Shown here: piece after piece, positions 1 to 47,071 of the stretch
How the letters are laid out: every line of letters starts with the position of its first letter
How positions within the stretch are numbered: the first letter of the stretch is position 1
Virus record (IMG/VR): IMGVR_UViG_3300046727_000129
Location: 1 to 47,071 of that record
Source: a virus
Reading direction: 5' to 3' (one strand)
Length of the DNA stretch: 47,071 bases
The notes under the pieces: model-generated
What the model saw: the letters and a program-made list of their open reading frames with translations, nothing else
What the model was told of the DNA's origin: nothing
Database searches by the model: none
Translations under genes and position numbers: made by a program

Positions 1-945
1 CGGCGTGCCGAATGTGCAAGTATTATTTCCCGTCACCGGATTTACGATGTTCGTTGCCGATCCCAGTATCGCGGCCGGGTTGCCGGTAGTAATGTCGGAA
101 GAGAAAATTGTGCACTTTAGGTTGCCCGTAAACCCGGTGTTCACGTTAATGATGATAGTTCCGACTGTACCACTAAAGGCGGCAGCAAACGGTGTGTATC
201 TGGCGTTTGCCGTCACGTCGCTGCCGGTTCCGAATGGCGCAAGAGTGTTCGTGGCTGGATTTGGCGCCACCGAGAACTGCGTCTGCGTGGTCGTGCTCGG
301 CATCCGCGCGTAGCACCGGATGTCGCCCACCCACGGCACGCTCGATGCATCACTGCGCCAGAGAACGTCATCGAAGCGCACGTTGTTAACACTGGCCTGC
401 ATGCCAACTGACAGCTTGTTCGCTTGGGTATTTGTGCCGGGGCGCGTGTTGAGGCCACCCTGTGCGTGGTCGTTGCTGGTGCTGCCGTTCTTGCGCACTG
501 CCCAGCTACCAGTCGAACCATTTATAACGATCTCGAACTCAAAGGCAAACCATGTGTTCTGCGCTGTCACCGCGCCGGTGTAGGTATCGAGAACCGTTCC
601 TGATGGCGTGGCAGAGGTCAGCAGGATAGCGCCATCCGATCGAAACACGATGCAGCATTGATTGGTCGCACCGTCTGACAGTTGGAAATACAGCCCGAGT
701 GTCGTACCGCTCAGCGCCGCCACCTGGAAATATGCCACAACGATATGATGCACCGGATCGGTGGTTGCAGTACTGCTTTTCACTAAGCCATTCGGCGCAA
801 CGCTTCCTATGGAAACCGCCTGACTACCAGCAAAGCGACCGGCCACCAAAGTGTAACCAGCTGTCGTCCCGCTGTCCCAATAGCCCGCAATCGCATCGGT
901 CTGCGCCGCGTAGAGATCGAAAGAATCACCGAAGCTCCACGCCAT
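1..945 (-). CDS. Tail-fibre or adhesin-like structural protein, 3' end cut by window edge
   Basis: An open frame of 315 codons runs from an ATG at 945-943 to the window edge without a stop. Its ATG shares one base with the TGA of the fibre gene upstream (TGATG), so the two are probably co-translated. The protein starts [15 protein letters not shown] and is rich in Ser, Thr, Gly and beta-type residues. It has a stretch reading AYFQVAALSGTTLGLYFQLS and then a concanavalin-like jelly-roll pattern. Composition and position fit a receptor-contact tail protein; the family is not recognised. Translated by hand from the minus strand. Confidence 0.75.
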   Translation of the reverse strand, partial: MAWSFGDSFDLYAAQTDAIAGYWDSGTTAGYTLVAGRFAGSQAVSIGSVAPNGLVKSSTATTDPVHHIVVAYFQVAALSGTTLGLYFQLSDGATNQCCIVFRSDGAILLTSATPSGTVLDTYTGAVTAQNTWFAFEFEIVINGSTGSWAVRKNGSTSNDHAQGGLNTRPGTNTQANKLSVGMQASVNNVRFDDVLWRSDASSVPWVGDIRCYARMPSTTTQTQFSVAPNPATNTLAPFGTGSDVTANARYTPFAAAFSGTVGTIIINVNTGFTGNLKCTIFSSDITTGNPAAILGSATNIVNPVTGNNTCTFGTP

Positions 946-3900
946 CAGACCCTCGACGTCAGGATGGTGAACGACACGTCGCTCAGCGCCACATCCGGCG
1001 TGCCCGGCGCCACGATCTGCAGCACGTCGCCGATCGCCAGCGTGCCGCCGCTGCCAGCCAGCGTCGCGCTGGTGTGCGACGCGGTGGTCACCGTGATCGT
1101 GCCGATCGGGGTGATCGTGGTGCCGCCGCTGATCTGGTTGAGGATGAACGCCGCGTTCGCCTTGGTCTGCGTGCCGTCATAGATCTTGGTGCCTGCCAGC
1201 GACGCGGGCACCGTCAGCGACATCACCATAGGCACGTTGATCGCAGCGCTGGCCGCCGGTTGTCCCGCGAACGGGAACGCGATCGGCACGCTCTGCACCT
1301 CGGCAGGCAGCTGGGTGTAGGTCATCACGCCAGCGATCGCCGAAGCCGTCGGGGTGGATGTCAGAGTGCCGCTGGTGATCGTCAGCCCCGACAGCGCGGA
1401 CACCGTGCCGCCGTTCCACTGCACCGCAAGCGTGCCACTCGTGGTTATGGGACCGCCGGTAATGCCGGTGCCGCTGGTCGCCACCGAGGTGACCGAACCG
1501 CCAGATCCGGTCGCGGTCAGCGTGCCGCCGGTCGACAGCGTCAGACCGCTGCCGATCGCGATATCGCTCGGGACCGCCGCTGCGGTGCCGGGGTTGCCCA
1601 TGATCGTGCTGGCGGTGCGGGTGGCCAGGGCGACGGTGCCAGCGGTCGTGATGGTGCCGCCCGACAGGCCGGTGCCTGCGGTGATGGAGGTCACCGAACC
1701 ACCGCCAGCGGTCGACGCCAGGGTGCCACTGGTGAGCAACAGGCCCGACCCCACCGTCGTGACCGTGCCGCCGTTCCACTGCACGGCGAGGGTGCCAGCC
1801 GTGGTGATCGGACCACCCGTGATGCCCGGCCCGCTGGTCGCCACCGTGGTCACGCTGCCGCCGCTGCTGGTCGACGCCAGGGTGCCGCTGGTCAGAGATA
1901 GACCGGATCCAATGGCGGTGACCGAGCCGCCGTTCCAGGCCACGGCGAGCGTGCCGCTGGTGGTGATCGGGCCGCCCGTGATGCCGGTGCCGGTGGTGGC
2001 CACCGTGGTCACGCTGCCGACAGAGGTCGCCGTGAGCGTGCCGCTACTGAACGACAGGCCGGTGCCAATCGGCACTGCCGTTGGTGCCGCCGTCCCTGCC
2101 GTGCTGTTGGCGAGGATCGTCTTGCCAGCCTGTGTCGCCAGGGTGGGGTTGGGATAGTTGCCGCCGAGCGAGCCGCCCGCCTTGCCGGATGGTGGACCAC
2201 CGCTGGCCGATAGCGTGCCCGCCGTCAACACCATGCTGCCGCCGTCGATGGCGAACACCGTGCCCGCATTCCACTGAACGGAAAGAGTTCCGGCTCCAGT
2301 GATTGGGCCGCCGGTAATGCCGGGGCTCGTGGTCGAAACCTTGGTGACGGTGCCGGTGCCCGCCAGCGGCACGCCAAGCACGGTGGGTGTCGAGGAAAAG
2401 TCGGTGACGCCGGTATCCGAGATCGACAGCGCGGTGATGCTGCCGGTGATGTATTGCCACGCTGCCTTGCTGCTGTTGTAGCGCGTGGTGCGGACGTTCT
2501 GGTGCGCGTCCGTTAGGTCGCCGCTCCAGTCGATCGGCTGGTTGGCCGCGAGCCGGATCGCCGCGTCCTTGACCCCGGCATCAGCGAGCGTGGCACCGGA
2601 GAACTCAAGGATCGCGTCGTAGAACGGCCCGACAGCATAGAGCGCGGTGCCGAACGATGCTGTACTGCCGCCGACAACCGAGATCGCGCGGCTCATCTGC
2701 ATCGCCACGGTAGTGCCGAACGCCCATGTCACGCCGCCGTCGCCGACGGTGCCAGCCGAAGTCGGCCATGTCGGCTCAGTGGTGCCGGATGTACCTGGAG
2801 CGGTGCAGACGTAGGTGAAGCCGTTCCCCACCGTTGGCTGCATCGCCGTGCCAACGGTGTAGGCGTGCGACGGCTGCCACGGGTGCAGGATGGTGCCGTT
2901 GCTGGTCTGCCATGTGACGCCGCTATCCACCACCGTGCCGCCGCCATCGGTCGGCCATGTCGGCTCGGTGGATCCCGATGTGCCTGGGGCGATACAGACA
3001 TAGGTGAGGTTGTTAGCTACCGTCGGTACGATGATGACACCCAGCGCGTAGCTGTGCGTTGGTTGCCAGTTGTTCTGCATCTGCGTCGGTCCAGGGTTCA
3101 GCACGAGGAACGTGCGGGCGCCGCCGCCGGGGGCGTAACCCGTCGATGCGGCCTCTGGCCCGTTGGCTTGGAACTGCAGATTGAGCCCGTAGTCGAGTTG
3201 ACCGCTGACCGGCGGCAGCCCGCTGTAGTCGGTGACGTTTCCTATCGCGAGTTGGGTCGCAGTGGCAGCCGCATCGCTACGCGATGACGTGATGGTTGCC
3301 GCGCTGGTTATACCTTTCGCGCCATACGCCATGTTGGCACTGGCACGAAACGCACTCGCCAGCCCGCCATATCCAGGGTTGCGGTTGTTGACGCTCGTTT
3401 CAAGCGTAGCGAAGCCATTGGCCGAGCTTAGTAGTTGCTTGCGAAACGACACCCGGCCGTAGTTGCTCACGGTGACATCGCCGTCGCCCAGCACAGAAAC
3501 CGGCGTCGTGCCCGTGCTGAAGGTATCGCCGTCCAGCTTCCAGAGCACCGGATTGGCACCACCGGTCAGCGTGGCGCCAGTGACGTTGACGCCGCCGCGC
3601 GGCACCCAGATCGATGCCCCGCCAGGGCCCGCTGACGCTGCTGTGTAGGCCGCCATGAACGCCGCCGCGTCGTTGGTGGTGCCATCCAGCTTGGCACCGT
3701 AGTCGCGGACATTGATCTGATCGTTGGCGCGATCAGCGATGGTCCGCAGCGTCGTCGTGGTGGTTGCGGCGTAGGGCGCGATGGCTGGGTTCGGGTACGT
3801 TCCGCTCAGGCCGCCGCCAGCCGGGCCGATCGGCAGCGCCGACGTCACCACCGTGCCGCTCGACGCGGACGTCAGGCGCCCCTTGGTGTCCACCGTGAAG

Positions 3901-4904
3901 CTGGCGTTGGTGTAGTTACCAGCGGTGACCGTCGTCGCCTTCAGCGTCGGGTTGGGATACGTGCCGGTGAGATCACCGCCCGCCGCACCGGTCGGTGTCG
4001 TGCTGCCGTTGGCGGCGGCGGTAACGCGCCCGTTGCTGTCGACCGTGACGTTGGCGTTGGTGTAGGCGCCCGCTATGACCGCTGTGGTGACCAGGGTTGG
4101 GTTGGGGTAGTTCCCCGTCAGATCGCCCCCGGCAGGCCCCGCAGGCGTCCCAGGCGGCGCTGTGAGGCCGCTCACGGCATCGGTGATGCGGCCGTCGTCG
4201 CCGATCGTCACCGTGGCGATGGTATAGGTGCCAGGGCGCACGCCGCTGTTGGCGATCGCCGGGTTCGGATACGACCCCGTCAGCGAGCCGCCCGCCGCCC
4301 CGGTGGGTGCCCCCGGCGGGATCGCTACCTGCGCATCGACATACTGCTTGGTGGCGACATCGAACGCGTTGACCGGATCTGCCGCGACTGTCGCGGTGCC
4401 GCTGCCGGTGACGCGGAAGCCGTTCGGCAGCACCAGCTGGCCGGTGGCGTGCTCGATCTCGGCCGCATAGCCGACGGTGTCCTGATTGCCGGTGATATCA
4501 AAGCGGCTGATGGTGAAGTTGCCAGCCACCGACGTATCCGGCATCGAGATCTGCCAGAACTTCAAACCGTCCTGAGACCCCGCGAGGGTGTTGGCGAAAC
4601 CAGCCGTGCTTTCGAGGTTGAGCGTGGCGTCGGTGTTGGGCGAGCTGATACCGAGCGGCCCCGGCAGGATCGTGCCGCCGCTCAGCGGCAGCACCTGCAC
4701 CCAGCTCGCGTTGACACGGCCCCAGACGTTGCCGTCCTGCGGTGCCTCGCCGATGCTGCCTACCAGCGCCTGGATGTCCTGCAGCGACATCTGCCGCGTG
4801 TGCGGTATCTGGCCCTGCTGCCACATCGCCAGCGTGTCATCGAGCTGCGGATCAACCGCACCCGGCAGATCGCCGATGGTTTCGGTGAGGAGTGTCGTGC
4901 TCAT
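945..4904 (-). CDS. Large tail-fibre/tailspike protein with tandem repeats
   Basis: A 1319-residue virion protein. It contains many GGDLTGxYPNPTL segments typical of phage fibre shafts. In the middle is a pectate-lyase-type beta-helix entry ([19 protein letters not shown]). Two near-identical segments of the type WQPxHxYxxGxxxxPTV...TYVCxAPGTSG...TEPTWP follow. The C-terminal part holds about five copies of a roughly 50-residue repeat with the core [19 protein letters not shown]. Start ATG overlaps the upstream stop as ATGA. Likely trimeric fibre that binds, and perhaps degrades, host surface polysaccharide. The enzymatic role is inferred only from the beta-helix entry motif. Confidence 0.88.
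1380..2360 (-). repeat. Tandem coding repeats in the tail fibre
   Basis: About five imperfect copies of a roughly 150-bp coding repeat, each carrying the ITGGPIT...GTLAV...WNGG block. They can be followed on the plus strand through recurring gtgatcgggccgcc-like segments. Such repeats usually expand or contract by recombination and change fibre length. Confidence 0.7.
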
Positions 4905-5482
4905 GATGTGCTGAACATGTTGTTGTTGTCGTCGGTGATGGGGATGTTCCCATTGTCGTCGACCAGGAACGTGGCGCCCGACGGACCCAGCGCCAGCACC
5001 GTGTTCTCGATCGGGCCGCCGTAATTGCCGAACATGCCGATGTCGTTGTAGGGGCCGCCCACCGTCGCGGGCAGCACATACGAGAGCAGCATCTGGTTGC
5101 CGACGATCCTGACCACGACCGGGAAATAGTTCTCGCCGCTGTCGAGCATCACCCCGATGCGATCGCCGGGACTGAATCCCTCAGCACTATCCACGGTGAT
5201 GAGGTTGCTGCCACGCGGCGACTGCGCGGTGATGAACGTCGCGGTGATAGTAAACCGGTTCTGCTGGCGTGGCCGCGCCTCACCGCCGGGGATCGACTGG
5301 TCATCGACCACGCCGCGCACGAAGTCCTGCGGCTGCTGCGGCTCCCAGCGCTTCTTGTCGACCAGCAACCCGCCGGTCTGGCCGCCGGGGATCCGGCGCG
5401 CCTGTGAGTGCTTCAGCCGGAACCCGGTCAGGTCATCGATGACGTTCCAGTCGCCGGGCTTGTAGTAGGTTCCATACGGCAT
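4901..5482 (-). CDS. Tail-associated structural protein (unknown family)
   Basis: 193 residues starting [21 protein letters not shown], with a Gly/Pro and beta-rich body and a C-terminus NNNMFSTS. Its stop overlaps the start of the large fibre gene by ATGA, placing it in the same translation unit. The [18 protein letters not shown] section resembles small phage baseplate or connector proteins often found beside fibres, but I cannot name the family. Confidence 0.75.
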
Positions 5483-5488
5483 GCTGCC

Positions 5489-5929
5489 TCACGACTGCGG
5501 AATGTTCTTGGTGCATTTCAGGATCACCGTGTAGCCGCTGTTGGCCACCTGCGCTGCCGTGGTGAAATCGATCGAGCCCGTGATCCCGGTAACGCCTGTG
5601 GGCGGCGTGAGACCGCCAAACCCGCCGCGCCCCAGGTCCAGGAACTGCCAGTTGTCAGCCTGCGACAGGACCATCATGTCGACATTGGAGGTGGCATGCC
5701 ACTGGACACGCAGCGCCATGCCGGTGACCGAGAACCACACCGCGACCACCGCAAGATGGATGCCGGGGTAGATCGTGTTGCCCTGAAACACCACGCCGTA
5801 GGGGCCGCTCGACGTGGCGTTGAGCTTGGTGACGCCAGACTCACCGGTCGCATCGGACAGGCTGGTGAACTTGGTCACGATGAAGCGTGGACCGTTCTCC
5901 AGGATCTGGGTCGATACTACGTCAACCAT
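5489..5929 (-). CDS. Hypothetical virion protein
   Basis: 146 residues, mostly short beta strands (GPYGVVFQGNTIYPGIHLAVVAV), no membrane segment. A GAGGAG ribosome site lies just before the ATG at 5929. It sits between two structural genes in the same direction, so a tail or head-tail protein is likely. Family not recognised. Confidence 0.7.
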   Translation of the reverse strand: MVDVVSTQILENGPRFIVTKFTSLSDATGESGVTKLNATSSGPYGVVFQGNTIYPGIHLAVVAVWFSVTGMALRVQWHATSNVDMMVLSQADNWQFLDLGRGGFGGLTPPTGVTGITGSIDFTTAAQVANSGYTVILKCTKNIPQS

Positions 5930-5958
5930 GGCTTTTCTCCTCGTTCAGCCACGGCCCA

Positions 5959-6900
5959 TCAAACCTGGGTCACCCCGAACAGGCCCTGATTGAGCCCATA
6001 TGTCGCACTGACCATCTGCGGCAGCCAGGGGCGCATGAACATGGTCAAGCGCTTCGAACCGTCCGAGGCGCTGGCCGGGATCCAGGTGCCGCAGGTATCA
6101 CCGAGCAGATTGGTCGACGGAATAGTCGTAACACCAGCAACTAATGTGCCGGTGCCATACAGTATCAGGTTGTTCCAGAACCCGTAGATCTGGCTCAGCT
6201 GCGAGCAATAGAACGGCAACCCGAACGTGTCCGATGTGCCGATGGTGATCGCGCTGCCCGACAGTGTGCCGCTCGGCACCGCGCTGATCAGCGCCTTGAA
6301 CGCCTTGGTGCTGGTGACCGCCGCGCCGCTGCCCATGGTCACCCGCTGGGTCATCAGATAGCCATACTGATCCACCCCGGTGAGCAGCATGGTCGCGGCG
6401 CTGTCGTTGCCGACGCTGGTGATGGTGATGCAGCGCTCCAGCATGGTCGCCGCGTCGTAGGCGTAGGCTTGTTGCTTGCCGTAGCCAAATTTCTGATACA
6501 GCGGCACCGCATGGATGAAGCGCGCCGTCGTCGGTACTAACGTGCCGCCTGGGAACATCTGAGTCGGTGTGGTCGGCACCACCACCCCAGCGGCCGAGGA
6601 CGACACCAACGTGAAAGCCGTGCCCACCACGGGCACCGCCGACGGGGCGAGTGCCGCTGCGGCCAGGGTCGCTGGCACGCAGTCGTAGACCGGATACAGC
6701 CCAGGATCAGGCCAGCCAATTATCTGCGGTGCGGTGCTCGACGAGCCAGCGTTCCACAGCCAGCGGCTGTCCTGGATGCCGGTGCCGCCAGCATCGAAGG
6801 ACATCGACACGGTGGGCGGCTGACTGGCGCCTAGACGGTTTCCTGGCGGATTGCGTCCCATCACACGGTGGGCCGGGGCGTAGAGTGCTGTGCGTGCCAC
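5959..6900 (-). CDS. Hypothetical structural protein
   Basis: 313 residues from a GTG start with AGGA seven bases upstream. The N-terminus is basic and polar (MARTALYAPAHRVMGRNPPG). The body is Ala/Gly/Thr-rich with repeated LVSSSAAGVVVPTTP-like beta segments. The C-terminus (LTMFMRPWLPQMV) is hydrophobic. It lies among virion genes; the role is not otherwise evident. Confidence 0.7.
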   Translation of the reverse strand: MARTALYAPAHRVMGRNPPGNRLGASQPPTVSMSFDAGGTGIQDSRWLWNAGSSSTAPQIIGWPDPGLYPVYDCVPATLAAAALAPSAVPVVGTAFTLVSSSAAGVVVPTTPTQMFPGGTLVPTTARFIHAVPLYQKFGYGKQQAYAYDAATMLERCITITSVGNDSAATMLLTGVDQYGYLMTQRVTMGSGAAVTSTKAFKALISAVPSGTLSGSAITIGTSDTFGLPFYCSQLSQIYGFWNNLILYGTGTLVAGVTTIPSTNLLGDTCGTWIPASASDGSKRLTMFMRPWLPQMVSATYGLNQGLFGVTQV

Positions 6901-6950
6901 GATTTGATCCTTTCAGCGCACTGAGTGCGGGGCAGAAGGAAGCGTTGCTG

Positions 6951-7841
6951 TTATCTCACGCGTCTGGCGCAGATGTAGCCTTTCGCGGTTAGAAGCCCGC
7001 TGCCACCGAGGGTGGTCTGGCCCACGAGGTAGACGTCGAGCGGGGCGGCTTGGTTGGAGCGGCACTGGCCGGTCATCAGCATCTGGCGCTGGCCTGCGGT
7101 CAGCGAGTTGGTGGTGATCATGTTGAGGATGCCGACGCCCTCCATCAGATCGGTATCGCTGGGCAGCGCGTCGGGATGCACGCTGACGGATGCCGCGACC
7201 ATGTTCGGGCTGACGCCAGCGGCGGGGACGAAGTCGATCGCGCCCCAGATCTCCCAATCCCCTGGCGTGAGGCTGAGCTGGCAGATCATGGTTGGCACCG
7301 TCGTCGGCAGGGTGACGCCGACCGTGTTGCTGACCACCATGTACTCGCCGATCTCGCCGCCTGCCGCCTCACTGGCGTCGCCGATACCGAAGGTATTCAT
7401 CTTCAGATTGTTGGCAGCATCGACGTAGTGCTTGGTCGTAGCCAGCACATCGGACGAATCATCCGGCGCATCGACAGGGTCGCCGCTAAGATACAACGGT
7501 CCCAGCATGGGAACGCTGCCGTCGAGCGGCAGATACTCCGGGCCTGAGCCGTCGGCAGGCACCACCGCCGTCGCACTATCCATCGCCGCCTGCGCGTCGT
7601 CCTGCGACAATCCGAACTGCGCCACCAGCACCGACACGACACGGTCGTTCAGCTCGCCAGGATCGCGCCCCATCACCAGCTGCGTCTTGTAGCTCTCGCC
7701 CAGGTTGGAGCCTTTGGCGTCAATCAGCACACTGACCGTGGCGCCGATCAGCCCACTACCCATGCTGTAGACCAGGATCTCGGGCAGCGGCTCTGTCGCC
7801 TCCTCTTCGAGGATGTCGGGCTCTTCAGCGTCGTCAGACAT
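6951..7841 (-). CDS. Structural protein with fibre-type C-terminus
   Basis: The start is ATG at 7841, which shares a base with the TGA of the upstream gene and has GGAGG six bases before it; a GTG one codon earlier is less likely. 296 residues. An acidic N-terminus leads to PEILVYSMGSGLIGATVSVLID, which closely parallels the next protein upstream (7841-8155). The C-terminal half (residues about 170-296) looks like a beta-rich fibre-tip domain (GDWEIWGAIDF...LLTAKGYICARRVR). Confidence 0.75.
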   Translation of the reverse strand: MSDDAEEPDILEEEATEPLPEILVYSMGSGLIGATVSVLIDAKGSNLGESYKTQLVMGRDPGELNDRVVSVLVAQFGLSQDDAQAAMDSATAVVPADGSGPEYLPLDGSVPMLGPLYLSGDPVDAPDDSSDVLATTKHYVDAANNLKMNTFGIGDASEAAGGEIGEYMVVSNTVGVTLPTTVPTMICQLSLTPGDWEIWGAIDFVPAAGVSPNMVAASVSVHPDALPSDTDLMEGVGILNMITTNSLTAGQRQMLMTGQCRSNQAAPLDVYLVGQTTLGGSGLLTAKGYICARRVR

Positions 7842-8155
7842 CACGGGCCTCCTGTAACCGGCGCTAGCTGTGTCAGACCAGCCGGAACGAGAGCAACGGC
7901 AACGGCCTGCGCCAGACCGAACTCCTGGATCAACACCGCAACAAGGCGTCCCATCAATTCGTCCATCGTGCGTGCCAGCACCAGCCGTGTCTTGTTCTGT
8001 CCGCTGACGTTGGCCGCAGTAGGGTCGACCACCATGTTGATCGTGGCGCCCGCATACCCGGCGCCGATGGTGAACACCAGGATCTGCGGCGGCGCCACCC
8101 GCAGCTCCGTCGGCTCATCAGGCAGATGCACATCGATCTCGGGGACGTCCGACAT
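7841..8155 (-). CDS. Small paralogue of the N-terminal domain of its neighbour
   Basis: 104 residues from ATG at 8155, again sharing TGATG with the upstream stop. The segment PQILVFTIGAGYAGATINMVVD matches the N-terminal domain of the adjacent downstream protein, as does the later L.MGRLVAVLIQEFGL region. This suggests tandem duplication followed by capture of a fibre-type tail in one copy. Unknown function; structural by context. Confidence 0.72.
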   Translation of the reverse strand: MSDVPEIDVHLPDEPTELRVAPPQILVFTIGAGYAGATINMVVDPTAANVSGQNKTRLVLARTMDELMGRLVAVLIQEFGLAQAVAVALVPAGLTQLAPVTGGP

Positions 8156-8751
8156 CACGGCTCCAGCGGCTTGAACGGCCGGATGTCGATCGTCATGGCG
8201 ATGCGGTCATCCAGCGAGCGGTTCTCCACCGTGTGCTCGGCCTGATTGTCGAACCACCAGATCGTGCCCGGCTCCATGTAGACCCGCTCGTCGCCCGCCA
8301 CGAACACCACGCCAGGGTGCGCCTGCAGCGTCAGCTGGTAGCGCTCGTAGTAGACCGCAGGCACCGGCCGCTCGGGGAATTCCTGTTCAGTGAACGGATC
8401 GCGGTCACTGTGCGGCGGGATGGATGCCTCGGGCGGCAGGCGGGAGATGAACACCCGCCCGAGATGCACCCCCTGCACCCTGGCCATCAGACCGAACACG
8501 ATCGGCATGGCGAGCGGCAGCGCGCCCCAGGCGGGATAGTTCTTGCAGTAGATGCTGCTGACCACGACATCGCGCGGATCATCCCGCGCCGGGTCGAACC
8601 GATTGTAGCGCAGCAGGATGTCGTCGGTGTCCTTGTGCTGGCCATACTGCGAGCGGATCGGCACCGCGTTCCATAGCTCCGGTTGCGTACGCAACTGATG
8701 CAACAGAGGCTCGACGTCGATGCCAGCGGCGATCCGCTCGAAGTATCTCAC
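8155..8751 (-). CDS. 2-oxoglutarate/Fe(II) oxygenase of the aspartyl/asparaginyl hydroxylase type
   Basis: 198 residues from a GTG at 8751 that overlaps the upstream stop as GTGA. The open frame extends further upstream but only through the neighbouring gene. The iron-binding triad is visible: H114-S-D116 in PPHSD and H173 in AEHTVENRS. Arg183 (DDRIAMTIDIRP) is placed to bind 2-oxoglutarate. IWWFDNQAEHTVEN is characteristic of aspartyl/asparaginyl hydroxylase-like folds. The substrate is unknown; the position between major capsid and tail genes suggests a virion or host surface protein. Confidence 0.82.
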   Translation of the reverse strand: MRYFERIAAGIDVEPLLHQLRTQPELWNAVPIRSQYGQHKDTDDILLRYNRFDPARDDPRDVVVSSIYCKNYPAWGALPLAMPIVFGLMARVQGVHLGRVFISRLPPEASIPPHSDRDPFTEQEFPERPVPAVYYERYQLTLQAHPGVVFVAGDERVYMEPGTIWWFDNQAEHTVENRSLDDRIAMTIDIRPFKPLEP

Positions 8752-8936
8752 CGGACGCCCGGTCCCTGGATGGCAAATCCAAAAACTGCCCATCCCAAAA
8801 GAAATAGGAGCACGAACACCCAGACGCCGTTGAACCTCGGCCAATGGGGGTTGCTTGCATATGGCCCCCAGTAGCCGACCACGTAGAACACGATGGCTAG
8901 TATCATCAGCAACCAAAACAGGAAGCCAATAGTCAT
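8748..8936 (-). CDS. Small two-helix membrane protein
   Basis: 62 residues with two hydrophobic segments (residues about 3-23 and 38-56) separated by YWGPYASNPHWPRFNG. A strong site, CAGGAGG, precedes the ATG, and the stop overlaps the oxygenase start (GTGA). Function unknown. Holin-like or inner-membrane roles are possible, but nothing specific supports them. Confidence 0.75.
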   Translation of the reverse strand: MTIGFLFWLLMILAIVFYVVGYWGPYASNPHWPRFNGVWVFVLLFLLGWAVFGFAIQGPGVR

Positions 8937-8961
8937 ACGGACCTCCTGTTAGTTGTCTTAC

Positions 8962-9867
8962 TCACACACCCTGATTTGCGAAGATCGAACGCCAGTCAGC
9001 CCAGTATCCTGAGTAGCGTTCATAACACGCGGCCTTCGCGTTTTTCGTATCGAAATCATTGTCTTGATCGAACGAAATCGCATCCCGCTCATAGTACGTG
9101 AGGCCGTTCGGGATGTTGGTGCGGACGAAGTAAGCGGTGGCACTGGTGAAGTAGTGGTTCACCTTGATGCCCTTGGGAAAGGTGCCGACAGCGCGCAGCA
9201 CGTTGATCGCGTTGTTGGCGGTGTCGTTCTGCAGCACAGAGTTGTAGATACGGTTGGCTTCGAACCACAGCTGTGGTGGCACGTGTAGTGACATCGGCAG
9301 CGCCGAGATCCGCATGCCACGGTTGTTCTGGCACTGCATGACCTGGATCACGAGATCCTCGATCGCGACCTCCGAGATGTCCGCAGAGACACCAAGGTTC
9401 GACTGATTGCCCGACAGCGTCGGGTGGCTGGCTGAAACCAGCGGCTGGCCGTCGGCACCGAGCGCTGACGACGAGAACGCCAGATTGTAGGTGCCAGCGA
9501 GCACGTTCTCTTTGGTCTGCCGCATCGAGAAAGAGAGCTGCGCGGCGCGGCGTTTGCTGACCACCTCGTAGAGATCGTCGCGCAGCTCTTCGTAGGTCAC
9601 GATGTAGCCGAGTGCGTAGGCTACGTGAGTGAAGCGCGAGACCGGTCCCTGCACTTCGATGTCGTAGAAGATCTGGGTACCCTGCGGCTTGACCGGCGCG
9701 AGACCGAAGCCGGTGATCTCCACCTCCTCTTCGTACGCCTTGTCCGATGTCTGCTTGTCGAACAGATCCAGATACTCGACTGGGTGTTCGTTATAGCTTC
9801 GTCCCCAAAAAGCCTTAATACCCGGCCATAACGCTTTTGGATGCGACCCCGTAGTTATCACGGCCAT
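8962..9867 (-). CDS. Major capsid protein
   Basis: 301 residues from ATG at 9867 with AAAGGAG just upstream. The sequence has typical capsid features: an early WGRSYNEHPVEYLDLFD, EEVEITGFGLAPVKPQG, a central YIVTYEELRDDLYEVV helix, Ala/Ser-rich loops, and a C-terminus ending RYSGYWADWRSIFANQGV. It follows the scaffold and decoration genes, as in many phage head modules. Recognition is by pattern and position rather than by a single motif. Confidence 0.85.
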   Translation of the reverse strand: MAVITTGSHPKALWPGIKAFWGRSYNEHPVEYLDLFDKQTSDKAYEEEVEITGFGLAPVKPQGTQIFYDIEVQGPVSRFTHVAYALGYIVTYEELRDDLYEVVSKRRAAQLSFSMRQTKENVLAGTYNLAFSSSALGADGQPLVSASHPTLSGNQSNLGVSADISEVAIEDLVIQVMQCQNNRGMRISALPMSLHVPPQLWFEANRIYNSVLQNDTANNAINVLRAVGTFPKGIKVNHYFTSATAYFVRTNIPNGLTYYERDAISFDQDNDFDTKNAKAACYERYSGYWADWRSIFANQGV

Positions 9868-10009
9868 GTAACTAACTCCTTTGGCTAGAGAGGCAGCCGC
9901 ATCCAAGCGTTGCCCAGGTGGATTGGTTGATGTATGAGATGAGCGGGCTGACGAAGCGTTGGAAGCGCTGCGCCAGCCCTAACCAGATCGAGCGAAGGGA
10001 TCGCCCGCC

Positions 10010-10660
10010 ATGGCTGACCAGACCATCTCGCGCCGTGCCGCTATGACGCAAGGGTTGAAGCGCTACTTCACCGGTCTTCCATGCAAGCGCGGTCATGTTG
10101 CCGAGCGACTGGTTAACAACAAGACCTGTACCGCGTGCGACCTTGCCAGGAAGATTGATGACCCTGCGGTAAAGCGTCGACTCCGCGCTTACTACGCCGA
10201 GAACCGCGATAAGATCATCGAGCAGAATACGGCCTACACGGCGGCGAACCCCGAGAAGGTGCGTGAGCGCCGCAGGAAACACCGAGAGGCGAACAAGGAC
10301 CGCCTCTACGCGGAGAGACGCGCCTGGGCGCAGGCGCACCCCGAGAAACGGCGCGTCGGTGAGCGCAACCGAGAGACTCGCGAGCGAGGCGCGGAAGGCT
10401 CCCACACGTACGCCGAGATCATGGCGCTGGGTGAGCGGCAGGGGTGGCGTTGTGCCTACTGCCCGGCAGATATCAGCGCCGGGTGGCACGAGGACCACGT
10501 CATGCCGATCGCGCGCGGCGGCACGAACTGGATCAGCAACATCGCCCTCGCGTGCCAGCCCTGTAACCAATCGAAGCACGCGAGAGACCCTGCCGAGTGG
10601 ATGCAAGAGATCCAACTCAAACGCCCGTGGCGTTGGTCCAGGGGTGAATGCCGAAGTTGA
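10010..10660 (+). CDS. Free-standing HNH endonuclease
   Basis: 216 residues, plus strand, against the direction of every neighbour. The N-terminus has a zinc-knuckle (CKRGHVAERLVNNKTCTACD, residues about 24-43). A highly basic helical middle follows (RERRRKHREANKDRLYAERRA). The HNH motif is near residues 145-190: CAYCPADIS, EDHVMPIARGG, then CQPCNQSK. AAGGGA precedes the ATG. The gene sits between the major capsid and decoration genes and overlaps the latter's 3' end by 44 bases, as expected of an inserted homing nuclease. Confidence 0.9.
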   Translation: MADQTISRRAAMTQGLKRYFTGLPCKRGHVAERLVNNKTCTACDLARKIDDPAVKRRLRAYYAENRDKIIEQNTAYTAANPEKVRERRRKHREANKDRLYAERRAWAQAHPEKRRVGERNRETRERGAEGSHTYAEIMALGERQGWRCAYCPADISAGWHEDHVMPIARGGTNWISNIALACQPCNQSKHARDPAEWMQEIQLKRPWRWSRGECRS

Positions 10661-11222
10661 GCCGCACCAGCCATTTGGCGTAGGCGCCCACGGCATTGTC
10701 GGACTGTTGCAGGAGCTGGACGATGCGCAGCTGCTCGTTGATGGTGGTGCCCATCGAGCTGCTCGACAGCATCCACCCGGAATTCGACGAGTAGGTGTTG
10801 CCGGTGCCCGCGATCAGGTTGGCGTTGCGCCCCGAGGCGCCCGACACCATGCCAGTGGTGGAGCTGTCCTCCTGCACGAGGTAGAGCAGATCCGGGTCGT
10901 CACACACCACGACGTAAGCCGCCTGCGACGCCGCGAGATACGGCGTCTGCGTCTGCTGCAGCGTGATCACCGCCGTCCCGGCGTTGTTGGTGATGCCCTG
11001 GAAGGAGCCCAGGACCGGGTTGCTGGTGCCCGCCGAGGCGATCGCCACCGTCTGCACGCCGTTGCCGTCGGAGCTGTTGGTGACCAGCATCACCGGGTCG
11101 CCGATGTAGAGCGCGGTGGGGTTGGAGGAGGGGACATAGTAGGTGCGGACCGCACCGTTATAGGGCGCGCCGCTCCGGTGGGAGTAAGGGCGCAGCCCCA
11201 TGGGGCTATTCACATTTGGCAT
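10617..11222 (-). CDS. Capsid decoration/cement-like protein
   Basis: 201 residues starting MPNVNSPMGLRPYSHRSG. Polar, Gly/Ser/Thr/Ala-rich with beta segments (TALYIGDPVMLVTNS, AAYVVVCDDPDLLYLVQED), in the pattern of small head proteins encoded next to the major capsid. Only its last 44 bases are shared with the antisense HNH gene. A strong hairpin lies in its leader at 11248-11285. Confidence 0.75.
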   Translation of the reverse strand: MPNVNSPMGLRPYSHRSGAPYNGAVRTYYVPSSNPTALYIGDPVMLVTNSSDGNGVQTVAIASAGTSNPVLGSFQGITNNAGTAVITLQQTQTPYLAASQAAYVVVCDDPDLLYLVQEDSSTTGMVSGASGRNANLIAGTGNTYSSNSGWMLSSSSMGTTINEQLRIVQLLQQSDNAVGAYAKWLVRLNFGIHPWTNATGV

Positions 11223-11247
11223 CGCAGCCTCTGTATGCTGTGCCGGT

Positions 11248-11285
11248 GCGCTGCGCCGTGACCGGCCAGGGTCAGAGCGCAGCGC
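11248..11285. terminator. Long composite hairpin in the head-gene leader
   Basis: Arms GCGCTGCGC (11248-11256) and GCGCAGCGC (11277-11285) enclose a second stem TGACC/GGTCA with loop GGCCAG. No T-run follows on either strand, so it may be an attenuator, RNA-stability element or processing site rather than a full terminator. The rest of the 11223-11399 gap shows no other clear signal. Confidence 0.6.
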
Positions 11286-11399
11286 TCAGGCAAGCGGTTA
11301 AAGGGATGTCGTGCCGGTCGCGCGTGCGATGCCTAGCCGCGTGATGGCTGTAGTCCAGCGAGGAGCATTGCTATCCCGTCGCCTTCGTGGGGTCAGTGA

Positions 11400-11972
11400 T
11401 CAGCGCCGAGCGGTTCCTGTCTCGATCTTGATCTGACCCCGTTCCGACCCGGCGTAGCGAAGGTTCCCATCCGTGCCTCCCGGCTTCGCATGTTCGCCTT
11501 TACCGATCTGGGTCAGTAGGCCATGGACCACCATTTCCTGGGCAGCCATGTCTTCGTGAAACAACTCTATTGGCAATTCCATAAGGAAAGCAACCAGTGC
11601 CTGACCGCCACGACCGATACCGACCACGGTACTCACCGGCCGACCGTCCTCGTCATGCACCTGTTCATAGCCCGCATCGCGCGCCCGGATGATGCGTCCC
11701 GGCTCATCATTGAACCAATGCCGCTTGAATCCTTCCCGCTCGGGATAGTTCAGCTTCTGGTCAAACGAGCCGAACGGCTTGCGCACGAACGGCTTGCGCT
11801 CGCGACGGGGCAGTGTATCGACAGATGTCACTTCGGGCTCGGCGCCGCCCAGCTGGTGGGCGATCTCGCGCTCGCGCTGGCTCTCCTGCTCGCGCCGCAT
11901 CGCCGCCTCTGCCGCCGCCTCGTTGAGCGGCTGGCGCCCAACCGGGTTAGGGGGTCGTCCTGGTCCTGGCAC
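11400..11972 (-). CDS. Head-cluster protein of unknown function
   Basis: 190 residues from GTG, with AGGA upstream. Residues 1-60 are low-complexity and charged (MPGPGRPPNP...REQESQREREIAHQLGG). The core has FGSFDQKLNYPEREGFKRHWFNDEPGRIIRARDAGYEQV. It precedes the decoration and capsid genes, so a capsid-assembly or structural role is likely. The FKRHWFNDEPGRI-type core occurs in phage head clusters, but I do not know a function for it. Confidence 0.72.
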   Translation of the reverse strand: MPGPGRPPNPVGRQPLNEAAAEAAMRREQESQREREIAHQLGGAEPEVTSVDTLPRRERKPFVRKPFGSFDQKLNYPEREGFKRHWFNDEPGRIIRARDAGYEQVHDEDGRPVSTVVGIGRGGQALVAFLMELPIELFHEDMAAQEMVVHGLLTQIGKGEHAKPGGTDGNLRYAGSERGQIKIETGTARR

Positions 11973-11985
11973 TATTCAGTTCCTC

Positions 11986-12156
11986 TCACCAAAATCTCCC
12001 GCCGCCGAACAACAGCAGCAGCACGAGAATCAATACGATCAGGCCAATACCACCGAAGGCGCCGGGGCCGTAAACACCACCTCGATACCCCCAATACCCG
12101 CCACCAAAGCCCCCGAATAAGATCAGCAGGACAATGAGGAGGATGATCAGGTTCAC
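11986..12156 (-). CDS. DUF3309-like tiny membrane protein
   Basis: 56 residues from a GTG overlapping the upstream stop (GTGA). It reads NLIILLIVLLILFGGFGGGYWGYRGG, then GPGAFGGIGLIVLILVLLLLFGGGRFW: two hydrophobic helices around a Gly/Tyr-rich loop. This layout matches the small DUF3309 family common in proteobacteria and phages. It is too short for routine gene finders. Function unknown. Confidence 0.78.
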   Translation of the reverse strand: MNLIILLIVLLILFGGFGGGYWGYRGGVYGPGAFGGIGLIVLILVLLLLFGGGRFW

Positions 12157-13127
12157 GGCTCATTCTCAAAATAGTACCGCGCAAATTCTTCCCGTGTGAG
12201 CGGCTCGCCTTTGCCCTCCAGCATCTTGCGCTGGCGGTCATACTGCGCCCTGACGTCGGGGGGCATCGCCTCGAAGCTGCGTGGGCCAGGACGCCGCGCT
12301 GGCGGGCTGTCCGACGAACGCGATACCGGTGCCGCTTGGCGGCGCACTGGCTGGGCCACTGGCTCGTCCTCCTCGATCTCGTCCTCGGTGTCCTCCTGGA
12401 TGTGCAGCGGGCGCCGCGCCTGCCGCGCCTCGCCATTGCCGCTGCCGTTGGTGATGCGGCGCGCCTGCGGGAAGTGTTCGGGGAATCGCCGACGGATGGC
12501 GTTCTCGGCCTCGATCAGGTGATCCTCGACGGTGCCGTTCGGGTTCATCCGCTCGGCCTGCTGCATCGCCGCGATCATCGCCACGTTGGCGATGTGGTCC
12601 GAGGTGAACCACGGGTGCTCGCGCACCCACGCCAGGATCACCGGATCATTGTTCGCCTGCCCCTGCCCCTGGCCTTGGCCCTGCGCTGGGGGCGCCTTGG
12701 GCGCTTCCGGGGGTGGCGGCCCCAGCTCCCGCATGGCCTGCTCCACGGCCTGGAAAGCCGCCGTATCGCCCATCTCCACCGCCTTGACGCGCTGCTGGTG
12801 CAGCTCGGTCATCGCCCGCCGGTAGCCCGCCTGCTCGGCGCGCCGGGTGCTCTCCAGCATGGTGTTGAGCGTCTCGCCCTGCTGCTGGATCTGCTGCTGC
12901 AGGTTGGTGATGGTGCGATCAGCCGCACGGCTGCGCTCCTGCAGCAACGGCAGCAACCGCTCGCCGCGCTCGACGAACTCGTCGGCCGGTAGCCATCGAT
13001 TGGCGTCGCCCCGGAATTCCTCGCGTGGCCGCCAACCCATGTTGCGCGCCCGCTGCTCCGTCTCGGCTTGACCAGACCCCTCGTCTTCCTGGGGATCCAG
13101 CTCAGCGTCCTGAGCCGACTCTGACAT
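12153..13127 (-). CDS. Scaffolding-like protein
   Basis: 324 residues, acidic N-terminus (MSESAQDAELDPQEDEGSGQ), then a long Gln-rich coiled coil (residues about 60-130, including LQQQIQQQGETLNTMLES). A Gln-Gly run, a helical VILAWVREHPWFTSDHIANVAMIAAMQQ region and a charged C-terminus ending EEFARYYFENEP follow. Helical, charged composition and position between portal and capsid genes fit a scaffold. GCGAGGA precedes the ATG. Confidence 0.75.
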   Translation of the reverse strand: MSESAQDAELDPQEDEGSGQAETEQRARNMGWRPREEFRGDANRWLPADEFVERGERLLPLLQERSRAADRTITNLQQQIQQQGETLNTMLESTRRAEQAGYRRAMTELHQQRVKAVEMGDTAAFQAVEQAMRELGPPPPEAPKAPPAQGQGQGQGQANNDPVILAWVREHPWFTSDHIANVAMIAAMQQAERMNPNGTVEDHLIEAENAIRRRFPEHFPQARRITNGSGNGEARQARRPLHIQEDTEDEIEEDEPVAQPVRRQAAPVSRSSDSPPARRPGPRSFEAMPPDVRAQYDRQRKMLEGKGEPLTREEFARYYFENEP

Positions 13128-13200
13128 GCTGTTCCTCGCTCACGCAGTATGTTATCTTGCCTGCGCAAGCCGTTTGGGATCTTTGGGTTAGGGCACGTTT

Positions 13201-13238
13201 AGACCGGCATTCCGTCACGGGAGTGCCGGTCTTTCTCA
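13201..13238. terminator. Hairpin between GroES-like and scaffold genes
   Basis: Perfect 9-bp arms AGACCGGCA (13201-13209) and TGCCGGTCT (13224-13232), with an inner TCCG/CGGA pairing. TTTCTC follows on the plus strand. On the transcribed minus strand the hairpin sits immediately after the GroES-like stop codon, so partial termination or 3'-end protection before the scaffold-capsid genes is plausible. Confidence 0.65.
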
Positions 13239-13634
13239 TTCGGCCTTGCTGTAGATCGCGCCGATCGAGCGCTGCGATACCAATCGATATTCCTGGCCGT
13301 CCTCGCCCTGCACCACGCGCCCCGCGTAGCGTTCGACCACGACGCGATCGCCGGGGATTGGCTTGGCAGTGCTCCAGCGCCGGTTGCCGTCGTCGTTGAA
13401 CGCAAACGCCGCTGCGCCGAGAGCGATCACCACGCCGGTCTCGCTGGCCATGCTCTGGCGTGACTGGGTGTCCTGCGTGATGATGATACCGCCCGACGTC
13501 TTCTCGGCGTGCTGGTCCATCAGCACCAGGATCTTGTCGTCGAGCGGCGTGATGCCGCTGTGATTGGCGCCATCGAATTCGGCATGTACGAACTCGCGCT
13601 GATCGCCGGTCTTGAGGATGCGCCCTTCAAGCAT
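13236..13634 (-). CDS. GroES-like cochaperonin (Cpn10 fold)
   Basis: 132 residues from ATG at 13634, which shares TGATG with the small gene upstream; earlier in-frame starts lack a ribosome site. ITPLDDKILVLMD is the Cpn10 opening strand. KTSGGIII is the start of the mobile loop, and IPGDRVVVERYAGRVV matches the conserved GDxVxxxxYAGxEV region, followed by the terminal RLVSQRSIGAIY strand. Phage GroES-like proteins let host GroEL fold large capsid proteins, which suits a head-gene operon. Confidence 0.85.
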   Translation of the reverse strand: MLEGRILKTGDQREFVHAEFDGANHSGITPLDDKILVLMDQHAEKTSGGIIITQDTQSRQSMASETGVVIALGAAAFAFNDDGNRRWSTAKPIPGDRVVVERYAGRVVQGEDGQEYRLVSQRSIGAIYSKAE

Positions 13635-13753
13635 CAGTTGACCTGCCAGCCGGGCCATGAACCCCGGCACCCAGTGTTGGGGTTTTTCACCGGTTCGGCG
13701 CCCCAGCCTTTCTGCGTCCGATTTGCGCAGCGGTGTTGGTTCAGCTTAGGCAT
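13634..13753 (-). CDS. Tiny coupled protein, 39 residues
   Basis: Starts MPKLNQHRCANRTQKG and ends CRGSWPGWQVN. Both ends use TGATG overlaps: with the gene upstream (stop at 13753-13755) and with the GroES-like start. Such double coupling is hard to explain unless it is translated. Two Cys residues and no recognised family. Confidence 0.6.
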   Translation of the reverse strand: MPKLNQHRCANRTQKGWGAEPVKNPNTGCRGSWPGWQVN

Positions 13754-14091
13754 CAGACGCGCTCCTGCGGTGGCTTAACGTCGCCGAAGTACCAGCGCAG
13801 CACATCGCCATATTGCAGCACGGCCAGCTCGCTGCACATCGCGGCGCGGCCACGGTGCTCGTTCAGCATCAGGCTCTCCATGTCGCCTGCCATGAACATG
13901 CGGATCGCCTCACGCAGCAGCGCATCACGATAATCCGCCAGCCACAGGAAGATCTGCACCGACACCGGGTGTCTCAGCCACAGCTGATAGTCCTGCTCCG
14001 ACAGATCGAGCAAGGCCGGGCGGCGCTCCGCTGCCACCTCCTCCGCTGGCGTTACCACCCTCGCCATCAGTTCCGGTGTCAGTGAGAGCAT
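13753..14091 (-). CDS. Head-cluster protein overlapping the portal 3' end
   Basis: 112 residues, well-formed helical protein (MLSLTPELMARVVTPAEEV, LSEQDYQLWLRHPVSVQIFLWLADYRDALLREAIRMF). It overlaps the open portal frame by 167 bases in another frame. In the overlap this frame looks the more protein-like, while the portal frame is Gly/Ala/Pro-rich. Function unknown. Confidence 0.75.
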   Translation of the reverse strand: MLSLTPELMARVVTPAEEVAAERRPALLDLSEQDYQLWLRHPVSVQIFLWLADYRDALLREAIRMFMAGDMESLMLNEHRGRAAMCSELAVLQYGDVLRWYFGDVKPPQERV

Positions 14092-16525
14092 TCAGCATAT
14101 CCACCTGATGTTTCAAGGCTGTCAGTTGCACGTTGTACCAGTTCTGGTCGACATCGGCGTCAGCCTTGCGCGCATTGGCCAGATTGAGAATCGCCTGCGA
14201 CAGTTCCTTAATCTCGCTCGCCTTGTCCTTGCCGCGCCGGATCAGAATGTCCGCCTGCTCATGAGCGAAACGAATATCCAGCTCCTTGTTGCGCAGGTTC
14301 GCCATCTGACCGGCAATGTCGACTTGTTGCTTCTGCAGATCGAGGCTGGCTGCCGCCTGCACCAGCTCGGCATTGGGCGGCGCCTGCGGTGCCAGCAGCT
14401 TGTCTACCTGCTGGATGGACGCCGCCTGCATCGCGCGCAGGCGGATCTCACGGCCGTCAAAGAACGGGTCGCCCACGAACTGCAGGAGGAAGTTAGCCTG
14501 CGCCATCTGCTGGGTGTCGGTGACCATGTCCGGATCTGATACCGGCTCAGCCCCCGACCCTCTGAGGTAATCGGCGCGCGTGATCTGGAAGTATTCGGAA
14601 CCGATCCTAAAACCGGCTTCGTCAGGGAGATACAGACGGTTGAGCCGGAATAGTTTGTCGAAGTCCTGGCGGAGAGATCTATGGATGCGTTTGAAGATCG
14701 CATTGAACACCTTCAGCCCTTGCTGGATCACTGCCAGACCGAGGATCCCCGGAACATTCGCGCCGGGCAGCTGGCCCTGTAGTACCTCCTTGATCGAGCC
14801 GATGTCCTTCGCCGCCTCGACCAGGAACTGCAGCAGCTGGAACAGCACCGCGTTCGGCCCCGGCATCTCCAGCGGCACGAGGTTCTCGCGCAGCGTACGC
14901 CCCTGCGTGGTGACCACCTTGTATTCACCGGTCATGAACCGCACCGACCCGGCGTTGATCGACACGCCGCCGCCGATGAAACCGCCGCCCGCGATCTGCA
15001 GATGCCCCGCGTCGAACATCTGGTTGATGCTGGTGTTGACCGCTGCATTGAGCGGATACATCAGCGAACCGAACCCCAGATCGTAGGCGCCGCCTTCCGG
15101 GTTCGGAATGAAACCGTATTTCGTATAGTAATCGATCTGATTGATCTCGGCGACCTCACCGTCGTCGGTTGCCTCGATGCCGTCCTGGTCGAACCCCACC
15201 GTGATGCGCGCCAGCTTGCCCGAATCCCTGGCAAACGTAACGATCAGCGGCTCCTCGTAGCCGTCGTCGTCCAGATCGTAGCGGCGGTGCTGCTCGATGA
15301 ACGTGACCGGCGCCTGCTCGTCCTGGCTGGTGTCGGTGTTGCGGCCGTAGCCGTCCTCACCGTAATCGACCCACAGGCCTGAGCGGATGTTGCTCTCGAT
15401 CTCCCACGGGTAGAAGTCGATCAGCTCGCTCTTGCGCGGTGCCGCGTCGAAACTTTTCGCCGTGTAGTTCACGCACAATCTGAGCGCCGATACGATCTCC
15501 GACACATTGCGCCGCTGCTTGGGGTCGAAGTGGTTCTTGCGGAACATGGTCCCGGCGATCGCCACGGTGATCAGCAACCGGTCGGTCTGCTCCTCCCACT
15601 CGGGCATCTCGCTGAGCAGCTGCCACGACATGTGGCGGCCGATGCGGTCGGCGCGCGCCTGCTTGGACCCTGGTGGCTGGATCCACAGCTGCCGCCCGTC
15701 GGGGCTGGTCGCCTGCTGCGGTCCCTGCGGCTGCGGCGGGCCGCCCTGGCCGGGTGCTCCGGGTGGGCCGAGCTGCGCACCACCAGCGCCGGGCGGCATG
15801 GGAGGAAGTCCCGGCATCGGTGGAGGCGCCCCTGGTTGGGGCCCACCCAGACCGCCAGGAGCGCCTCCTGGCATCCCCGGCGGCGCAGGACCACCAGCTC
15901 CACCTCCAGGGCCACCGGGCGGCATCATACCTCCAGGCGGCTGCGCTGGCATCATCATCGGCACGCCACGGTCGTCACCGATCACCGTGCCCTTGACCAC
16001 GTTGCGGCCCTGCACGATCGCCGGGTAGGCGCGCGCATTGAACTGCAACGCCGCCACCGTGATCAGCGGGAAGCACACGTTCGACGCGTCGGGCCAGGGA
16101 TACGTCTTCGGCTGCATCACCTGCAGCGCAAAGTCCATCCAGTCGCCGTAGCGCTGCTTCCAGTCCGAGCGGGTCTCTTCGTCGAGCTCGTATTCCCGCT
16201 TCGCCTGATCCGCGAGGCGCTGCCGCTCGCTGTCATCGATCTCGTCGGCAATGTTCTTGCGCACGATCCAGCGGGCGAACTTCCGCGCATACTGCGGCTT
16301 CAGCAGCGGTCGCTGCTCGCCCTGGCTCTGGCGGGGATCACCGAGGCCGTCGTTCTGCTCCTGCCCTGGCGGGCGCAGCGGCAGGATGTCAGCGGATTTT
16401 AGCGGCTGCTGCTCGGGGTCATCGGGGGGCGGCCCCTGGTTGGTGTCACCATCCTGGGGCTGATTCGGGTCGTCCTGATCCGGCGATGGTCCTGGCGCCG
16501 GAAACGCGCTTAACGCGGCGCTCAT
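13925..16525 (-). CDS. Portal protein
   Basis: 866 residues from ATG at 16525, with GGAGG 12 bases upstream. Residues about 100-200 include the WKQRYGDWMDFALQVMQPKTYPWPDASNVCFPLI region typical of large podovirus-type portals, and later YYTKYGFIPNPEGGAYDLGFGSLMYPLNAAVNTSINQM. A Pro/Gly/Met-rich collagen-like insertion of about 95 residues (about 190-285) interrupts the N-terminal third. The C-terminus is Gln-rich and helical, then Gly-rich where it overlaps the next gene. Forms the dodecameric DNA gate at the capsid vertex. Confidence 0.87.
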   Translation of the reverse strand: MSAALSAFPAPGPSPDQDDPNQPQDGDTNQGPPPDDPEQQPLKSADILPLRPPGQEQNDGLGDPRQSQGEQRPLLKPQYARKFARWIVRKNIADEIDDSERQRLADQAKREYELDEETRSDWKQRYGDWMDFALQVMQPKTYPWPDASNVCFPLITVAALQFNARAYPAIVQGRNVVKGTVIGDDRGVPMMMPAQPPGGMMPPGGPGGGAGGPAPPGMPGGAPGGLGGPQPGAPPPMPGLPPMPPGAGGAQLGPPGAPGQGGPPQPQGPQQATSPDGRQLWIQPPGSKQARADRIGRHMSWQLLSEMPEWEEQTDRLLITVAIAGTMFRKNHFDPKQRRNVSEIVSALRLCVNYTAKSFDAAPRKSELIDFYPWEIESNIRSGLWVDYGEDGYGRNTDTSQDEQAPVTFIEQHRRYDLDDDGYEEPLIVTFARDSGKLARITVGFDQDGIEATDDGEVAEINQIDYYTKYGFIPNPEGGAYDLGFGSLMYPLNAAVNTSINQMFDAGHLQIAGGGFIGGGVSINAGSVRFMTGEYKVVTTQGRTLRENLVPLEMPGPNAVLFQLLQFLVEAAKDIGSIKEVLQGQLPGANVPGILGLAVIQQGLKVFNAIFKRIHRSLRQDFDKLFRLNRLYLPDEAGFRIGSEYFQITRADYLRGSGAEPVSDPDMVTDTQQMAQANFLLQFVGDPFFDGREIRLRAMQAASIQQVDKLLAPQAPPNAELVQAAASLDLQKQQVDIAGQMANLRNKELDIRFAHEQADILIRRGKDKASEIKELSQAILNLANARKADADVDQNWYNVQLTALKHQVDMLNALTDTGTDGEGGNASGGGGSGAPPGLARSVGAGLSAVAETPGVGADLPVAGGLS

Positions 16526-16563
16526 GGATATCGGCACCCTCCAGCAGTACGGCTATATCTATA

Positions 16564-16593
16564 TATAGACGCTTCGCGGGTCCGTGATGTCAA
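16564..16593 (-). promoter_or_regulatory. Candidate sigma-70-type promoter upstream of the portal gene
   Basis: On the minus strand TTGACA (16593-16588) and TCTATA (16569-16564) are 18 bases apart, in an AT-rich pocket (tatatctatatataga) unlike the surroundings. The nonamer CTGATTGAC occurs twice here, at about 16590 and 16611, 21 bases apart, and may be a protein-binding repeat. Confidence 0.5.
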
Positions 16594-16611
16594 TCAGTGC
16601 TTATGCTGGCG

Positions 16612-16833
16612 TCAATCAGGGCGTGTGAGCGGCGTGGTGTCGCCGCGCTGGGCCCATGATCCGCACCAGTCGTCGTCGCGCACGATCGGGTGCGAGCTGT
16701 ATGCCTTGATCTCGATGTTCAGCTTGCCCGGCAATGGGATGAGGAACGACGTCGGCGGATCGCGGTGGCAGTTGCGATCGCCGGATGGATCCTTCCGCGA
16801 GAACCGGCAGGTGGCGCACGCCTGATCCAGCAT
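16612..16833 (-). CDS. Small Cys-rich protein downstream of large terminase
   Basis: 73 residues from ATG at 16833. MLDQACATCRFSRKDPSGDRNCHRDPPTS gives a C-x2-C...C pattern suggestive of metal binding. The frame is open further upstream into the repeat array and a non-ATG start there cannot be excluded. It ends WCGSWAQRGD..., a Cys-Gly-x-Trp motif common in small phage zinc or Fe-S proteins. Function unknown. Confidence 0.65.
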   Translation of the reverse strand: MLDQACATCRFSRKDPSGDRNCHRDPPTSFLIPLPGKLNIEIKAYSSHPIVRDDDWCGSWAQRGDTTPLTRPD

Positions 16834-16873
16834 GCGCGCTGCGACATCACGCGGGACGATTAAAGATGATGAC

Positions 16874-17023
16874 AGACTCGCTCTCCTGTGGCGGCACTCT
16901 CGCTTGAACTGGCTCGCTTCTGTGGCTTGGTATCCTCCAGCAGCACGGCTCGCTCTGGATTGACGGTACTCTCCCGTGGCGTGGCTCGCTCATCTACAAC
17001 GGCACTCTCTGCGAAGGCGGCTA
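16874..17023 (-). repeat. Alternating 18-bp repeat array, copy 1 (after large terminase)
   Basis: Eight 18-bp units on strict register plus a terminal CGGCTA. Plus-strand consensus alternates YGGCTCGCTC-N8 and CGGYACTCTC-N8. On the minus strand the array opens TAGCCG-N8-GAGAGTGCCG, and that TAG (17023-17021) is the stop codon of the terminase gene. One unit (about 16928) is degenerate (TGGTATCCTC). The array fills the whole gap to the next gene. Confidence 0.9.
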
Positions 17024-18532
17024 GTAGCCCGTCGTTCGACTACGCGTGCGATCCTGCACCAAGCGAGAGTTCAGCTCAATCATCTCGTTGTCGACCTGAT
17101 CGCCCTTCCACTGCAGGCTGGGGCCGAACAGCCGCGTCGCGGTGTATTGCAGCGCATCAGCCGGGTGCGAATACGAATTCTTCTCGGGCTTCTCGGCCCA
17201 TCGCTCGTTGCCCGCCATCTGAATGCGGCGGTAGTGGTAGCCACCCATCAGCGCCCGTCGCAACCGCGCGCAGCGGGGGTGCAGGTTGAACGCCGGGCGG
17301 CCGTCGTCATCGAACTGGCGCAGCGGTTTGCGCACCGCCTCCTGGCGGATCTGCGGCGACTGCATCCCCGGCTCGATGTTGATGCCTTTGTTGTGCAGGA
17401 TACCGAAGCAGGTGCGCTCATCGGTCTCGGCGCGGCTGTCGCCAGCCGGGTCGCCCACGTCAACGAACTCGCTGTCGGGGAAGTATTGCGTCGAGTGTGA
17501 CAGCACCCGGTCGCTGAACCGGTCGATGCCCATGCTATCGGCGCACAGCTCGTCAACCACCTTCCACTGGCCACTTGCTGCGAGCTGGCTGAACACCACC
17601 GCAGGCGTCAGCCCGAAGTCCCAGCCGCGATGCACCGGCAGTCTGGGATCGGTCTTCGGCGCCCGCTTCTCGTCGGCGCTGCCTGGGCAATGGATGTTGT
17701 CGTGGTATTCGGGGAACACCGGCTTGCCCTCGGTGACGAAACCATATTCGCCCTTGCAATAAACCCGGATCCATTCATCGGTCTTGCCGATCGCGAGGCG
17801 CTGCCAGTAGCCGGGGCTCTGGTTGCTCTTGTTCTCGGCGTTGGGGCTCAGCCCCGAGGGTTGCTTGAAGATGCGGGCATAGCGATCGACCGTCATGCCG
17901 GGGATGAACTGCGCCAGCTGCTCGACCGCCTCGGTGTGGTCCATCTGCTCGAAGAACTTGTACCACGACGAATCGGTGTCGGGCGGGTTGGTGTCCATGA
18001 TGATGCCCGCCCACGTCGCGCCGCCGTCGCGCTTGGCGGGGTAGCGATCGACACGGCCTTGCAGCGCATCAATGATCGTCCAAGGCACCTCCCTGGCTTC
18101 GTTCACCCAGGCGCCGGTCAGGTCGAGCGACAGTAGATTGCGCACATGGTCGGGCCGGTCGAGGGCGCGGAACAGCAGCTCGATTTCCGCGCATTTCTTG
18201 TCGCCGTGCGCGATCAGCCGGTTCAGCAGATACTCGTGCTCGGTGCTGCGCCAGATCCCCATCATGGGATACGGGAACCATTGGTGGACGGTCCTGATCG
18301 TGGTGTCGTTCAGTTGTCTATACGTATTGCGGATGATCGCCCAACGGCTGCGCCGGATGCCGTCCGGTCCTGGTGTCTGCTTGAGGCTGCGGTTAACGAT
18401 ATCCCACAGACATCCGGAACTCTTTGCGCTACCGAACGGACCCATCAGCCCCCGGATGAACGCGTCATCGTGCAGGAACGCGTGGATCGTGGGGATATCT
18501 GCTGTGTTAAAGTCGAGACTCGGGCGCGGCAT
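17021..18532 (-). CDS. terL: Terminase large subunit
   Basis: 503 residues. Walker A-type GPFGSAKSS at residues 31-39. A Walker B-like segment follows (LLSLDLTGAWVNEAREV, around residues 134-150). The C-terminal nuclease region contains HRGWDFGLTPAVVFSQ and EFVDVGDPAGDSRAETDERTCF. Packages phage DNA into the prohead using ATP. Start overlaps the upstream stop (TGATG). It ends on TAG, the first bases of the repeat array. Confidence 0.92.
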   Translation of the reverse strand: MPRPSLDFNTADIPTIHAFLHDDAFIRGLMGPFGSAKSSGCLWDIVNRSLKQTPGPDGIRRSRWAIIRNTYRQLNDTTIRTVHQWFPYPMMGIWRSTEHEYLLNRLIAHGDKKCAEIELLFRALDRPDHVRNLLSLDLTGAWVNEAREVPWTIIDALQGRVDRYPAKRDGGATWAGIIMDTNPPDTDSSWYKFFEQMDHTEAVEQLAQFIPGMTVDRYARIFKQPSGLSPNAENKSNQSPGYWQRLAIGKTDEWIRVYCKGEYGFVTEGKPVFPEYHDNIHCPGSADEKRAPKTDPRLPVHRGWDFGLTPAVVFSQLAASGQWKVVDELCADSMGIDRFSDRVLSHSTQYFPDSEFVDVGDPAGDSRAETDERTCFGILHNKGINIEPGMQSPQIRQEAVRKPLRQFDDDGRPAFNLHPRCARLRRALMGGYHYRRIQMAGNERWAEKPEKNSYSHPADALQYTATRLFGPSLQWKGDQVDNEMIELNSRLVQDRTRSRTTGY

Positions 18533-18738
18533 CAGTCATCCTTGTAGCCCTCCTGGAGCGGCTCGGGGAGCATGCTCTCATGCTCCGCCGTCCACGGCTC
18601 AGGCGGCTTCCCGCCATAGTCCATGAAGATATAATTCTCCCGCGTCGGCTCGATGCCCTTCTTCAGCATGTAGTCCAACGTCCCGTTGGTGCCGCGATAC
18701 GGTTCCCAGTCAATCTTAGTCTTCGGCGTCGTCGCCAT
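18532..18738 (-). CDS. Small hypothetical protein before terminase
   Basis: 68 residues (MATTPKTKIDWEPYRGTNGTLDYMLKK...), hydrophilic, ending LQEGYKDD. Strong GGAGGAG site upstream of the ATG. It overlaps the previous gene by 23 bases and is coupled to the terminase by TGATG. Function unknown. Confidence 0.7.
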   Translation of the reverse strand: MATTPKTKIDWEPYRGTNGTLDYMLKKGIEPTRENYIFMDYGGKPPEPWTAEHESMLPEPLQEGYKDD

Positions 18739-20746
18739 GATCCACTCCTCCTGCCCAACTGGGCAGTTTTAACCCGCCCGCATGAGTAAGGATAGCCTCT
18801 CGTCTCTCATCTGGCGTTTTTCCACGATGCGCGCCCTTGTTGCGCCACATATCGGCGATCTCACGCACGAAGCCAGGGTTGCGCTTCTGCTCAGGACTGA
18901 AGATGCCCCGGATGCCTTCCCAGGTCACTGACTGCAGCTCGCGCGGCAGGATCCCCAGATCCTTGGCGGCCTGCCGGTAGGCCTCGGCATACAGGCCATA
19001 CATGCCCTTGTTGCCCAGCGTCATGCTGTTGCCAGCCTGCGGCAGCTTCACCGCGCCCTCCTCCTTGGACTGCTTCGGGTTGGTGCCCAGCCCGTGGGCG
19101 ACCTCCATGGCGCTGGCACCGAGCGGTCGCAGCAACGCGGCGGCGATCGCGTGGGTGTCGATCGTGACGTCGTGACCGTGATGCGGCGCGATGATGTTGT
19201 TGAAGAAATTGCGCACCTTGTGGGCCTTGCCCATCAGCCGCGAGACCTCGGGCAGATCGGCGTTCTGCAGCGCCGCCATGGCCTTCTGGATCTCGCTGAA
19301 GCTGCCCCAGGTGACGTCGCGCGGCCTCGATGCCTCCTTCAGCTTACCCTTCTTGGTGTACTTCGCCGGGATCATTGCGGTGTCGCCCATCTCGCCTTCG
19401 GGCGTCACCATCTTGTAGGAGCGCGGGGTGTGCGCTTCGTCGTGCCAACGCGCGAACACCGCACGCTCATAGGGGTCGGTCAGCTCCGACATCGGCGTAC
19501 CGTGGAACTTCTGCTGCAGCTCCCGCAGCTCGCCGATATTCTCCTCCGGGTTCTCCCCCTTGCGGGTCTTGGGATTGGCAGCGGCTTTCTCCAACGAGGC
19601 GATGTACTTGTCGGAGTAGTTCTTCATCTCCTCCGTCATCGTCCAGTTGTTGCCCAGCTTGTGGGCAGTGAACGCGCGGCGGGCCAGATCGACGTTCTGA
19701 TACCAATCCTTCTGCGGGCTCAGCGATGCCAGCACCGCCGCCGCCTGATATGGCTGGACACCGAATTCCTTGGCCAGATCATGCGCGATCTTGTTGGCAC
19801 CGCTGTACCAGCGCTTGGCGCGCTCGACGATGCCAGGACCGATCGGTCCGTTCTTGTCGTTCATCTTGCGATAGAGCCAGACCAGATTGTCCTTGGCGTG
19901 CCTGATGAAGGCCTCATTGATCTGGTCGGGATTGTCAGTGCGCAAATGAGCGAACCCCGGATAATGCTGCTTGATGATCGCGGCGTTCTTGGCCTTCTGG
20001 TCGGTCGCCGCGTTCATGCTGTTCATATCGATCGACAGACCAGACGTCGCATGCGCGTCGATACCAGCCTTCTTCTGCGCAGGCTCGGACGGGATGCGGG
20101 TCGAGATGCGGTTGTGCGACTGGCTGTCGACCGCCGGGTCAGCGCCTGCGGCCGACGGCGGCGCGATCACGCCCTGCGCGTCCTCGGGTGCCAGCGGACG
20201 GCCACCGGCCTGCGCCAGGGCGGCGCTGCCACCACCGCCACCAGCGAACGTCGGGACGCTGCCCATGGTCTGTGCCGCGAGCCGCTGCGCCACGGCGCCA
20301 CGCTGGCGAACGAGGCCGCCGCTGGTGGGATCCTGGGCAAACTGCGTCAGATCATGCGGACCACCATCCCCTGGCGCGCCGGGCGCCATCCCAGGCGCTG
20401 CAGCGCGCAGCATGGCCGCCCCCTGCGGTCCAGGCATCATCGAGAGCGCGGGTGGTGGTGATGGCGCCGCCATCGGCGGTGCGGGCGGCGGTGGAGCCGG
20501 TGGCGGCGCGGCCAGCGGCGACGGGGGCGGCGCCAGCTGCGTCGGCGTCATCCCCTGCGCACCCATCTGCGTCATGTGCTGCGCGATCCTCGGGTCGATC
20601 GGCGGGATCGGCGGCGGCGCCGGGGGCGCGAACATCTGGTGCGTCAGCTGGCCCAGCGGGTTGAGCTGGTCCTTATACTTCTGCAACGGATTGGTGTCGT
20701 CCTCTGGCCGGTTGAGCTGCGGATAGGGGATCGTGCCAAGTGCCAT
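18716..20746 (-). CDS. Large internal/ejection-type virion protein with DUF7178-like domain
   Basis: 676 residues. The N-terminus (MALGTIPYPQL) resembles that of the upstream neighbour (ALGTIGYPTL). Residues about 20-130 are Pro/Ala-rich. From about 245 onward there is a helical globular domain with FAHLRTDNPDQI, PYQAAAVLASLSPQKDWYQN, HDVTIDTHAIAAALLRPLG and MYGLYAEAYRQAAKDLGILPRE. This set recalls a phage domain I know as DUF7178; enzymatic activity is not established. Position between terminase and the ADP-ribosyltransferase-like protein suggests a virion protein ejected with DNA. Confidence 0.75.
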   Translation of the reverse strand: MALGTIPYPQLNRPEDDTNPLQKYKDQLNPLGQLTHQMFAPPAPPPIPPIDPRIAQHMTQMGAQGMTPTQLAPPPSPLAAPPPAPPPPAPPMAAPSPPPALSMMPGPQGAAMLRAAAPGMAPGAPGDGGPHDLTQFAQDPTSGGLVRQRGAVAQRLAAQTMGSVPTFAGGGGGSAALAQAGGRPLAPEDAQGVIAPPSAAGADPAVDSQSHNRISTRIPSEPAQKKAGIDAHATSGLSIDMNSMNAATDQKAKNAAIIKQHYPGFAHLRTDNPDQINEAFIRHAKDNLVWLYRKMNDKNGPIGPGIVERAKRWYSGANKIAHDLAKEFGVQPYQAAAVLASLSPQKDWYQNVDLARRAFTAHKLGNNWTMTEEMKNYSDKYIASLEKAAANPKTRKGENPEENIGELRELQQKFHGTPMSELTDPYERAVFARWHDEAHTPRSYKMVTPEGEMGDTAMIPAKYTKKGKLKEASRPRDVTWGSFSEIQKAMAALQNADLPEVSRLMGKAHKVRNFFNNIIAPHHGHDVTIDTHAIAAALLRPLGASAMEVAHGLGTNPKQSKEEGAVKLPQAGNSMTLGNKGMYGLYAEAYRQAAKDLGILPRELQSVTWEGIRGIFSPEQKRNPGFVREIADMWRNKGAHRGKTPDERREAILTHAGGLKLPSWAGGVDHGDDAED

Positions 20747-22623
20747 CAGCCTGTCGCCTTATGATCGCGCAACGCATCGGCACCCGCATCCACCATCGCT
20801 GGCAGGCCGTTACGCTTCACGATGTTGATCGTTCTTGGATCGAACACAACGTAGTTGTGCGTACGATGGTGGGCTTCGAGATGGGCTTGCGCCTCTTCTT
20901 TCGTGTTGAATGTGGCGAGAGGAAAATTATTGTTCCTATGGAACACAGCCCATGCTCTTTTGCCGTCACCCGTAGTGTAGGGACCAACATCTGTTAACCG
21001 GCTGTCTTGATCCACATACTTGATGCCAGGAATACCAGCGTTCAGCAGTTTCTCTGCAGCTATCGGCCTGCGCGTCTTGTCGCCTCCGGTCAGATAGTCG
21101 TGCAGCATCTGACCGGTCATCTTGCTGCCGATCGAGGCGGATGGAGCGAGAGGGATAGCCCTGCTCTGCACATACGGGTGCTGCTGCCCGATGGGATGGT
21201 CCCAGTGCAGCATATGATCCTGGTCGATGTGCAGCTCGGCTTCGTAGAGGTGGCCAGGGTTATGCGTGAAATCCTCTAGCTTCAGTCTCTGTACCGCGTC
21301 CGCTATGCCAGCAGAGCGATGTCCCGCTTCCTGCCATGACTGCCAGACGTGGCTCTGGGGCTTGCTGAACGCATTCGCCGCCTCTTGCTCATGCGTCTGT
21401 CGTACATGCTCGATCGCCTGCTGGGGCGCCATGCCGTGCTCGTGGATCGTATCAAGCACCTCTCTGGCCGCATTGTAATCGTGGCCACTGAGGCCCATGG
21501 GATCTGACTGGCCCTTATATTTCGCGCCCTCGGCTAGGTTCTTCCGGTATGCCTCACCCGTCCCCCTGGCGCCACCGGTATAGGCGCCGTGGCCATACAT
21601 CTGGCCGCCTTCGCCGCTGCTCATCTTGCTGAGATCGAACTCGCCCAACTGATTGACGCGCGTCGGTTTGAATTCGTGCTGCGTGCCGTGCCACACCGTC
21701 TGAGGATCCGACATCCTGATCAGCTGGCCGCTGCCGTAGCTCTCCGGGCCGGGCGCTGCTGGCACGTTGCCGCGCGCTGCGACGTGCGCCAGGGCGGCGT
21801 GCTGCGCTGCCGTGCCCTCGTCATAGTCGCTGACCGTGCGGCCGTCACCAGGGTTGTAGGCGCCTGCCTGCGGGTCATGCGCCATGAACACCACGTCAGG
21901 CCTGCCGCCCTTGAACTGCTTGAACGCGTCGTGGTTCCAGCCCTCGGGCTTGTAGTCCTCGTTCCACGGCAGCCGCGCCACGGTGCGGAACCCGTTCTGC
22001 GCGTAGATGTGCGGCAGCACGGTATCAAACGCATCGAGCCGCCTGCCGCCCTCCTGCTTGGCGAGATCCAGCATCGATCGGGTGACGTTACGGTATGGCG
22101 CCTTCGGATGTTTGAACACCGAGACGATGTCGTCGCCCTTCAGGGCGAACCCGGCGTCGCCTTCCTTGGTCTGGAACAGCCGCATCTTGCGGTAGTCCTC
22201 GGCCGGATACTGGGTGACGGCAGCACCGGCCGGGTGACCGTGCTTGGCCTCGGCGATCGCGGCGTGGAACGCGTGCGCGCCCTCGGGGTGAAGCTCATGG
22301 TAGTCGGGATTGTCGGCGTTGTGGTAGCTGCGGTTGGCGCTCCAGATGGTCTTGACCGGTGGGCCTAGACCCAGTGCCTCAGATGCTCCCGCGCTTCTTC
22401 CCGTGTAAGCCCCTGCTGCACCAGCTTGTCCACCAGCTCCTCCAGCAGCTTGTCCGCTTCGCGATGGATCTGCGGGGTGGACCGCTGGTAGCTGTGGGAC
22501 TGCTGGGCCAATTGACTGCTGCCCTTGGGTGGGTGGGCCACTGGATCCTCCAAACGACGATAGCGCCGACGGTCCGGGCGTCGGCAGGGTCGGATAACCA
22601 ATCGTGCCTAACGCACCGGACAT
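20746..22623 (-). CDS. Virion-type protein with GNAT-like and ADP-ribosyltransferase-like domains
   Basis: 625 residues. After a Pro/Gly/Ala-rich N-terminus, residues about 95-260 hold an acetyltransferase-like domain (MRLFQTKEGDAGFALKGDDIVSVF, LDAFDTVLPHIYAQNGFRTVARL, RPDVVFMAHD). Residues about 310-610 resemble phage ADP-ribosyltransferases: VWHGTQHEF, GEGGQMYGHGAYTGG, LYEAELHID...LHWDHPIGQQ, and a late YVVFDPRTINIVKRNG. Such proteins are thought to enter the host with DNA and modify host proteins. Codon use in 22365-22541 fits another frame better, so the N-terminal third may be partly mis-called. Confidence 0.8.
   Translation of the reverse strand: MSGALGTIGYPTLPTPGPSALSSFGGSSGPPTQGQQSIGPAVPQLPAVHPADPSRSGQAAGGAGGQAGAAGAYTGRSAGASEALGLGPPVKTIWSANRSYHNADNPDYHELHPEGAHAFHAAIAEAKHGHPAGAAVTQYPAEDYRKMRLFQTKEGDAGFALKGDDIVSVFKHPKAPYRNVTRSMLDLAKQEGGRRLDAFDTVLPHIYAQNGFRTVARLPWNEDYKPEGWNHDAFKQFKGGRPDVVFMAHDPQAGAYNPGDGRTVSDYDEGTAAQHAALAHVAARGNVPAAPGPESYGSGQLIRMSDPQTVWHGTQHEFKPTRVNQLGEFDLSKMSSGEGGQMYGHGAYTGGARGTGEAYRKNLAEGAKYKGQSDPMGLSGHDYNAAREVLDTIHEHGMAPQQAIEHVRQTHEQEAANAFSKPQSHVWQSWQEAGHRSAGIADAVQRLKLEDFTHNPGHLYEAELHIDQDHMLHWDHPIGQQHPYVQSRAIPLAPSASIGSKMTGQMLHDYLTGGDKTRRPIAAEKLLNAGIPGIKYVDQDSRLTDVGPYTTGDGKRAWAVFHRNNNFPLATFNTKEEAQAHLEAHHRTHNYVVFDPRTINIVKRNGLPAMVDAGADALRDHKATG
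22365..22541 (-). CDS. Embedded helical mini-protein, alternative frame
   Basis: 58 residues from GTG at 22541, with GGAGG five bases upstream, ending TAG at 22365. It includes READKLLEELVDKLVQQGLTREEAREHLRHW, a clean amphipathic helix. Third codon positions in this frame are mostly G/C, like other genes here; the host frame has many A/T there and reads only Gly/Ala. This points to real translation inside, or instead of, the N-terminus of the larger gene. Confidence 0.6.
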   Translation of the reverse strand: MAHPPKGSSQLAQQSHSYQRSTPQIHREADKLLEELVDKLVQQGLTREEAREHLRHWV

Positions 22624-22633
22624 GCTCTGGTTA

Positions 22634-22855
22634 TATCACACTCACACTTCTCGGCACTCTCAATTGCCGTGGTTAGCTCGTTCTTCTCGGCACTCTCTGA
22701 CCAATCGGCTCGCTCGTCTGGGTCGATACTCTCGGCTCGCTCGGCTCGCTCACTGTATACGGCACACTCGCCGGAAGCGGCTCGCTCGCGATGCTCGGCA
22801 CGCTCCGATGACAAGGCTCGCTCCACATAGTCGGCACTCTCAGGCATGTCGGCTA
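22634..22855 (-). repeat. Alternating 18-bp repeat array, copy 2 (after HhH gene)
   Basis: Twelve 18-bp units plus terminal CGGCTA, in register. On the minus strand it begins TAGCCG-N8-GAGAGTGCCG, the TAG being the stop codon of the helix-hairpin-helix gene (22855-22853). The two conserved versions alternate for most of the array, while the eight variable bases differ in every unit. The last units decay toward the start of the GNAT/ART gene. Confidence 0.92.
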
Positions 22856-24022
22856 ACGCTTGTTACGCTGCGCCCGCTGACGCGCCTCGTAAAGCTCCGG
22901 GAAGATCATGTCGACGTTCGGGATCTCCAGGCTATGCACATGCCCCGGCACATGATCCAGCACATACGGATGCGGCGGCAGCTTGCCATACTCGTGCCAA
23001 TACATCACCTCGTGCAGATGCGAGAGGAACACCTTGGTGGCGCGTCTGTGGCTACGCGCGTGTATACGAGCCGGTGGTAGCATGCCCTGGCTGTACCACT
23101 TGAACGCGTCGGTCTCCTTGCTGTAGCTCTTGGTCTCCAGCGCCAGCTTGGCCTGATCGGCATACAGTTGGCGCGAGTTACGCTCGGTCTCCCATTCCTT
23201 GCGCGCCTTGTAGAGCTGGCCATACAGGCTGTCGGGGCGGTTGCACACCTTCACGAAGCTCTCGCCGATCAGATAGCACAGCCGCTTCAGCGCGGCGTTC
23301 CACGGCCGCTTCTCGCCCTTACCCCAGACGCTGGTCGGGTCGAGCCCCGCGAAGCGCCAGATGTGCCCGACCGTCGGCGCCCGCCGGATGTCGATATGGG
23401 CCAGCAATCCTGCCGCGATCACCGGGCCGATGCCCTTGATGCTGCGGGCCCAGATCCCTGGCCGGTTGCTCAGGCTGTAGATGTTCAGCGTGCCCCGGAT
23501 CTGCACCTCCAGCGCATCCTCCTGGGTGAATAGCCATTCGAGCACGTCATACGGCTCGGGCACTCTCTCCTTCGGCGCCTCGCCATCGGCAGATTCAGGC
23601 GCCTTCTCGGTATCCTTCGGCTGCGCCAGGGTGGTGACCTGATGCCGCGTGCGGATGCGATTCTCCTGCATCGTGTAGTAGGCATCGGTGAGGAAGCGTG
23701 CTTCGGCGCGGCCGAGGGTGCGGCTGGCCTTCTTCAGATCCGCCGTCAGCTTCTGGATCGGCGTCAGCAGGCCGGGATCCATCGTGCCGGTCATCAGCTG
23801 GTGCAGCGCATCGAGCCGCTGGAACAGGCCCTTGGTCAGCTCCTGGCCACCACCGTTGGCACCGTGGCGCAGCAGATCGAGCGCGTCGGTCACCAGATCG
23901 AGCGGCTGCATCTCCAGGAAGTCCTCGGGGCCCAGCGGCTGCTCTGGCTCGACGTCGGGTGGGGGTGGTGGAGGCGCCTTGTTCCGGGCGCCTCTACCGG
24001 TCTTCTGGGTGGGTGGTTTCAC
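22853..24022 (-). CDS. Helix-hairpin-helix protein related to the IS110-type transposase C-terminal domain
   Basis: 389 residues from GTG at 24022, with AGGA five bases upstream; the open frame continues into the repeat array and was not used. The N-terminus is basic then Pro-rich. Residues about 205-270 carry RSIKGIGPVIAAGLLAHIDIRRAPTVGHIWRFAGL and NAALKRLCYLIGESFVKVCN, the arrangement of the Transposase_20 (IS116/IS110/IS902) C-terminal fold. No N-terminal RuvC-like DEDD domain is apparent, and no inverted repeats flank it. A phage DNA-binding or packaging role seems more likely than transposition. Repeat arrays lie on both sides. Confidence 0.78.
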   Translation of the reverse strand: MKPPTQKTGRGARNKAPPPPPPDVEPEQPLGPEDFLEMQPLDLVTDALDLLRHGANGGGQELTKGLFQRLDALHQLMTGTMDPGLLTPIQKLTADLKKASRTLGRAEARFLTDAYYTMQENRIRTRHQVTTLAQPKDTEKAPESADGEAPKERVPEPYDVLEWLFTQEDALEVQIRGTLNIYSLSNRPGIWARSIKGIGPVIAAGLLAHIDIRRAPTVGHIWRFAGLDPTSVWGKGEKRPWNAALKRLCYLIGESFVKVCNRPDSLYGQLYKARKEWETERNSRQLYADQAKLALETKSYSKETDAFKWYSQGMLPPARIHARSHRRATKVFLSHLHEVMYWHEYGKLPPHPYVLDHVPGHVHSLEIPNVDMIFPELYEARQRAQRNKR

Positions 24023-24027
24023 TGTGG

Positions 24028-24321
24028 TCCTCGCTCTCTGGTGGTCGGCACTCTCGCAGGCTGCGGCTCGCTCGCTTGTGTTGGTACTCTCACGGGGTAC
24101 GGCTCGCTCGCGTGCTCCGGTAATCTCAGCACTCGTGGCTCGCTTCCTTCTGACGGCACTCTCGTATTTCGCGGCTCGCTCTCGCTTCATGACACTCTCA
24201 CGCGCGCTGGCTCGCTCATCTCGGTTGGCACACTCAGCCACCCTGGCTCGCTCGGCATAGTCGGCACTCTCTTCTCGTGCGGCTCGCTCCCCTAGATCGG
24301 CACACTCGGCTTCCACGGCTG
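24028..24321 (-). repeat. Alternating 18-bp repeat array, copy 3 (longest)
   Basis: Fifteen good units (24046-24315) plus a decayed unit at 24028 that carries the ribosome site of the downstream HhH gene, and CGGCTG instead of CGGCTA at the far end. Alternation of the two conserved decamers is kept throughout. One frame is open across the entire array and would read ERAxxxESAxxx hexapeptides, but the variable bases do not look protein-selected. Confidence 0.92.
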
Positions 24322-24378
24322 GAAGACATCTAGGGGACTACCACGGCGAGCAGGGGAAGCGCAAGAAAGCTTCTTTTC

Positions 24379-24576
24379 CTAGTCAGGTCTCCTAGTTTGC
24401 CAATAATCCAGAGGTTGGACAGCCAGGGCAGGCACAGGCATCGAGGCAAGCAGGACAGCGTGGCCGGGCGGCATCACAGGGCGTGGCCCAGCGCACACCA
24501 CGCTCTCGCGCCTGCCGCTGGGCCACTGTAGATACAGACGCCACTGCATGTGCTGCGGCGCCACGCTCTCATCCAT
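24379..24576 (-). CDS. Small hypothetical protein
   Basis: 65 residues from ATG at 24576 (MDESVAPQHMQWRLYLQWPS), ending WQTRRPD. Codon third positions are G/C-rich as in real neighbours. No ribosome site stronger than GAGCG is seen, and the start lies within a short repeat array. A 57-bp spacer separates it from array 3. Function unknown; may be a chance frame. Confidence 0.45.
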   Translation of the reverse strand: MDESVAPQHMQWRLYLQWPSGRRESVVCAGPRPVMPPGHAVLLASMPVPALAVQPLDYWQTRRPD

Positions 24577-24613
24577 CGGCACGCTCAATCGGCACGCTCT
24601 GAAAGCCCGGCTA
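24562..24613 (-). repeat. Short degenerate repeat array, copy 4
   Basis: On the minus strand it opens TAGCCG-N8-GAGCGTGCCG, the TAG (24613-24611) being the stop of the 77-residue gene. The next units have slipped out of 18-bp register (GAGCGTGCCG follows after 3 rather than 8 bases). It looks like a deleted or nascent array. Confidence 0.7.
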
Positions 24614-24844
24614 CAGCTTACCGCATGGGTGCGCCATCGGGTCGCCGCAGTGGTGGGCATAGCCGCCATCGTTGTGCTGCGCCAGCAGCTTTGCCACATC
24701 GCGCACCTTGGCCATCAGCCGCGCACTACTCCGGGGCGGAGCTGGCTGGCGGCCCAGCGGCATCGGCGCCCCCTGGTAGGGATCCTCCGAGCCCGCTCCC
24801 CCCATCATCGCCTTCGGCACCATCCCGGTGTTGATCACTCCCAT
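24611..24844 (-). CDS. Small hypothetical protein with C-terminal Cys/His cluster
   Basis: 77 residues (MGVINTGMVPKAMMGG...), with a helical RSSARLMAKVRDVAKLLAQHND segment and a C-terminus AHHCGDPMAHPCGKL rich in His and Cys. Ends on TAG followed directly by repeat array 4. It overlaps the previous gene by about 120 bases in another frame. Function unknown. Confidence 0.6.
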   Translation of the reverse strand: MGVINTGMVPKAMMGGAGSEDPYQGAPMPLGRQPAPPRSSARLMAKVRDVAKLLAQHNDGGYAHHCGDPMAHPCGKL

Positions 24845-24947
24845 CGCCCATCTCCCGTGAGAACCGCTTGCGCTTGTGCCTGCCGTGCGCCGTCGGCCCC
24901 TCGCCGAACGCCGTGTCGCTGTCCGGGAACGCCTGGGTGTCGCTCAC
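24726..24947 (-). CDS. Small basic protein overlapping its neighbour
   Basis: 73 residues from a GTG that overlaps the upstream stop (GTGA). The first 35 residues (MSDTQAFPDSDTAFGEGPTAHGRHKRKRFSRE) look genuine. The rest is Gly/Asp/Ala-rich and lies over the next gene in another frame, as also seen at the portal 3' end. Confidence 0.5.
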   Translation of the reverse strand: MSDTQAFPDSDTAFGEGPTAHGRHKRKRFSREMGDGSDQHRDGAEGDDGGSGLGGSLPGGADAAGPPASSAPE

Positions 24948-25459
24948 GCTTCCCGCGCCGCGTCTGCCTCGCTGATGAACCGGCCGTGCTCATCACGCGG
25001 CCGATCGTGCTCGGCGGCTGGGTCATCCCACCGCTCCGCGTTCTCAGCCGCCTCGGCCTCGGTCTCCCGTGCGTGGCGCGACACCAGCGCCTCGCCCTCG
25101 GGTGCGGTCATGAGCTCCAGTGCGAGCTCGTCAGCCTCGGCCGGGGTCAGGCCATACTCGGCCACCAGACAGGTCGCCACCTGCGGCCCCAGGCCATTAC
25201 GCGCCACGGCGAGGATGGTGCGGACCTTCACCTGGGCGGCGAGGTTGGGGCCGTCCATGTCGGCCACCTGCGACAGCAGCGCCATCACGTAGCCACCGTG
25301 CAGCTCGCAGATCTGCACCACCGGGCCCGGCTCCTCGATCGCCAGCTCGCGAGCCGCCTGTTCGCGTGCGGCGCGTTCGTCGTCAGTCTCGTTGTGCGGC
25401 GTCAGCTCGGCTCGCTGCTCGGCGACTCGCTCTTCGGCCCGCTCTTCGGCGTAGGACAT
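24944..25459 (-). CDS. Hypothetical acidic helical protein
   Basis: 171 residues from ATG at 25459, with GGAGG upstream; the frame is open further but lacks a start signal. The N-terminus MSYAEERAEERVAEQRAEL is a charged helix whose codons echo the GAGCGAGCC repeat. The middle (VVQICELHGGYVMALLSQVADM...ILAVARNGLGPQVATCLVAEYGLTPAEADELALEL) is a folded helical region. The tail is charged. No known family. Confidence 0.7.
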   Translation of the reverse strand: MSYAEERAEERVAEQRAELTPHNETDDERAAREQAARELAIEEPGPVVQICELHGGYVMALLSQVADMDGPNLAAQVKVRTILAVARNGLGPQVATCLVAEYGLTPAEADELALELMTAPEGEALVSRHARETEAEAAENAERWDDPAAEHDRPRDEHGRFISEADAAREA

Positions 25460-25611
25460 TGGGTTGCCTCCTCTGGTGGCCACTCGATCCAGCCGTTGCC
25501 CTGGCAGATCCAGCACTCCTCGCGTGACAACGGCGTCGACACGCCCAGGCGCACGATAGCATAGCCGCGTCCATTGCACGCTGGACAGATCACCGGGCCA
25601 GCGTCAGTCAT
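25402..25611 (-). CDS. DnaJ-type zinc-finger mini-protein
   Basis: 69 residues from ATG at 25611, sharing TGATG with the gene upstream. CPACNGRGYAI and CWICQGNGWIEW give two CxxCxGxG motifs 19 residues apart, the pattern of the DnaJ central zinc region. The C-terminal tail overlaps the next gene. Possible nucleic-acid or protein-binding adaptor. Confidence 0.72.
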   Translation of the reverse strand: MTDAGPVICPACNGRGYAIVRLGVSTPLSREECWICQGNGWIEWPPEEATQCPTPKSGPKSESPSSEPS

Positions 25612-25772
25612 CAGAACCGCGTCCGATGCCAGCCCGTGACCGCACCGCAGACCACGCAGCGGGCACCGATCCACACATGGTTGTCACGCATCTCGCTGAC
25701 CACCTCGATCGGCTGCCAGTGCAGCCAGTGCTGGATGTGGTGCAGCTTGCGCCGGATCAGCCAGCGGATCAT
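25611..25772 (-). CDS. Small CxxC protein
   Basis: 53 residues (MIRWLIRRKLHHIQHWLHWQPIEVVSEMRDNHV...). Basic, Trp/His-rich amphipathic start, then RCVVCGAVTGWHRTRF. TGATG coupling at both ends supports translation. Function unknown. Confidence 0.68.
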   Translation of the reverse strand: MIRWLIRRKLHHIQHWLHWQPIEVVSEMRDNHVWIGARCVVCGAVTGWHRTRF

Positions 25773-25870
25773 CAGTCAAACTCCTGGGTATCCCTGATCA
25801 TCAGCCCAACCACGATAAGGCAGGCTGCCACAGCGATCGCCAGAACACCCACGACGATCCAGAACAGCAT
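25772..25870 (-). CDS. Single-span membrane micro-protein, 32 residues
   Basis: MLFWIVVGVLAIAVAACLIV begins one transmembrane helix, and the short tail is RDTQEFD. Coupled by TGATG both up- and downstream. Function unknown; could modulate membrane or lysis functions. Confidence 0.68.
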   Translation of the reverse strand: MLFWIVVGVLAIAVAACLIVVGLMIRDTQEFD

Positions 25871-26160
25871 CAGCGCCGCTGTCGGGACGCTACGGCCGGG
25901 TGCTGCGCCAGCTTGTCCTCGGGCTGCTCCTGGCTGGCCAGATAGTTCGGCGCGTAGTCCTGCTTGAACGCCGGGTGGTCGGCCGAGCTGGCGGTGGGCG
26001 CCTTGTCGGTATTGTGGATCACTACCAGATCGCGCCACGCCTCGTAGGGCAGGTGCTCGGGCCAGCCCGCCTGCTGCGCCGCCCACAGATGATGCCCAGG
26101 CTGTTCGATGTGAGGGTAGCCGAGCCCATAACGCGGGGGCTCGGCTCGCTCTGGGTTCAC
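25870..26160 (-). CDS. Hypothetical protein starting inside a repeat array
   Basis: 96 residues from GTG at 26160 (MNPERAEPPRYGLGYPHIEQPGHHLW). The GAGAG of the last repeat units, four bases upstream, would serve as ribosome site, so the array runs into the coding start. The body (AWRDLVVIHNTDKAPTASSADHPAFKQDY) is hydrophilic. No family recognised. Confidence 0.62.
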   Translation of the reverse strand: MNPERAEPPRYGLGYPHIEQPGHHLWAAQQAGWPEHLPYEAWRDLVVIHNTDKAPTASSADHPAFKQDYAPNYLASQEQPEDKLAQHPAVASRQRR

Positions 26161-26399
26161 GGTACTCTCTAGCGCTTCGGCGCGCTCAAGTACGTTGGCA
26201 CTCTCGCCGTTCGTGGCTCGCTCAGATAGTTCGGCACTCTCCTGCGACCCGGCTCGCTCTGTCTTCGCGGTACGCTCCTGCGCTGGGGCTCGCTCGGCGT
26301 TCGTGGTGCTCTCAGGATCTTCGGCTCGCTCTGCCATTTCGGTACCCTCACGAGGGTCGGCTCGCTCATCAACTTCGGCACTCTCATGCAGCTCGGCTA
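26142..26399 (-). repeat. Alternating 18-bp repeat array, copy 5
   Basis: Fourteen units in exact register plus terminal CGGCTA. On the minus strand it begins TAGCCG-N8-GAGAGTGCCG with TAG being the stop of the HiPIP-like gene (26399-26397). Two-state alternation is unbroken. The final units provide the start region of the next gene. Confidence 0.92.
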
Positions 26400-26582
26400 T
26401 CGTGATCCTGCTCGCTTGATCCAGCGATCGCACCATCCCCCAGGCCGGATCAGGCCCAGCACCAGATGGCACGCGTCAGGCGCACGCCAATGCACGCACA
26501 GATCACACCGCTCCGACTGCATCTCGGCCTTGGGCGTGTAGTGCGTCACCTGCTTCGTTAACTTCCTCGGTGGCGGCGCCAC
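26397..26582 (-). CDS. HiPIP-like small Cys protein
   Basis: 61 residues. CDLCVHWRAPDACHLVLGLIRPGGWCDRW shows the C-x2-C...C...G-x-I-x-P-x-GWC-x-W arrangement of phage proteins resembling high-potential iron-sulphur proteins. These are often encoded beside packaging genes. The basic N-terminus includes KQVTHYTPKAE. Weak ribosome site before the GTG. Role unknown. Confidence 0.72.
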   Translation of the reverse strand: MAPPPRKLTKQVTHYTPKAEMQSERCDLCVHWRAPDACHLVLGLIRPGGWCDRWIKRAGSR

Positions 26583-26588
26583 CGGCCG

Positions 26589-26837
26589 TCAGCCAGGGAT
26601 GTGGTGTGGCCCATGGTCCGAGTGCGCAGTCGCAGGCAGCTTGCCACCACCCCGGCTGATGTGCGGCGGCCCCGCCCGCTCGTGATCGCCCAACGGCGTG
26701 TGACTGATCCCAGCATTTGGACTCTTGTGGCCGCCGTTGACACTATCGAGACTCTGACAGCCATGGTCGCCACTCGGCATGAATCCCTTGGCGCGTGCCA
26801 TATTTGCGTGCTGTTTCATTCCTTCGTCATAAGCCAT
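26589..26837 (-). CDS. Small hypothetical protein
   Basis: 82 residues, His/Gly/Ser-rich (MAYDEGMKQHANMARAKGFMPSGDHG...), with several SGDHG, GGHKS and HSDHGPH motifs. ATG directly after the TAA of the previous gene. Function unknown. Confidence 0.65.
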   Translation of the reverse strand: MAYDEGMKQHANMARAKGFMPSGDHGCQSLDSVNGGHKSPNAGISHTPLGDHERAGPPHISRGGGKLPATAHSDHGPHHIPG

Positions 26838-26984
26838 TTATTTACCCTTTCGCTTCTTGCCTTTCGCGCGGCGTTGGACGTCCAAGGCGATCGCGATCGC
26901 CTGCTTGTGCGGCTTGCCAGCAGCCTGCTCTGCCTCAATGTTCTTGCCAACGGCTTTGTCAGACTTGCTCTTTACCAGGGGCAT
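26838..26984 (-). CDS. Small very basic protein (DUF6496-like)
   Basis: 48 residues from ATG at 26984 (MPLVKSKSDKAVGKNIEAEQ), with KPHKQAIAIALDVQRRAKGKKRKGK. This resembles small phage and bacterial proteins of the KxVGxNIxxEMxxGKPxKQAxAIAL type. GGAGCG upstream. Possibly nucleic-acid binding; function not known. Confidence 0.7.
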   Translation of the reverse strand: MPLVKSKSDKAVGKNIEAEQAAGKPHKQAIAIALDVQRRAKGKKRKGK

Positions 26985-27018
26985 ATCAATTCGCTCCGCT
27001 AGCCACTGCCAGTAACTG

Positions 27019-27240
27019 TCACGCACCGACGGTGGTGCGCTTGTCATAGACCGATGTGCCGCCGTCCATCGCCTGAATCGCCTTGCCCAACCGCATGCTT
27101 GCGTCTTCGAGATGCCGGTAGGCGAGCATGACATTGGCGATCGCCTCGCCGTTGAACGTACTGTCCTTGAGCGCCAGCACAGACTCAGCGATCGCCTTGA
27201 TCTGCGCGCGTGCCTCGTTGCAGTCGTCGATGGCAGTCAT
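27019..27240 (-). CDS. Acb2/Tad1-like small helical protein
   Basis: 73 residues with a GGAGGGAG site before the ATG. The second half (EAIANVMLAYRHLEDASMRLGKAIQAMDGG) has the LxxRHLEDAxMRxxKAI helix typical of many phage proteins related to the Acb2/Tad1 hairpin family. Members of this family form oligomers that sequester cyclic nucleotides or ADP-ribose signals of host CBASS and Thoeris defence. Assignment is by motif only; a second likely member is at 28190. Confidence 0.6.
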   Translation of the reverse strand: MTAIDDCNEARAQIKAIAESVLALKDSTFNGEAIANVMLAYRHLEDASMRLGKAIQAMDGGTSVYDKRTTVGA

Positions 27241-27249
27241 GCTCCCTCC

Positions 27250-27489
27250 TCACCCGACACATGGTGTCGGCCTCAGCAGACTCTTATGGATCGCCGCGAT
27301 GCGCTCGAACTCACCCTCGCTGTAGAGCTGAACCACCAGGGCATTCTCGGCGTCAATCAGCTGGGCACGTAATGGCTTGACGATGCTATCCGGCACCACC
27401 GGGAACAGCACGTTGCTCTCGATCCATTTACGGAACTCGGCAAGCCGATACACCTGCTCGGTAAGCTGTTCAGCGCGTTCACGCGTCAT
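27250..27489 (-). CDS. Hypothetical protein
   Basis: 79 residues, helical (MTRERAEQLTEQVYRLAEFRKWIESN...FERIAAIHKSLL). Start overlaps the previous stop by 11 bases. Function unknown. Confidence 0.65.
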   Translation of the reverse strand: MTRERAEQLTEQVYRLAEFRKWIESNVLFPVVPDSIVKPLRAQLIDAENALVVQLYSEGEFERIAAIHKSLLRPTPCVG

Positions 27490-27808
27490 ACTTCGGCCGT
27501 CCCTCCTGCTGGCGCTGCGCGTCTTCGAGTGCGCGCACCATGATCGGATACGCTGCCTTCAGCATGCTACTGAACCGCGTGGTGGTGGCGGTCATGATGT
27601 CGTCGTCCATCGCGCAGCCTGCCAGGATCTTGGCGGTTAGCGTGGCCAGCGCCCACAACGCTGTACTATTACTGACGCCGCTGAGCCGCTCGGCCATGAT
27701 GTCGAACGCGCGCATCAGATGCTGCGACTGGCTCATGTCGACACCCGCGAGCAGCTCGTGCATCTGGTCGATCGGTGGGACTGACTGGCTGGGCATGCGG
27801 GCACTCAC
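27479..27808 (-). CDS. Hypothetical helical protein
   Basis: 109 residues from a GTG overlapping the upstream stop (GTGA). Helical with MDQ- and ALWALATLTAKILAGCAMDDDIMTA segments. A partial copy of the repeat consensus (GAGCC...GAGTGCCC) lies over its start. Function unknown. Confidence 0.65.
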   Translation of the reverse strand: MSARMPSQSVPPIDQMHELLAGVDMSQSQHLMRAFDIMAERLSGVSNSTALWALATLTAKILAGCAMDDDIMTATTTRFSSMLKAAYPIMVRALEDAQRQQEGRPKYDA

Positions 27809-27972
27809 TTTCGTGGCTCGCGGATCAGCTTATAGAACATGCAAGGCACGTCCTTCTCTCCACTACCACCCCAGCCACAGGTGAGACACTGACACTCACC
27901 GGCATAGCCGGGCGTGCGGTCCAGATTAGCGCCACCACACCAGTGGCACTGCTTACTATGGTCGAAGCTCAT
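27805..27972 (-). CDS. Small zinc-ribbon-like protein
   Basis: 55 residues from ATG at 27972 (ATGA overlap with previous stop). CHWCGGANLDRT...CQCLTCGWGGSGEKDVPC offers Cys pairs like a zinc ribbon. Function unknown. Confidence 0.7.
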   Translation of the reverse strand: MSFDHSKQCHWCGGANLDRTPGYAGECQCLTCGWGGSGEKDVPCMFYKLIREPRK

Positions 27973-28190
27973 CGCTCTGGCTCGTAGCTCGGTTTCAGAT
28001 ACGTGTTCCAATAGTCGGCGGTGTGCGGCAGCGTGTCCTTCTCCAGCTCTTTAGCACGCGCCTTGGCCTGTGTCCGGTTCAGCGTCTTACCCTTGTCCGC
28101 TGCCTGGGTCTCGGCGAGATCGCGCAGTGCGATGTGGCGCTTGATGCGCTCTGGCATCTTGCGCGGCTTGAATGGTGTTGGCAGTGGCAT
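27969..28190 (-). CDS. Hypothetical basic helical protein
   Basis: 73 residues from ATG at 28190, coupled by TGATG. PTPFKPRKMPERIKRHIALRD then RTQAKARAKELEKD: basic and helical, suggesting nucleic-acid contact. No known family. Confidence 0.68.
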   Translation of the reverse strand: MPLPTPFKPRKMPERIKRHIALRDLAETQAADKGKTLNRTQAKARAKELEKDTLPHTADYWNTYLKPSYEPER

Positions 28191-28411
28191 CAGCGTGTCA
28201 CGTGCTTGACGGCCCAAAATACCGCCTCTTCCATCCTGGTCTTGGCTAGTGACAGCTCGCGGCTCTGACCGATCTTGTCGCATGTCGTGACGAACATCAG
28301 GCCCATGTCTTTGACGTCTTTCATAGTGGCCTTCTCGTCATCGGTCAGCACCCGGTACTCGTGTCGCATCACGTTGTTCATGGTGCGCTCGTCGGATGTG
28401 CTGTCGATCAT
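28190..28411 (-). CDS. Acb2/Tad1-family signal-sponge candidate
   Basis: 73 residues from ATG at 28411 (TGATG). The C-terminal half reads MKDVKDMGLMFVTTCDKIGQ followed by SRELSLAKTRMEEAVFWAVKH. This closely follows the two-helix signature of the Acb2/Tad1 hairpin domain (SRELSLAxTxLEEAxMWAVKHI). Known members bind cyclic oligonucleotides or cyclic-ADP-ribose isomers and so blunt CBASS and Thoeris immunity. Ligand specificity cannot be read from the sequence. Confidence 0.75.
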   Translation of the reverse strand: MIDSTSDERTMNNVMRHEYRVLTDDEKATMKDVKDMGLMFVTTCDKIGQSRELSLAKTRMEEAVFWAVKHVTR

Positions 28412-28614
28412 CACGGCTTCTCCTTCACGTAGGCCTTGGCCACCGAGAGCGGATCAGCGATCTCTTCCTTGAACGTGGCAGCGTATTCGTAGAGCAGCTC
28501 GATCGCCTTGATCGCGGTCGCGTTCACATAGTAATGCGAGCGCTCCACCGTCGCCTGCTTGCGCAGGCCCTCCAGCTGGTCGATCACCGTGAAGATCCTG
28601 GCGACGTTGCTCAC
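28411..28614 (-). CDS. Hypothetical protein
   Basis: 67 residues from GTG overlapping the previous stop (GTGA). Helical throughout (VIDQLEGLRKQATVERSHY, ATAIKAIELLYEYAATFKEEIA). Function unknown. Confidence 0.68.
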   Translation of the reverse strand: MSNVARIFTVIDQLEGLRKQATVERSHYYVNATAIKAIELLYEYAATFKEEIADPLSVAKAYVKEKP

Positions 28615-29099
28615 GGTTCCTCCTCGGGGTGCGGCAGACTATGCACGGTGATGGTGCGGCTGTCGTCCGGTATCGCGCCGCCGTTGCTGCTGCTGTTGGA
28701 GATGTTGATGGTGAACGCGGCCTGGGCACTGGCGTCATCGCCCCGCTCGCGCCAGCCGCTGCGTGCCTTGGCCCAGAAGATCGACATGGTCTTATCGCCC
28801 TCCTCCGCCATGGTGACGATGCCGCCAAGGATCTTGGCGTCGGTCATCAGCTTGCCGTTGGTCAGCTCGAACGGGAAGTGCAGCTCCAGTGTGGCGTGGG
28901 GGATGCCCATGATCACCGAGATAGATTCGATGGTGAAGCCGCACGCGGTCATGCGGCGCACCTCGGTGCGCTGGGCGGGTGTCGCGATGAAGGGCGGCTG
29001 ACCACCAACGCCGCCTCCACCTCTACCAGGGGGTGTCCCAGGCCTCGCCTGACGGGGCTTGCGATGGGCGGCCGAGATGTTCTCAAGCAATCGAGGCAT
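28611..29099 (-). CDS. Small-terminase-like HTH protein
   Basis: 162 residues. After a basic, Gly-rich N-terminus, FIATPAQRTEVRRMTACGFTIESISVIMGIPHATLELHFPFEL forms a helix-turn-helix. It is followed by ILGGIVTMAEEGDKTMSIFWAKARSGWRE, a motif seen downstream of the HTH in many phage small terminases (AxxGNxxAxIFWLKxRxGW). It likely recognises phage DNA for packaging. First gene of the late minus-strand set. Confidence 0.72.
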   Translation of the reverse strand: MPRLLENISAAHRKPRQARPGTPPGRGGGGVGGQPPFIATPAQRTEVRRMTACGFTIESISVIMGIPHATLELHFPFELTNGKLMTDAKILGGIVTMAEEGDKTMSIFWAKARSGWRERGDDASAQAAFTINISNSSSNGGAIPDDSRTITVHSLPHPEEEP

Positions 29100-29143
29100 G
29101 TCTCAATTTGGCGGCAAATATCCTTACGGGCAAATCTAATCAC

Positions 29144-29198
29144 TTGACATGATGGTTCCTGATGGTTCATAAGGAACTTACCAACCCAGGAGTATCCC
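29144..29198 (+). promoter_or_regulatory. Early promoter with tandem operator-like boxes and start-associated sequence
   Basis: TTGACA at 29144-29149, CATAAG at 29168-29173, spacer 18. The spacer carries TGATGGTT twice, exactly 10 bp apart (29150 and 29160). AGGAGTATCCC at 29188-29198 precedes the ATG at 29201. The same module recurs at five other places in this window. For the divergent late genes I see only a weak TTGCCC/CAAATT pair around 29107-29135. Confidence 0.75.
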
Positions 29199-29200
29199 AG

Positions 29201-29398
29201 ATGACCAAGACCACCACCCCAAAGACGAAGGTTTACACTTACACTCCTTCCCGCACTATCCACGCTTTCGACCGGGTTTTGGGCCATCTGCTTGGCGTTG
29301 TCGTGCAGATCGAGGGCAGCAAGGTAACCTATCGCGCCACGAACGGCTCCCTCCACACCATTGCCGCCTGTTTGGTCACTTGGGGAGGGGAGGACTGA
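29201..29398 (+). CDS. Small early hypothetical protein
   Basis: 65 residues starting MTKTTTPKTKVYTYTPSRTIH. The start follows AGGAGTATCCC by two bases; an in-frame ATG inside the promoter region was rejected. Beta-rich end (VVVQIEGSKVTYRATNGSL). Function unknown. Confidence 0.7.
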   Translation: MTKTTTPKTKVYTYTPSRTIHAFDRVLGHLLGVVVQIEGSKVTYRATNGSLHTIAACLVTWGGED

Positions 29399-29401
29399 GC
29401 C

Positions 29402-29614
29402 ATGATCACCAAGGATGTCATTGCCGCCGTCAAGCGCCACAAGGGTCCGATCCAGATCGGGCTGGTGGCCGCTGACGATGTGATCTGGGTGCAGATCGTG
29501 AAGTCGGACCTGCTGGCCGCGATCGCCAAGACCGAGGACTGGCAGATCGAATGGAGCGTCAAGAACGGCACCGGTTACGTCGACCGCTGCTACGGCCGCC
29601 CGGTAGACGCCTGA
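29402..29614 (+). CDS. Small hypothetical protein
   Basis: 70 residues (MITKDVIAAVKRHKGPIQIGL...), GGAGG eight bases upstream. Alternating beta and helix pattern, ending YVDRCYGRPVDA. Co-transcribed with the previous gene. Function unknown. Confidence 0.7.
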   Translation: MITKDVIAAVKRHKGPIQIGLVAADDVIWVQIVKSDLLAAIAKTEDWQIEWSVKNGTGYVDRCYGRPVDA

Positions 29615-29621
29615 GCTGGGC

Positions 29622-29651
29622 GTGGGCCAGGGCTTGCACCCCCTGGCCCAC
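29622..29651. terminator. Hairpin between convergent genes
   Basis: Perfect 11-bp stem GTGGGCCAGGG / CCCTGGCCCAC with an 8-base loop, in the short gap between the plus-strand early gene and the minus-strand PEP-CTERM gene. No T-run, but its location fits a bidirectional terminator or 3' stabiliser. Confidence 0.7.
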
Positions 29652-29656
29652 TGGTA

Positions 29657-30490
29657 TCAGCGCCGCTTTCTGGCGGTCACGACGCCGATGCCGAGCGCGC
29701 CCAGGCCGAGCAGCAGCAGTGATGCAGGCTCAGGCGCATCGACTGGCGGAGGTGGTGGAGGCGGTGGAGGCGGCGGTGGTGGAGGCGGTCCCATCGACGT
29801 GGTGGTGAGAAGCCCCGCGTTGGTGAACGGTGTCTGCCCGATCGCGCCGTTCGGATCGCACGCCAGCCCGGCCGGTGAGCCAACCTCGCACGAGTAGGTC
29901 ATGACGTAGGTACCGGCGGCAGCGCCGATCTCGGTGGCACTGAGGTCGATGCTGCCGGTGATCGCCGCCGGGATGACGAACGCATCGAGGAAATAAGTGG
30001 AGGGCACCGGCAGTGGTGGTGATTGCAACGGCGAGGTCAAAGCGAAGTTGGCGTAGCTCTCGCTGCCGCCGCTGGCGAGGCCCAGTTGGGCGTAGACGTC
30101 CTGGCCTGCGCTGAGTGTGGGCGTGGCCAGTGACAGGCCGTAGATGCCCCCGGTGGCCATGGCGCAGGCGTTCCCGGCTCCGGTGCAGGACAGCGAGGTC
30201 AGGCTGATCGGCGCGTTGGTGGGTGCAGCGAAGATCACCAGTGTCGGGCTTTGCATGGTGTGGTTGCCCTGCACGCCGAACACCAGGGTGCTGCCACCGG
30301 CTGCGGTGCCGCTGATCAGGTTGCTCTCGTGACCGATCGCGGTGCCACCGAGCGCGCCCGTGGTGCCTGACGGGCCGACCCAGAGCTGTGGATCACCGGT
30401 ATCTCCGATCACCGGCATGGCCGACGCATGTGGCGGGTGGAACCAGAGCGCACCGCAGACGATCGCGGTGGTGGCGAGAAGTCTTTTCAT
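29657..30490 (-). CDS. Secreted PEP-CTERM protein
   Basis: 277 residues. Signal peptide MKRLLATTAIVCGALWF...ASA, Ser/Thr/Gly-rich body, a run of about 15 prolines near residue 240, and a C-terminal PEP-CTERM signal: PEPASLLLLGLGALGIG followed by RKRR. The signal marks export and processing by a host exosortase. AAAGGA before the ATG. Such proteins are usually bacterial; finding one in a phage cluster is unusual. Confidence 0.85.
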   Translation of the reverse strand: MKRLLATTAIVCGALWFHPPHASAMPVIGDTGDPQLWVGPSGTTGALGGTAIGHESNLISGTAAGGSTLVFGVQGNHTMQSPTLVIFAAPTNAPISLTSLSCTGAGNACAMATGGIYGLSLATPTLSAGQDVYAQLGLASGGSESYANFALTSPLQSPPLPVPSTYFLDAFVIPAAITGSIDLSATEIGAAAGTYVMTYSCEVGSPAGLACDPNGAIGQTPFTNAGLLTTTSMGPPPPPPPPPPPPPPPVDAPEPASLLLLGLGALGIGVVTARKRR

Positions 30491-30580
30491 TGTGACGTTC
30501 CTTTAAAAAGACAAGCGACACGTCAAGGGGGTCTCAACCATGTCGCCTGTAGTGGCTCCCAGACGCGGGTGTGCCCCCGC

Positions 30581-31231
30581 TTATGTGCGACGGCGCTTGG
30601 CGACCACGCCCAGGCCCAGCACGCCCATCCCCAGCAGTGCGAGGCTGGCGGGTTCCGGTGCCGGGATCGGCTCGGCACTGAAGGTGCCCGATACGGAGCT
30701 GGTGAAGCTGGCCAGCGTCGAGCCGTCCAATCCGACCGGCGGGGTGACGTTAGCGAACGAGAACGCGACCGCGACCGGCGGGCCAAGCTGATCGAGCGGC
30801 ACGACATCGCTGGTGAAGGCGGCGAGGTCGGGTGGCGCGCCGACCGTGATGGTGGCGGCGGGGCCGGTGCCCAGCAGCAGGTCGGTGAAGGCACCGGAGA
30901 GCAGGTTGGTGCCGCCGCCACCGGCTGCGGTGCGGATGCTGAAGGTGCCGTCGAAGTGCTGCAGCACGCTGGTGCCGACCATGAAGGCGGCGCCGTCGCT
31001 GATGGCGTTCAGGGTGAGGAAGTCGGTGACGCTGGGCGAGCCGCCCAGGATCTGGGTGACACTGACCGAGACGTCGGTGCCGCTGATCGTGGTGCTGGTG
31101 CCGCCTGACGCGGTGCCGGTGATGGTGTTGCCGCTGCCGTTCTGGCCGAACGTCAGGACCAGGGTGGCATTGGCGACCGGTGCCAGTGCCACGGCGGCGA
31201 TGGCGGTTGCCGCGAGTAGGAGGTTGCGCAT
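30581..31231 (-). CDS. Secreted PEP-CTERM protein, second copy
   Basis: 216 residues from ATG at 31231 (MRNLLLAATAIAAVALAPVANA, signal peptide), with AAGGGA upstream. Beta-rich body with FAFSF-like strands and a C-terminal PEP-CTERM: PEPASLALLGMGVLGLG then KRRRT. Only the signal elements are shared with the first. The 90-bp gap between the two holds TTGACG followed by an AT-rich stretch, a weak promoter candidate. Confidence 0.85.
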   Translation of the reverse strand: MRNLLLAATAIAAVALAPVANATLVLTFGQNGSGNTITGTASGGTSTTISGTDVSVSVTQILGGSPSVTDFLTLNAISDGAAFMVGTSVLQHFDGTFSIRTAAGGGGTNLLSGAFTDLLLGTGPAATITVGAPPDLAAFTSDVVPLDQLGPPVAVAFSFANVTPPVGLDGSTLASFTSSVSGTFSAEPIPAPEPASLALLGMGVLGLGVVAKRRRT

Positions 31232-31346
31232 GTCGTTTCCCTTTGCAAAGGATACCCGAGGGCGGGCGATGCCAGGGAAGCACATTTCGTTGCAATGGTG
31301 TTGTAAAGAGTTCCGACAAGATACGAAGGCGTAACTGTAGCCAACT

Positions 31347-31529
31347 TCAAGCGGTTGACTCTCGTGGCTCGGAACGATCCGGCTGCAACAGCGCGTCGAC
31401 CGCCTCCCGCAGTTCGCGGTTATGCCGCTCCAGATCGGCGTTCTCGGCTTCCTGCTCGGCGATGGTAGCGCGCAGTTCTGCGACCAGGAGGCGCAGTTCA
31501 GCGGCATTCATGACGTCTTCGCAGCTCAT
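31347..31529 (-). CDS. Coiled-coil mini-protein
   Basis: 60 residues from ATG at 31529 (ATGA overlap with previous stop). LRLLVAELRATIAEQEAENADLERHNRELREAVDALL is a heptad-type coiled coil. The tail is RSEPRESTA, with DNA resembling the array repeat. The 115-bp gap to the next gene contains no clear signal. Function unknown. Confidence 0.65.
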   Translation of the reverse strand: MSCEDVMNAAELRLLVAELRATIAEQEAENADLERHNRELREAVDALLQPDRSEPRESTA

Positions 31530-32677
31530 AGCCCGCTCCATACGTCGCCTGTGACATGCGCCAGGACGGTGGTCGAGCTGATCTCGGTCATCAGCGCCTT
31601 GACCGAGACCGGGTCGTGCCAGACCTCCGGGTGGGCAGCAGCGTAGTGGTTGAAGTCCTGCAGGATCAGCGTGTGATACTGGCTCAGCGTCAGCGTGGGG
31701 GGTGGTGGTGGCGTCGGCGGCAATACTGGCGGCGGTGGTGGCGGCGGTGGTTCTGTTGGCGGTGGCTGTCCAGCAGCCGGATAGATGAAGTGCATGGCGC
31801 TGGTGTCCAGCGTCGGGCGCGTAGTCAGCAGCACGGTGTCGGCACCGAAGCTGCCAGCCCCCAGCCCGAACACCCGGTTGCCCGACAGCCCGAGCGGCGT
31901 GCCGGTGGTGTTGAGGATGCCGCGCCCGGACGGGTCATCGTTGACGATGGTGTTGCCGGTGATCGCCACCGAGGCACCACTGCCGGTGGTGCCTTCCTCG
32001 CCGTAGGCGATGATGAACGGGTTCTGTGTGTTGGCGCCTTGCTCGATTACGTTGCCGCTGACGGTAGCGCCGCCACCATTAGGCAGATCAACGCTATAGC
32101 TAGCACTGCCACTATTATCGAAGATGCGATTGCCAGTGATGTTGTTGCTAGCAGCCCTCGATTTGATCTCATGGCCCACCACCGCATCATGGACGTAGCT
32201 GTTGGTCAGGCTAAACCGGGCGATCGCGCCGACGTAAATGTTATGGGTCGAGCCGCTGCCTTCGCCATTGTGATCGATCTCGCTGTGGTCGATGCTGATG
32301 CGGCCGTTGGAATCCGCCGCGCCCAGGATGCCCTCCTGGTTGTTATGCAACGAAACATTGGAGAGATTCAGCGTGCCGCCTTCATAGCGGATCGCCGCGC
32401 CGTTGTTGTCGCCGACCACCGCGCCGCTGACGTCAAAGCCCGAGAGATTGACGGTGATCCCACCCGCGCCCTCGGTGATGATGGCCTTGCCGTTGGGTGC
32501 GTTGGTGGTGGCGGCGAGCACGGCGGGGCCGCCGATCGCTTCGATGGTCAGCGATTTACCGACGGTCAGGAACTGATTGACGTAGCGCCCGGCGGCGACG
32601 TCGATGATGTCACCCGGTGCGGCGGCGTTGATCGCGGCCTGGATCGAGCCGCCTGCGGCGACGGTGATGATGGCCAT
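31526..32677 (-). CDS. Right-handed beta-helix protein with Pro-rich linker
   Basis: 383 residues. MAIITVAAGGSIQAAINAAAPGDIIDVAAGRY is the classic entry to a pectin-lyase-type fold. Residues about 60-280 consist of repeated rungs (ISIDHSEIDHN, FSLTNSYVHDA, ASNNITGNRIFDN). A PPPP-rich linker at about 300-330 leads to a small helical C-terminus. No signal peptide. It may be a spike, a depolymerase, or a partner of the PEP-CTERM proteins; catalytic residues were not identified. Confidence 0.75.
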   Translation of the reverse strand: MAIITVAAGGSIQAAINAAAPGDIIDVAAGRYVNQFLTVGKSLTIEAIGGPAVLAATTNAPNGKAIITEGAGGITVNLSGFDVSGAVVGDNNGAAIRYEGGTLNLSNVSLHNNQEGILGAADSNGRISIDHSEIDHNGEGSGSTHNIYVGAIARFSLTNSYVHDAVVGHEIKSRAASNNITGNRIFDNSGSASYSVDLPNGGGATVSGNVIEQGANTQNPFIIAYGEEGTTGSGASVAITGNTIVNDDPSGRGILNTTGTPLGLSGNRVFGLGAGSFGADTVLLTTRPTLDTSAMHFIYPAAGQPPPTEPPPPPPPPVLPPTPPPPPTLTLSQYHTLILQDFNHYAAAHPEVWHDPVSVKALMTEISSTTVLAHVTGDVWSGL

Positions 32678-32695
32678 GCGCGTTCCCCTGGCTGT

Positions 32696-32800
32696 TCATA
32701 CGCGTGTATCACGTTTTGTAGGGGCGCGCAGGACACCGGCCGCCAGCAGTAGCATGGCAAGCGGGATAGTGAGGACCATGACGCCCCAGTAGCGGATCAT
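32696..32800 (-). CDS. Single-span membrane micro-protein, 34 residues
   Basis: MIRYWGVMVLTIPLAMLLLA begins one membrane helix, followed by a basic tail RAPTKRDTRV. ATGA overlap with the stop of the previous gene. Function unknown. Confidence 0.62.
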   Translation of the reverse strand: MIRYWGVMVLTIPLAMLLLAAGVLRAPTKRDTRV

Positions 32801-32970
32801 GGCTTGTTCACCGCATAAAAGAGAAAGTCGCATGCCTGCCGTGCTTTGAACCACAGCTGCGCCTCCTCTGGTGTGAGATGATCTAGGTAGTGCTTGGCGT
32901 TCTCCAGTAGGAACACCGCATTGGCAGCGATGTCCGCCACATTTCGCAAGGCTGTCTCGCGGTCGGTCAC
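32797..32970 (-). CDS. Small helical protein
   Basis: 57 residues from GTG at 32970 (GTGA overlap), helical: TALRNVADIAANAVFLLENAKHYLDHL then FKARQACDFLFYAVNKP. Coupled both ways. Function unknown. Confidence 0.66.
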   Translation of the reverse strand: MTDRETALRNVADIAANAVFLLENAKHYLDHLTPEEAQLWFKARQACDFLFYAVNKP

Positions 32971-33323
32971 GCGGCACCTGGGGGTGGCGGTGGCGCGTTA
33001 GGCAGTGTGGCGAGATGGGCGTCGAGGCGCTTCGCCAGGGTGGCGATGATCTTCTCCACCCCCGGTCCCTGCAGGCCAAACGGCGCCGAGACAGCGGCCA
33101 CCCGGAACATGATCTTGTAGGCCTCGGCGGCAGTGCGGTTGACGGTGCTGGTGAGGCACATCGCCTCCAGCAGGCGCTCCAGGGCCATGCTAGCGGCCTC
33201 GGGCGGGATAGCGCCGGGGAGTGCGCGCAATGTCTGCACGTTGGCAGCGCCTGTGACCCGCATCTGCCTCTGCTCCGCCTCACGATCGAGCGCGGCCTGA
33301 TAGGTGCTGTCTTCGTCCGTCAT
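32967..33323 (-). CDS. Hypothetical helical protein
   Basis: 118 residues from ATG at 33323 (ATGA overlap). MTDEDSTYQAALDREAEQRQMRVTG, then a helical body (AAEAYKIMFRVAAVSAPFGLQGPGVEKIIATLAKRLDAHL) and a Pro-rich tail. Function unknown. Confidence 0.65.
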   Translation of the reverse strand: MTDEDSTYQAALDREAEQRQMRVTGAANVQTLRALPGAIPPEAASMALERLLEAMCLTSTVNRTAAEAYKIMFRVAAVSAPFGLQGPGVEKIIATLAKRLDAHLATLPNAPPPPPGAA

Positions 33324-33505
33324 GGTGTCTTGGCCTCCAGCTCGATGGCGATGTCGATCAGATCGTCGATTGAGTAGGTGCCGCACAGCTGCACTGAGCC
33401 ATTCCCGAGGAAATGAGGGAGATGCCCTAAGAATTGGCTCATGTTATGCCGTTCCGGCGTGGACAGATTGATAAGCCGGGTCATTAGCGCTGGGGTGACG
33501 CTCAC
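33320..33505 (-). CDS. Small hypothetical protein
   Basis: 61 residues from GTG at 33505 overlapping the previous stop (GTGA). MSVTPALMTRLINLSTPERHN...IDDLIDIAIELEAKTP, mostly helical. Function unknown. Confidence 0.62.
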   Translation of the reverse strand: MSVTPALMTRLINLSTPERHNMSQFLGHLPHFLGNGSVQLCGTYSIDDLIDIAIELEAKTP

Positions 33506-33681
33506 GGCGTTGTCTCCTCTGGCCGATGCACGACGTGGCGCACCGCGCCGGTCGGCAGCACGACGTAAAACGGGGGCGGGCCGAACCCCCCGAGCAGCAT
33601 TGGCTGCTTGGGTAGCTCGTGCCACACCCCGTCGTCGGTGACGTGGCCCCATGGGAGCCCGTCATCGGTGTCGTCGCCCAT
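33502..33681 (-). CDS. Small acidic protein
   Basis: 59 residues from ATG at 33681 (TGATG). MGDDTDDGLPWGHVTDDGVWHEL then FYVVLPTGAVRHVVHR. Function unknown. Confidence 0.62.
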   Translation of the reverse strand: MGDDTDDGLPWGHVTDDGVWHELPKQPMLLGGFGPPPFYVVLPTGAVRHVVHRPEETTP

Positions 33682-33869
33682 CACACCTCCTCTCGTTTGT
33701 TGGCAGCGAGCAGCGCATCCATGTTGCGCTGATACCGCTCGCTGATCTCATTGAGCTGCCGCAGCATCAGCAATTCGATACGGATCAATGCGAGCTGCGG
33801 CTTGCAGTCGGTCAGCCCGGAGTGCCGGATCATCATATCCAGCCACTCGATGTTGTCTTTGGGCTCCAT
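33681..33869 (-). CDS. Small helical protein
   Basis: 62 residues from ATG at 33869, with AAAAGGAG upstream. MEPKDNIEWLDMMIRHS...LIRIELLMLRQLNEISERYQRNMD, mostly helical. Function unknown. Confidence 0.65.
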   Translation of the reverse strand: MEPKDNIEWLDMMIRHSGLTDCKPQLALIRIELLMLRQLNEISERYQRNMDALLAANKREEV

Positions 33870-33871
33870 GC

Positions 33872-34081
33872 TCAGGCTCCTTTTGTCAGCCGCCGCACCG
33901 CCAGCTCTGCCACCTCGCGGTCGTTCAGGGCGCGGTCCAGCTGGCTGGCGCTGTCGGCATTGAGGACGCGGCTGTGACAGGTCAGCACGCGGCTGTGCCA
34001 GTAGGGCAGGCCGCGTGCTTCCCAATTGCGGAAGCGGTTCAGCCGGGTACCCGCATCGGCGCGGTTCAGATTCCAGCTCAT
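33872..34081 (-). CDS. Small basic protein
   Basis: 69 residues from ATG at 34081 (TGATG). MSWNLNRADAGTRLNRFRNWEARGLPYWHSR, Arg/Trp-rich, then ALNDREVAELAVRRLTKGA. Possibly nucleic-acid binding; unknown. Confidence 0.65.
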   Translation of the reverse strand: MSWNLNRADAGTRLNRFRNWEARGLPYWHSRVLTCHSRVLNADSASQLDRALNDREVAELAVRRLTKGA

Positions 34082-34431
34082 CAGAACGTCTCCTTGATCA
34101 CCTTGAGCCGCGCCGCCTCGCTGTAGTCCTGCAGCTCGACCTTCAGATCGGCGATGCTGTCGGACGCATACTGCGCGTCGTCGTCGTTGCCGCTGGCGAT
34201 CGCGAGTGCCTCCTGGTCGATCAGCTGCGCCAGCTGCGAGCACAGGGTGCCCTTGCTGGTGTAGCCCGAGGCGAAGAACAGGCGCGCGGCCAGCGAGTAG
34301 TTGGTGCCAGCGACGGTCAGGCGTTCGTCGCAGTAGGCCTCGGCGGCGGAGGCCTTAAGCGCCCAGGCGGCGCTGAGTGCCTCGACCTTGGAGAAGGTGA
34401 CTTCGACGGTGGCGGGGGTGGTGATGGTCAT
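34081..34431 (-). CDS. First gene of a minus-strand early operon
   Basis: 116 residues. Starts MTITTPATVEVTFSKVEAL two bases after AGGAGTATCCC. Helical (SAAWALKASAAEAYCDERLTVAG, QLAQLIDQEALAIASGNDDD). It heads a coupled string of small genes running to the coiled-coil gene at 31347, under the promoter overlapping the repressor-like gene. Function unknown. Confidence 0.7.
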   Translation of the reverse strand: MTITTPATVEVTFSKVEALSAAWALKASAAEAYCDERLTVAGTNYSLAARLFFASGYTSKGTLCSQLAQLIDQEALAIASGNDDDAQYASDSIADLKVELQDYSEAARLKVIKETF

Positions 34432-34433
34432 CT

Positions 34434-34502
34434 GGGATACTCCTGAGGTGCGGCCTCGGTGGCCGCGAACCCCTTATGCTCCCCTGATGGTTCATGTGTC
34501 AA
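34434..34502 (-). promoter_or_regulatory. Minus-strand promoter with operator-like box and start-associated sequence
   Basis: On the minus strand TTGACA (34502-34497), spacer 18, CATAAG (34478-34473). The spacer holds TGATGGTTCAT in reverse (34485-34495). AGGAGTATCCC lies at 34444-34434. The -35 element overlaps the stop codon of the repressor-like gene. Confidence 0.75.
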
Positions 34503-35077
34503 GCGGTGGTTTCATCTTTTTTCGTTACGTCTACACCAAGCTTTCGCAGAGCCTTAAAGACCCGCCCCGAAGCCGATCGAGTGCCGCTAAAGATCATCGT
34601 CACGGTGACCGAGCCATCGGGGTTCGACCAGTAGGTGAGCGAGTTCCTTGCCGGGCCTTCAAGCGTGTCCGCGATGGCGTTTGCAATCGCCCCATTGGTA
34701 CGTTCGCGCGCGATCTTGCGCGGGTTGCGAGCGTGAACGATGACCGGCGCGACGGGTGGCGGCGGTGACTGCGTCGCAGTCATATCTGCGCCGTCGCCAT
34801 TGGGCTGCGGGTAGGCGTGCGGTACCTCGAAGAAGGCCCGTGGCTTGTGCAGCGCCTTGGCGAGGAGCGCCACGTAGCGCGGCGACGGCAGCCCCCGGCA
34901 CGCGATCCAGGTGTAGGCCGTGGTGGCCTTCGGCTCGATGCCGAGCACCTGCGTATTGAACTCTGAAACCGACATCTTGTTGCGCTTGAGATACCCCTTG
35001 ATGGCACCGCCGACCGCCTCTCTCGTGACCCTTAAAGCGGCCTCGGGGCTGATGCTTTGCGTGCTGTGGTCTGGCAT
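34499..35077 (-). CDS. Repressor-like HTH protein
   Basis: 192 residues from ATG at 35077, with GAGGA spaced five bases; an ATG four codons earlier is less likely. Residues about 26-70 (GAIKGYLKRNKMSVSEFNTQVLGIEPKATTAYTWIACRGLPSPRYVALLAKAL) resemble an XRE-type helix-turn-helix. A Pro-rich linker follows, then a C-terminal domain (SVTVTMIFSGTRSASGRVFKALRKLG). It lies between two divergent promoters carrying TGATGGTTCAT boxes, a strong context for a phage repressor with self-control. Binding to those boxes is inferred. Confidence 0.68.
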   Translation of the reverse strand: MPDHSTQSISPEAALRVTREAVGGAIKGYLKRNKMSVSEFNTQVLGIEPKATTAYTWIACRGLPSPRYVALLAKALHKPRAFFEVPHAYPQPNGDGADMTATQSPPPPVAPVIVHARNPRKIARERTNGAIANAIADTLEGPARNSLTYWSNPDGSVTVTMIFSGTRSASGRVFKALRKLGVDVTKKDETTA

Positions 35078-35140
35078 GAGGATCCTCATTTGTGGGTGGT
35101 GAGCACCTTAAAGCTGGGCGCAAAGTTTTCTGAGGTCAAT

Positions 35141-35224
35141 ATGAACCATCGACTATTGACACAGGATCTCTGATGGTTCATAAGCTGCTTCACCACCCGA
35201 CGACGACCCTCACAGGAGTATCCC
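35141..35224 (+). promoter_or_regulatory. Early promoter with inverted operator-like boxes and start-associated sequence
   Basis: TTGACA 35156-35161, CATAAG 35179-35184, spacer 17. ATGAACCATC (35141-35150) and GATGGTTCAT (35172-35181) form a perfect 10-bp inverted pair around the -35 element. The upstream copy abuts a TTGACC that could serve the divergent repressor gene. AGGAGTATCCC at 35214-35224 precedes the ATG. Confidence 0.78.
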
Positions 35225-35226
35225 AG

Positions 35227-35877
35227 ATGTCCTTCACCGACGTTTCCCTACTGACCGACGTGCTGCATGCGCTCAGCGAGCGTGACCGCAGCTTCGCCAC
35301 CAGCCTGATCGCCCAGGCGCATGAGCGCGGCTCGCTCTCCGACAAGCAGCTCTACTGGGTGCGCGAGCTGACCAAGCGCGCCGCCAAGCCCGTAGCCACA
35401 CCCGTAGCTGCACCGGCTACCAAGAACTTCGGCCGCATCGTTGAGCTGTTCTGCAACGCGGGCAACCGCGCCGCGATCGTGTTCCGCACTGCCGCCGGTT
35501 ACGAGTTCCGCCTGTCGGTGGCTGGCATCAAGGCGCAGCAGCCGGGCTCGATCAACGTGACCGACGCCAACCCCGGCGGCTTCGAGACCCGGGTGTGGTT
35601 CGGCCGCATCGCGCTGAACGGTGCGTGGCAGCCGAGCCGCAAGGTGGGCGACACCACGGCGGTCGAGGCAGCGCTGGCGCTGTTCAACGCCGATCCCGCA
35701 GCGGCTGCGGCGCAGTATGGCCACGACGTCGGCGCGTGCTGCTTCTGCCGCCGCGAGCTGACCGACGAGCGCTCGGTGAGCGTCGGCTACGGCCCGATCT
35801 GCGCCGACAAGTTCGGCCTGCCGTGGGGCGAAGTGGCGAAACCCGAATCCAAGTTGGATTGCGACATCCCGTTCTGA
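35227..35877 (+). CDS. DUF6011-like zinc protein
   Basis: 216 residues from the ATG following AGGAGTATCCC. Helical N-terminus (ALSERDRSFATSLIAQAHERGSLSDKQLYWVRELTKR, residues about 15-51), a Pro/Ala linker, a beta-rich middle, and a C-terminal CCFCRRELTDERSVSVGYGPICADKFG zinc knuckle, as in DUF6011 domains of phages and actinobacteria. First gene of an early operon. Role unknown. Confidence 0.75.
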   Translation: MSFTDVSLLTDVLHALSERDRSFATSLIAQAHERGSLSDKQLYWVRELTKRAAKPVATPVAAPATKNFGRIVELFCNAGNRAAIVFRTAAGYEFRLSVAGIKAQQPGSINVTDANPGGFETRVWFGRIALNGAWQPSRKVGDTTAVEAALALFNADPAAAAAQYGHDVGACCFCRRELTDERSVSVGYGPICADKFGLPWGEVAKPESKLDCDIPF

Positions 35878-35928
35878 TCCACCCAGGGGCGGCTACAGTG
35901 CCGCCCCACCACCCCGAGGAGTATCCCG

Positions 35929-36225
35929 ATGCCCAACCACCCAGGCACCACCCAGCGCCTGCTGGACCTCTACCTGCGGCTGCCGGTCAGCGCCCCCAAG
36001 GCGCTGCTGGAGCGCGAGCTGACGGCGCACAACCCCGGCCTGTCAGCCCGCTCGCGGGCGGTGCGAATGTCCGAGATGCGGGTCTGCACCCACCGCACCG
36101 TGCGTGCCAATCTGGCGACCATCGCGGCCTGGGCGGCACAACGCGCACAGCCTGACACATGGCGCTACACCCACGCGTTCCTGACCGCCGCACGCGCGAT
36201 CCGCGACGGGAGGCCACTGCCATGA
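35929..36225 (+). CDS. Small early protein
   Basis: 98 residues, preceded by AGGAGTATCCC (35917-35927). LLDLYLRLPVSAPKALLERELTAHNP is helical; several Arg (RSRAVRMSEMRVCTHRTVRANL). Function unknown. Confidence 0.7.
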   Translation: MPNHPGTTQRLLDLYLRLPVSAPKALLERELTAHNPGLSARSRAVRMSEMRVCTHRTVRANLATIAAWAAQRAQPDTWRYTHAFLTAARAIRDGRPLP

Positions 36226-36539
36226 CCAGCCACACCTACGCCGACCTGGGGCCACCGATCCCCGTCGAGGCGCCCGACGGGCCGCCGCTGCGCATCCTGC
36301 ACCTCAACCGCCTGGAGGCGCGCAACAGCCTGGGCGAGGCGGTGATCCTGGTGGACGCGCTGGCCGATGGTGTGGCGCCGCGCCCGATCAAGCTGATCAT
36401 CCGGCTCAACCCGCACTCGGGGGCGATCACGGGTGCCGCGATGCTGCTCACCCCAGGCGCCGGGTTCATCGCGATCGACCCCAGCCTACTGCCCGGCAAT
36501 ATGGTCGATCTGGCAACAACGATCGCGCTTGACAGATGA
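36222..36539 (+). CDS. Small early protein
   Basis: 105 residues from ATG at 36222 (ATGA overlap). MTSHTYADLGPPIPVEAPDG then ARNSLGEAVILVDALADG and a beta-type C-terminus ending TTIALDR. The TTGACA of the next promoter lies over its last codons. Function unknown. Confidence 0.68.
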   Translation: MTSHTYADLGPPIPVEAPDGPPLRILHLNRLEARNSLGEAVILVDALADGVAPRPIKLIIRLNPHSGAITGAAMLLTPGAGFIAIDPSLLPGNMVDLATTIALDR

Positions 36540-36589
36540 TCCATGATGCTTCATAAGTCGCTTCACCACCCCGACCCCAGGAGTATCCC
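36529..36589 (+). promoter_or_regulatory. Early promoter with operator-like box and start-associated sequence
   Basis: TTGACA 36529-36534, CATAAG 36552-36557, spacer 17 with TGATGCTTCAT (36544-36554). AGGAGTATCCC at 36579-36589. The leader GTCGCTTCACCACC nearly repeats that of the 35156 promoter. Confidence 0.75.
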
Positions 36590-36590
36590 A

Positions 36591-36776
36591 ATGACCATCA
36601 CCGTTCAGATCCGCCAAGTCTACGGCAACGAGACGATCTACCCCGCCTGCAAGCAATCGGCGTTCTTCTGCGCGCTTGCTGGCACCAAGACGATCACTCA
36701 AGACATGCTGCGGCTCATTCGCGCGCAGGGCTACGAGATCACCGTCGAGGCGCCGAAGCTGCGGTTCGCAGCCTAA
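36591..36776 (+). CDS. Small early protein
   Basis: 61 residues (MTITVQIRQVYGNETIYPACKQ...), start chosen after AGGAGTATCCC. Beta-rich with a TITQDMLRLIRAQGYEITVE helix-strand. Function unknown. Confidence 0.7.
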   Translation: MTITVQIRQVYGNETIYPACKQSAFFCALAGTKTITQDMLRLIRAQGYEITVEAPKLRFAA

Positions 36777-36800
36777 TCATCCCTTCTCAGGAGTATCCCA

Positions 36801-37016
36801 ATGACCCGCGTCACATGGACCCCCAAGACCAACAGCCAGCGTAGCGCCCTGGCCCGTTTCGGCACCGACTGGGAGATCAGCAGCACTCTGTGCTGGGAGC
36901 GCCCCAGCATCGTTCTGCGTGGCGAGCTGTGCTGGTTCATCCAGCCGACCGGCAACCGCAACGAAGGCCGCTGGGTGCCGGTGAAGCAGATCAAGATCAA
37001 GGAGGGCGTGGCGTGA
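36801..37016 (+). CDS. Small early protein upstream of helicase
   Basis: 71 residues (MTRVTWTPKTNSQRSALARFG...), preceded by AGGAGTATCCC. Mixed beta pattern with a Trp/Arg-rich core and an EGRWVPVKQIKIKEG end. The stop overlaps the helicase start (GTGA). Function unknown. Confidence 0.7.
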   Translation: MTRVTWTPKTNSQRSALARFGTDWEISSTLCWERPSIVLRGELCWFIQPTGNRNEGRWVPVKQIKIKEGVA

Positions 37017-38503
37017 GCGAGCCCCTCACCCTGCGCGACTACCAGACCGCCGACATCGAGCGCATCCGCGACGCGTTCCGGGGCGGCGCCAAGGCGCCCC
37101 TCTACCAGCTCTCGACCGGCGGCGGGAAGACGGTCGTCTTCGCCCACGTGATCAAGTCCGCCGTGGCCAAGGGCACCCGCACCCTGGTGCTCGCCCACCG
37201 CCGCGAGCTGATCAAGCAAGCCTCCAACAAGCTGACCGCGCTCGGTGTGCCGCACGGCATCATCGCCGCCGGGCAGGACCGCGACCACGACGCGCAGGTG
37301 ATCGTGGCCTCCATCCAGACCGTCGCCCGCCGCCTCGACACCCTGCCCCAGTTCCAGCTGATCGTGATCGACGAAGCGCACCACGCCGTGGCCTCGACCT
37401 GGGCCAAGCTGCTCGCCAGCCAGCCCGACGCGCGCCTGCTCGGTGTCACCGCGACACCCGCCCGGCTGGACGGCAAGGGCCTCGGCAAGCACTGCGGCGG
37501 ATCGTTCGACGCCATCGTGTGCGGCCCCGCCATGCAGGATCTGGTCGACCAGGGCTACCTCGCGCCGTGCAAGGTGTTCATCCCCTCCGCCACCATCAAC
37601 ACCACCGGCCTGCGCACCATCGCCGGGGACTATGACGAGCACGAGCTGGCCGAGCGTGCCAGCGGCGTGACCGGCGACGCGGTGAAAGAGTTCCAGGCGC
37701 TGCCCGAGGGCACCACCGGCATGGCGTTCTGCGTCACCGTGGCGCACGCCGAGGCGGTCGCTGCGGCGTTCCAGGACGCTGGCTACCGCGCCACCGCCGT
37801 CCACGGCGGCCTGGACAAGGCCAGCCGCGACGATGCCATCCAGGGGCTCCAGGACGGCCGCACGCAGGTGCTCACCAGCTGCGAGATCATCTCCGAGGGG
37901 CTCGACGTCCCGTCGGTGGGCTGCGTGATCCTGCTGCGCCCCACCCAGAGCCTGACGATGTGCCTGCAGCAGATCGGCCGGGGCATGCGCCCGAAGGCGG
38001 ACGGCGGCCATCTGACGGTGCTCGACCACGCCCGCAACTGCGTCGCCCACGGCCTGCCCACCGAGCCGCGCGACTGGAGCCTCGATGGCGTAACGAAGAA
38101 GAACGACAAGGACAAGGCCGCACCCACCCCGTGGGACTGCATCAAGTGCGGCGTGCTGAACTCACCCACCCGGCCGACCTGCTCCAACTGCGGCGCGCTG
38201 AAGCCCTGGACGTGCAAGGAGTGCGGCACCCGCAACCGGGGTGAGCACAACCGCTGCATCGACTGCGGCGCCCAGCGCCCGACGCGGAAGCTGCTGGTGG
38301 CCGACAACGCGCCGATGCAGGAGCTGGTGTTCGACCAGTATGCCCACATCGCCCGGATGACGTACCGCCAGCTGCTCAGCAAGCCGCGCACCGAGGCGGA
38401 GCTGGCCGCCTACGCCAGGGCGCACAACTACAAATCCGGGTGGGTTTGGTGGAAGCTGAAGGAGCAGGAAGAGACGTTTCCGCAAAAGGAGAAACGCGCA
38501 TGA
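37013..38503 (+). CDS. SF2 DEAH-type DNA helicase with zinc ribbons
   Basis: 496 residues from GTG. Helicase motifs in order: QLSTGGGKT (Walker A, residues 32-40), LAHRRELIKQ, VIDEAHHAV (motif II, about 117), GVTATPARL, then C-terminal FCVTVAHAEAVA, SEGLDVPSVGCVILLRPT and CLQQIGRGMRP (motif VI). After the RecA domains come three CxxC pairs (CIKCG, CSNCG, CKECG...CIDCGAQRP), i.e. zinc ribbons. Likely unwinds DNA in phage replication or recombination. Confidence 0.93.
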   Translation: MSEPLTLRDYQTADIERIRDAFRGGAKAPLYQLSTGGGKTVVFAHVIKSAVAKGTRTLVLAHRRELIKQASNKLTALGVPHGIIAAGQDRDHDAQVIVASIQTVARRLDTLPQFQLIVIDEAHHAVASTWAKLLASQPDARLLGVTATPARLDGKGLGKHCGGSFDAIVCGPAMQDLVDQGYLAPCKVFIPSATINTTGLRTIAGDYDEHELAERASGVTGDAVKEFQALPEGTTGMAFCVTVAHAEAVAAAFQDAGYRATAVHGGLDKASRDDAIQGLQDGRTQVLTSCEIISEGLDVPSVGCVILLRPTQSLTMCLQQIGRGMRPKADGGHLTVLDHARNCVAHGLPTEPRDWSLDGVTKKNDKDKAAPTPWDCIKCGVLNSPTRPTCSNCGALKPWTCKECGTRNRGEHNRCIDCGAQRPTRKLLVADNAPMQELVFDQYAHIARMTYRQLLSKPRTEAELAAYARAHNYKSGWVWWKLKEQEETFPQKEKRA

Positions 38504-38667
38504 GCGATACTGTGTTGTGGGAAGACGTATCATCGCCAGAGACTGGCGATCACCTGGAGCGTATTCGCGTTCCAGGTGGCTGGCTGTATCGCACGATCAG
38601 AAGCAAGGGGCCAATCGCAGTCGCTATGTGCTTCGTACCGGCGCCACCCGGCTACCCAGAGAACTAA
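38500..38667 (+). CDS. Small hypothetical protein
   Basis: 55 residues from ATG at 38500, overlapping the helicase stop (ATGA). LWEDVSSPETGDHLERIRVPGGWLYRTI, a small beta-rich protein. Function unknown. Confidence 0.68.
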   Translation: MSDTVLWEDVSSPETGDHLERIRVPGGWLYRTIRSKGPIAVAMCFVPAPPGYPEN

Positions 38668-38680
38668 AGTTCGCGCCTCG

Positions 38681-38709
38681 TTCCCGACCGAATCGGGATT
38701 TGGTATACT
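38681..38709 (+). promoter_or_regulatory. Candidate promoter with inverted operator
   Basis: TTCCCG (38681-38686), spacer 17, TATACT (38704-38709). TCCCGA (38682-38687) and TCGGGA (38693-38698) form an inverted repeat over the -35 element. Drives the HTH gene at 38738; differs from the TTGACA/AGGAGTATCCC class. Confidence 0.6.
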
Positions 38710-38737
38710 GCCGTCCCGACTCCGTGGAGTTGGAACG

Positions 38738-38944
38738 ATGGCAGAACGCCGACGGCTACCCGTGCCGATCCTGCCTGACGAGCGCGAGCTGATCCTGAAG
38801 CTGGCGGCAGAGGGCGTCGCCTACCGGGCGATCGCCGAGCGGCTGAACCGGCCACAGGGCACCATCAACCGGGCGATCTCCGACGGCATCCTGACCGGAC
38901 GCATCACCCGCCGCAACGAGCGCTTCGACAGCCGCAAGGACTGA
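38738..38944 (+). CDS. Small HTH DNA-binding protein
   Basis: 68 residues from ATG at 38738. LILKLAAEGVAYRAIAERLNRPQGTINRAISDGIL is a compact helix-turn-helix of the resolvase or sigma-4 type, with a basic tail (RITRRNERFDSRKD). An inverted repeat in its own promoter suggests autoregulation. Weak ribosome site (GTGGAG). Confidence 0.75.
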   Translation: MAERRRLPVPILPDERELILKLAAEGVAYRAIAERLNRPQGTINRAISDGILTGRITRRNERFDSRKD

Positions 38945-39187
38945 TCACCGTAGCCAGTCGGGCAGCGCCTCCGCCGGGTCAACCTCGGCCCGATGCGCGA
39001 AGCAGGCATAGATCAGCGTCGCCACCAGGGGCGGCCCGTAGCCGAAGTGGGCCTGCCGCGAGCCGCAGATGGTGCAGGACGGCGTCCGGGGCGCCGGGAG
39101 GGCCGCAGGGGCGGCAAACGGCAGGGCGGCCTGTGGCGACTTCCTGGCGGCTTTAGCGCGGCGGTAGTAGGGCGGCGGCAGGCTCAC
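38945..39187 (-). CDS. Small zinc-knuckle-like protein
   Basis: 80 residues from GTG at 39187, overlapping the nuclease stop (GTGA). Arg/Ala/Pro-rich, then SCTICGSRQAHFGYGPPLVATLIYACFAHR with CxxC and a later Cys and His. Function unknown. Confidence 0.65.
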   Translation of the reverse strand: MSLPPPYYRRAKAARKSPQAALPFAAPAALPAPRTPSCTICGSRQAHFGYGPPLVATLIYACFAHRAEVDPAEALPDWLR

Positions 39188-40548
39188 GGCGCATGGCGCT
39201 CCCAGGCAGCCTTCGCCGCAGAGCTGCACCTCGGATCGCCGAACCAGCGGCGAATGGGTTCTTGATCGACCAGGGCGAGATGCGCCTTGCGGCTGGTGGC
39301 CTGCTGGAACAGCCACACGACATAGGCTGGCCCCAGGCCAGACAGATCGGGCGGCGGGTTGGCGCGGGCCGGATAGTAGCTCTCCGCCCAGGCGAGGATG
39401 GCGTTAGCGTGTCGAAGCCCCTCCTCCTCCTGCCGCACGCGCTCCTGGCGCTGCTCCTCTTCCCGCTGGAGGCGTTGCAGGCGGTCCCGTTCCGCCGCTT
39501 CTTCCGCCCGCGCCCGGCGCAACGGTTCCTCGGCCTCCCACTGCCGCCGCCGCCGTTCTCGCTCAGCCGCCAGCTCGACGCGTTGACGCTCCTCCTCCGC
39601 CACCAGGGCAATCCGCCGCTGCTCTGCCGCCTCCGCCGCCAGCTTGTCTGCTTCTTCCCGTTCAACCCGGCGACGCTCGGCCGCCAGCTTTTCTGCCGTC
39701 TCCCGCTCGATCCTCTGACGCTCGGACATCTCCAGCTCGGCCCGATAGCGCTCATCCGCCTCCGCCAGCTGACGCTGCCACGCCGCCTGCCGCCGCGCCT
39801 CCGCTGCCGCCACATCAGCCAGCCGCTGCGCCTCAGCCTCCGCCGCCAGCCTCGCCCGCGCCTCCGCCGCTCTCTGCCGAGCTGCCTCAGCTTCGGCCAC
39901 CTCGCGTGCCAGGACGGCATCGATCTCAGCCTGCCGGGTGTGCCAGAGCCACACGCGCCGAGCCGTGCTCAGCACGATCTCCCGGTGCGTGTTCTCTGGC
40001 ATTGCCCGGTAGGAATCGAGGTAGATCTCCATGGCGGAAACCCCGTGCTTACGGATCAGGGCCTGCTTCTTCGCGTCCACCCGGTGGGTGACGTGGATCT
40101 CGATGATGAGCGGCGCGCCATCCGCCATCCCCATGACGTCCGGGACGAAGCCTGGGAGGCCCTGGACCTCCTTACGGGGCTCGATCAGGGCCACGCGCCG
40201 GGCGCCCTGTACGACCCGCCCGAAGGCGCCGCTGGGGTGTCTGGCGGCCAGTGCCGGGATCACCAGCTCGCCAGCGTCCAGCAGGAACTGTTTGGCCGCC
40301 TTGTGCAGGGAGGTTTCCGGCGCGGTGGAGCAGCTACCGCCGCCGCTACCACCGCCGCCGCTGCCGTGGCTGTCGGGCTGATGGGCGAAGTGCGCCTCGT
40401 TCACCGGCCCCTGGCGCGCCCGCAGCGCCCAGCCGCACTCGGCGCAGACGCACTCGCAGTCATCACCGTTCCTCGCGCTGGCGATGTGGATCATCCGCCC
40501 GGTGGGGACGTGCAGCCCGTAGGGGATTTTGACGAAGCGATCGGTCAT
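39184..40548 (-). CDS. CoiA-like nuclease fused to a long coiled coil
   Basis: 454 residues. The N-terminal zinc motif (C31, C33, C35, C38 in CECVCAECG, then HFAH at 53-56) precedes ETSLHKAAK, FVPDVMG and LIIEIHVTHRVDAKKQALIRKHGV. That is the layout of competence-CoiA/PD-(D/E)XK-type nucleases. Residues about 205-380 are an extreme Glu/Arg/Ala coiled coil. The C-terminus holds ILAWAESYYPARANPPPDLSGLGPAYVVW. Likely a DNA-processing enzyme; substrate unknown. Confidence 0.8.
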   Translation of the reverse strand: MTDRFVKIPYGLHVPTGRMIHIASARNGDDCECVCAECGWALRARQGPVNEAHFAHQPDSHGSGGGGSGGGSCSTAPETSLHKAAKQFLLDAGELVIPALAARHPSGAFGRVVQGARRVALIEPRKEVQGLPGFVPDVMGMADGAPLIIEIHVTHRVDAKKQALIRKHGVSAMEIYLDSYRAMPENTHREIVLSTARRVWLWHTRQAEIDAVLAREVAEAEAARQRAAEARARLAAEAEAQRLADVAAAEARRQAAWQRQLAEADERYRAELEMSERQRIERETAEKLAAERRRVEREEADKLAAEAAEQRRIALVAEEERQRVELAAERERRRRQWEAEEPLRRARAEEAAERDRLQRLQREEEQRQERVRQEEEGLRHANAILAWAESYYPARANPPPDLSGLGPAYVVWLFQQATSRKAHLALVDQEPIRRWFGDPRCSSAAKAAWERHAP

Positions 40549-40722
40549 CGCCCGGCGCCTGGGACGCGACGCTTGGTTCCGGGGGAGGTAGGTTCTGGAT
40601 TAGCCATGCGGGCATCCTTCCATGCTCGTGTGGTCAGGGGCGTTCGGGGGCGGCAACCCCTGGGCGTCCCGCAGCTTAGCCCCTTAGCGGGCCACCGCAA
40701 CTCGCGCGCTTCTTCACTGTCT

Positions 40723-40760
40723 TATCCAGCTGGCGCGAAGCGCACAGCGCCAGCTGGATA
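40723..40760. terminator. Perfect 14-bp hairpin
   Basis: TATCCAGCTGGCGC (40723-40736) and GCGCCAGCTGGATA (40747-40760) with a 10-base loop. TTTGTATGTTT follows on the plus strand. It lies in the non-coding region before the nuclease gene; terminator, cruciform or attachment-type site are all possible. Confidence 0.7.
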
Positions 40761-41051
40761 TTTGTATGTTTCATACATACCACACTACCACCACATTGAG
40801 ATTGTGTTTAAAAACAAAGACTTATCACGGTCACTATGCGATTCATTACGCATTAGAAGCAGTAGCCTTTATCAATGGGTTAGCAGGAGCAGTGGTATAG
40901 ACGATGGTATATACTACACACCTGTGATTTCAACGGGTTACGTCGTTACGGTGTAGGGGGGTAATTTGCCATGTGCTAGTGCCTCGGTTAAGTGTTTGAT
41001 ATCGCTCAATTTACGAATTACACAGTGAATCTGGAACTCGTTGATATTGCA
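40761..41051. other. AT-rich non-coding region, possible replication or regulatory site
   Basis: About 290 bases much richer in A/T than the rest of the window, with no convincing gene on either strand. Contains GTATG/CATAC, a repeated GTTACG pair, the run TTTAAAAAC, and short T- and A-tracts. Adjacent to a RepA-like ATPase, so an origin is a reasonable guess, but no iterons are visible. The region 40549-40722 to its left is GC-rich, with no gene seen. Confidence 0.45.
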
Positions 41052-42308
41052 TCATATCCCAGCTTTTTGGACCGAAACGATAAACCTTCTCTGCCGGGAG
41101 GCTGGACCGTCGGTGAAAATCTGCAACCGACCCTCTCCCCAGAGCGTGTTCATGGCACGCGTGAACTCCGCCTTGGAGTAGTCCTTGGTCATGGCGGCGA
41201 ACACGGCGGGCGCGTAGGTGGTGGGGTAATTGGCGGCGTTCATCACGTGGCCACCCTGCACCGTCACCTGATCGAGCAGCGCCAGAAACCTGTCGATACA
41301 GCTGGCGTTGCGCGCCGGGCCGCGTGGGGCTTCCGGCTGGTCGGCAGCGCCCTTACCGGCGGAGAAGACGCCCTCCTTCCACGATAGCTTCAGCTCCTTC
41401 CCGGCCTGGGCGTAATTGCTCTTCCGTAGGGTCAGAATGCGCTCATCGGTGTCCGCGTCCTCTTCCCCCTTCTCATCCTCGGGCCGGGCGAGCGACAGGC
41501 GGGCGCGCACCGAGCCCTCCCAGCCGGTCGAGCCGCTGTCCAGCCGCCCGCTCTTGCGCCCGCTCTGGCTAGGGTGGGCCGCGAACACGACAGCGCAGCG
41601 GCGCATGATCGAGATAGCATCCAGCTTGCGGATGAACCGGCTCACCTGCCGCCGGTCGATCTCGTTGCCACCGAAGAAGTGCGGCGCGGTATCCAATACC
41701 GCCAGCTGCGCGCCGCTCTCCGATATCCGTTTGTCGAACGATTTCAGCGACCGTTTGATCCGCATGTTGTTGCCGTCGAATTCGACGAATTCCGGGGAAT
41801 CGTAACCAACCAGAGAAACGAAGTGAAAGTCGGGAAAGTCTGCCAGGGACATCCCGTAGGACGCCGCAATCTTGGTGGCCCGGCGGATGATCTCCTCCTC
41901 GGTGTCCTCGCAGAACATCCCCAGCACAGGGGACGCCTCCAGCTCAAACCCGACGAAAGATAACCCCCTGGAGCGAGCCAGGAGCATCTGCACGCAGAAA
42001 TCAGTCTTATTGACACCGCCGACACCGTAGATGCCGGTCGCCTGCAGGCGCGGTATCCAGCCGGGTAAGATCCAATCCCGCTCAGGAATATCGCGGTCAG
42101 CCCAGTCGGATGTTCTGGCCCACTTCCAGCGAACTTTGGGAAGGATATGACTATCGATACTATCGAAGTCGTCTTCCTCGTCCGCTGGCGGTGTTGGCTC
42201 CGGTTCTACCTCAGCCTCAGCGTGTCCGTTCGCCCTGCTGCCCAGGGGCCTGCTGTCATACGGGCGATCGTCGAACCGCGCGCCAGGGGGCACCCATCCC
42301 GTGCTCAT
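41052..42308 (-). CDS. RepA-like AAA ATPase with atypical Walker A
   Basis: 418 residues from ATG at 42308, overlapping the upstream stop (ATGA). The N-terminus is acidic (EPTPPADEEDDFDSID). Residues 92-102 are GIYGVGGVNKT where the RepA/AAA_25 family normally has GxGGxGKS/T. LAVLDTAPHFFGGNEIDR is the Walker B-like part, and VFAAHPSQSGRKSGRLDSGSTGWEGSVRARLSL is characteristic of RepA-type ATPases. The C-terminus has a winged-helix-like end. Probably a replicative helicase or loader. Confidence 0.82.
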   Translation of the reverse strand: MSTGWVPPGARFDDRPYDSRPLGSRANGHAEAEVEPEPTPPADEEDDFDSIDSHILPKVRWKWARTSDWADRDIPERDWILPGWIPRLQATGIYGVGGVNKTDFCVQMLLARSRGLSFVGFELEASPVLGMFCEDTEEEIIRRATKIAASYGMSLADFPDFHFVSLVGYDSPEFVEFDGNNMRIKRSLKSFDKRISESGAQLAVLDTAPHFFGGNEIDRRQVSRFIRKLDAISIMRRCAVVFAAHPSQSGRKSGRLDSGSTGWEGSVRARLSLARPEDEKGEEDADTDERILTLRKSNYAQAGKELKLSWKEGVFSAGKGAADQPEAPRGPARNASCIDRFLALLDQVTVQGGHVMNAANYPTTYAPAVFAAMTKDYSKAEFTRAMNTLWGEGRLQIFTDGPASRQRRFIVSVQKAGI

Positions 42309-42595
42309 ACCCGTGCCCCTGATGGATCGATGTGGTTGCGCTCCAGCCACTCGCCCCAGCCCGCCGCCTCGGCTTCGAGGATCGCCAGACACAGCGTGGT
42401 GCCGATCCAGTCGATCAGCTCATCCTGGTCGGGCACCGGCAGGTGCAGCGCGCCCCGGTTCCGGGCGTAGTCCATGACCACGCTCCAGGCGTTGCCATAC
42501 GTCTCGACACCGGCCGCGACGCAGCGCGCCTCGGCGATCGTCAGGCGGGTAAGACTGGGGCGCAGGTGCAACCAGAACTGCTCTGCGAAACTCAC
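42305..42595 (-). CDS. Small hypothetical protein
   Basis: 96 residues from GTG at 42595 (GTGA overlap). MSFAEQFWLHLRPSLTRLTIAEARCVAAGVETYGNAW..., helical, with PDQDELIDWIGTTLCLAILEAEAAGW. Unknown; possibly a partner of the RepA-like ATPase by context. Confidence 0.68.
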   Translation of the reverse strand: MSFAEQFWLHLRPSLTRLTIAEARCVAAGVETYGNAWSVVMDYARNRGALHLPVPDQDELIDWIGTTLCLAILEAEAAGWGEWLERNHIDPSGARV

Positions 42596-42696
42596 GATTG
42601 CACCAACGGGGCACTGATTGATGCCGTTGATGGATCATCGCAGAAATATCGCTTGCACCCATGAACGGATGCCGATATGCGCGCAAGTGTAAGCAT
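42592..42696 (-). CDS. Tiny Cys protein, 34 residues
   Basis: MLTLARISASVHGCKRYFCD..., ATG at 42696 with GGAGG eight bases upstream and GTGA coupling to the next gene. C-x4-C motif. Function unknown. First gene of the RepA-like operon. Confidence 0.6.
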   Translation of the reverse strand: MLTLARISASVHGCKRYFCDDPSTASISAPLVQS

Positions 42697-43028
42697 CTGG
42701 CGTACCTCCATACGCTAGTTGTTCAGCTACGCGGCGTCGTTCCCTGGCCGGGCGACGCCGCAGCTACATTCAGACCCTCGCCTCTGGCCGCGAGGGAACT
42801 TCCGACATACGCTTGTCATGTCCGAGCCCGCAACCGCGATCGCCGGGTTTTTCGCGCAACATCCGTACTATTCCGCACCCCCGCCGATCTGGTGCCGTGT
42901 CGCAACCCGTGCACACATCATGTGGTATGTGGACAACCGTTGCTGTAATGTTCATCGACGCAGCGCTACCGCTGGATGGCGATGGGCTGTAGAGCAGCCG
43001 CGTGGCCGACCAACCAGAGGAGACGCAC
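42697..43028. other. Divergent intergenic region with stacked hairpins
   Basis: Arms GCGGCGTCG (42731-42739) and CGACGCCGC (42753-42761), extended by AGCT outside. A second hairpin has CCCTCG (42775-42780) and CGAGGG (42791-42796). A weak plus-strand frame begins at 42821 (MSEPATAIAGFFAQHPYYS) without a ribosome site and overlaps the next gene, so it is not called. No clear promoter. Confidence 0.5.
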
Positions 43029-43547
43029 ATGCCGCTCGCATACATCAAGATCCTGCACCGGGGCGAAGGACACCCGGACAATGAGCTGCCGGGGATGGAG
43101 GGCCCGGTCGATCCCGGCTACGGCTTCGACCTGGGGGCTGGCATCGACAACACGCTGCCGGAACCGCCTCCTGGCATCTGGCCGCCCCCGTCGCACACCC
43201 GGCCGATCGTGCCGATCGGGCCCGACAACACCCTGCCGGTGCAGCCCGGTACCATCTGGCCGTCGCCAGGACGCCCCAACCGCCCTGACCAGGGGCTGCC
43301 GTCTGGTGGGCACCCCAGTGGCCAGCCGGTCCCAGGCGGTCGCCCTGACCAATCGCTGCCTGGACAACCAGCACGCCCCGATAACAGTCTGCCATCCGGC
43401 AAATTTTGGGTCGTTGCGGGAATTCCTGGGCTAGGCTGGCGGTACGTTTGTGTCGACCCCTCGCTGGTCGCTGGTATGCCGCTGCCAGGGCAGCCTGCGC
43501 GGCCTGACCAGAGCCTGCCAGCGCACCCTGAACCCAAGCGGGGCTGA
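43029..43547 (+). CDS. Pro-rich repeat protein (RPDQSLP type)
   Basis: 172 residues with GAGGAG before the ATG. RPDQxLPxG/xxP-type repeats cover residues about 60-130 (NRPDQGLPSGG, GRPDQSLPGQPARPDNSLPSG), then GKFWVVAGIPGLGWRYVCVDPSL and another repeat. This combination of Pro repeats and a WVVAGIPGxGWRYVxVDPSL segment occurs in alphaproteobacterial phages and hosts, but its function is not known to me. Confidence 0.75.
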   Translation: MPLAYIKILHRGEGHPDNELPGMEGPVDPGYGFDLGAGIDNTLPEPPPGIWPPPSHTRPIVPIGPDNTLPVQPGTIWPSPGRPNRPDQGLPSGGHPSGQPVPGGRPDQSLPGQPARPDNSLPSGKFWVVAGIPGLGWRYVCVDPSLVAGMPLPGQPARPDQSLPAHPEPKRG

Positions 43548-43759
43548 TGGCCGAGGGCGGCAGCCATGACGGGGTGATCGCCTCGGTCTCCGAGAAGATC
43601 GTCCGCGCACTGCCGCCCGCCTTCCTCATGCTCGCCCTGCTGAACATCGGTTTCCTCGGCGCAACGATGTATGTCGTCACCCACAATGCCGAGGCGCGCA
43701 ACCAGATGCTGGCGCGCATTCTCGACAACTGCCTCGACCGCGACCACCGCTCCCCTTGA
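43547..43759 (+). CDS. Single-span membrane protein
   Basis: 70 residues (TGATG overlap). ALPPAFLMLALLNIGFLGATMYVVTH is a membrane helix; the tail RNQMLARILDNCLDRDHRSP is polar. Possibly holin- or spanin-related by size, but no enzyme neighbour supports it. Confidence 0.7.
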   Translation: MAEGGSHDGVIASVSEKIVRALPPAFLMLALLNIGFLGATMYVVTHNAEARNQMLARILDNCLDRDHRSP

Positions 43760-43790
43760 GCTTCCTTGTTGTTCGCCTGCTTCTTCCTCT

Positions 43791-43822
43791 CACCGGTAGA
43801 CCGGTGGAATCCTTCTTCTCTC
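43791..43822 (+). terminator. Terminator candidate after membrane gene
   Basis: CACCGG-TAGA-CCGGTG (43791-43806) followed by a T/C-rich tract (ccttcttctctc). Serves the plus-strand pair and separates it from the convergent RuvC-like operon. Confidence 0.55.
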
Positions 43823-43889
43823 ACGCCGCACATTCAGATACTACCTCATTCGAGCCGAGATGCTTGAGCGTGCCGGTATGAGGGAGCGG

Positions 43890-43912
43890 GGAGGCGGTCA
43901 CTGGCCGCCTCC
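43890..43912 (-). terminator. Hairpin over the RuvC-like stop codon
   Basis: GGAGGCGG (43890-43897) and CCGCCTCC (43905-43912) with a 7-base loop. On the minus strand it ends at the stop of the resolvase gene, so it may be its terminator or a 3' stabiliser. Confidence 0.5.
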
Positions 43913-44395
43913 TGTCCCATTGAGCGTGTGCCTGCCGTAGCAGGCCAGCAGCAGGGCGTCGGCGCGGTGCTGGTCGCGTTTGCGGGCGAGCATCGGAGCG
44001 ATCGCCGGGTAGAGCTGCACCGCCCGCTGACGGGCCGCGTCAGGCGAGGCGCCGACGTGGTGGTGCTTCTGCCAAGTTTGTGGCGTGACGAACGTCACCG
44101 GCAACCTCAGCCCCACCATCAGCCCGTAGATCGCGCCGCAGGCTTCGCCGAAGCGGAACATCGAGGTGACCCCCTGGCCCGGCCGTGCCGCCACCCGCTC
44201 GATGAAGACATGGGCGATCCGAAAGCTGGCGAGCGCGGTGCGCAGCCCGTGCAGGTCCAGCTCGTTGCGGATCTTGGCGCTGTTGCCGTGCTGGGCGGTA
44301 TGCACCGGCACGTCGTCCACCAGCGTGATCAGGCTGTCGAGTATGGCGTAGGCACCAGTCACGCCGGGATCGAACGCGAGGACCGTGTTAAGCAT
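43898..44395 (-). CDS. RuvC-like Holliday junction resolvase
   Basis: 165 residues. The first catalytic Asp is in LAFDPGVTGAYA (D9). IERVAARPGQGVTSMFRFGEACG carries the second acidic residue. KRDQHRADALLLA holds the terminal Asp/His pair. These follow the phage RuvC pattern. It resolves four-way junctions during replication or before packaging. Start overlaps the upstream stop. Confidence 0.88.
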   Translation of the reverse strand: MLNTVLAFDPGVTGAYAILDSLITLVDDVPVHTAQHGNSAKIRNELDLHGLRTALASFRIAHVFIERVAARPGQGVTSMFRFGEACGAIYGLMVGLRLPVTFVTPQTWQKHHHVGASPDAARQRAVQLYPAIAPMLARKRDQHRADALLLACYGRHTLNGTGGGQ

Positions 44396-44651
44396 CGGCC
44401 AGCTGCTTCGCCAGATCGGTGAAGTAAAACGCCGCGCCCTGGTAGATCTCGATCAGGGTGTGCCGGTCCTCGGTGCAGCCCGTCAGGAGCTGTATGCACA
44501 CGTAGAGCGCGGCCGAGGCGACGTCGTCGGTATCGATCGGGCTGGATCGACGGATCTCCTTGACGGCGGCTAGCAGCATGCGGCGGCCGACCCGCTCACA
44601 CGCCTCGCTGGGGGCGCCGTTCTGGGTGGCATACGTTACGTTCGCTTCCAT
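44388..44651 (-). CDS. Small hypothetical protein
   Basis: 87 residues from ATG at 44651, with GGAGG nine bases upstream. Helical (ACERVGRRMLLAAVKEIRRSSPIDTDDVASAALYVCIQLLTG). Function unknown. Confidence 0.68.
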   Translation of the reverse strand: MEANVTYATQNGAPSEACERVGRRMLLAAVKEIRRSSPIDTDDVASAALYVCIQLLTGCTEDRHTLIEIYQGAAFYFTDLAKQLADA

Positions 44652-44788
44652 GTCCTGGCCTCCTCTCGTGGCTCTTCTCGCCACAGCTCGCTGAAGTCCC
44701 TCTGCACCGTCGGCAGCGCCACGCGCGCCCGCTTGCGGGTCCACGCGTGCTGCTCGGCGAGGCTCATGCGCTCGGGGTGTAGCGGCAC
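44636..44788 (-). CDS. Small basic protein
   Basis: 50 residues from GTG overlapping the previous TAG (TAGTG). MPLHPERMSLAEQHAWTRKRARVALP, Arg-rich, with ELWREEPREEARTWKRT. Overlaps the next gene by 16 bases. Function unknown. Confidence 0.58.
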   Translation of the reverse strand: MPLHPERMSLAEQHAWTRKRARVALPTVQRDFSELWREEPREEARTWKRT

Positions 44789-45003
44789 TACGCTGCCGCT
44801 TTCGCGCGGGGCTTCTGGCTTCGCACCCACCGGCCGTACTCCTCGCTGTTCTCGGCGTAGGCTAGCAGAGCGCGGCGCAGTGTGATCTTGACCGACCGCT
44901 CCTCGGCCTTGGCCAGCTCGAACAGCAGATCGCGGGCGTCGAGGGTACACCACACCGACACGCCTGGGCCGAAACCCTGGTCCGGTGATTCTTTCTTTGC
45001 CAT
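44788..45003 (-). CDS. Ribbon-helix-helix-like DNA-binding protein
   Basis: 71 residues from ATG at 45003, with AGGAA six bases upstream. VSVWCTLDARDLLFELAKAEERSVKITLRRALLAYAENSEEY fits a short strand plus two helices as in Arc/CopG proteins. Near the 45028 promoter, whose inverted CCTGA/TCAGG box could be its operator. Confidence 0.62.
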   Translation of the reverse strand: MAKKESPDQGFGPGVSVWCTLDARDLLFELAKAEERSVKITLRRALLAYAENSEEYGRWVRSQKPRAKAAA

Positions 45004-45027
45004 TGTCTGTTCCTGTGTTTTCATCGG

Positions 45028-45089
45028 TTGACATCCTGACACATCAGGAATAGAAACGCAATCACCAACGCCGAACACAGGAGTATCCC
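45028..45089 (+). promoter_or_regulatory. Early promoter with palindromic box and start-associated sequence
   Basis: TTGACA 45028-45033, TAGAAA 45051-45056, spacer 17 containing CCTGA-CACA-TCAGG (45035-45048). AGGAGTATCCC at 45079-45089 precedes the ATG. The box differs from the TGATGGTTCAT class. Confidence 0.7.
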
Positions 45090-45090
45090 A

Positions 45091-45291
45091 ATGATCATCG
45101 AGACATCCGGCAACCAGCTCTACGCCGTTCGCGAGACCGGCGATCCCAGCCTCACCCATGTCTGGAAGGGCATCGCCGTGCGGCGTGCCAAGATCCGGGG
45201 CACCTATGAGACCAAGCCGGGCGCCACCACCCAGCTGGTGCGCAAGGCGGCGGCGCGCGTCGTGTCGAACTACCGCGTGGGGGTGCCGTGA
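45091..45291 (+). CDS. Small early protein
   Basis: 66 residues (MIIETSGNQLYAVRETGDPSLTHVWKGIAV), start after AGGAGTATCCC. Basic helical end (LVRKAAARVVSNYRVGVP). Function unknown. Confidence 0.7.
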   Translation: MIIETSGNQLYAVRETGDPSLTHVWKGIAVRRAKIRGTYETKPGATTQLVRKAAARVVSNYRVGVP

Positions 45292-45485
45292 TGTACCCCG
45301 ATATCCGCATCCTCAACCACGGCTCGCTGGTCATCCTGATTGGGATCAGCGATGCCGGTGGCGACTGGCTGAATGCGCGCCTCGATCCTGGTGCGCTGCG
45401 CTGGCGCGGTGGCTTCGTCGTCGAGCCGCGCTATGTCGACGACATCCTGGACGGCGCCCATGATGACGGCCTGGAGGTCGTATGA
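45291..45485 (+). CDS. Small early protein
   Basis: 64 residues from ATG at 45291 (TGATG overlap). MYPDIRILNHGSLVILIGISDAGGDWLNARL, beta-rich; ends DDILDGAHDDGLEVV. Function unknown. Confidence 0.68.
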   Translation: MYPDIRILNHGSLVILIGISDAGGDWLNARLDPGALRWRGGFVVEPRYVDDILDGAHDDGLEVV

Positions 45486-45856
45486 CCGCACGCCGCATCG
45501 ATGAAGTGACGCCGGGGTTCTATCGCTACCGGCGGGTGAAAGGGGGGCCGTGGCTCCCCGCTCACGTCACGCTCGAAGGCGACATGATCTACGTGGTCGA
45601 AAGCGAGCAACGCCTGCGCATCGGCATCGCCGCCGCCACGTTCGAGGATCTGGTTGTCAACGCGGTGATGGACGGCAAAGCATTCAATTCTAATTTGCTG
45701 CGCGTGATCTGGTTCGGCACCGTGATCGAGGAGCCCGAGTATCGCAAGCTACTCGACACGCTGGCCTGGGCACGCGAGCACCAGCCGGATCATCCGATGT
45801 TGAACCCTGATAAGCCAATTAAACTGCGCGAAGTGCGCGTCAGCTCGATATTCTGA
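45482..45856 (+). CDS. Hypothetical early protein
   Basis: 124 residues (ATGA overlap with previous stop). Beta-rich (GFYRYRRVKGGPWLPAHVTLEGDMIYVVES), with a C-terminal helix LLDTLAWAREHQPDHP. Function unknown. Confidence 0.7.
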   Translation: MTARRIDEVTPGFYRYRRVKGGPWLPAHVTLEGDMIYVVESEQRLRIGIAAATFEDLVVNAVMDGKAFNSNLLRVIWFGTVIEEPEYRKLLDTLAWAREHQPDHPMLNPDKPIKLREVRVSSIF

Positions 45857-45872
45857 GAGGTTGTAAGACGAG

Positions 45873-46037
45873 ATGGCTGAAGACAATACGACCGCAGTTC
45901 TTCCAGCGCCCATCCACCTGATCGCAGGCTTCATTGACGCTCCCAGTGTCTACATGGGAGGCCCCAGTCGTAGAGCGATATTGCTCGCTGAGAAAATTTG
46001 GACTGCTCTGAAAGCAGAGGGGTTTGTAAAGCTATGA
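45873..46037 (+). CDS. Small early protein
   Basis: 54 residues: MAEDNTTAVLPAPIHLIAGF, then SRRAILLAEKIWTALKAEGFVKL. Weak ribosome site (GACGAG). Stop overlaps the next micro-ORF (ATGA). Function unknown. Confidence 0.6.
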   Translation: MAEDNTTAVLPAPIHLIAGFIDAPSVYMGGPSRRAILLAEKIWTALKAEGFVKL

Positions 46038-46075
46038 CCGATTCCAATCGCCAGACTGGCGAGATCTGCACGTGA
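46034..46075 (+). CDS. 13-residue coupled micro-ORF
   Basis: ATG-ACC... to TGA, 14 codons, encoding MTDSNRQTGEICT. Its ATG overlaps the preceding stop (ATGA) and its TGA overlaps the next start (GTGA). Such double overlap suggests it is translated and may act as a coupling leader. Confidence 0.45.
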   Translation: MTDSNRQTGEICT

Positions 46076-46263
46076 GCGAAGGCAAATCCCCAACCACCGG
46101 ACCAAGAAAGCCGCAGGTCGCCGTCGAGATTAAGGGACGGGAGGTGCGCCTGATCGTGACGTGCTCCAACCACTACGACGCGATCAAGATGTACGAGGAT
46201 TTGGTCGCCTCGTGCCGACATGGGAATTTCACCTTAAGCATGGACGTAAGCAATGCCGAGTGA
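46072..46263 (+). CDS. Small early protein
   Basis: 63 residues from GTG overlapping the micro-ORF stop. MSEGKSPTTGPRKPQVAVEI, then EVRLIVTCSNHYDAIKMYEDLV: a beta-helix-beta style mini-domain. Function unknown. Confidence 0.66.
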   Translation: MSEGKSPTTGPRKPQVAVEIKGREVRLIVTCSNHYDAIKMYEDLVASCRHGNFTLSMDVSNAE

Positions 46264-46269
46264 ACCCCA

Positions 46270-46473
46270 GTGACCGAGAAACCAGGAACCACCGAGTCAA
46301 TGGCAATGGACGGTCCCGTGATATGGGTTGTTGTGAAACAATGGCCGGGCGGGAAGGTCGAACCAGTGGGCGCCTATCGTGACGAACAGAGGGCGCGCTA
46401 TGCCGCCTCGCGACTCATCGGTCGAGAGGAGAACTGGATCGTGCTTTGGACAACGGAACTTCACGATGAATGA
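46270..46473 (+). CDS. Small early protein
   Basis: 67 residues from GTG. MTEKPGTTESMAMDGPVIWVVVKQW; Trp-rich, with YRDEQRARYAASRLI helix and a terminal WIVLWTTELHDE strand. Function unknown. Confidence 0.64.
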   Translation: MTEKPGTTESMAMDGPVIWVVVKQWPGGKVEPVGAYRDEQRARYAASRLIGREENWIVLWTTELHDE

Positions 46474-46482
46474 AATCACCGC

Positions 46483-46548
46483 TTGACAGATGGATCATGA
46501 GGGTTTATCAGACTGCCACGACCCGACGCCAACCCATAGGAGTATCCC
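46483..46548 (+). promoter_or_regulatory. Early promoter with degenerate box and start-associated sequence
   Basis: TTGACA 46483-46488, TATCAG 46506-46511, spacer 17 containing TGAGGGTTTAT (46498-46508). AGGAGTATCCC at 46538-46548 precedes the ATG at 46552 by three bases. Confidence 0.72.
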
Positions 46549-46551
46549 GCT

Positions 46552-46758
46552 ATGATCACCATCACCCCCATCCTCACCACCCTGACCGACGGCTCCAAGG
46601 TCGTCGACATCGACCTGTCTCAGGATGAGGTGCGGCTCCCTATTCGGCTATCCTGCGTCTCCGATAAGGACGCCTACGCGCTGATCGACAAGCTGAAGGC
46701 CGCGATCCACGACCACACGGTCGATGACGTGTTGATCGACAAGTGGGTGCTGGCGTAA
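46552..46758 (+). CDS. Small early protein
   Basis: 68 residues (MITITPILTTLTDGSKVVDIDL...). Beta-rich with DAYALIDKLKAAIHDHTVDD helix. Function unknown. Confidence 0.7.
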   Translation: MITITPILTTLTDGSKVVDIDLSQDEVRLPIRLSCVSDKDAYALIDKLKAAIHDHTVDDVLIDKWVLA

Positions 46759-46795
46759 GCCAGCCCTCCCTCTCTCATCTCAGGAGTATCCCGCT

Positions 46796-47029
46796 ATGAA
46801 GGCCTGCAACTGCTGCAACACCATCGTCGGTCGGCTCAAGAGGGTCTGCCCGTCGTGCAAAGTTCCCGCCATCTGGCGCCCGCTGACCGAGCAGGAAGCC
46901 GCCGATCGAGCCGCCAGGAACGCCAGAAACAGCAAGCTGCTCGATGAGATCCTGGCTGAGATCGCGGCTGAGAAGGCAGCCACCCGCACCATCAGCGAGG
47001 TCGCCGCCGACAAGAGCTGGTCGTTCTAA
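46796..47029 (+). CDS. Zinc-ribbon mini-protein with helical tail
   Basis: 77 residues from ATG preceded by AGGAGTATCCC (46782-46792). CNCCNTIVGRLKRVCPSC provides two CxxC pairs. The charged helix EQEAADRAARNARNSKLLDEILAEIAAEKAA follows. Ends on TAA; a minus-strand repeat array starts just after. Function unknown. Confidence 0.72.
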   Translation: MKACNCCNTIVGRLKRVCPSCKVPAIWRPLTEQEAADRAARNARNSKLLDEILAEIAAEKAATRTISEVAADKSWSF

Positions 47030-47071
47030 TCGCTCACGATATTCGGCACTCTCGGCGCAAGCGGCTTAGCA
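47030..47071 (-). repeat. Alternating 18-bp repeat array, copy 6 (edge)
   Basis: TCGCTC-N8-CGGCACTCTC-N8-CGGCTTAGCA on the plus strand. On the minus strand it starts TGCTAAGCCG, so a stop codon (TAA) may again open the array, for a minus-strand gene lying beyond the edge. Confidence 0.7.

What the first reader, a model, noticed from the sequence alone, without database searches (positions are those of the whole stretch)
16874..26399. A two-state 18-bp repeat array anchored on stop codons
Sequence shows four arrays of 8, 12, 15-16 and 14 units, plus a short degenerate one and one at the right edge. Each unit is a conserved decamer and eight variable bases. Two decamer versions alternate (minus strand GAGCGAGCCG and GAGAGTGCCG), giving a 36-bp super-period. 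Four arrays open exactly TAGCCG-N8-GAGNGTGCCG, and that TAG is the upstream gene's stop codon (terminase, HhH, 77-residue and HiPIP-like genes). Arrays fill spacers in an otherwise overlap-coupled gene string. They are not CRISPR (unit too short), not a simple tandem repeat (spacers all differ), and the decamers are not self-complementary. Inference: a nucleic-acid-level element, e.g. a binding array, RNA spacer or ribosome standby tract. I know of no described counterpart.
Basis: partly seen in the sequence, partly recalled or inferred. Interest (0 to 1): 0.92.

Follow-up and report, generated by a model that had tools for sequence, protein, structure and literature searches.

The report
Phage TIGR guide-RNA arrays with TasA
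The odd repeats are arrays of tiny guide RNAs of the TIGR-Tas type (described in 2025), encoded by a soil phage next to their partner protein, and a relative's guides point at a gene that other phages need to package their DNA.

Summary
In the coding sense the two decamers are the edge repeat GAGCGAGCCR and the loop repeat GAGAGYRCCR, with 8-nt spacers and a 36-nt unit. The gene between two of the arrays (22853-24022) is a nuclease-less Tas protein (TasA). Its profile matches TasR (E 1e-25) and TasH structures, and its model's best PDB folds are all TasH/TasR-tigRNA complexes. Over 250 arrays occur in related viral contigs, and tas is present in 16 of 17 contigs examined almost in full. Arrays begin and end with half edge repeats, which defines exactly a 36-nt RNA. 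Its two ends covary by base pairing (odds 537), far more than within one decamer. Spacers A and B join into natural-looking DNA only as A+rc(B), the published dual-strand target geometry. One guide, present in two phages in opposite spacer order, matches 104 viral contigs exactly, about 99 of them at one conserved site of the terminase large-subunit gene. The case is a new member of a known kind. Silencing of competing phages is inferred.

The parts
22853..24022 (-). tasA: Nop-domain Tas protein, 389 aa, no nuclease domain found; ~85-aa N-terminal extension
   Evidence: Pfam Transposase_20 only; phmmer to TasR 9mty E=9.4e-11; profile A1 to TasR 1e-25 and TasH 2e-14; model pLDDT 85, top 11 PDB folds all TasH/TasR-tigRNA complexes
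16879..17022 (-). TIGR array W1 (4 tigRNA units) between the terminase stop TAG (17021-17023) and the next gene; one loop repeat degenerate (sense GAGGATACCA)
22639..22854 (-). TIGR array W2 (6 units), starts on the tasA stop codon TAG (22853-22855)
24031..24320 (-). TIGR array W3 (8 units), ends in a 3'-truncated edge GAGCGAG that runs into the GAGGA ribosome site and GTG start of tasA
26142..26398 (-). TIGR array W4 (7 units), starts on a stop codon TAG; L074 (97% identical flanks) has more units and a different order
24559..24612 (-). short degenerate array behind the 77-residue ORF (stop TAG)
47031..47066 (-). single complete 36-nt tigRNA unit AGCCG-CTTGCGCC-GAGAGTGCCG-AATATCGT-GAGCG at the contig edge
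   Evidence: sequence
17021..18532 (-). terminase large subunit gene upstream of W1 (context)
   Evidence: tblastn to annotated TerL genes, e.g. 43% identity; Pfam Terminase_3 only below cut-off, E=0.005

Best explanation
The arrays are dual-repeat TIGR arrays serving the phage's own TasA protein. Transcribed in gene direction, the array RNA would be cut in the middle of each edge repeat (GAGCG^AGCCR) into 36-nt tigRNAs: AGCCR-spacerA(8)-GAGAGYRCCR-spacerB(8)-GAGCG. A TasA dimer holds the edge and loop repeats through their box C/D-like bases. Spacer A pairs with one strand and spacer B with the other of one 16-bp site whose sequence is A+rc(B). Lacking a nuclease, TasA would block rather than cut the site, probably in genes of competing phages. 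Shown here: array anatomy, the Tas partner, end-to-end pairing of the 36-nt unit, the A+rc(B) geometry (statistically), modular turnover of 36-bp units. Supported but not proven: a natural target at a conserved terminase site. Inferred: transcription, processing, binding, silencing. The confidence given is for membership and guide function; silencing of competitors alone I put at 0.4-0.5.
For: Same architecture as published: two alternating 8-12-nt repeats, ~9-nt spacers, 36-nt units, truncated edge repeats at both ends, Nop-domain gene adjacent (PMC12045711). The tas gene is the dominant array neighbour (70 arrays upstream, 50 downstream) and is present in 16 of 17 contigs examined almost in full. 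Homology and fold to TasR/TasH. 5'-truncated edge in 108 of 136 arrays (background 2.6%) and 3'-truncated edge in 55 of 79 (background 2%). Upstream-edge base 7 covaries with downstream-edge base 4: A-U in 34 of 36, odds 537, p=6e-44, versus odds 6-7 within one decamer. Junction A+rc(B) z=+4.7; every other layout, cross-edge pair or trim lies between -2.7 and +2.0. 16-mer near-matches at 3 mismatches 22,918 versus 21,489-22,000 in 8 permutations. Spacers are co-inherited within a unit more than across an edge, Fisher p=6e-4. Target TGGTGCACCCGCGCTG: 104 exact viral hits versus 23 for the rc(A)+B control, about 99 in terminase ORFs.
Against: No rho-independent terminator above chance near the window arrays, although the paper calls this typical. 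Box D would be AG rather than the UG of TasR. No target was identified for the three window guides scanned (8, 11 and 15 exact viral hits; the first two sets lie in unrelated contigs). No expression data. A few arrays run against both neighbouring genes.
Confidence: 0.93

Rival explanations
1. An IS110-family transposon: the protein is a bridge-RNA recombinase and the arrays are incidental repeats or transposon ends.
For: Pfam and PHROGs call the protein an IS110-type transposase; weak profile match to IS621 and ISCro4.
Against: No N-terminal DEDD domain was detected (Pfam finds only Transposase_20); closest solved relatives are TasR and TasH, not IS110; arrays of many 36-nt units lie up to 51 kb from the gene; a bridge RNA is a single structured RNA.
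Confidence: 0.03
2. A binding array for a DNA- or RNA-binding protein (operator, partition or replication site) in which only the decamers matter and the 8-mers are inert.
For: Decamers strongly conserved, 8-mers nearly all different.
Against: The 8-mers are not independent: they join as A+rc(B) only within a unit (z=4.7), are inherited in unit pairs, and recur swapped as a pair; the covariation spans 36 nt of the RNA strand.
Confidence: 0.02
3. A ribosome standby tract or mRNA spacer between genes.
For: Arrays lie between co-directional genes, run from stop codon to start region and contain GAG triplets.
Against: Arrays against both neighbours exist; pairing between halves of successive edge repeats and the A+rc(B) signal are unexplained.
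Confidence: 0.01
4. A translated hexapeptide repeat (plus strand G-S-L-xxx-G-T-L-xxx).
For: One plus-strand frame reads so; pyrimidine-ending codon-like bias before the Gly codon.
Against: Stops at chance level in that frame (166 observed, 168.8 expected) and frame-breaking 19- and 37-nt spacings.
Confidence: 0.002

Closest known systems
TIGR-TasA with dual-repeat arrays (Faure et al., Science 2025, PMC12045711)
   Same: Alternating edge and loop repeats, short spacers, 36-nt units, half-edge ends, solo Nop-domain Tas beside the array; the paper notes 10-nt repeats at TasA-TasParB loci
   Different: 8-nt spacers and repeats GAGCGAGCCR/GAGAGYRCCR; several arrays scattered through the genome, some far from tas; arrays start on stop codons of structural genes; no terminators seen; no ParB-like family hit in the neighbours tested
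TIGR-TasR (9MTY) and TIGR-TasH (9VZX, 21KL series)
   Same: Homologous Nop domain, dual-spacer guide geometry, pairing of the tigRNA ends through the edge halves
   Different: No RuvC or HNH nuclease domain detected in the window protein
IS110 recombinases with bridge RNA (IS621, ISCro4)
   Same: Distant homology of the RNA-binding domain
   Different: No DEDD domain, no transposon structure, guide arrays in place of one bridge RNA
VIPR (PMC13142463)
   Same: Phage-encoded guide RNA system proposed to act on competing phages
   Different: RAMP protein and 5-nt GGY/NN repeats; unrelated protein and guide code
CRISPR-Cas
   Same: Repeat-spacer array as guide store
   Different: Much shorter alternating repeats and split 8-nt guides; no cas genes noticed

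Membership tests
TIGR dual-repeat array | Two distinct alternating 8-12-nt repeats | tested here: met
   AB 1090, BA 1052, AA 61, BB 0; 10-nt repeats
TIGR dual-repeat array | Variable spacers of about 9 nt (8 nt in SpTIGR) in a 36-nt unit | tested here: met
   8-nt spacers, 2459 steps of 18; 36-nt unit from half-edge to half-edge
TIGR dual-repeat array | Begins with 5'-truncated and ends with 3'-truncated edge repeat | tested here: met
   108 of 136 and 55 of 79 arrays, background 2-3%
TIGR dual-repeat array | Rho-independent terminator after the array (described as typical) | tested here: not met
   Scan of 16-27 kb: 6 terminator-like sites, 5.7 expected, none at an array end on the sense strand; the paper calls it typical, not required
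TIGR dual-repeat array | Box motifs shared and covarying between edge and loop; extra edge base pair with covariation across the processed unit | tested here: met
   Base 10 covaries between edge and loop; base 7/base 4 pair across 36 nt, A-U 34 of 36
TIGR dual-repeat array | Spacer A and spacer B match opposite strands of one site | tested here: met
   Statistical: A+rc(B) junction z=4.7, other layouts not; exact terminase target
TIGR dual-repeat array | Transcribed, cut to 36-nt tigRNAs, bound by Tas | not testable with these tools
   Needs RNA sequencing and pull-down
Tas protein (Nop domain) | Sequence and fold homology to TasR/TasH | tested here: met
   E=1e-25 and 2e-14; Foldseek top 11 all TasH/TasR
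TasA subtype | No nuclease domain fused to the Nop domain | tested here: met
   Only Transposase_20 found; most relatives 262-290 aa; the ~85-aa N-terminal extension was not matched to any domain
IS110 transposase | N-terminal DEDD nuclease domain plus C-terminal Transposase_20 | tested here: not met
   Only the C-terminal model matches
CRISPR array | Repeats of about 25-36 nt and spacers of similar size | tested here: not met
   10-nt repeats, 8-nt spacers
VIPR | GGY/NN 5-nt repeats and RAMP protein | tested here: not met
   Repeat sequence and partner protein differ

The most novel reading that the evidence does not exclude
Phage TIGR-TasA is a weapon between phages: guides spread over several arrays in the genome silence essential genes of rivals without cutting, with conserved codons of the terminase large subunit as one natural target, and the same target is taken up in either orientation (spacers A and B swapped) by different phages.
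Probability: 0.4. Interest if true: 0.82.

Novelty: new member of a known kind. Interest (0 to 1): 0.55.

Why it matters
The founding paper leaves the natural targets, the biological role of nuclease-less TasA and the way arrays change as open questions. This lineage, easy to recognise by one nearly fixed pair of repeats in about a hundred environmental phage contigs, makes all three testable. It offers a candidate natural target (a conserved terminase site in diverse phages), sequence evidence for dual-strand targeting by natural guides, and close relatives whose arrays differ by whole 36-bp units.

Tried and rejected
Coding hypothesis: stops at chance level. RNA hairpins between spacers: no pairing signal in the mutual-information scan. 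Direct literature searches for the repeat letters and '18-bp repeat' found nothing useful. Rfam: no match in the window. Target search for window guides: exact 16-mers of three units gave 11, 8 and 15 viral hits; the first two sets lie in unrelated contigs and the third was not analysed for gene identity. Second swapped guide pair (L051/L090): only 10 hits, no common gene. Enrichment of guides on terminase in general: 8 against 3.6 expected at up to one mismatch, weak. The L111 guide that near-matches the window's terminase gave only 2 terminase hits among 49 with a degenerate pattern. Self-targeting: 19 near-matches against 19.9 expected, no bias. Alternative genetic code for the low-GC contig G002: not needed; it is just 39% GC. 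The same array in bacterial chromosomes: only three hits, in MAG contigs that may be phage.

Full report
OBSERVATION. The window is one IMG/VR virus record. The window holds 39 unit pairs at exactly +18 on the + strand against a mean of 0.07 (maximum 1) in shuffles. In the 119 sequences then held there are 257 arrays with 3513 units, strict A/B alternation and 2138 distinct spacers among 2459. In bacterial and archaeal genomes the longer pattern hit only three stretches, in two MAG contigs.

NOT PROTEIN, AND ORIENTED. In-frame stops occur at chance frequency. Arrays are intergenic (mean overlap with called genes 2.5%) and read GAGCGAGCCR-N8-GAGAGYRCCR in the direction of their neighbours in 168 of 171 cases where both neighbours run the same way. 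In 17 contigs examined almost in full, 63 arrays follow both neighbours and 9 oppose both. So the element is carried by the strand of the transcript, but a minority probably have their own transcription.

THE PARTNER GENE. Clustering of all neighbouring proteins gave one dominant family, present in 75 of 112 sources and directly upstream or downstream of arrays 70 and 50 times. In the window it is 22853-24022. Pfam sees only Transposase_20 (IS116/IS110/IS902) in it. Single-sequence search against the PDB gives 9MTY, the TasR structure (E=9.4e-11), and TasH (9.8e-6). A profile of 50 relatives gives 1e-25 and 2e-14, then IS621 (1e-4) and ISCro4 (0.002). The predicted structure (mean pLDDT 85) has as its eleven best PDB folds TasH and TasR complexes with tigRNA. 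By tblastn the gene is present in 16 of 17 contigs; in the seventeenth the only array touches the contig end.

IDENTITY. The TIGR-Tas paper (PMC12045711) describes arrays of two alternating 8-12-nt repeats (edge, loop), spacers of about 9 nt, units processed to 36-nt tigRNAs cut in the middle of the edge repeat, arrays that begin and end with truncated edge repeats, and a Nop-domain Tas protein, most often without nuclease (TasA). Each anatomical point was tested here. 108 of 136 arrays whose first full repeat is a loop carry a 5'-truncated edge one step upstream, and 55 of 79 that end in a loop carry a 3'-truncated edge one step downstream; background is 2-3%. The two halves are AGCCR and GAGCG, so the unit AGCCR-8-GAGAGYRCCR-8-GAGCG is exactly 36 nt. 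The right edge of the window holds one such unit on its own, 47031-47066.

PAIRING ACROSS THE UNIT. In the TasR structure the two edge halves of one processed tigRNA pair with each other, with covariation. Here, base 7 of the upstream edge and base 4 of the downstream edge are G-C in 1105 units, G-U in 34, A-U in 34 and A-C in 2; the odds ratio for A with U is 537 (p=6e-44). Inside one decamer, or across neighbouring units in the other direction, it is 6-7. Units are related by descent, so the p-value overstates independence, but the contrast between the two pairings is not explained by descent. Sequence alone therefore indicates that the functional RNA is the 36-nt piece between two half-edges.

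GUIDE GEOMETRY. If spacers A and B pair with opposite strands of one site, A+rc(B) should look like contiguous DNA. Using k-mer statistics of array-free phage DNA and permuting spacer partners within each contig, the A+rc(B) junction scores z=+4.7. rc(A)+B, A+B, B+A, both cross-edge pairings and all trimmed junctions score between -2.7 and +2.0. Near-matches of whole 16-mers agree: 22,918 at three mismatches against 21,489-22,000 in eight permutations. The signal is statistical and population-wide; it says that spacers derive from contiguous DNA of phage-like composition.

ARRAY TURNOVER. L074 has 97% identical flanks to window array W4 but more units. Shared spacers come in edge-A-loop-B pairs, with whole units inserted and one moved. 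Over 27 array pairs from different sources, a shared spacer brings its unit partner along in 24 of 41 cases, but its cross-edge neighbour in 12 of 52 (p=6e-4).

A NATURAL TARGET. Two guides occur in swapped A/B order in different phages (exact swaps: 2 observed, 0.05 expected). Swapped spacers specify the same site. For one of them (L092 TGGTGCAC/CAGCGCGG; L122 the reverse) the site TGGTGCACCCGCGCTG has 104 exact hits in IMG/VR. The same spacers in the rc(A)+B layout give 23, and four other guides 8, 10, 11 and 15. About 99 of the 104 lie in frame in one gene at the motif VHPRC. Two representatives are Terminase_3 plus Terminase_3C, the phage terminase large subunit. The 91 longer ORFs fall into 15 groups at 70% identity, so they are diverse phages. 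The 42-kb contig of L122 itself lacks the site even with one mismatch to a degenerate codon pattern. Because many guides were examined before this one, I treat it as a strong candidate, not proof; the other guides scanned gave no comparable hit.

MECHANISM. Shown: anatomy, partner protein, unit ends, guide geometry, modular turnover. Inferred from the published TasR/TasH biochemistry: transcription, processing by a host nuclease, binding by a TasA dimer, R-loop formation with one spacer on each strand. Inferred from the lack of a nuclease domain and from the terminase target: silencing of genes of competing phages. The paper names inter-element competition, integration aid and ParB-linked roles as possibilities; I favour competition, at roughly 40-50%.

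WHAT IS NEW. The kind is known. New points, as far as the library held here shows, are: arrays scattered along the genome, up to 51 kb from tas (the paper's search used 5 kb flanks); arrays starting on stop codons of structural genes; the natural-guide evidence for A+rc(B); unit-wise turnover; and a candidate natural target. Preprints and supplements outside the library could already hold some of this.

Noticed in passing
window 47031-47066: A single complete 36-nt tigRNA unit stands alone at the contig end, 23 kb from tasA, behind a convergent gene; exact target scan gave 15 scattered viral hits.
   Followed up: partly
window 22734-22741: One spacer of array W2 is itself a copy of the edge repeat (AGCGAGCC), apparently a short duplication.
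   Followed up: no
window 23552-23569: The tasA coding sequence contains a loop-like stretch (sense GAGAGTGCCCGAGCC); could be chance or a site of self-regulation.
   Followed up: no
window 23767-24022: The N-terminal ~85 residues of TasA (proline-rich start, then predicted helices) are absent from most relatives, which are 262-290 aa long.
   Followed up: partly
L139/L140 (G016 38103-38402), L144 (G021 16812-17163): A minority of arrays run against both neighbouring genes, so they probably have their own promoters.
   Followed up: no
L170-L174 (contig G002): A 39% GC contig carries the same GC-rich repeats and a tas gene, so the repeats are held constant while the genome composition changed.
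   Followed up: partly
L009-L126: Spacings one base too long (19 or 37) outnumber those one base too short (17 or 35) by 202 to 37; 9-nt spacers seem tolerated, 7-nt ones less so.
   Followed up: no
L127, L128, L129: The only bacterial-genome records with arrays are MAG contigs binned as Gemmatimonadetes and Candidatus Solibacter; possible host hints or binned phage.
   Followed up: no
window 1710-2019: A 159-bp tandem repeat (1.9 copies) lies inside the 1319-codon gene at 945-4904.
   Followed up: no

What the first reader, a model, noticed from the sequence alone, without database searches (positions are those of the whole stretch)
17018..17023. The repeat boundary converts the conserved GAGCCG into TAGCCG at the host gene's stop
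Internal units read ...GAGCCG; the first unit of four arrays reads TAGCCG at the same register, one base different, creating the amber stop. The edge array has TAAGCCG. This could mean arrays grow out from gene ends, or integrate at TAG. Amber readthrough would add an RVPxxxSEPxxx-type tail.
Basis: partly seen in the sequence, partly recalled or inferred. Interest (0 to 1): 0.7.

Follow-up and report, generated by a model that had tools for sequence, protein, structure and literature searches.

The report
Phage guide-RNA arrays abutting stop codons
The repeats that start right on a phage gene's stop codon are arrays of tiny guide RNAs from a TIGR-Tas system; the stop codon looks odd only because the gene and the first guide share one or two letters, and the guides may be aimed at sibling phages.

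Summary
On the minus strand at 17018-17023 the terminase gene ends in TAG, whose AG also begins AGCCG, the start of a repeat array. The array is a TIGR (tandem interspaced guide RNA) array: edge repeats GAGCGAGCCG and loop repeats GAGAGTRCCG alternate with near-random 8-nt spacers, period 36. The gene between two arrays (22853-24022) encodes a Tas protein (NCBIfam TIGR_Tas_endo, 184.7 bits, cut-off 100), apparently nuclease-less TasA. Arrays start with the 3' half and end with the 5' half of an edge repeat, the mature tigRNA ends of Faure et al. 2025. The outer half-edge belongs to no guide and is absent; the gene's own T, TG or TA completes the stop. It is not a GAG-to-TAG conversion, not insertion at TAG (eight terminase relatives without a flush array stop at the same residue with TGA), and probably not a readthrough tail (stops at chance frequency in all frames). 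Extra: in the spacer geometry I inferred from that paper, tigRNAs match sibling phages more often than shuffled controls, notably just downstream of arrays. This bears on the open question of natural TIGR targets; numbers are small and test sets were partly chosen after the fact.

The parts
17021..17023 (-). TAG stop of the terminase gene; its AG is the first two bases of the first tigRNA
16879..17022 (-). TIGR array 1 (flush on terminase stop): starts AGCCG (17022-17018), ends GAGCG (16883-16879)
16987..17022 (-). first tigRNA unit of array 1: AGCCG-CCTTCGCA-GAGAGTGCCG-TTGTAGAT-GAGCG
16519..16554 (-). single tigRNA unit TACTGCTG/ATATCCAT; its terminal GAGCG overlaps the likely ATG (16525-16523) of the portal-like gene
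22639..22854 (-). TIGR array 2, flush on the TAG stop of the tas gene
24032..24320 (-). TIGR array 3, upstream of the tas gene (starts CCAGCCG, not at a stop)
26147..26398 (-). TIGR array 4, flush on the TAG stop of a 61-aa ORF (26397-26582)
47031..47066 (-). single tigRNA unit CTTGCGCC/AATATCGT near the contig edge; begins in TAAGCCG
22853..24022 (-). tas gene (389 aa; start GTG 24022 uncertain): Nop-domain Tas protein, apparently of TasA type, no nuclease domain recognised
   Evidence: NF052498 TIGR_Tas_endo 184.7 bits vs 100; profile hit to TasR 9mty 7e-23; model aligned to TasH Z 18.5 and TasR Z 17.4
17021..18532 (-). large terminase gene (503 aa), upstream neighbour of array 1
   Evidence: tblastn to annotated phage terminases, best 43% identity
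18267..18282 (.). candidate target (1 mismatch) of a guide carried by two sibling contigs (G005, G013), in the terminase gene
21936..21951 (.). candidate target (1 mismatch) of a guide carried by sibling contig G007, in ORF 20746-22623
30896..30911 (.). candidate target (1 mismatch) of a guide carried by sibling contigs G007 and G010

Best explanation
The repeats are TIGR guide-RNA arrays of a phage-borne TIGR-Tas system, apparently of the TasA type. Each 36-bp unit (AGCCG, spacer A of 8 nt, GAGAGTRCCG, spacer B of 8 nt, GAGCG) is one tigRNA, cut in the middle of the edge repeat GAGCG|AGCCG. An array therefore begins with AGCCG and ends with GAGCG, because only those halves belong to a guide. 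The arrays lie in gaps between tightly packed genes. The upstream coding sequence often runs right up to the first guide, so its stop codon is completed by the guide's first one or two bases (T+AG, TG+A, TA+A), or lies in or just before the first unit. Shown here: array anatomy, truncated ends, Tas identity, stop overlap, absence of coding signal, and the state in relatives lacking a flush array. Inferred from the published TIGR-Tas work: transcription, processing into 36-nt tigRNAs, and RNA-guided DNA binding by the Tas protein. Inferred here: the guides address sibling phages, probably to block rather than cut them, since no nuclease domain was recognised.
For: Edge and loop repeats alternate at 1255 of 1270 steps in 99 distinct arrays (of 136 found; duplicates and arrays without flanks dropped). 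The outer half of the terminal edge is missing in the 67 arrays that begin and the 52 that end with a loop repeat; the 32 and 47 that by the strict 18-nt phase begin or end with an edge repeat were not profiled. Spacers are near-random: 637 of 669 and 654 of 700 distinct, at most 0.06 bit per position except 0.21 at the first base of spacer B. Tas identity: NF052498, 2e-54; profile matches to TasR, TasH, IS621 and ISCro4 chains; TasR and TasH fill the first 11 Foldseek rows and stand at Z 17.2-18.5, above IS621 at 12.8. A tas homologue is in 43 of 56 array contigs, many partial; in 30 of the 43 (my count of the rows) an array starts within 60 nt of its stop. Terminase orthologues: flush TAG in the window, G008 and L044; flush TGA in G001; TGA without a flush array in eight others, all ending at the same residue. 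[quoted passage not shown]
Against: No RNA data: transcription and processing are not shown. Faure et al. [quoted passage not shown] No terminator-like site lies at the window's array ends; the scan found 6 sites against 5.8 in shuffles. 31 of 56 array starts were not scored as flush at -3 to -1 (5 of them at +5). Orientation with the upstream gene is not universal by my test: a sense ORF of at least 100 codons ends at the array start in 49 of 98 arrays, and an antisense one ends at the other side in 19 of 98. The first 101 residues of the Tas protein are modelled with low confidence and were not searched alone, so an extra domain is not excluded.
Confidence: 0.9

Rival explanations
1. The array is coding: amber readthrough of the terminase or Tas stop adds an RVPxxxSEPxxx tail.
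For: In one frame the commonest repeat changes are synonymous (GTR, CCR), and the 36-nt period keeps frame (letters). In the window, two of three flush arrays would be read through for 59 and 75 codons.
Against: Stops occur at chance frequency in all three frames over 648 and 669 distinct units (209 observed against 217 expected in the SEP/RVP frame). Over 34 flush arrays readthrough gives a median of 23 codons, ending inside the array in 27, and only 8 codons after terminase in the window. No tRNA gene in the window.
Confidence: 0.03
2. An insertion mechanism targets stop codons, placing arrays there as mobile units.
For: Array starts pile up at -3 to -1 of stops. Presence differs between close relatives at the same terminase stop, in two registers. 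Whole 36-bp units are gained or lost between relatives.
Against: The eight terminase relatives without a flush array have TGA, not TAG. Registers differ (-1, -2, -3, +5). Compact packing plus selection for an intact protein and an intact first guide gives the same picture without a targeting enzyme.
Confidence: 0.12
3. The 10-mers are DNA-level sites (stoperator-like or partition sites, recalled) for a phage DNA-binding protein, the spacers being only distance.
For: Strong 10-mer conservation with random spacers; many copies between genes.
Against: Strict alternation of two repeat types and truncation in the middle of the edge repeat fit tigRNA units. The adjacent gene is an equivalog match to a TIGR-Tas protein. 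Target matches depend on pairing the two spacers of one unit.
Confidence: 0.03

Closest known systems
TIGR-Tas systems (Faure et al. 2025, Science, PMC12045711)
   Same: Alternating edge and loop repeats, two short spacers per 36-nt unit, truncated terminal edges, Nop-domain Tas gene beside arrays, carriage by phages.
   Different: GAG...CCG box-like ends here (UG...CCA in their TasR arrays); 8-nt spacers (9 nt in most of theirs; 16 nt in all for their TasH system). Arrays are dispersed: 4-7 array stretches over about 9-12 kb in one phage group, not only beside tas, and many share letters with the upstream stop codon. The term 'stop codon' does not occur in their main text; supplements were not read.
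IS110 / IS621 bridge-RNA recombinases
   Same: Shared RNA-binding (Nop-like) part.
   Different: NCBIfam transpos_IS110 scores 24.2 against a cut-off of 140. No DEDD-domain hit in Pfam, and the RNA is an array rather than one bridge RNA.
CRISPR arrays
   Same: Regular repeats with unique spacers.
   Different: 10-nt alternating repeats and 8-nt spacers. No search for cas genes was made.

Membership tests
TIGR-Tas | Two distinct alternating 8-12-nt repeats with about 9-nt spacers | tested here: met
   10-nt repeats, 8-nt spacers, alternation 1255 of 1270
TIGR-Tas | Truncated edge repeats at both array ends | tested here: met
   AGCCG kept and GAGCG lost at the 5' end (67 of 99 arrays profiled); GAGCG kept and AGCCG lost at the 3' end (52 of 99 profiled)
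TIGR-Tas | Associated Nop-domain Tas protein | tested here: met
   NF052498 equivalog 184.7 bits vs 100; 9mty and TasH structures
TIGR-Tas | Edge and loop repeats share terminal box motifs | tested here: met
   GAG...CC[G/A] in both repeats
TIGR-Tas | Array followed by a rho-independent terminator | tested here: inconclusive
   No site at window array ends, scan at shuffle level; hairpins seen downstream of some sibling arrays by eye only
TIGR-Tas | Processing into 36-nt tigRNAs | not testable with these tools
   needs RNA sequencing
TIGR-Tas | Tandem-spacer DNA recognition (spacer A on one strand, B on the other) | tested here: inconclusive
   Matches enriched only in this order and, in g1, only at contiguous spacing, in small sets partly chosen after seeing hits
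TIGR-TasA subtype | Nop domain without RuvC or HNH nuclease | tested here: inconclusive
   Pfam at E 0.01 finds only Transposase_20; the aligned part of the model is residues 102-374, matching TasR 112-322 and TasH 65-309; residues 1-101 are low confidence, modelled as loops and helices without strands, and were not searched alone
IS110 transposon | IS110 transposase model above its cut-off | tested here: not met
   24.2 bits vs 140
Translated repeat tail | Open reading frame kept through the repeats | tested here: not met
   stops at chance frequency in all frames

The most novel reading that the evidence does not exclude
The natural targets of these TIGR-TasA guides are sibling phages. Each phage carries tens of tigRNAs, some of which pair, in the tandem a + reverse-complement(b) geometry, with sites in close relatives (terminase, the gene after an array, the DNA just downstream of a relative's array), while its own copy of the site differs. 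Without a nuclease, TasA would act as a roadblock or bender that suppresses a co-infecting sibling, and arrays would change by gain and loss of whole 36-bp guides.
Probability: 0.5. Interest if true: 0.8.

Novelty: new member of a known kind. Interest (0 to 1): 0.6.

Why it matters
TIGR-Tas was described in 2025, and its discoverers list natural spacer targets and array expansion as open (PMC12045711 Discussion). This phage group offers many related arrays, 747 distinct 8/8 guides from a set of 56 contigs, with a statistical sign of which DNA the guides address, and orthologous array alleles that differ by whole 36-bp units. It also turns an odd stop-codon pattern into a landmark: where an array is flush, the stop marks the 5' end of the first guide. 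I know of no earlier report of natural TIGR targets; in print I looked only at the listings and at the one paper named.

Tried and rejected
Coding tail or readthrough: rejected. Rfam: no family at its gathering score. tRNA or suppressor tRNA: none in the window. Host by genome scan: 7 bacterial contigs each hold one pattern match, with at most one repeat pair at 18-nt spacing, so no prophage or host was identified. PADLOC: no match. A scan with the terminase brought 10 loci, nearly all of them contigs already held.

Target search, results for and against. Only guides with 8/8 spacers were used (747 of 801). Whole 56-contig set, published order: 3 guides with exact and 34 with one-mismatch hits (36 guides in all), against 0.6 and 23.9 (sd 4.4, maximum 33) in 40 shuffles; other orders gave 0-1 and 20-23. 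Control set of distant Tas relatives and bacterial contigs: 1 and 28 against 0.55 and 23.3 (sd 4.5), no clear excess. Within groups: g1 (297 guides) 0 exact and 8 one-mismatch against 1.9 (sd 1.3, maximum 5 in 60), orders 1-3 gave 2, 1, 2, out-group 3; g2 (81 guides) 2 exact and 2 one-mismatch against 0.6, orders 1-3 gave 0, 1, 0, out-group 1. At two mismatches neither group shows an excess (36 against 28-40; 6 against 7-12). A 7+gap+7 test in g1 gave 6 at contiguous spacing (shuffle mean 0.8, maximum 4 in 100) and 0-1 at other gaps; in g2 2 (mean 0.2, maximum 2) and 0-1 elsewhere; over all contigs 12 against 7.8 (sd 2.6), not significant. A variant ignoring the outer bases gave 1, 4 and 17, without a shuffle control. 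Downstream 300 bp of arrays: 2 exact and 6 one-mismatch against 0 and 0-2 in 10 shuffles (five of the eight within g1 or g2, three between groups); control orders 0-2; upstream 300 bp 0. The groups and the flank were chosen after the first hits were seen, so p-values are optimistic. One search took 11 of the 12 in-group guides; 7 of the 11 have an alignable own copy of the site. Self-avoidance is untestable: no own-contig hit appears among the 36 guides, but only 0.5 was expected.

Sharing of whole guides between non-orthologous sites is rare (4 of 747; 142 shared at the same site only). The idea that the 3' half-edge GAG serves as ribosome-binding site fits a subset at most (13 of 46 array ends have a candidate start within 10 nt).

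Full report
What was checked. The finding says that the conserved GAGCCG of a repeat becomes TAGCCG where an array meets a gene's stop. On the minus strand at 17027-17010 the sequence is CTACTAGCCGCCTTCGCA, then GAGAGTGCCG; TAG at 17023-17021 ends a 503-aa ORF. The same TAGCCG stands at the start of the arrays near 22854 and 26398 and of a single unit at 16554; the unit near the right edge has TAAGCCG; the array at 24320 has CCAGCCG.

What the array is. On the coding strand two 10-mers alternate: GAGCGAGCCG (A) and GAGAGTRCCG (B), each followed by 8 variable bases. The A-B pattern occurs in 61 stretches of viral contigs. In 99 distinct arrays of at least six units, A and B alternate at 1255 of 1270 steps. 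The 8-mers carry almost no information (0.01-0.06 bit per position, 0.21 at the first base after B) and are nearly all different. In each of the three reading frames the total of stops is what base composition predicts (110 against 108, 209 against 217, 450 against 433), so I take the array as untranslated.

Who owns it. The gene between the arrays at 22.7 and 24.1 kb hits Pfam Transposase_20 of IS110, the NCBIfam equivalog TIGR_Tas_endo with 184.7 bits against a cut-off of 100, and, as a profile of 26 relatives, the solved TasR (7e-23) and TasH (5e-14) chains ahead of IS621 (2e-4). Its AlphaFold model (mean pLDDT 77) has TasR and TasH chains as the first 11 Foldseek rows and aligns to them at Z 17.2-18.5, IS621 at 12.8. 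The aligned part is residues 102-374, opposite TasR 112-322 and TasH 65-309, i.e. the Nop part without RuvC or HNH. Residues 1-101 are poorly modelled. It is best read as TasA, though NCBI's family name says endonuclease. A tas homologue was found in 43 of 56 array contigs.

The published frame. Of Faure et al. (PMC12045711) I read the outline, sections 4, 5, 6, 8, 10 and 49 and search passages of others, no supplements. [quoted passage not shown] In our set, the 67 of 99 arrays that begin with a loop repeat keep AGCCG before it (50-59 of 67 per base), while the five bases further out match GAGCG at 6-21 of 67. At the other end the 52 of 99 that end with a loop repeat keep GAGCG (38-40 of 52) and lose AGCCG (6-17 of 52). 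So A is the edge repeat, B the loop repeat, the unit is AGCCG-N8-GAGAGTRCCG-N8-GAGCG, and array ends coincide with tigRNA ends.

Why the stop codon sits there. In 56 distinct truncated array starts the upstream ORF's stop begins at -1 in 17 (all TAG), -2 in 7, -3 in 1, and +5 in 5 (TGA as the first bases of spacer A); in 26 elsewhere. Terminase orthologues give the direct comparison. The window, G008 and L044 read TAC or TAT then T|AGCCG. G001 reads TAC TG|AGCCG. G007, G013, G018, L046, L020, L024, G006 and G019 have no array at the stop and read TAC TGA; in seven of these eight an array lies 186-192 nt further on. The protein ends at the same place in all twelve; the stop codon is TGA or, when the array is flush at -1, TAG. 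The 61-aa ORF behaves alike: TAG in the window, TGA in the other seven contigs with a hit, of which G006 and L076 show repeats flush as TG|AGCCG by eye. Flush stops are TAG in 10 of 14 genes against 95 of 397 in 27 contigs (p 3e-4). The plain reading is compact packing: coding sequence and first guide are both constrained and share one or two bases. Insertion targeted to stops is not excluded. Arrays of some more distant Tas relatives begin the same way by eye (L103, L107 and L126 as T|AGCC, L092 and L125 as T|AACCA).

How arrays change. Orthologous arrays in siblings keep terminal units and gain or lose whole 36-bp units inside (clearest in groups g6 and g8). Of 747 distinct guides, 142 recur in more than one array at the same site only and 4 at different sites. 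In one phage group a contig carries 4-7 array stretches over about 9-12 kb.

What the guides address. From the paper's 8-nt 3' overhangs I inferred that a target is spacer A followed by the reverse complement of spacer B. This is my derivation, whose two passages word the side of the cut differently; a 3' overhang requires this order under either wording. In this order, more than in three control orders, guides match sibling phages: g1 8 of 297 guides at one mismatch against 1.9 in 60 shuffles (none reached it), g2 4 of 81 at one mismatch or less against 0.6 (none reached it), with out-group databases at 3 and 1. A spacing scan peaks only at contiguous spacing in g1. Eight guides match within 300 bp downstream of arrays (2 exact, 6 with one mismatch; five within a group, three between groups) against 0-2 in 10 shuffles and 0 upstream. 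In 7 of 11 in-group guides examined the source phage has an alignable copy of the site, and it differs from the guide by 3-4 bases or an indel, in flanks that are themselves only 64-86% identical. The window phage carries three one-mismatch sites of sibling guides (18267, 21936, 30896) and one of a guide from another group (45535). Against this: groups and flank were chosen after the first hits; there is no excess at two mismatches; the whole-set excess is modest (36 guides against about 24); the spacing test over all contigs is not significant; avoidance of self cannot be tested with these numbers.

Verdict. A real pattern, explained: TIGR guide arrays packed onto gene ends, beside a TasA-like gene. 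New member of a known kind. The value lies in the sibling-target evidence, which makes an open question of the field testable.

Noticed in passing
window 29182-45099 (for example 35906, 36568, 36778, 45068 +; 34414 -): A recurrent start-associated motif CAGGAGTATCCCA-ATG, partly preceded by TTGACA...TTCATAAG promoter-like repeats, before several ORFs in the other half of the window (families D13, D17, I3, I15).
   Followed up: no
L177-L178 (contig G021): Arrays of the same repeat family on both strands of one phage contig, plus strand near 11-14 kb and minus strand near 21 kb.
   Followed up: partly
3' ends of sibling arrays, for example G002, G022, L011, L010: In 13 of 46 array ends a candidate start codon follows the last half-edge within 10 nt, and GAGCG lies where a ribosome-binding site would be.
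   Followed up: partly
window 16519-16554: A one-unit TIGR array whose terminal half-edge overlaps the likely ATG of the portal-like gene.
   Followed up: no
window 43853-43888: A lone match to the tigRNA unit pattern (AGATGCTT/GTATGAGG), on the plus strand judging by the motif hit at 43866; may be chance.
   Followed up: no
window 36890-38503: DNA helicase with two RanBP-type zinc-finger stretches.
   Followed up: no
window 18716-20746: DUF7178 protein (PF23802, three stretches) between terminase and the tas region.
   Followed up: no
window 22853-24022, residues 1-101 of the Tas protein: Partly proline-rich, low-confidence N-terminal extension ahead of the Nop part.
   Followed up: no
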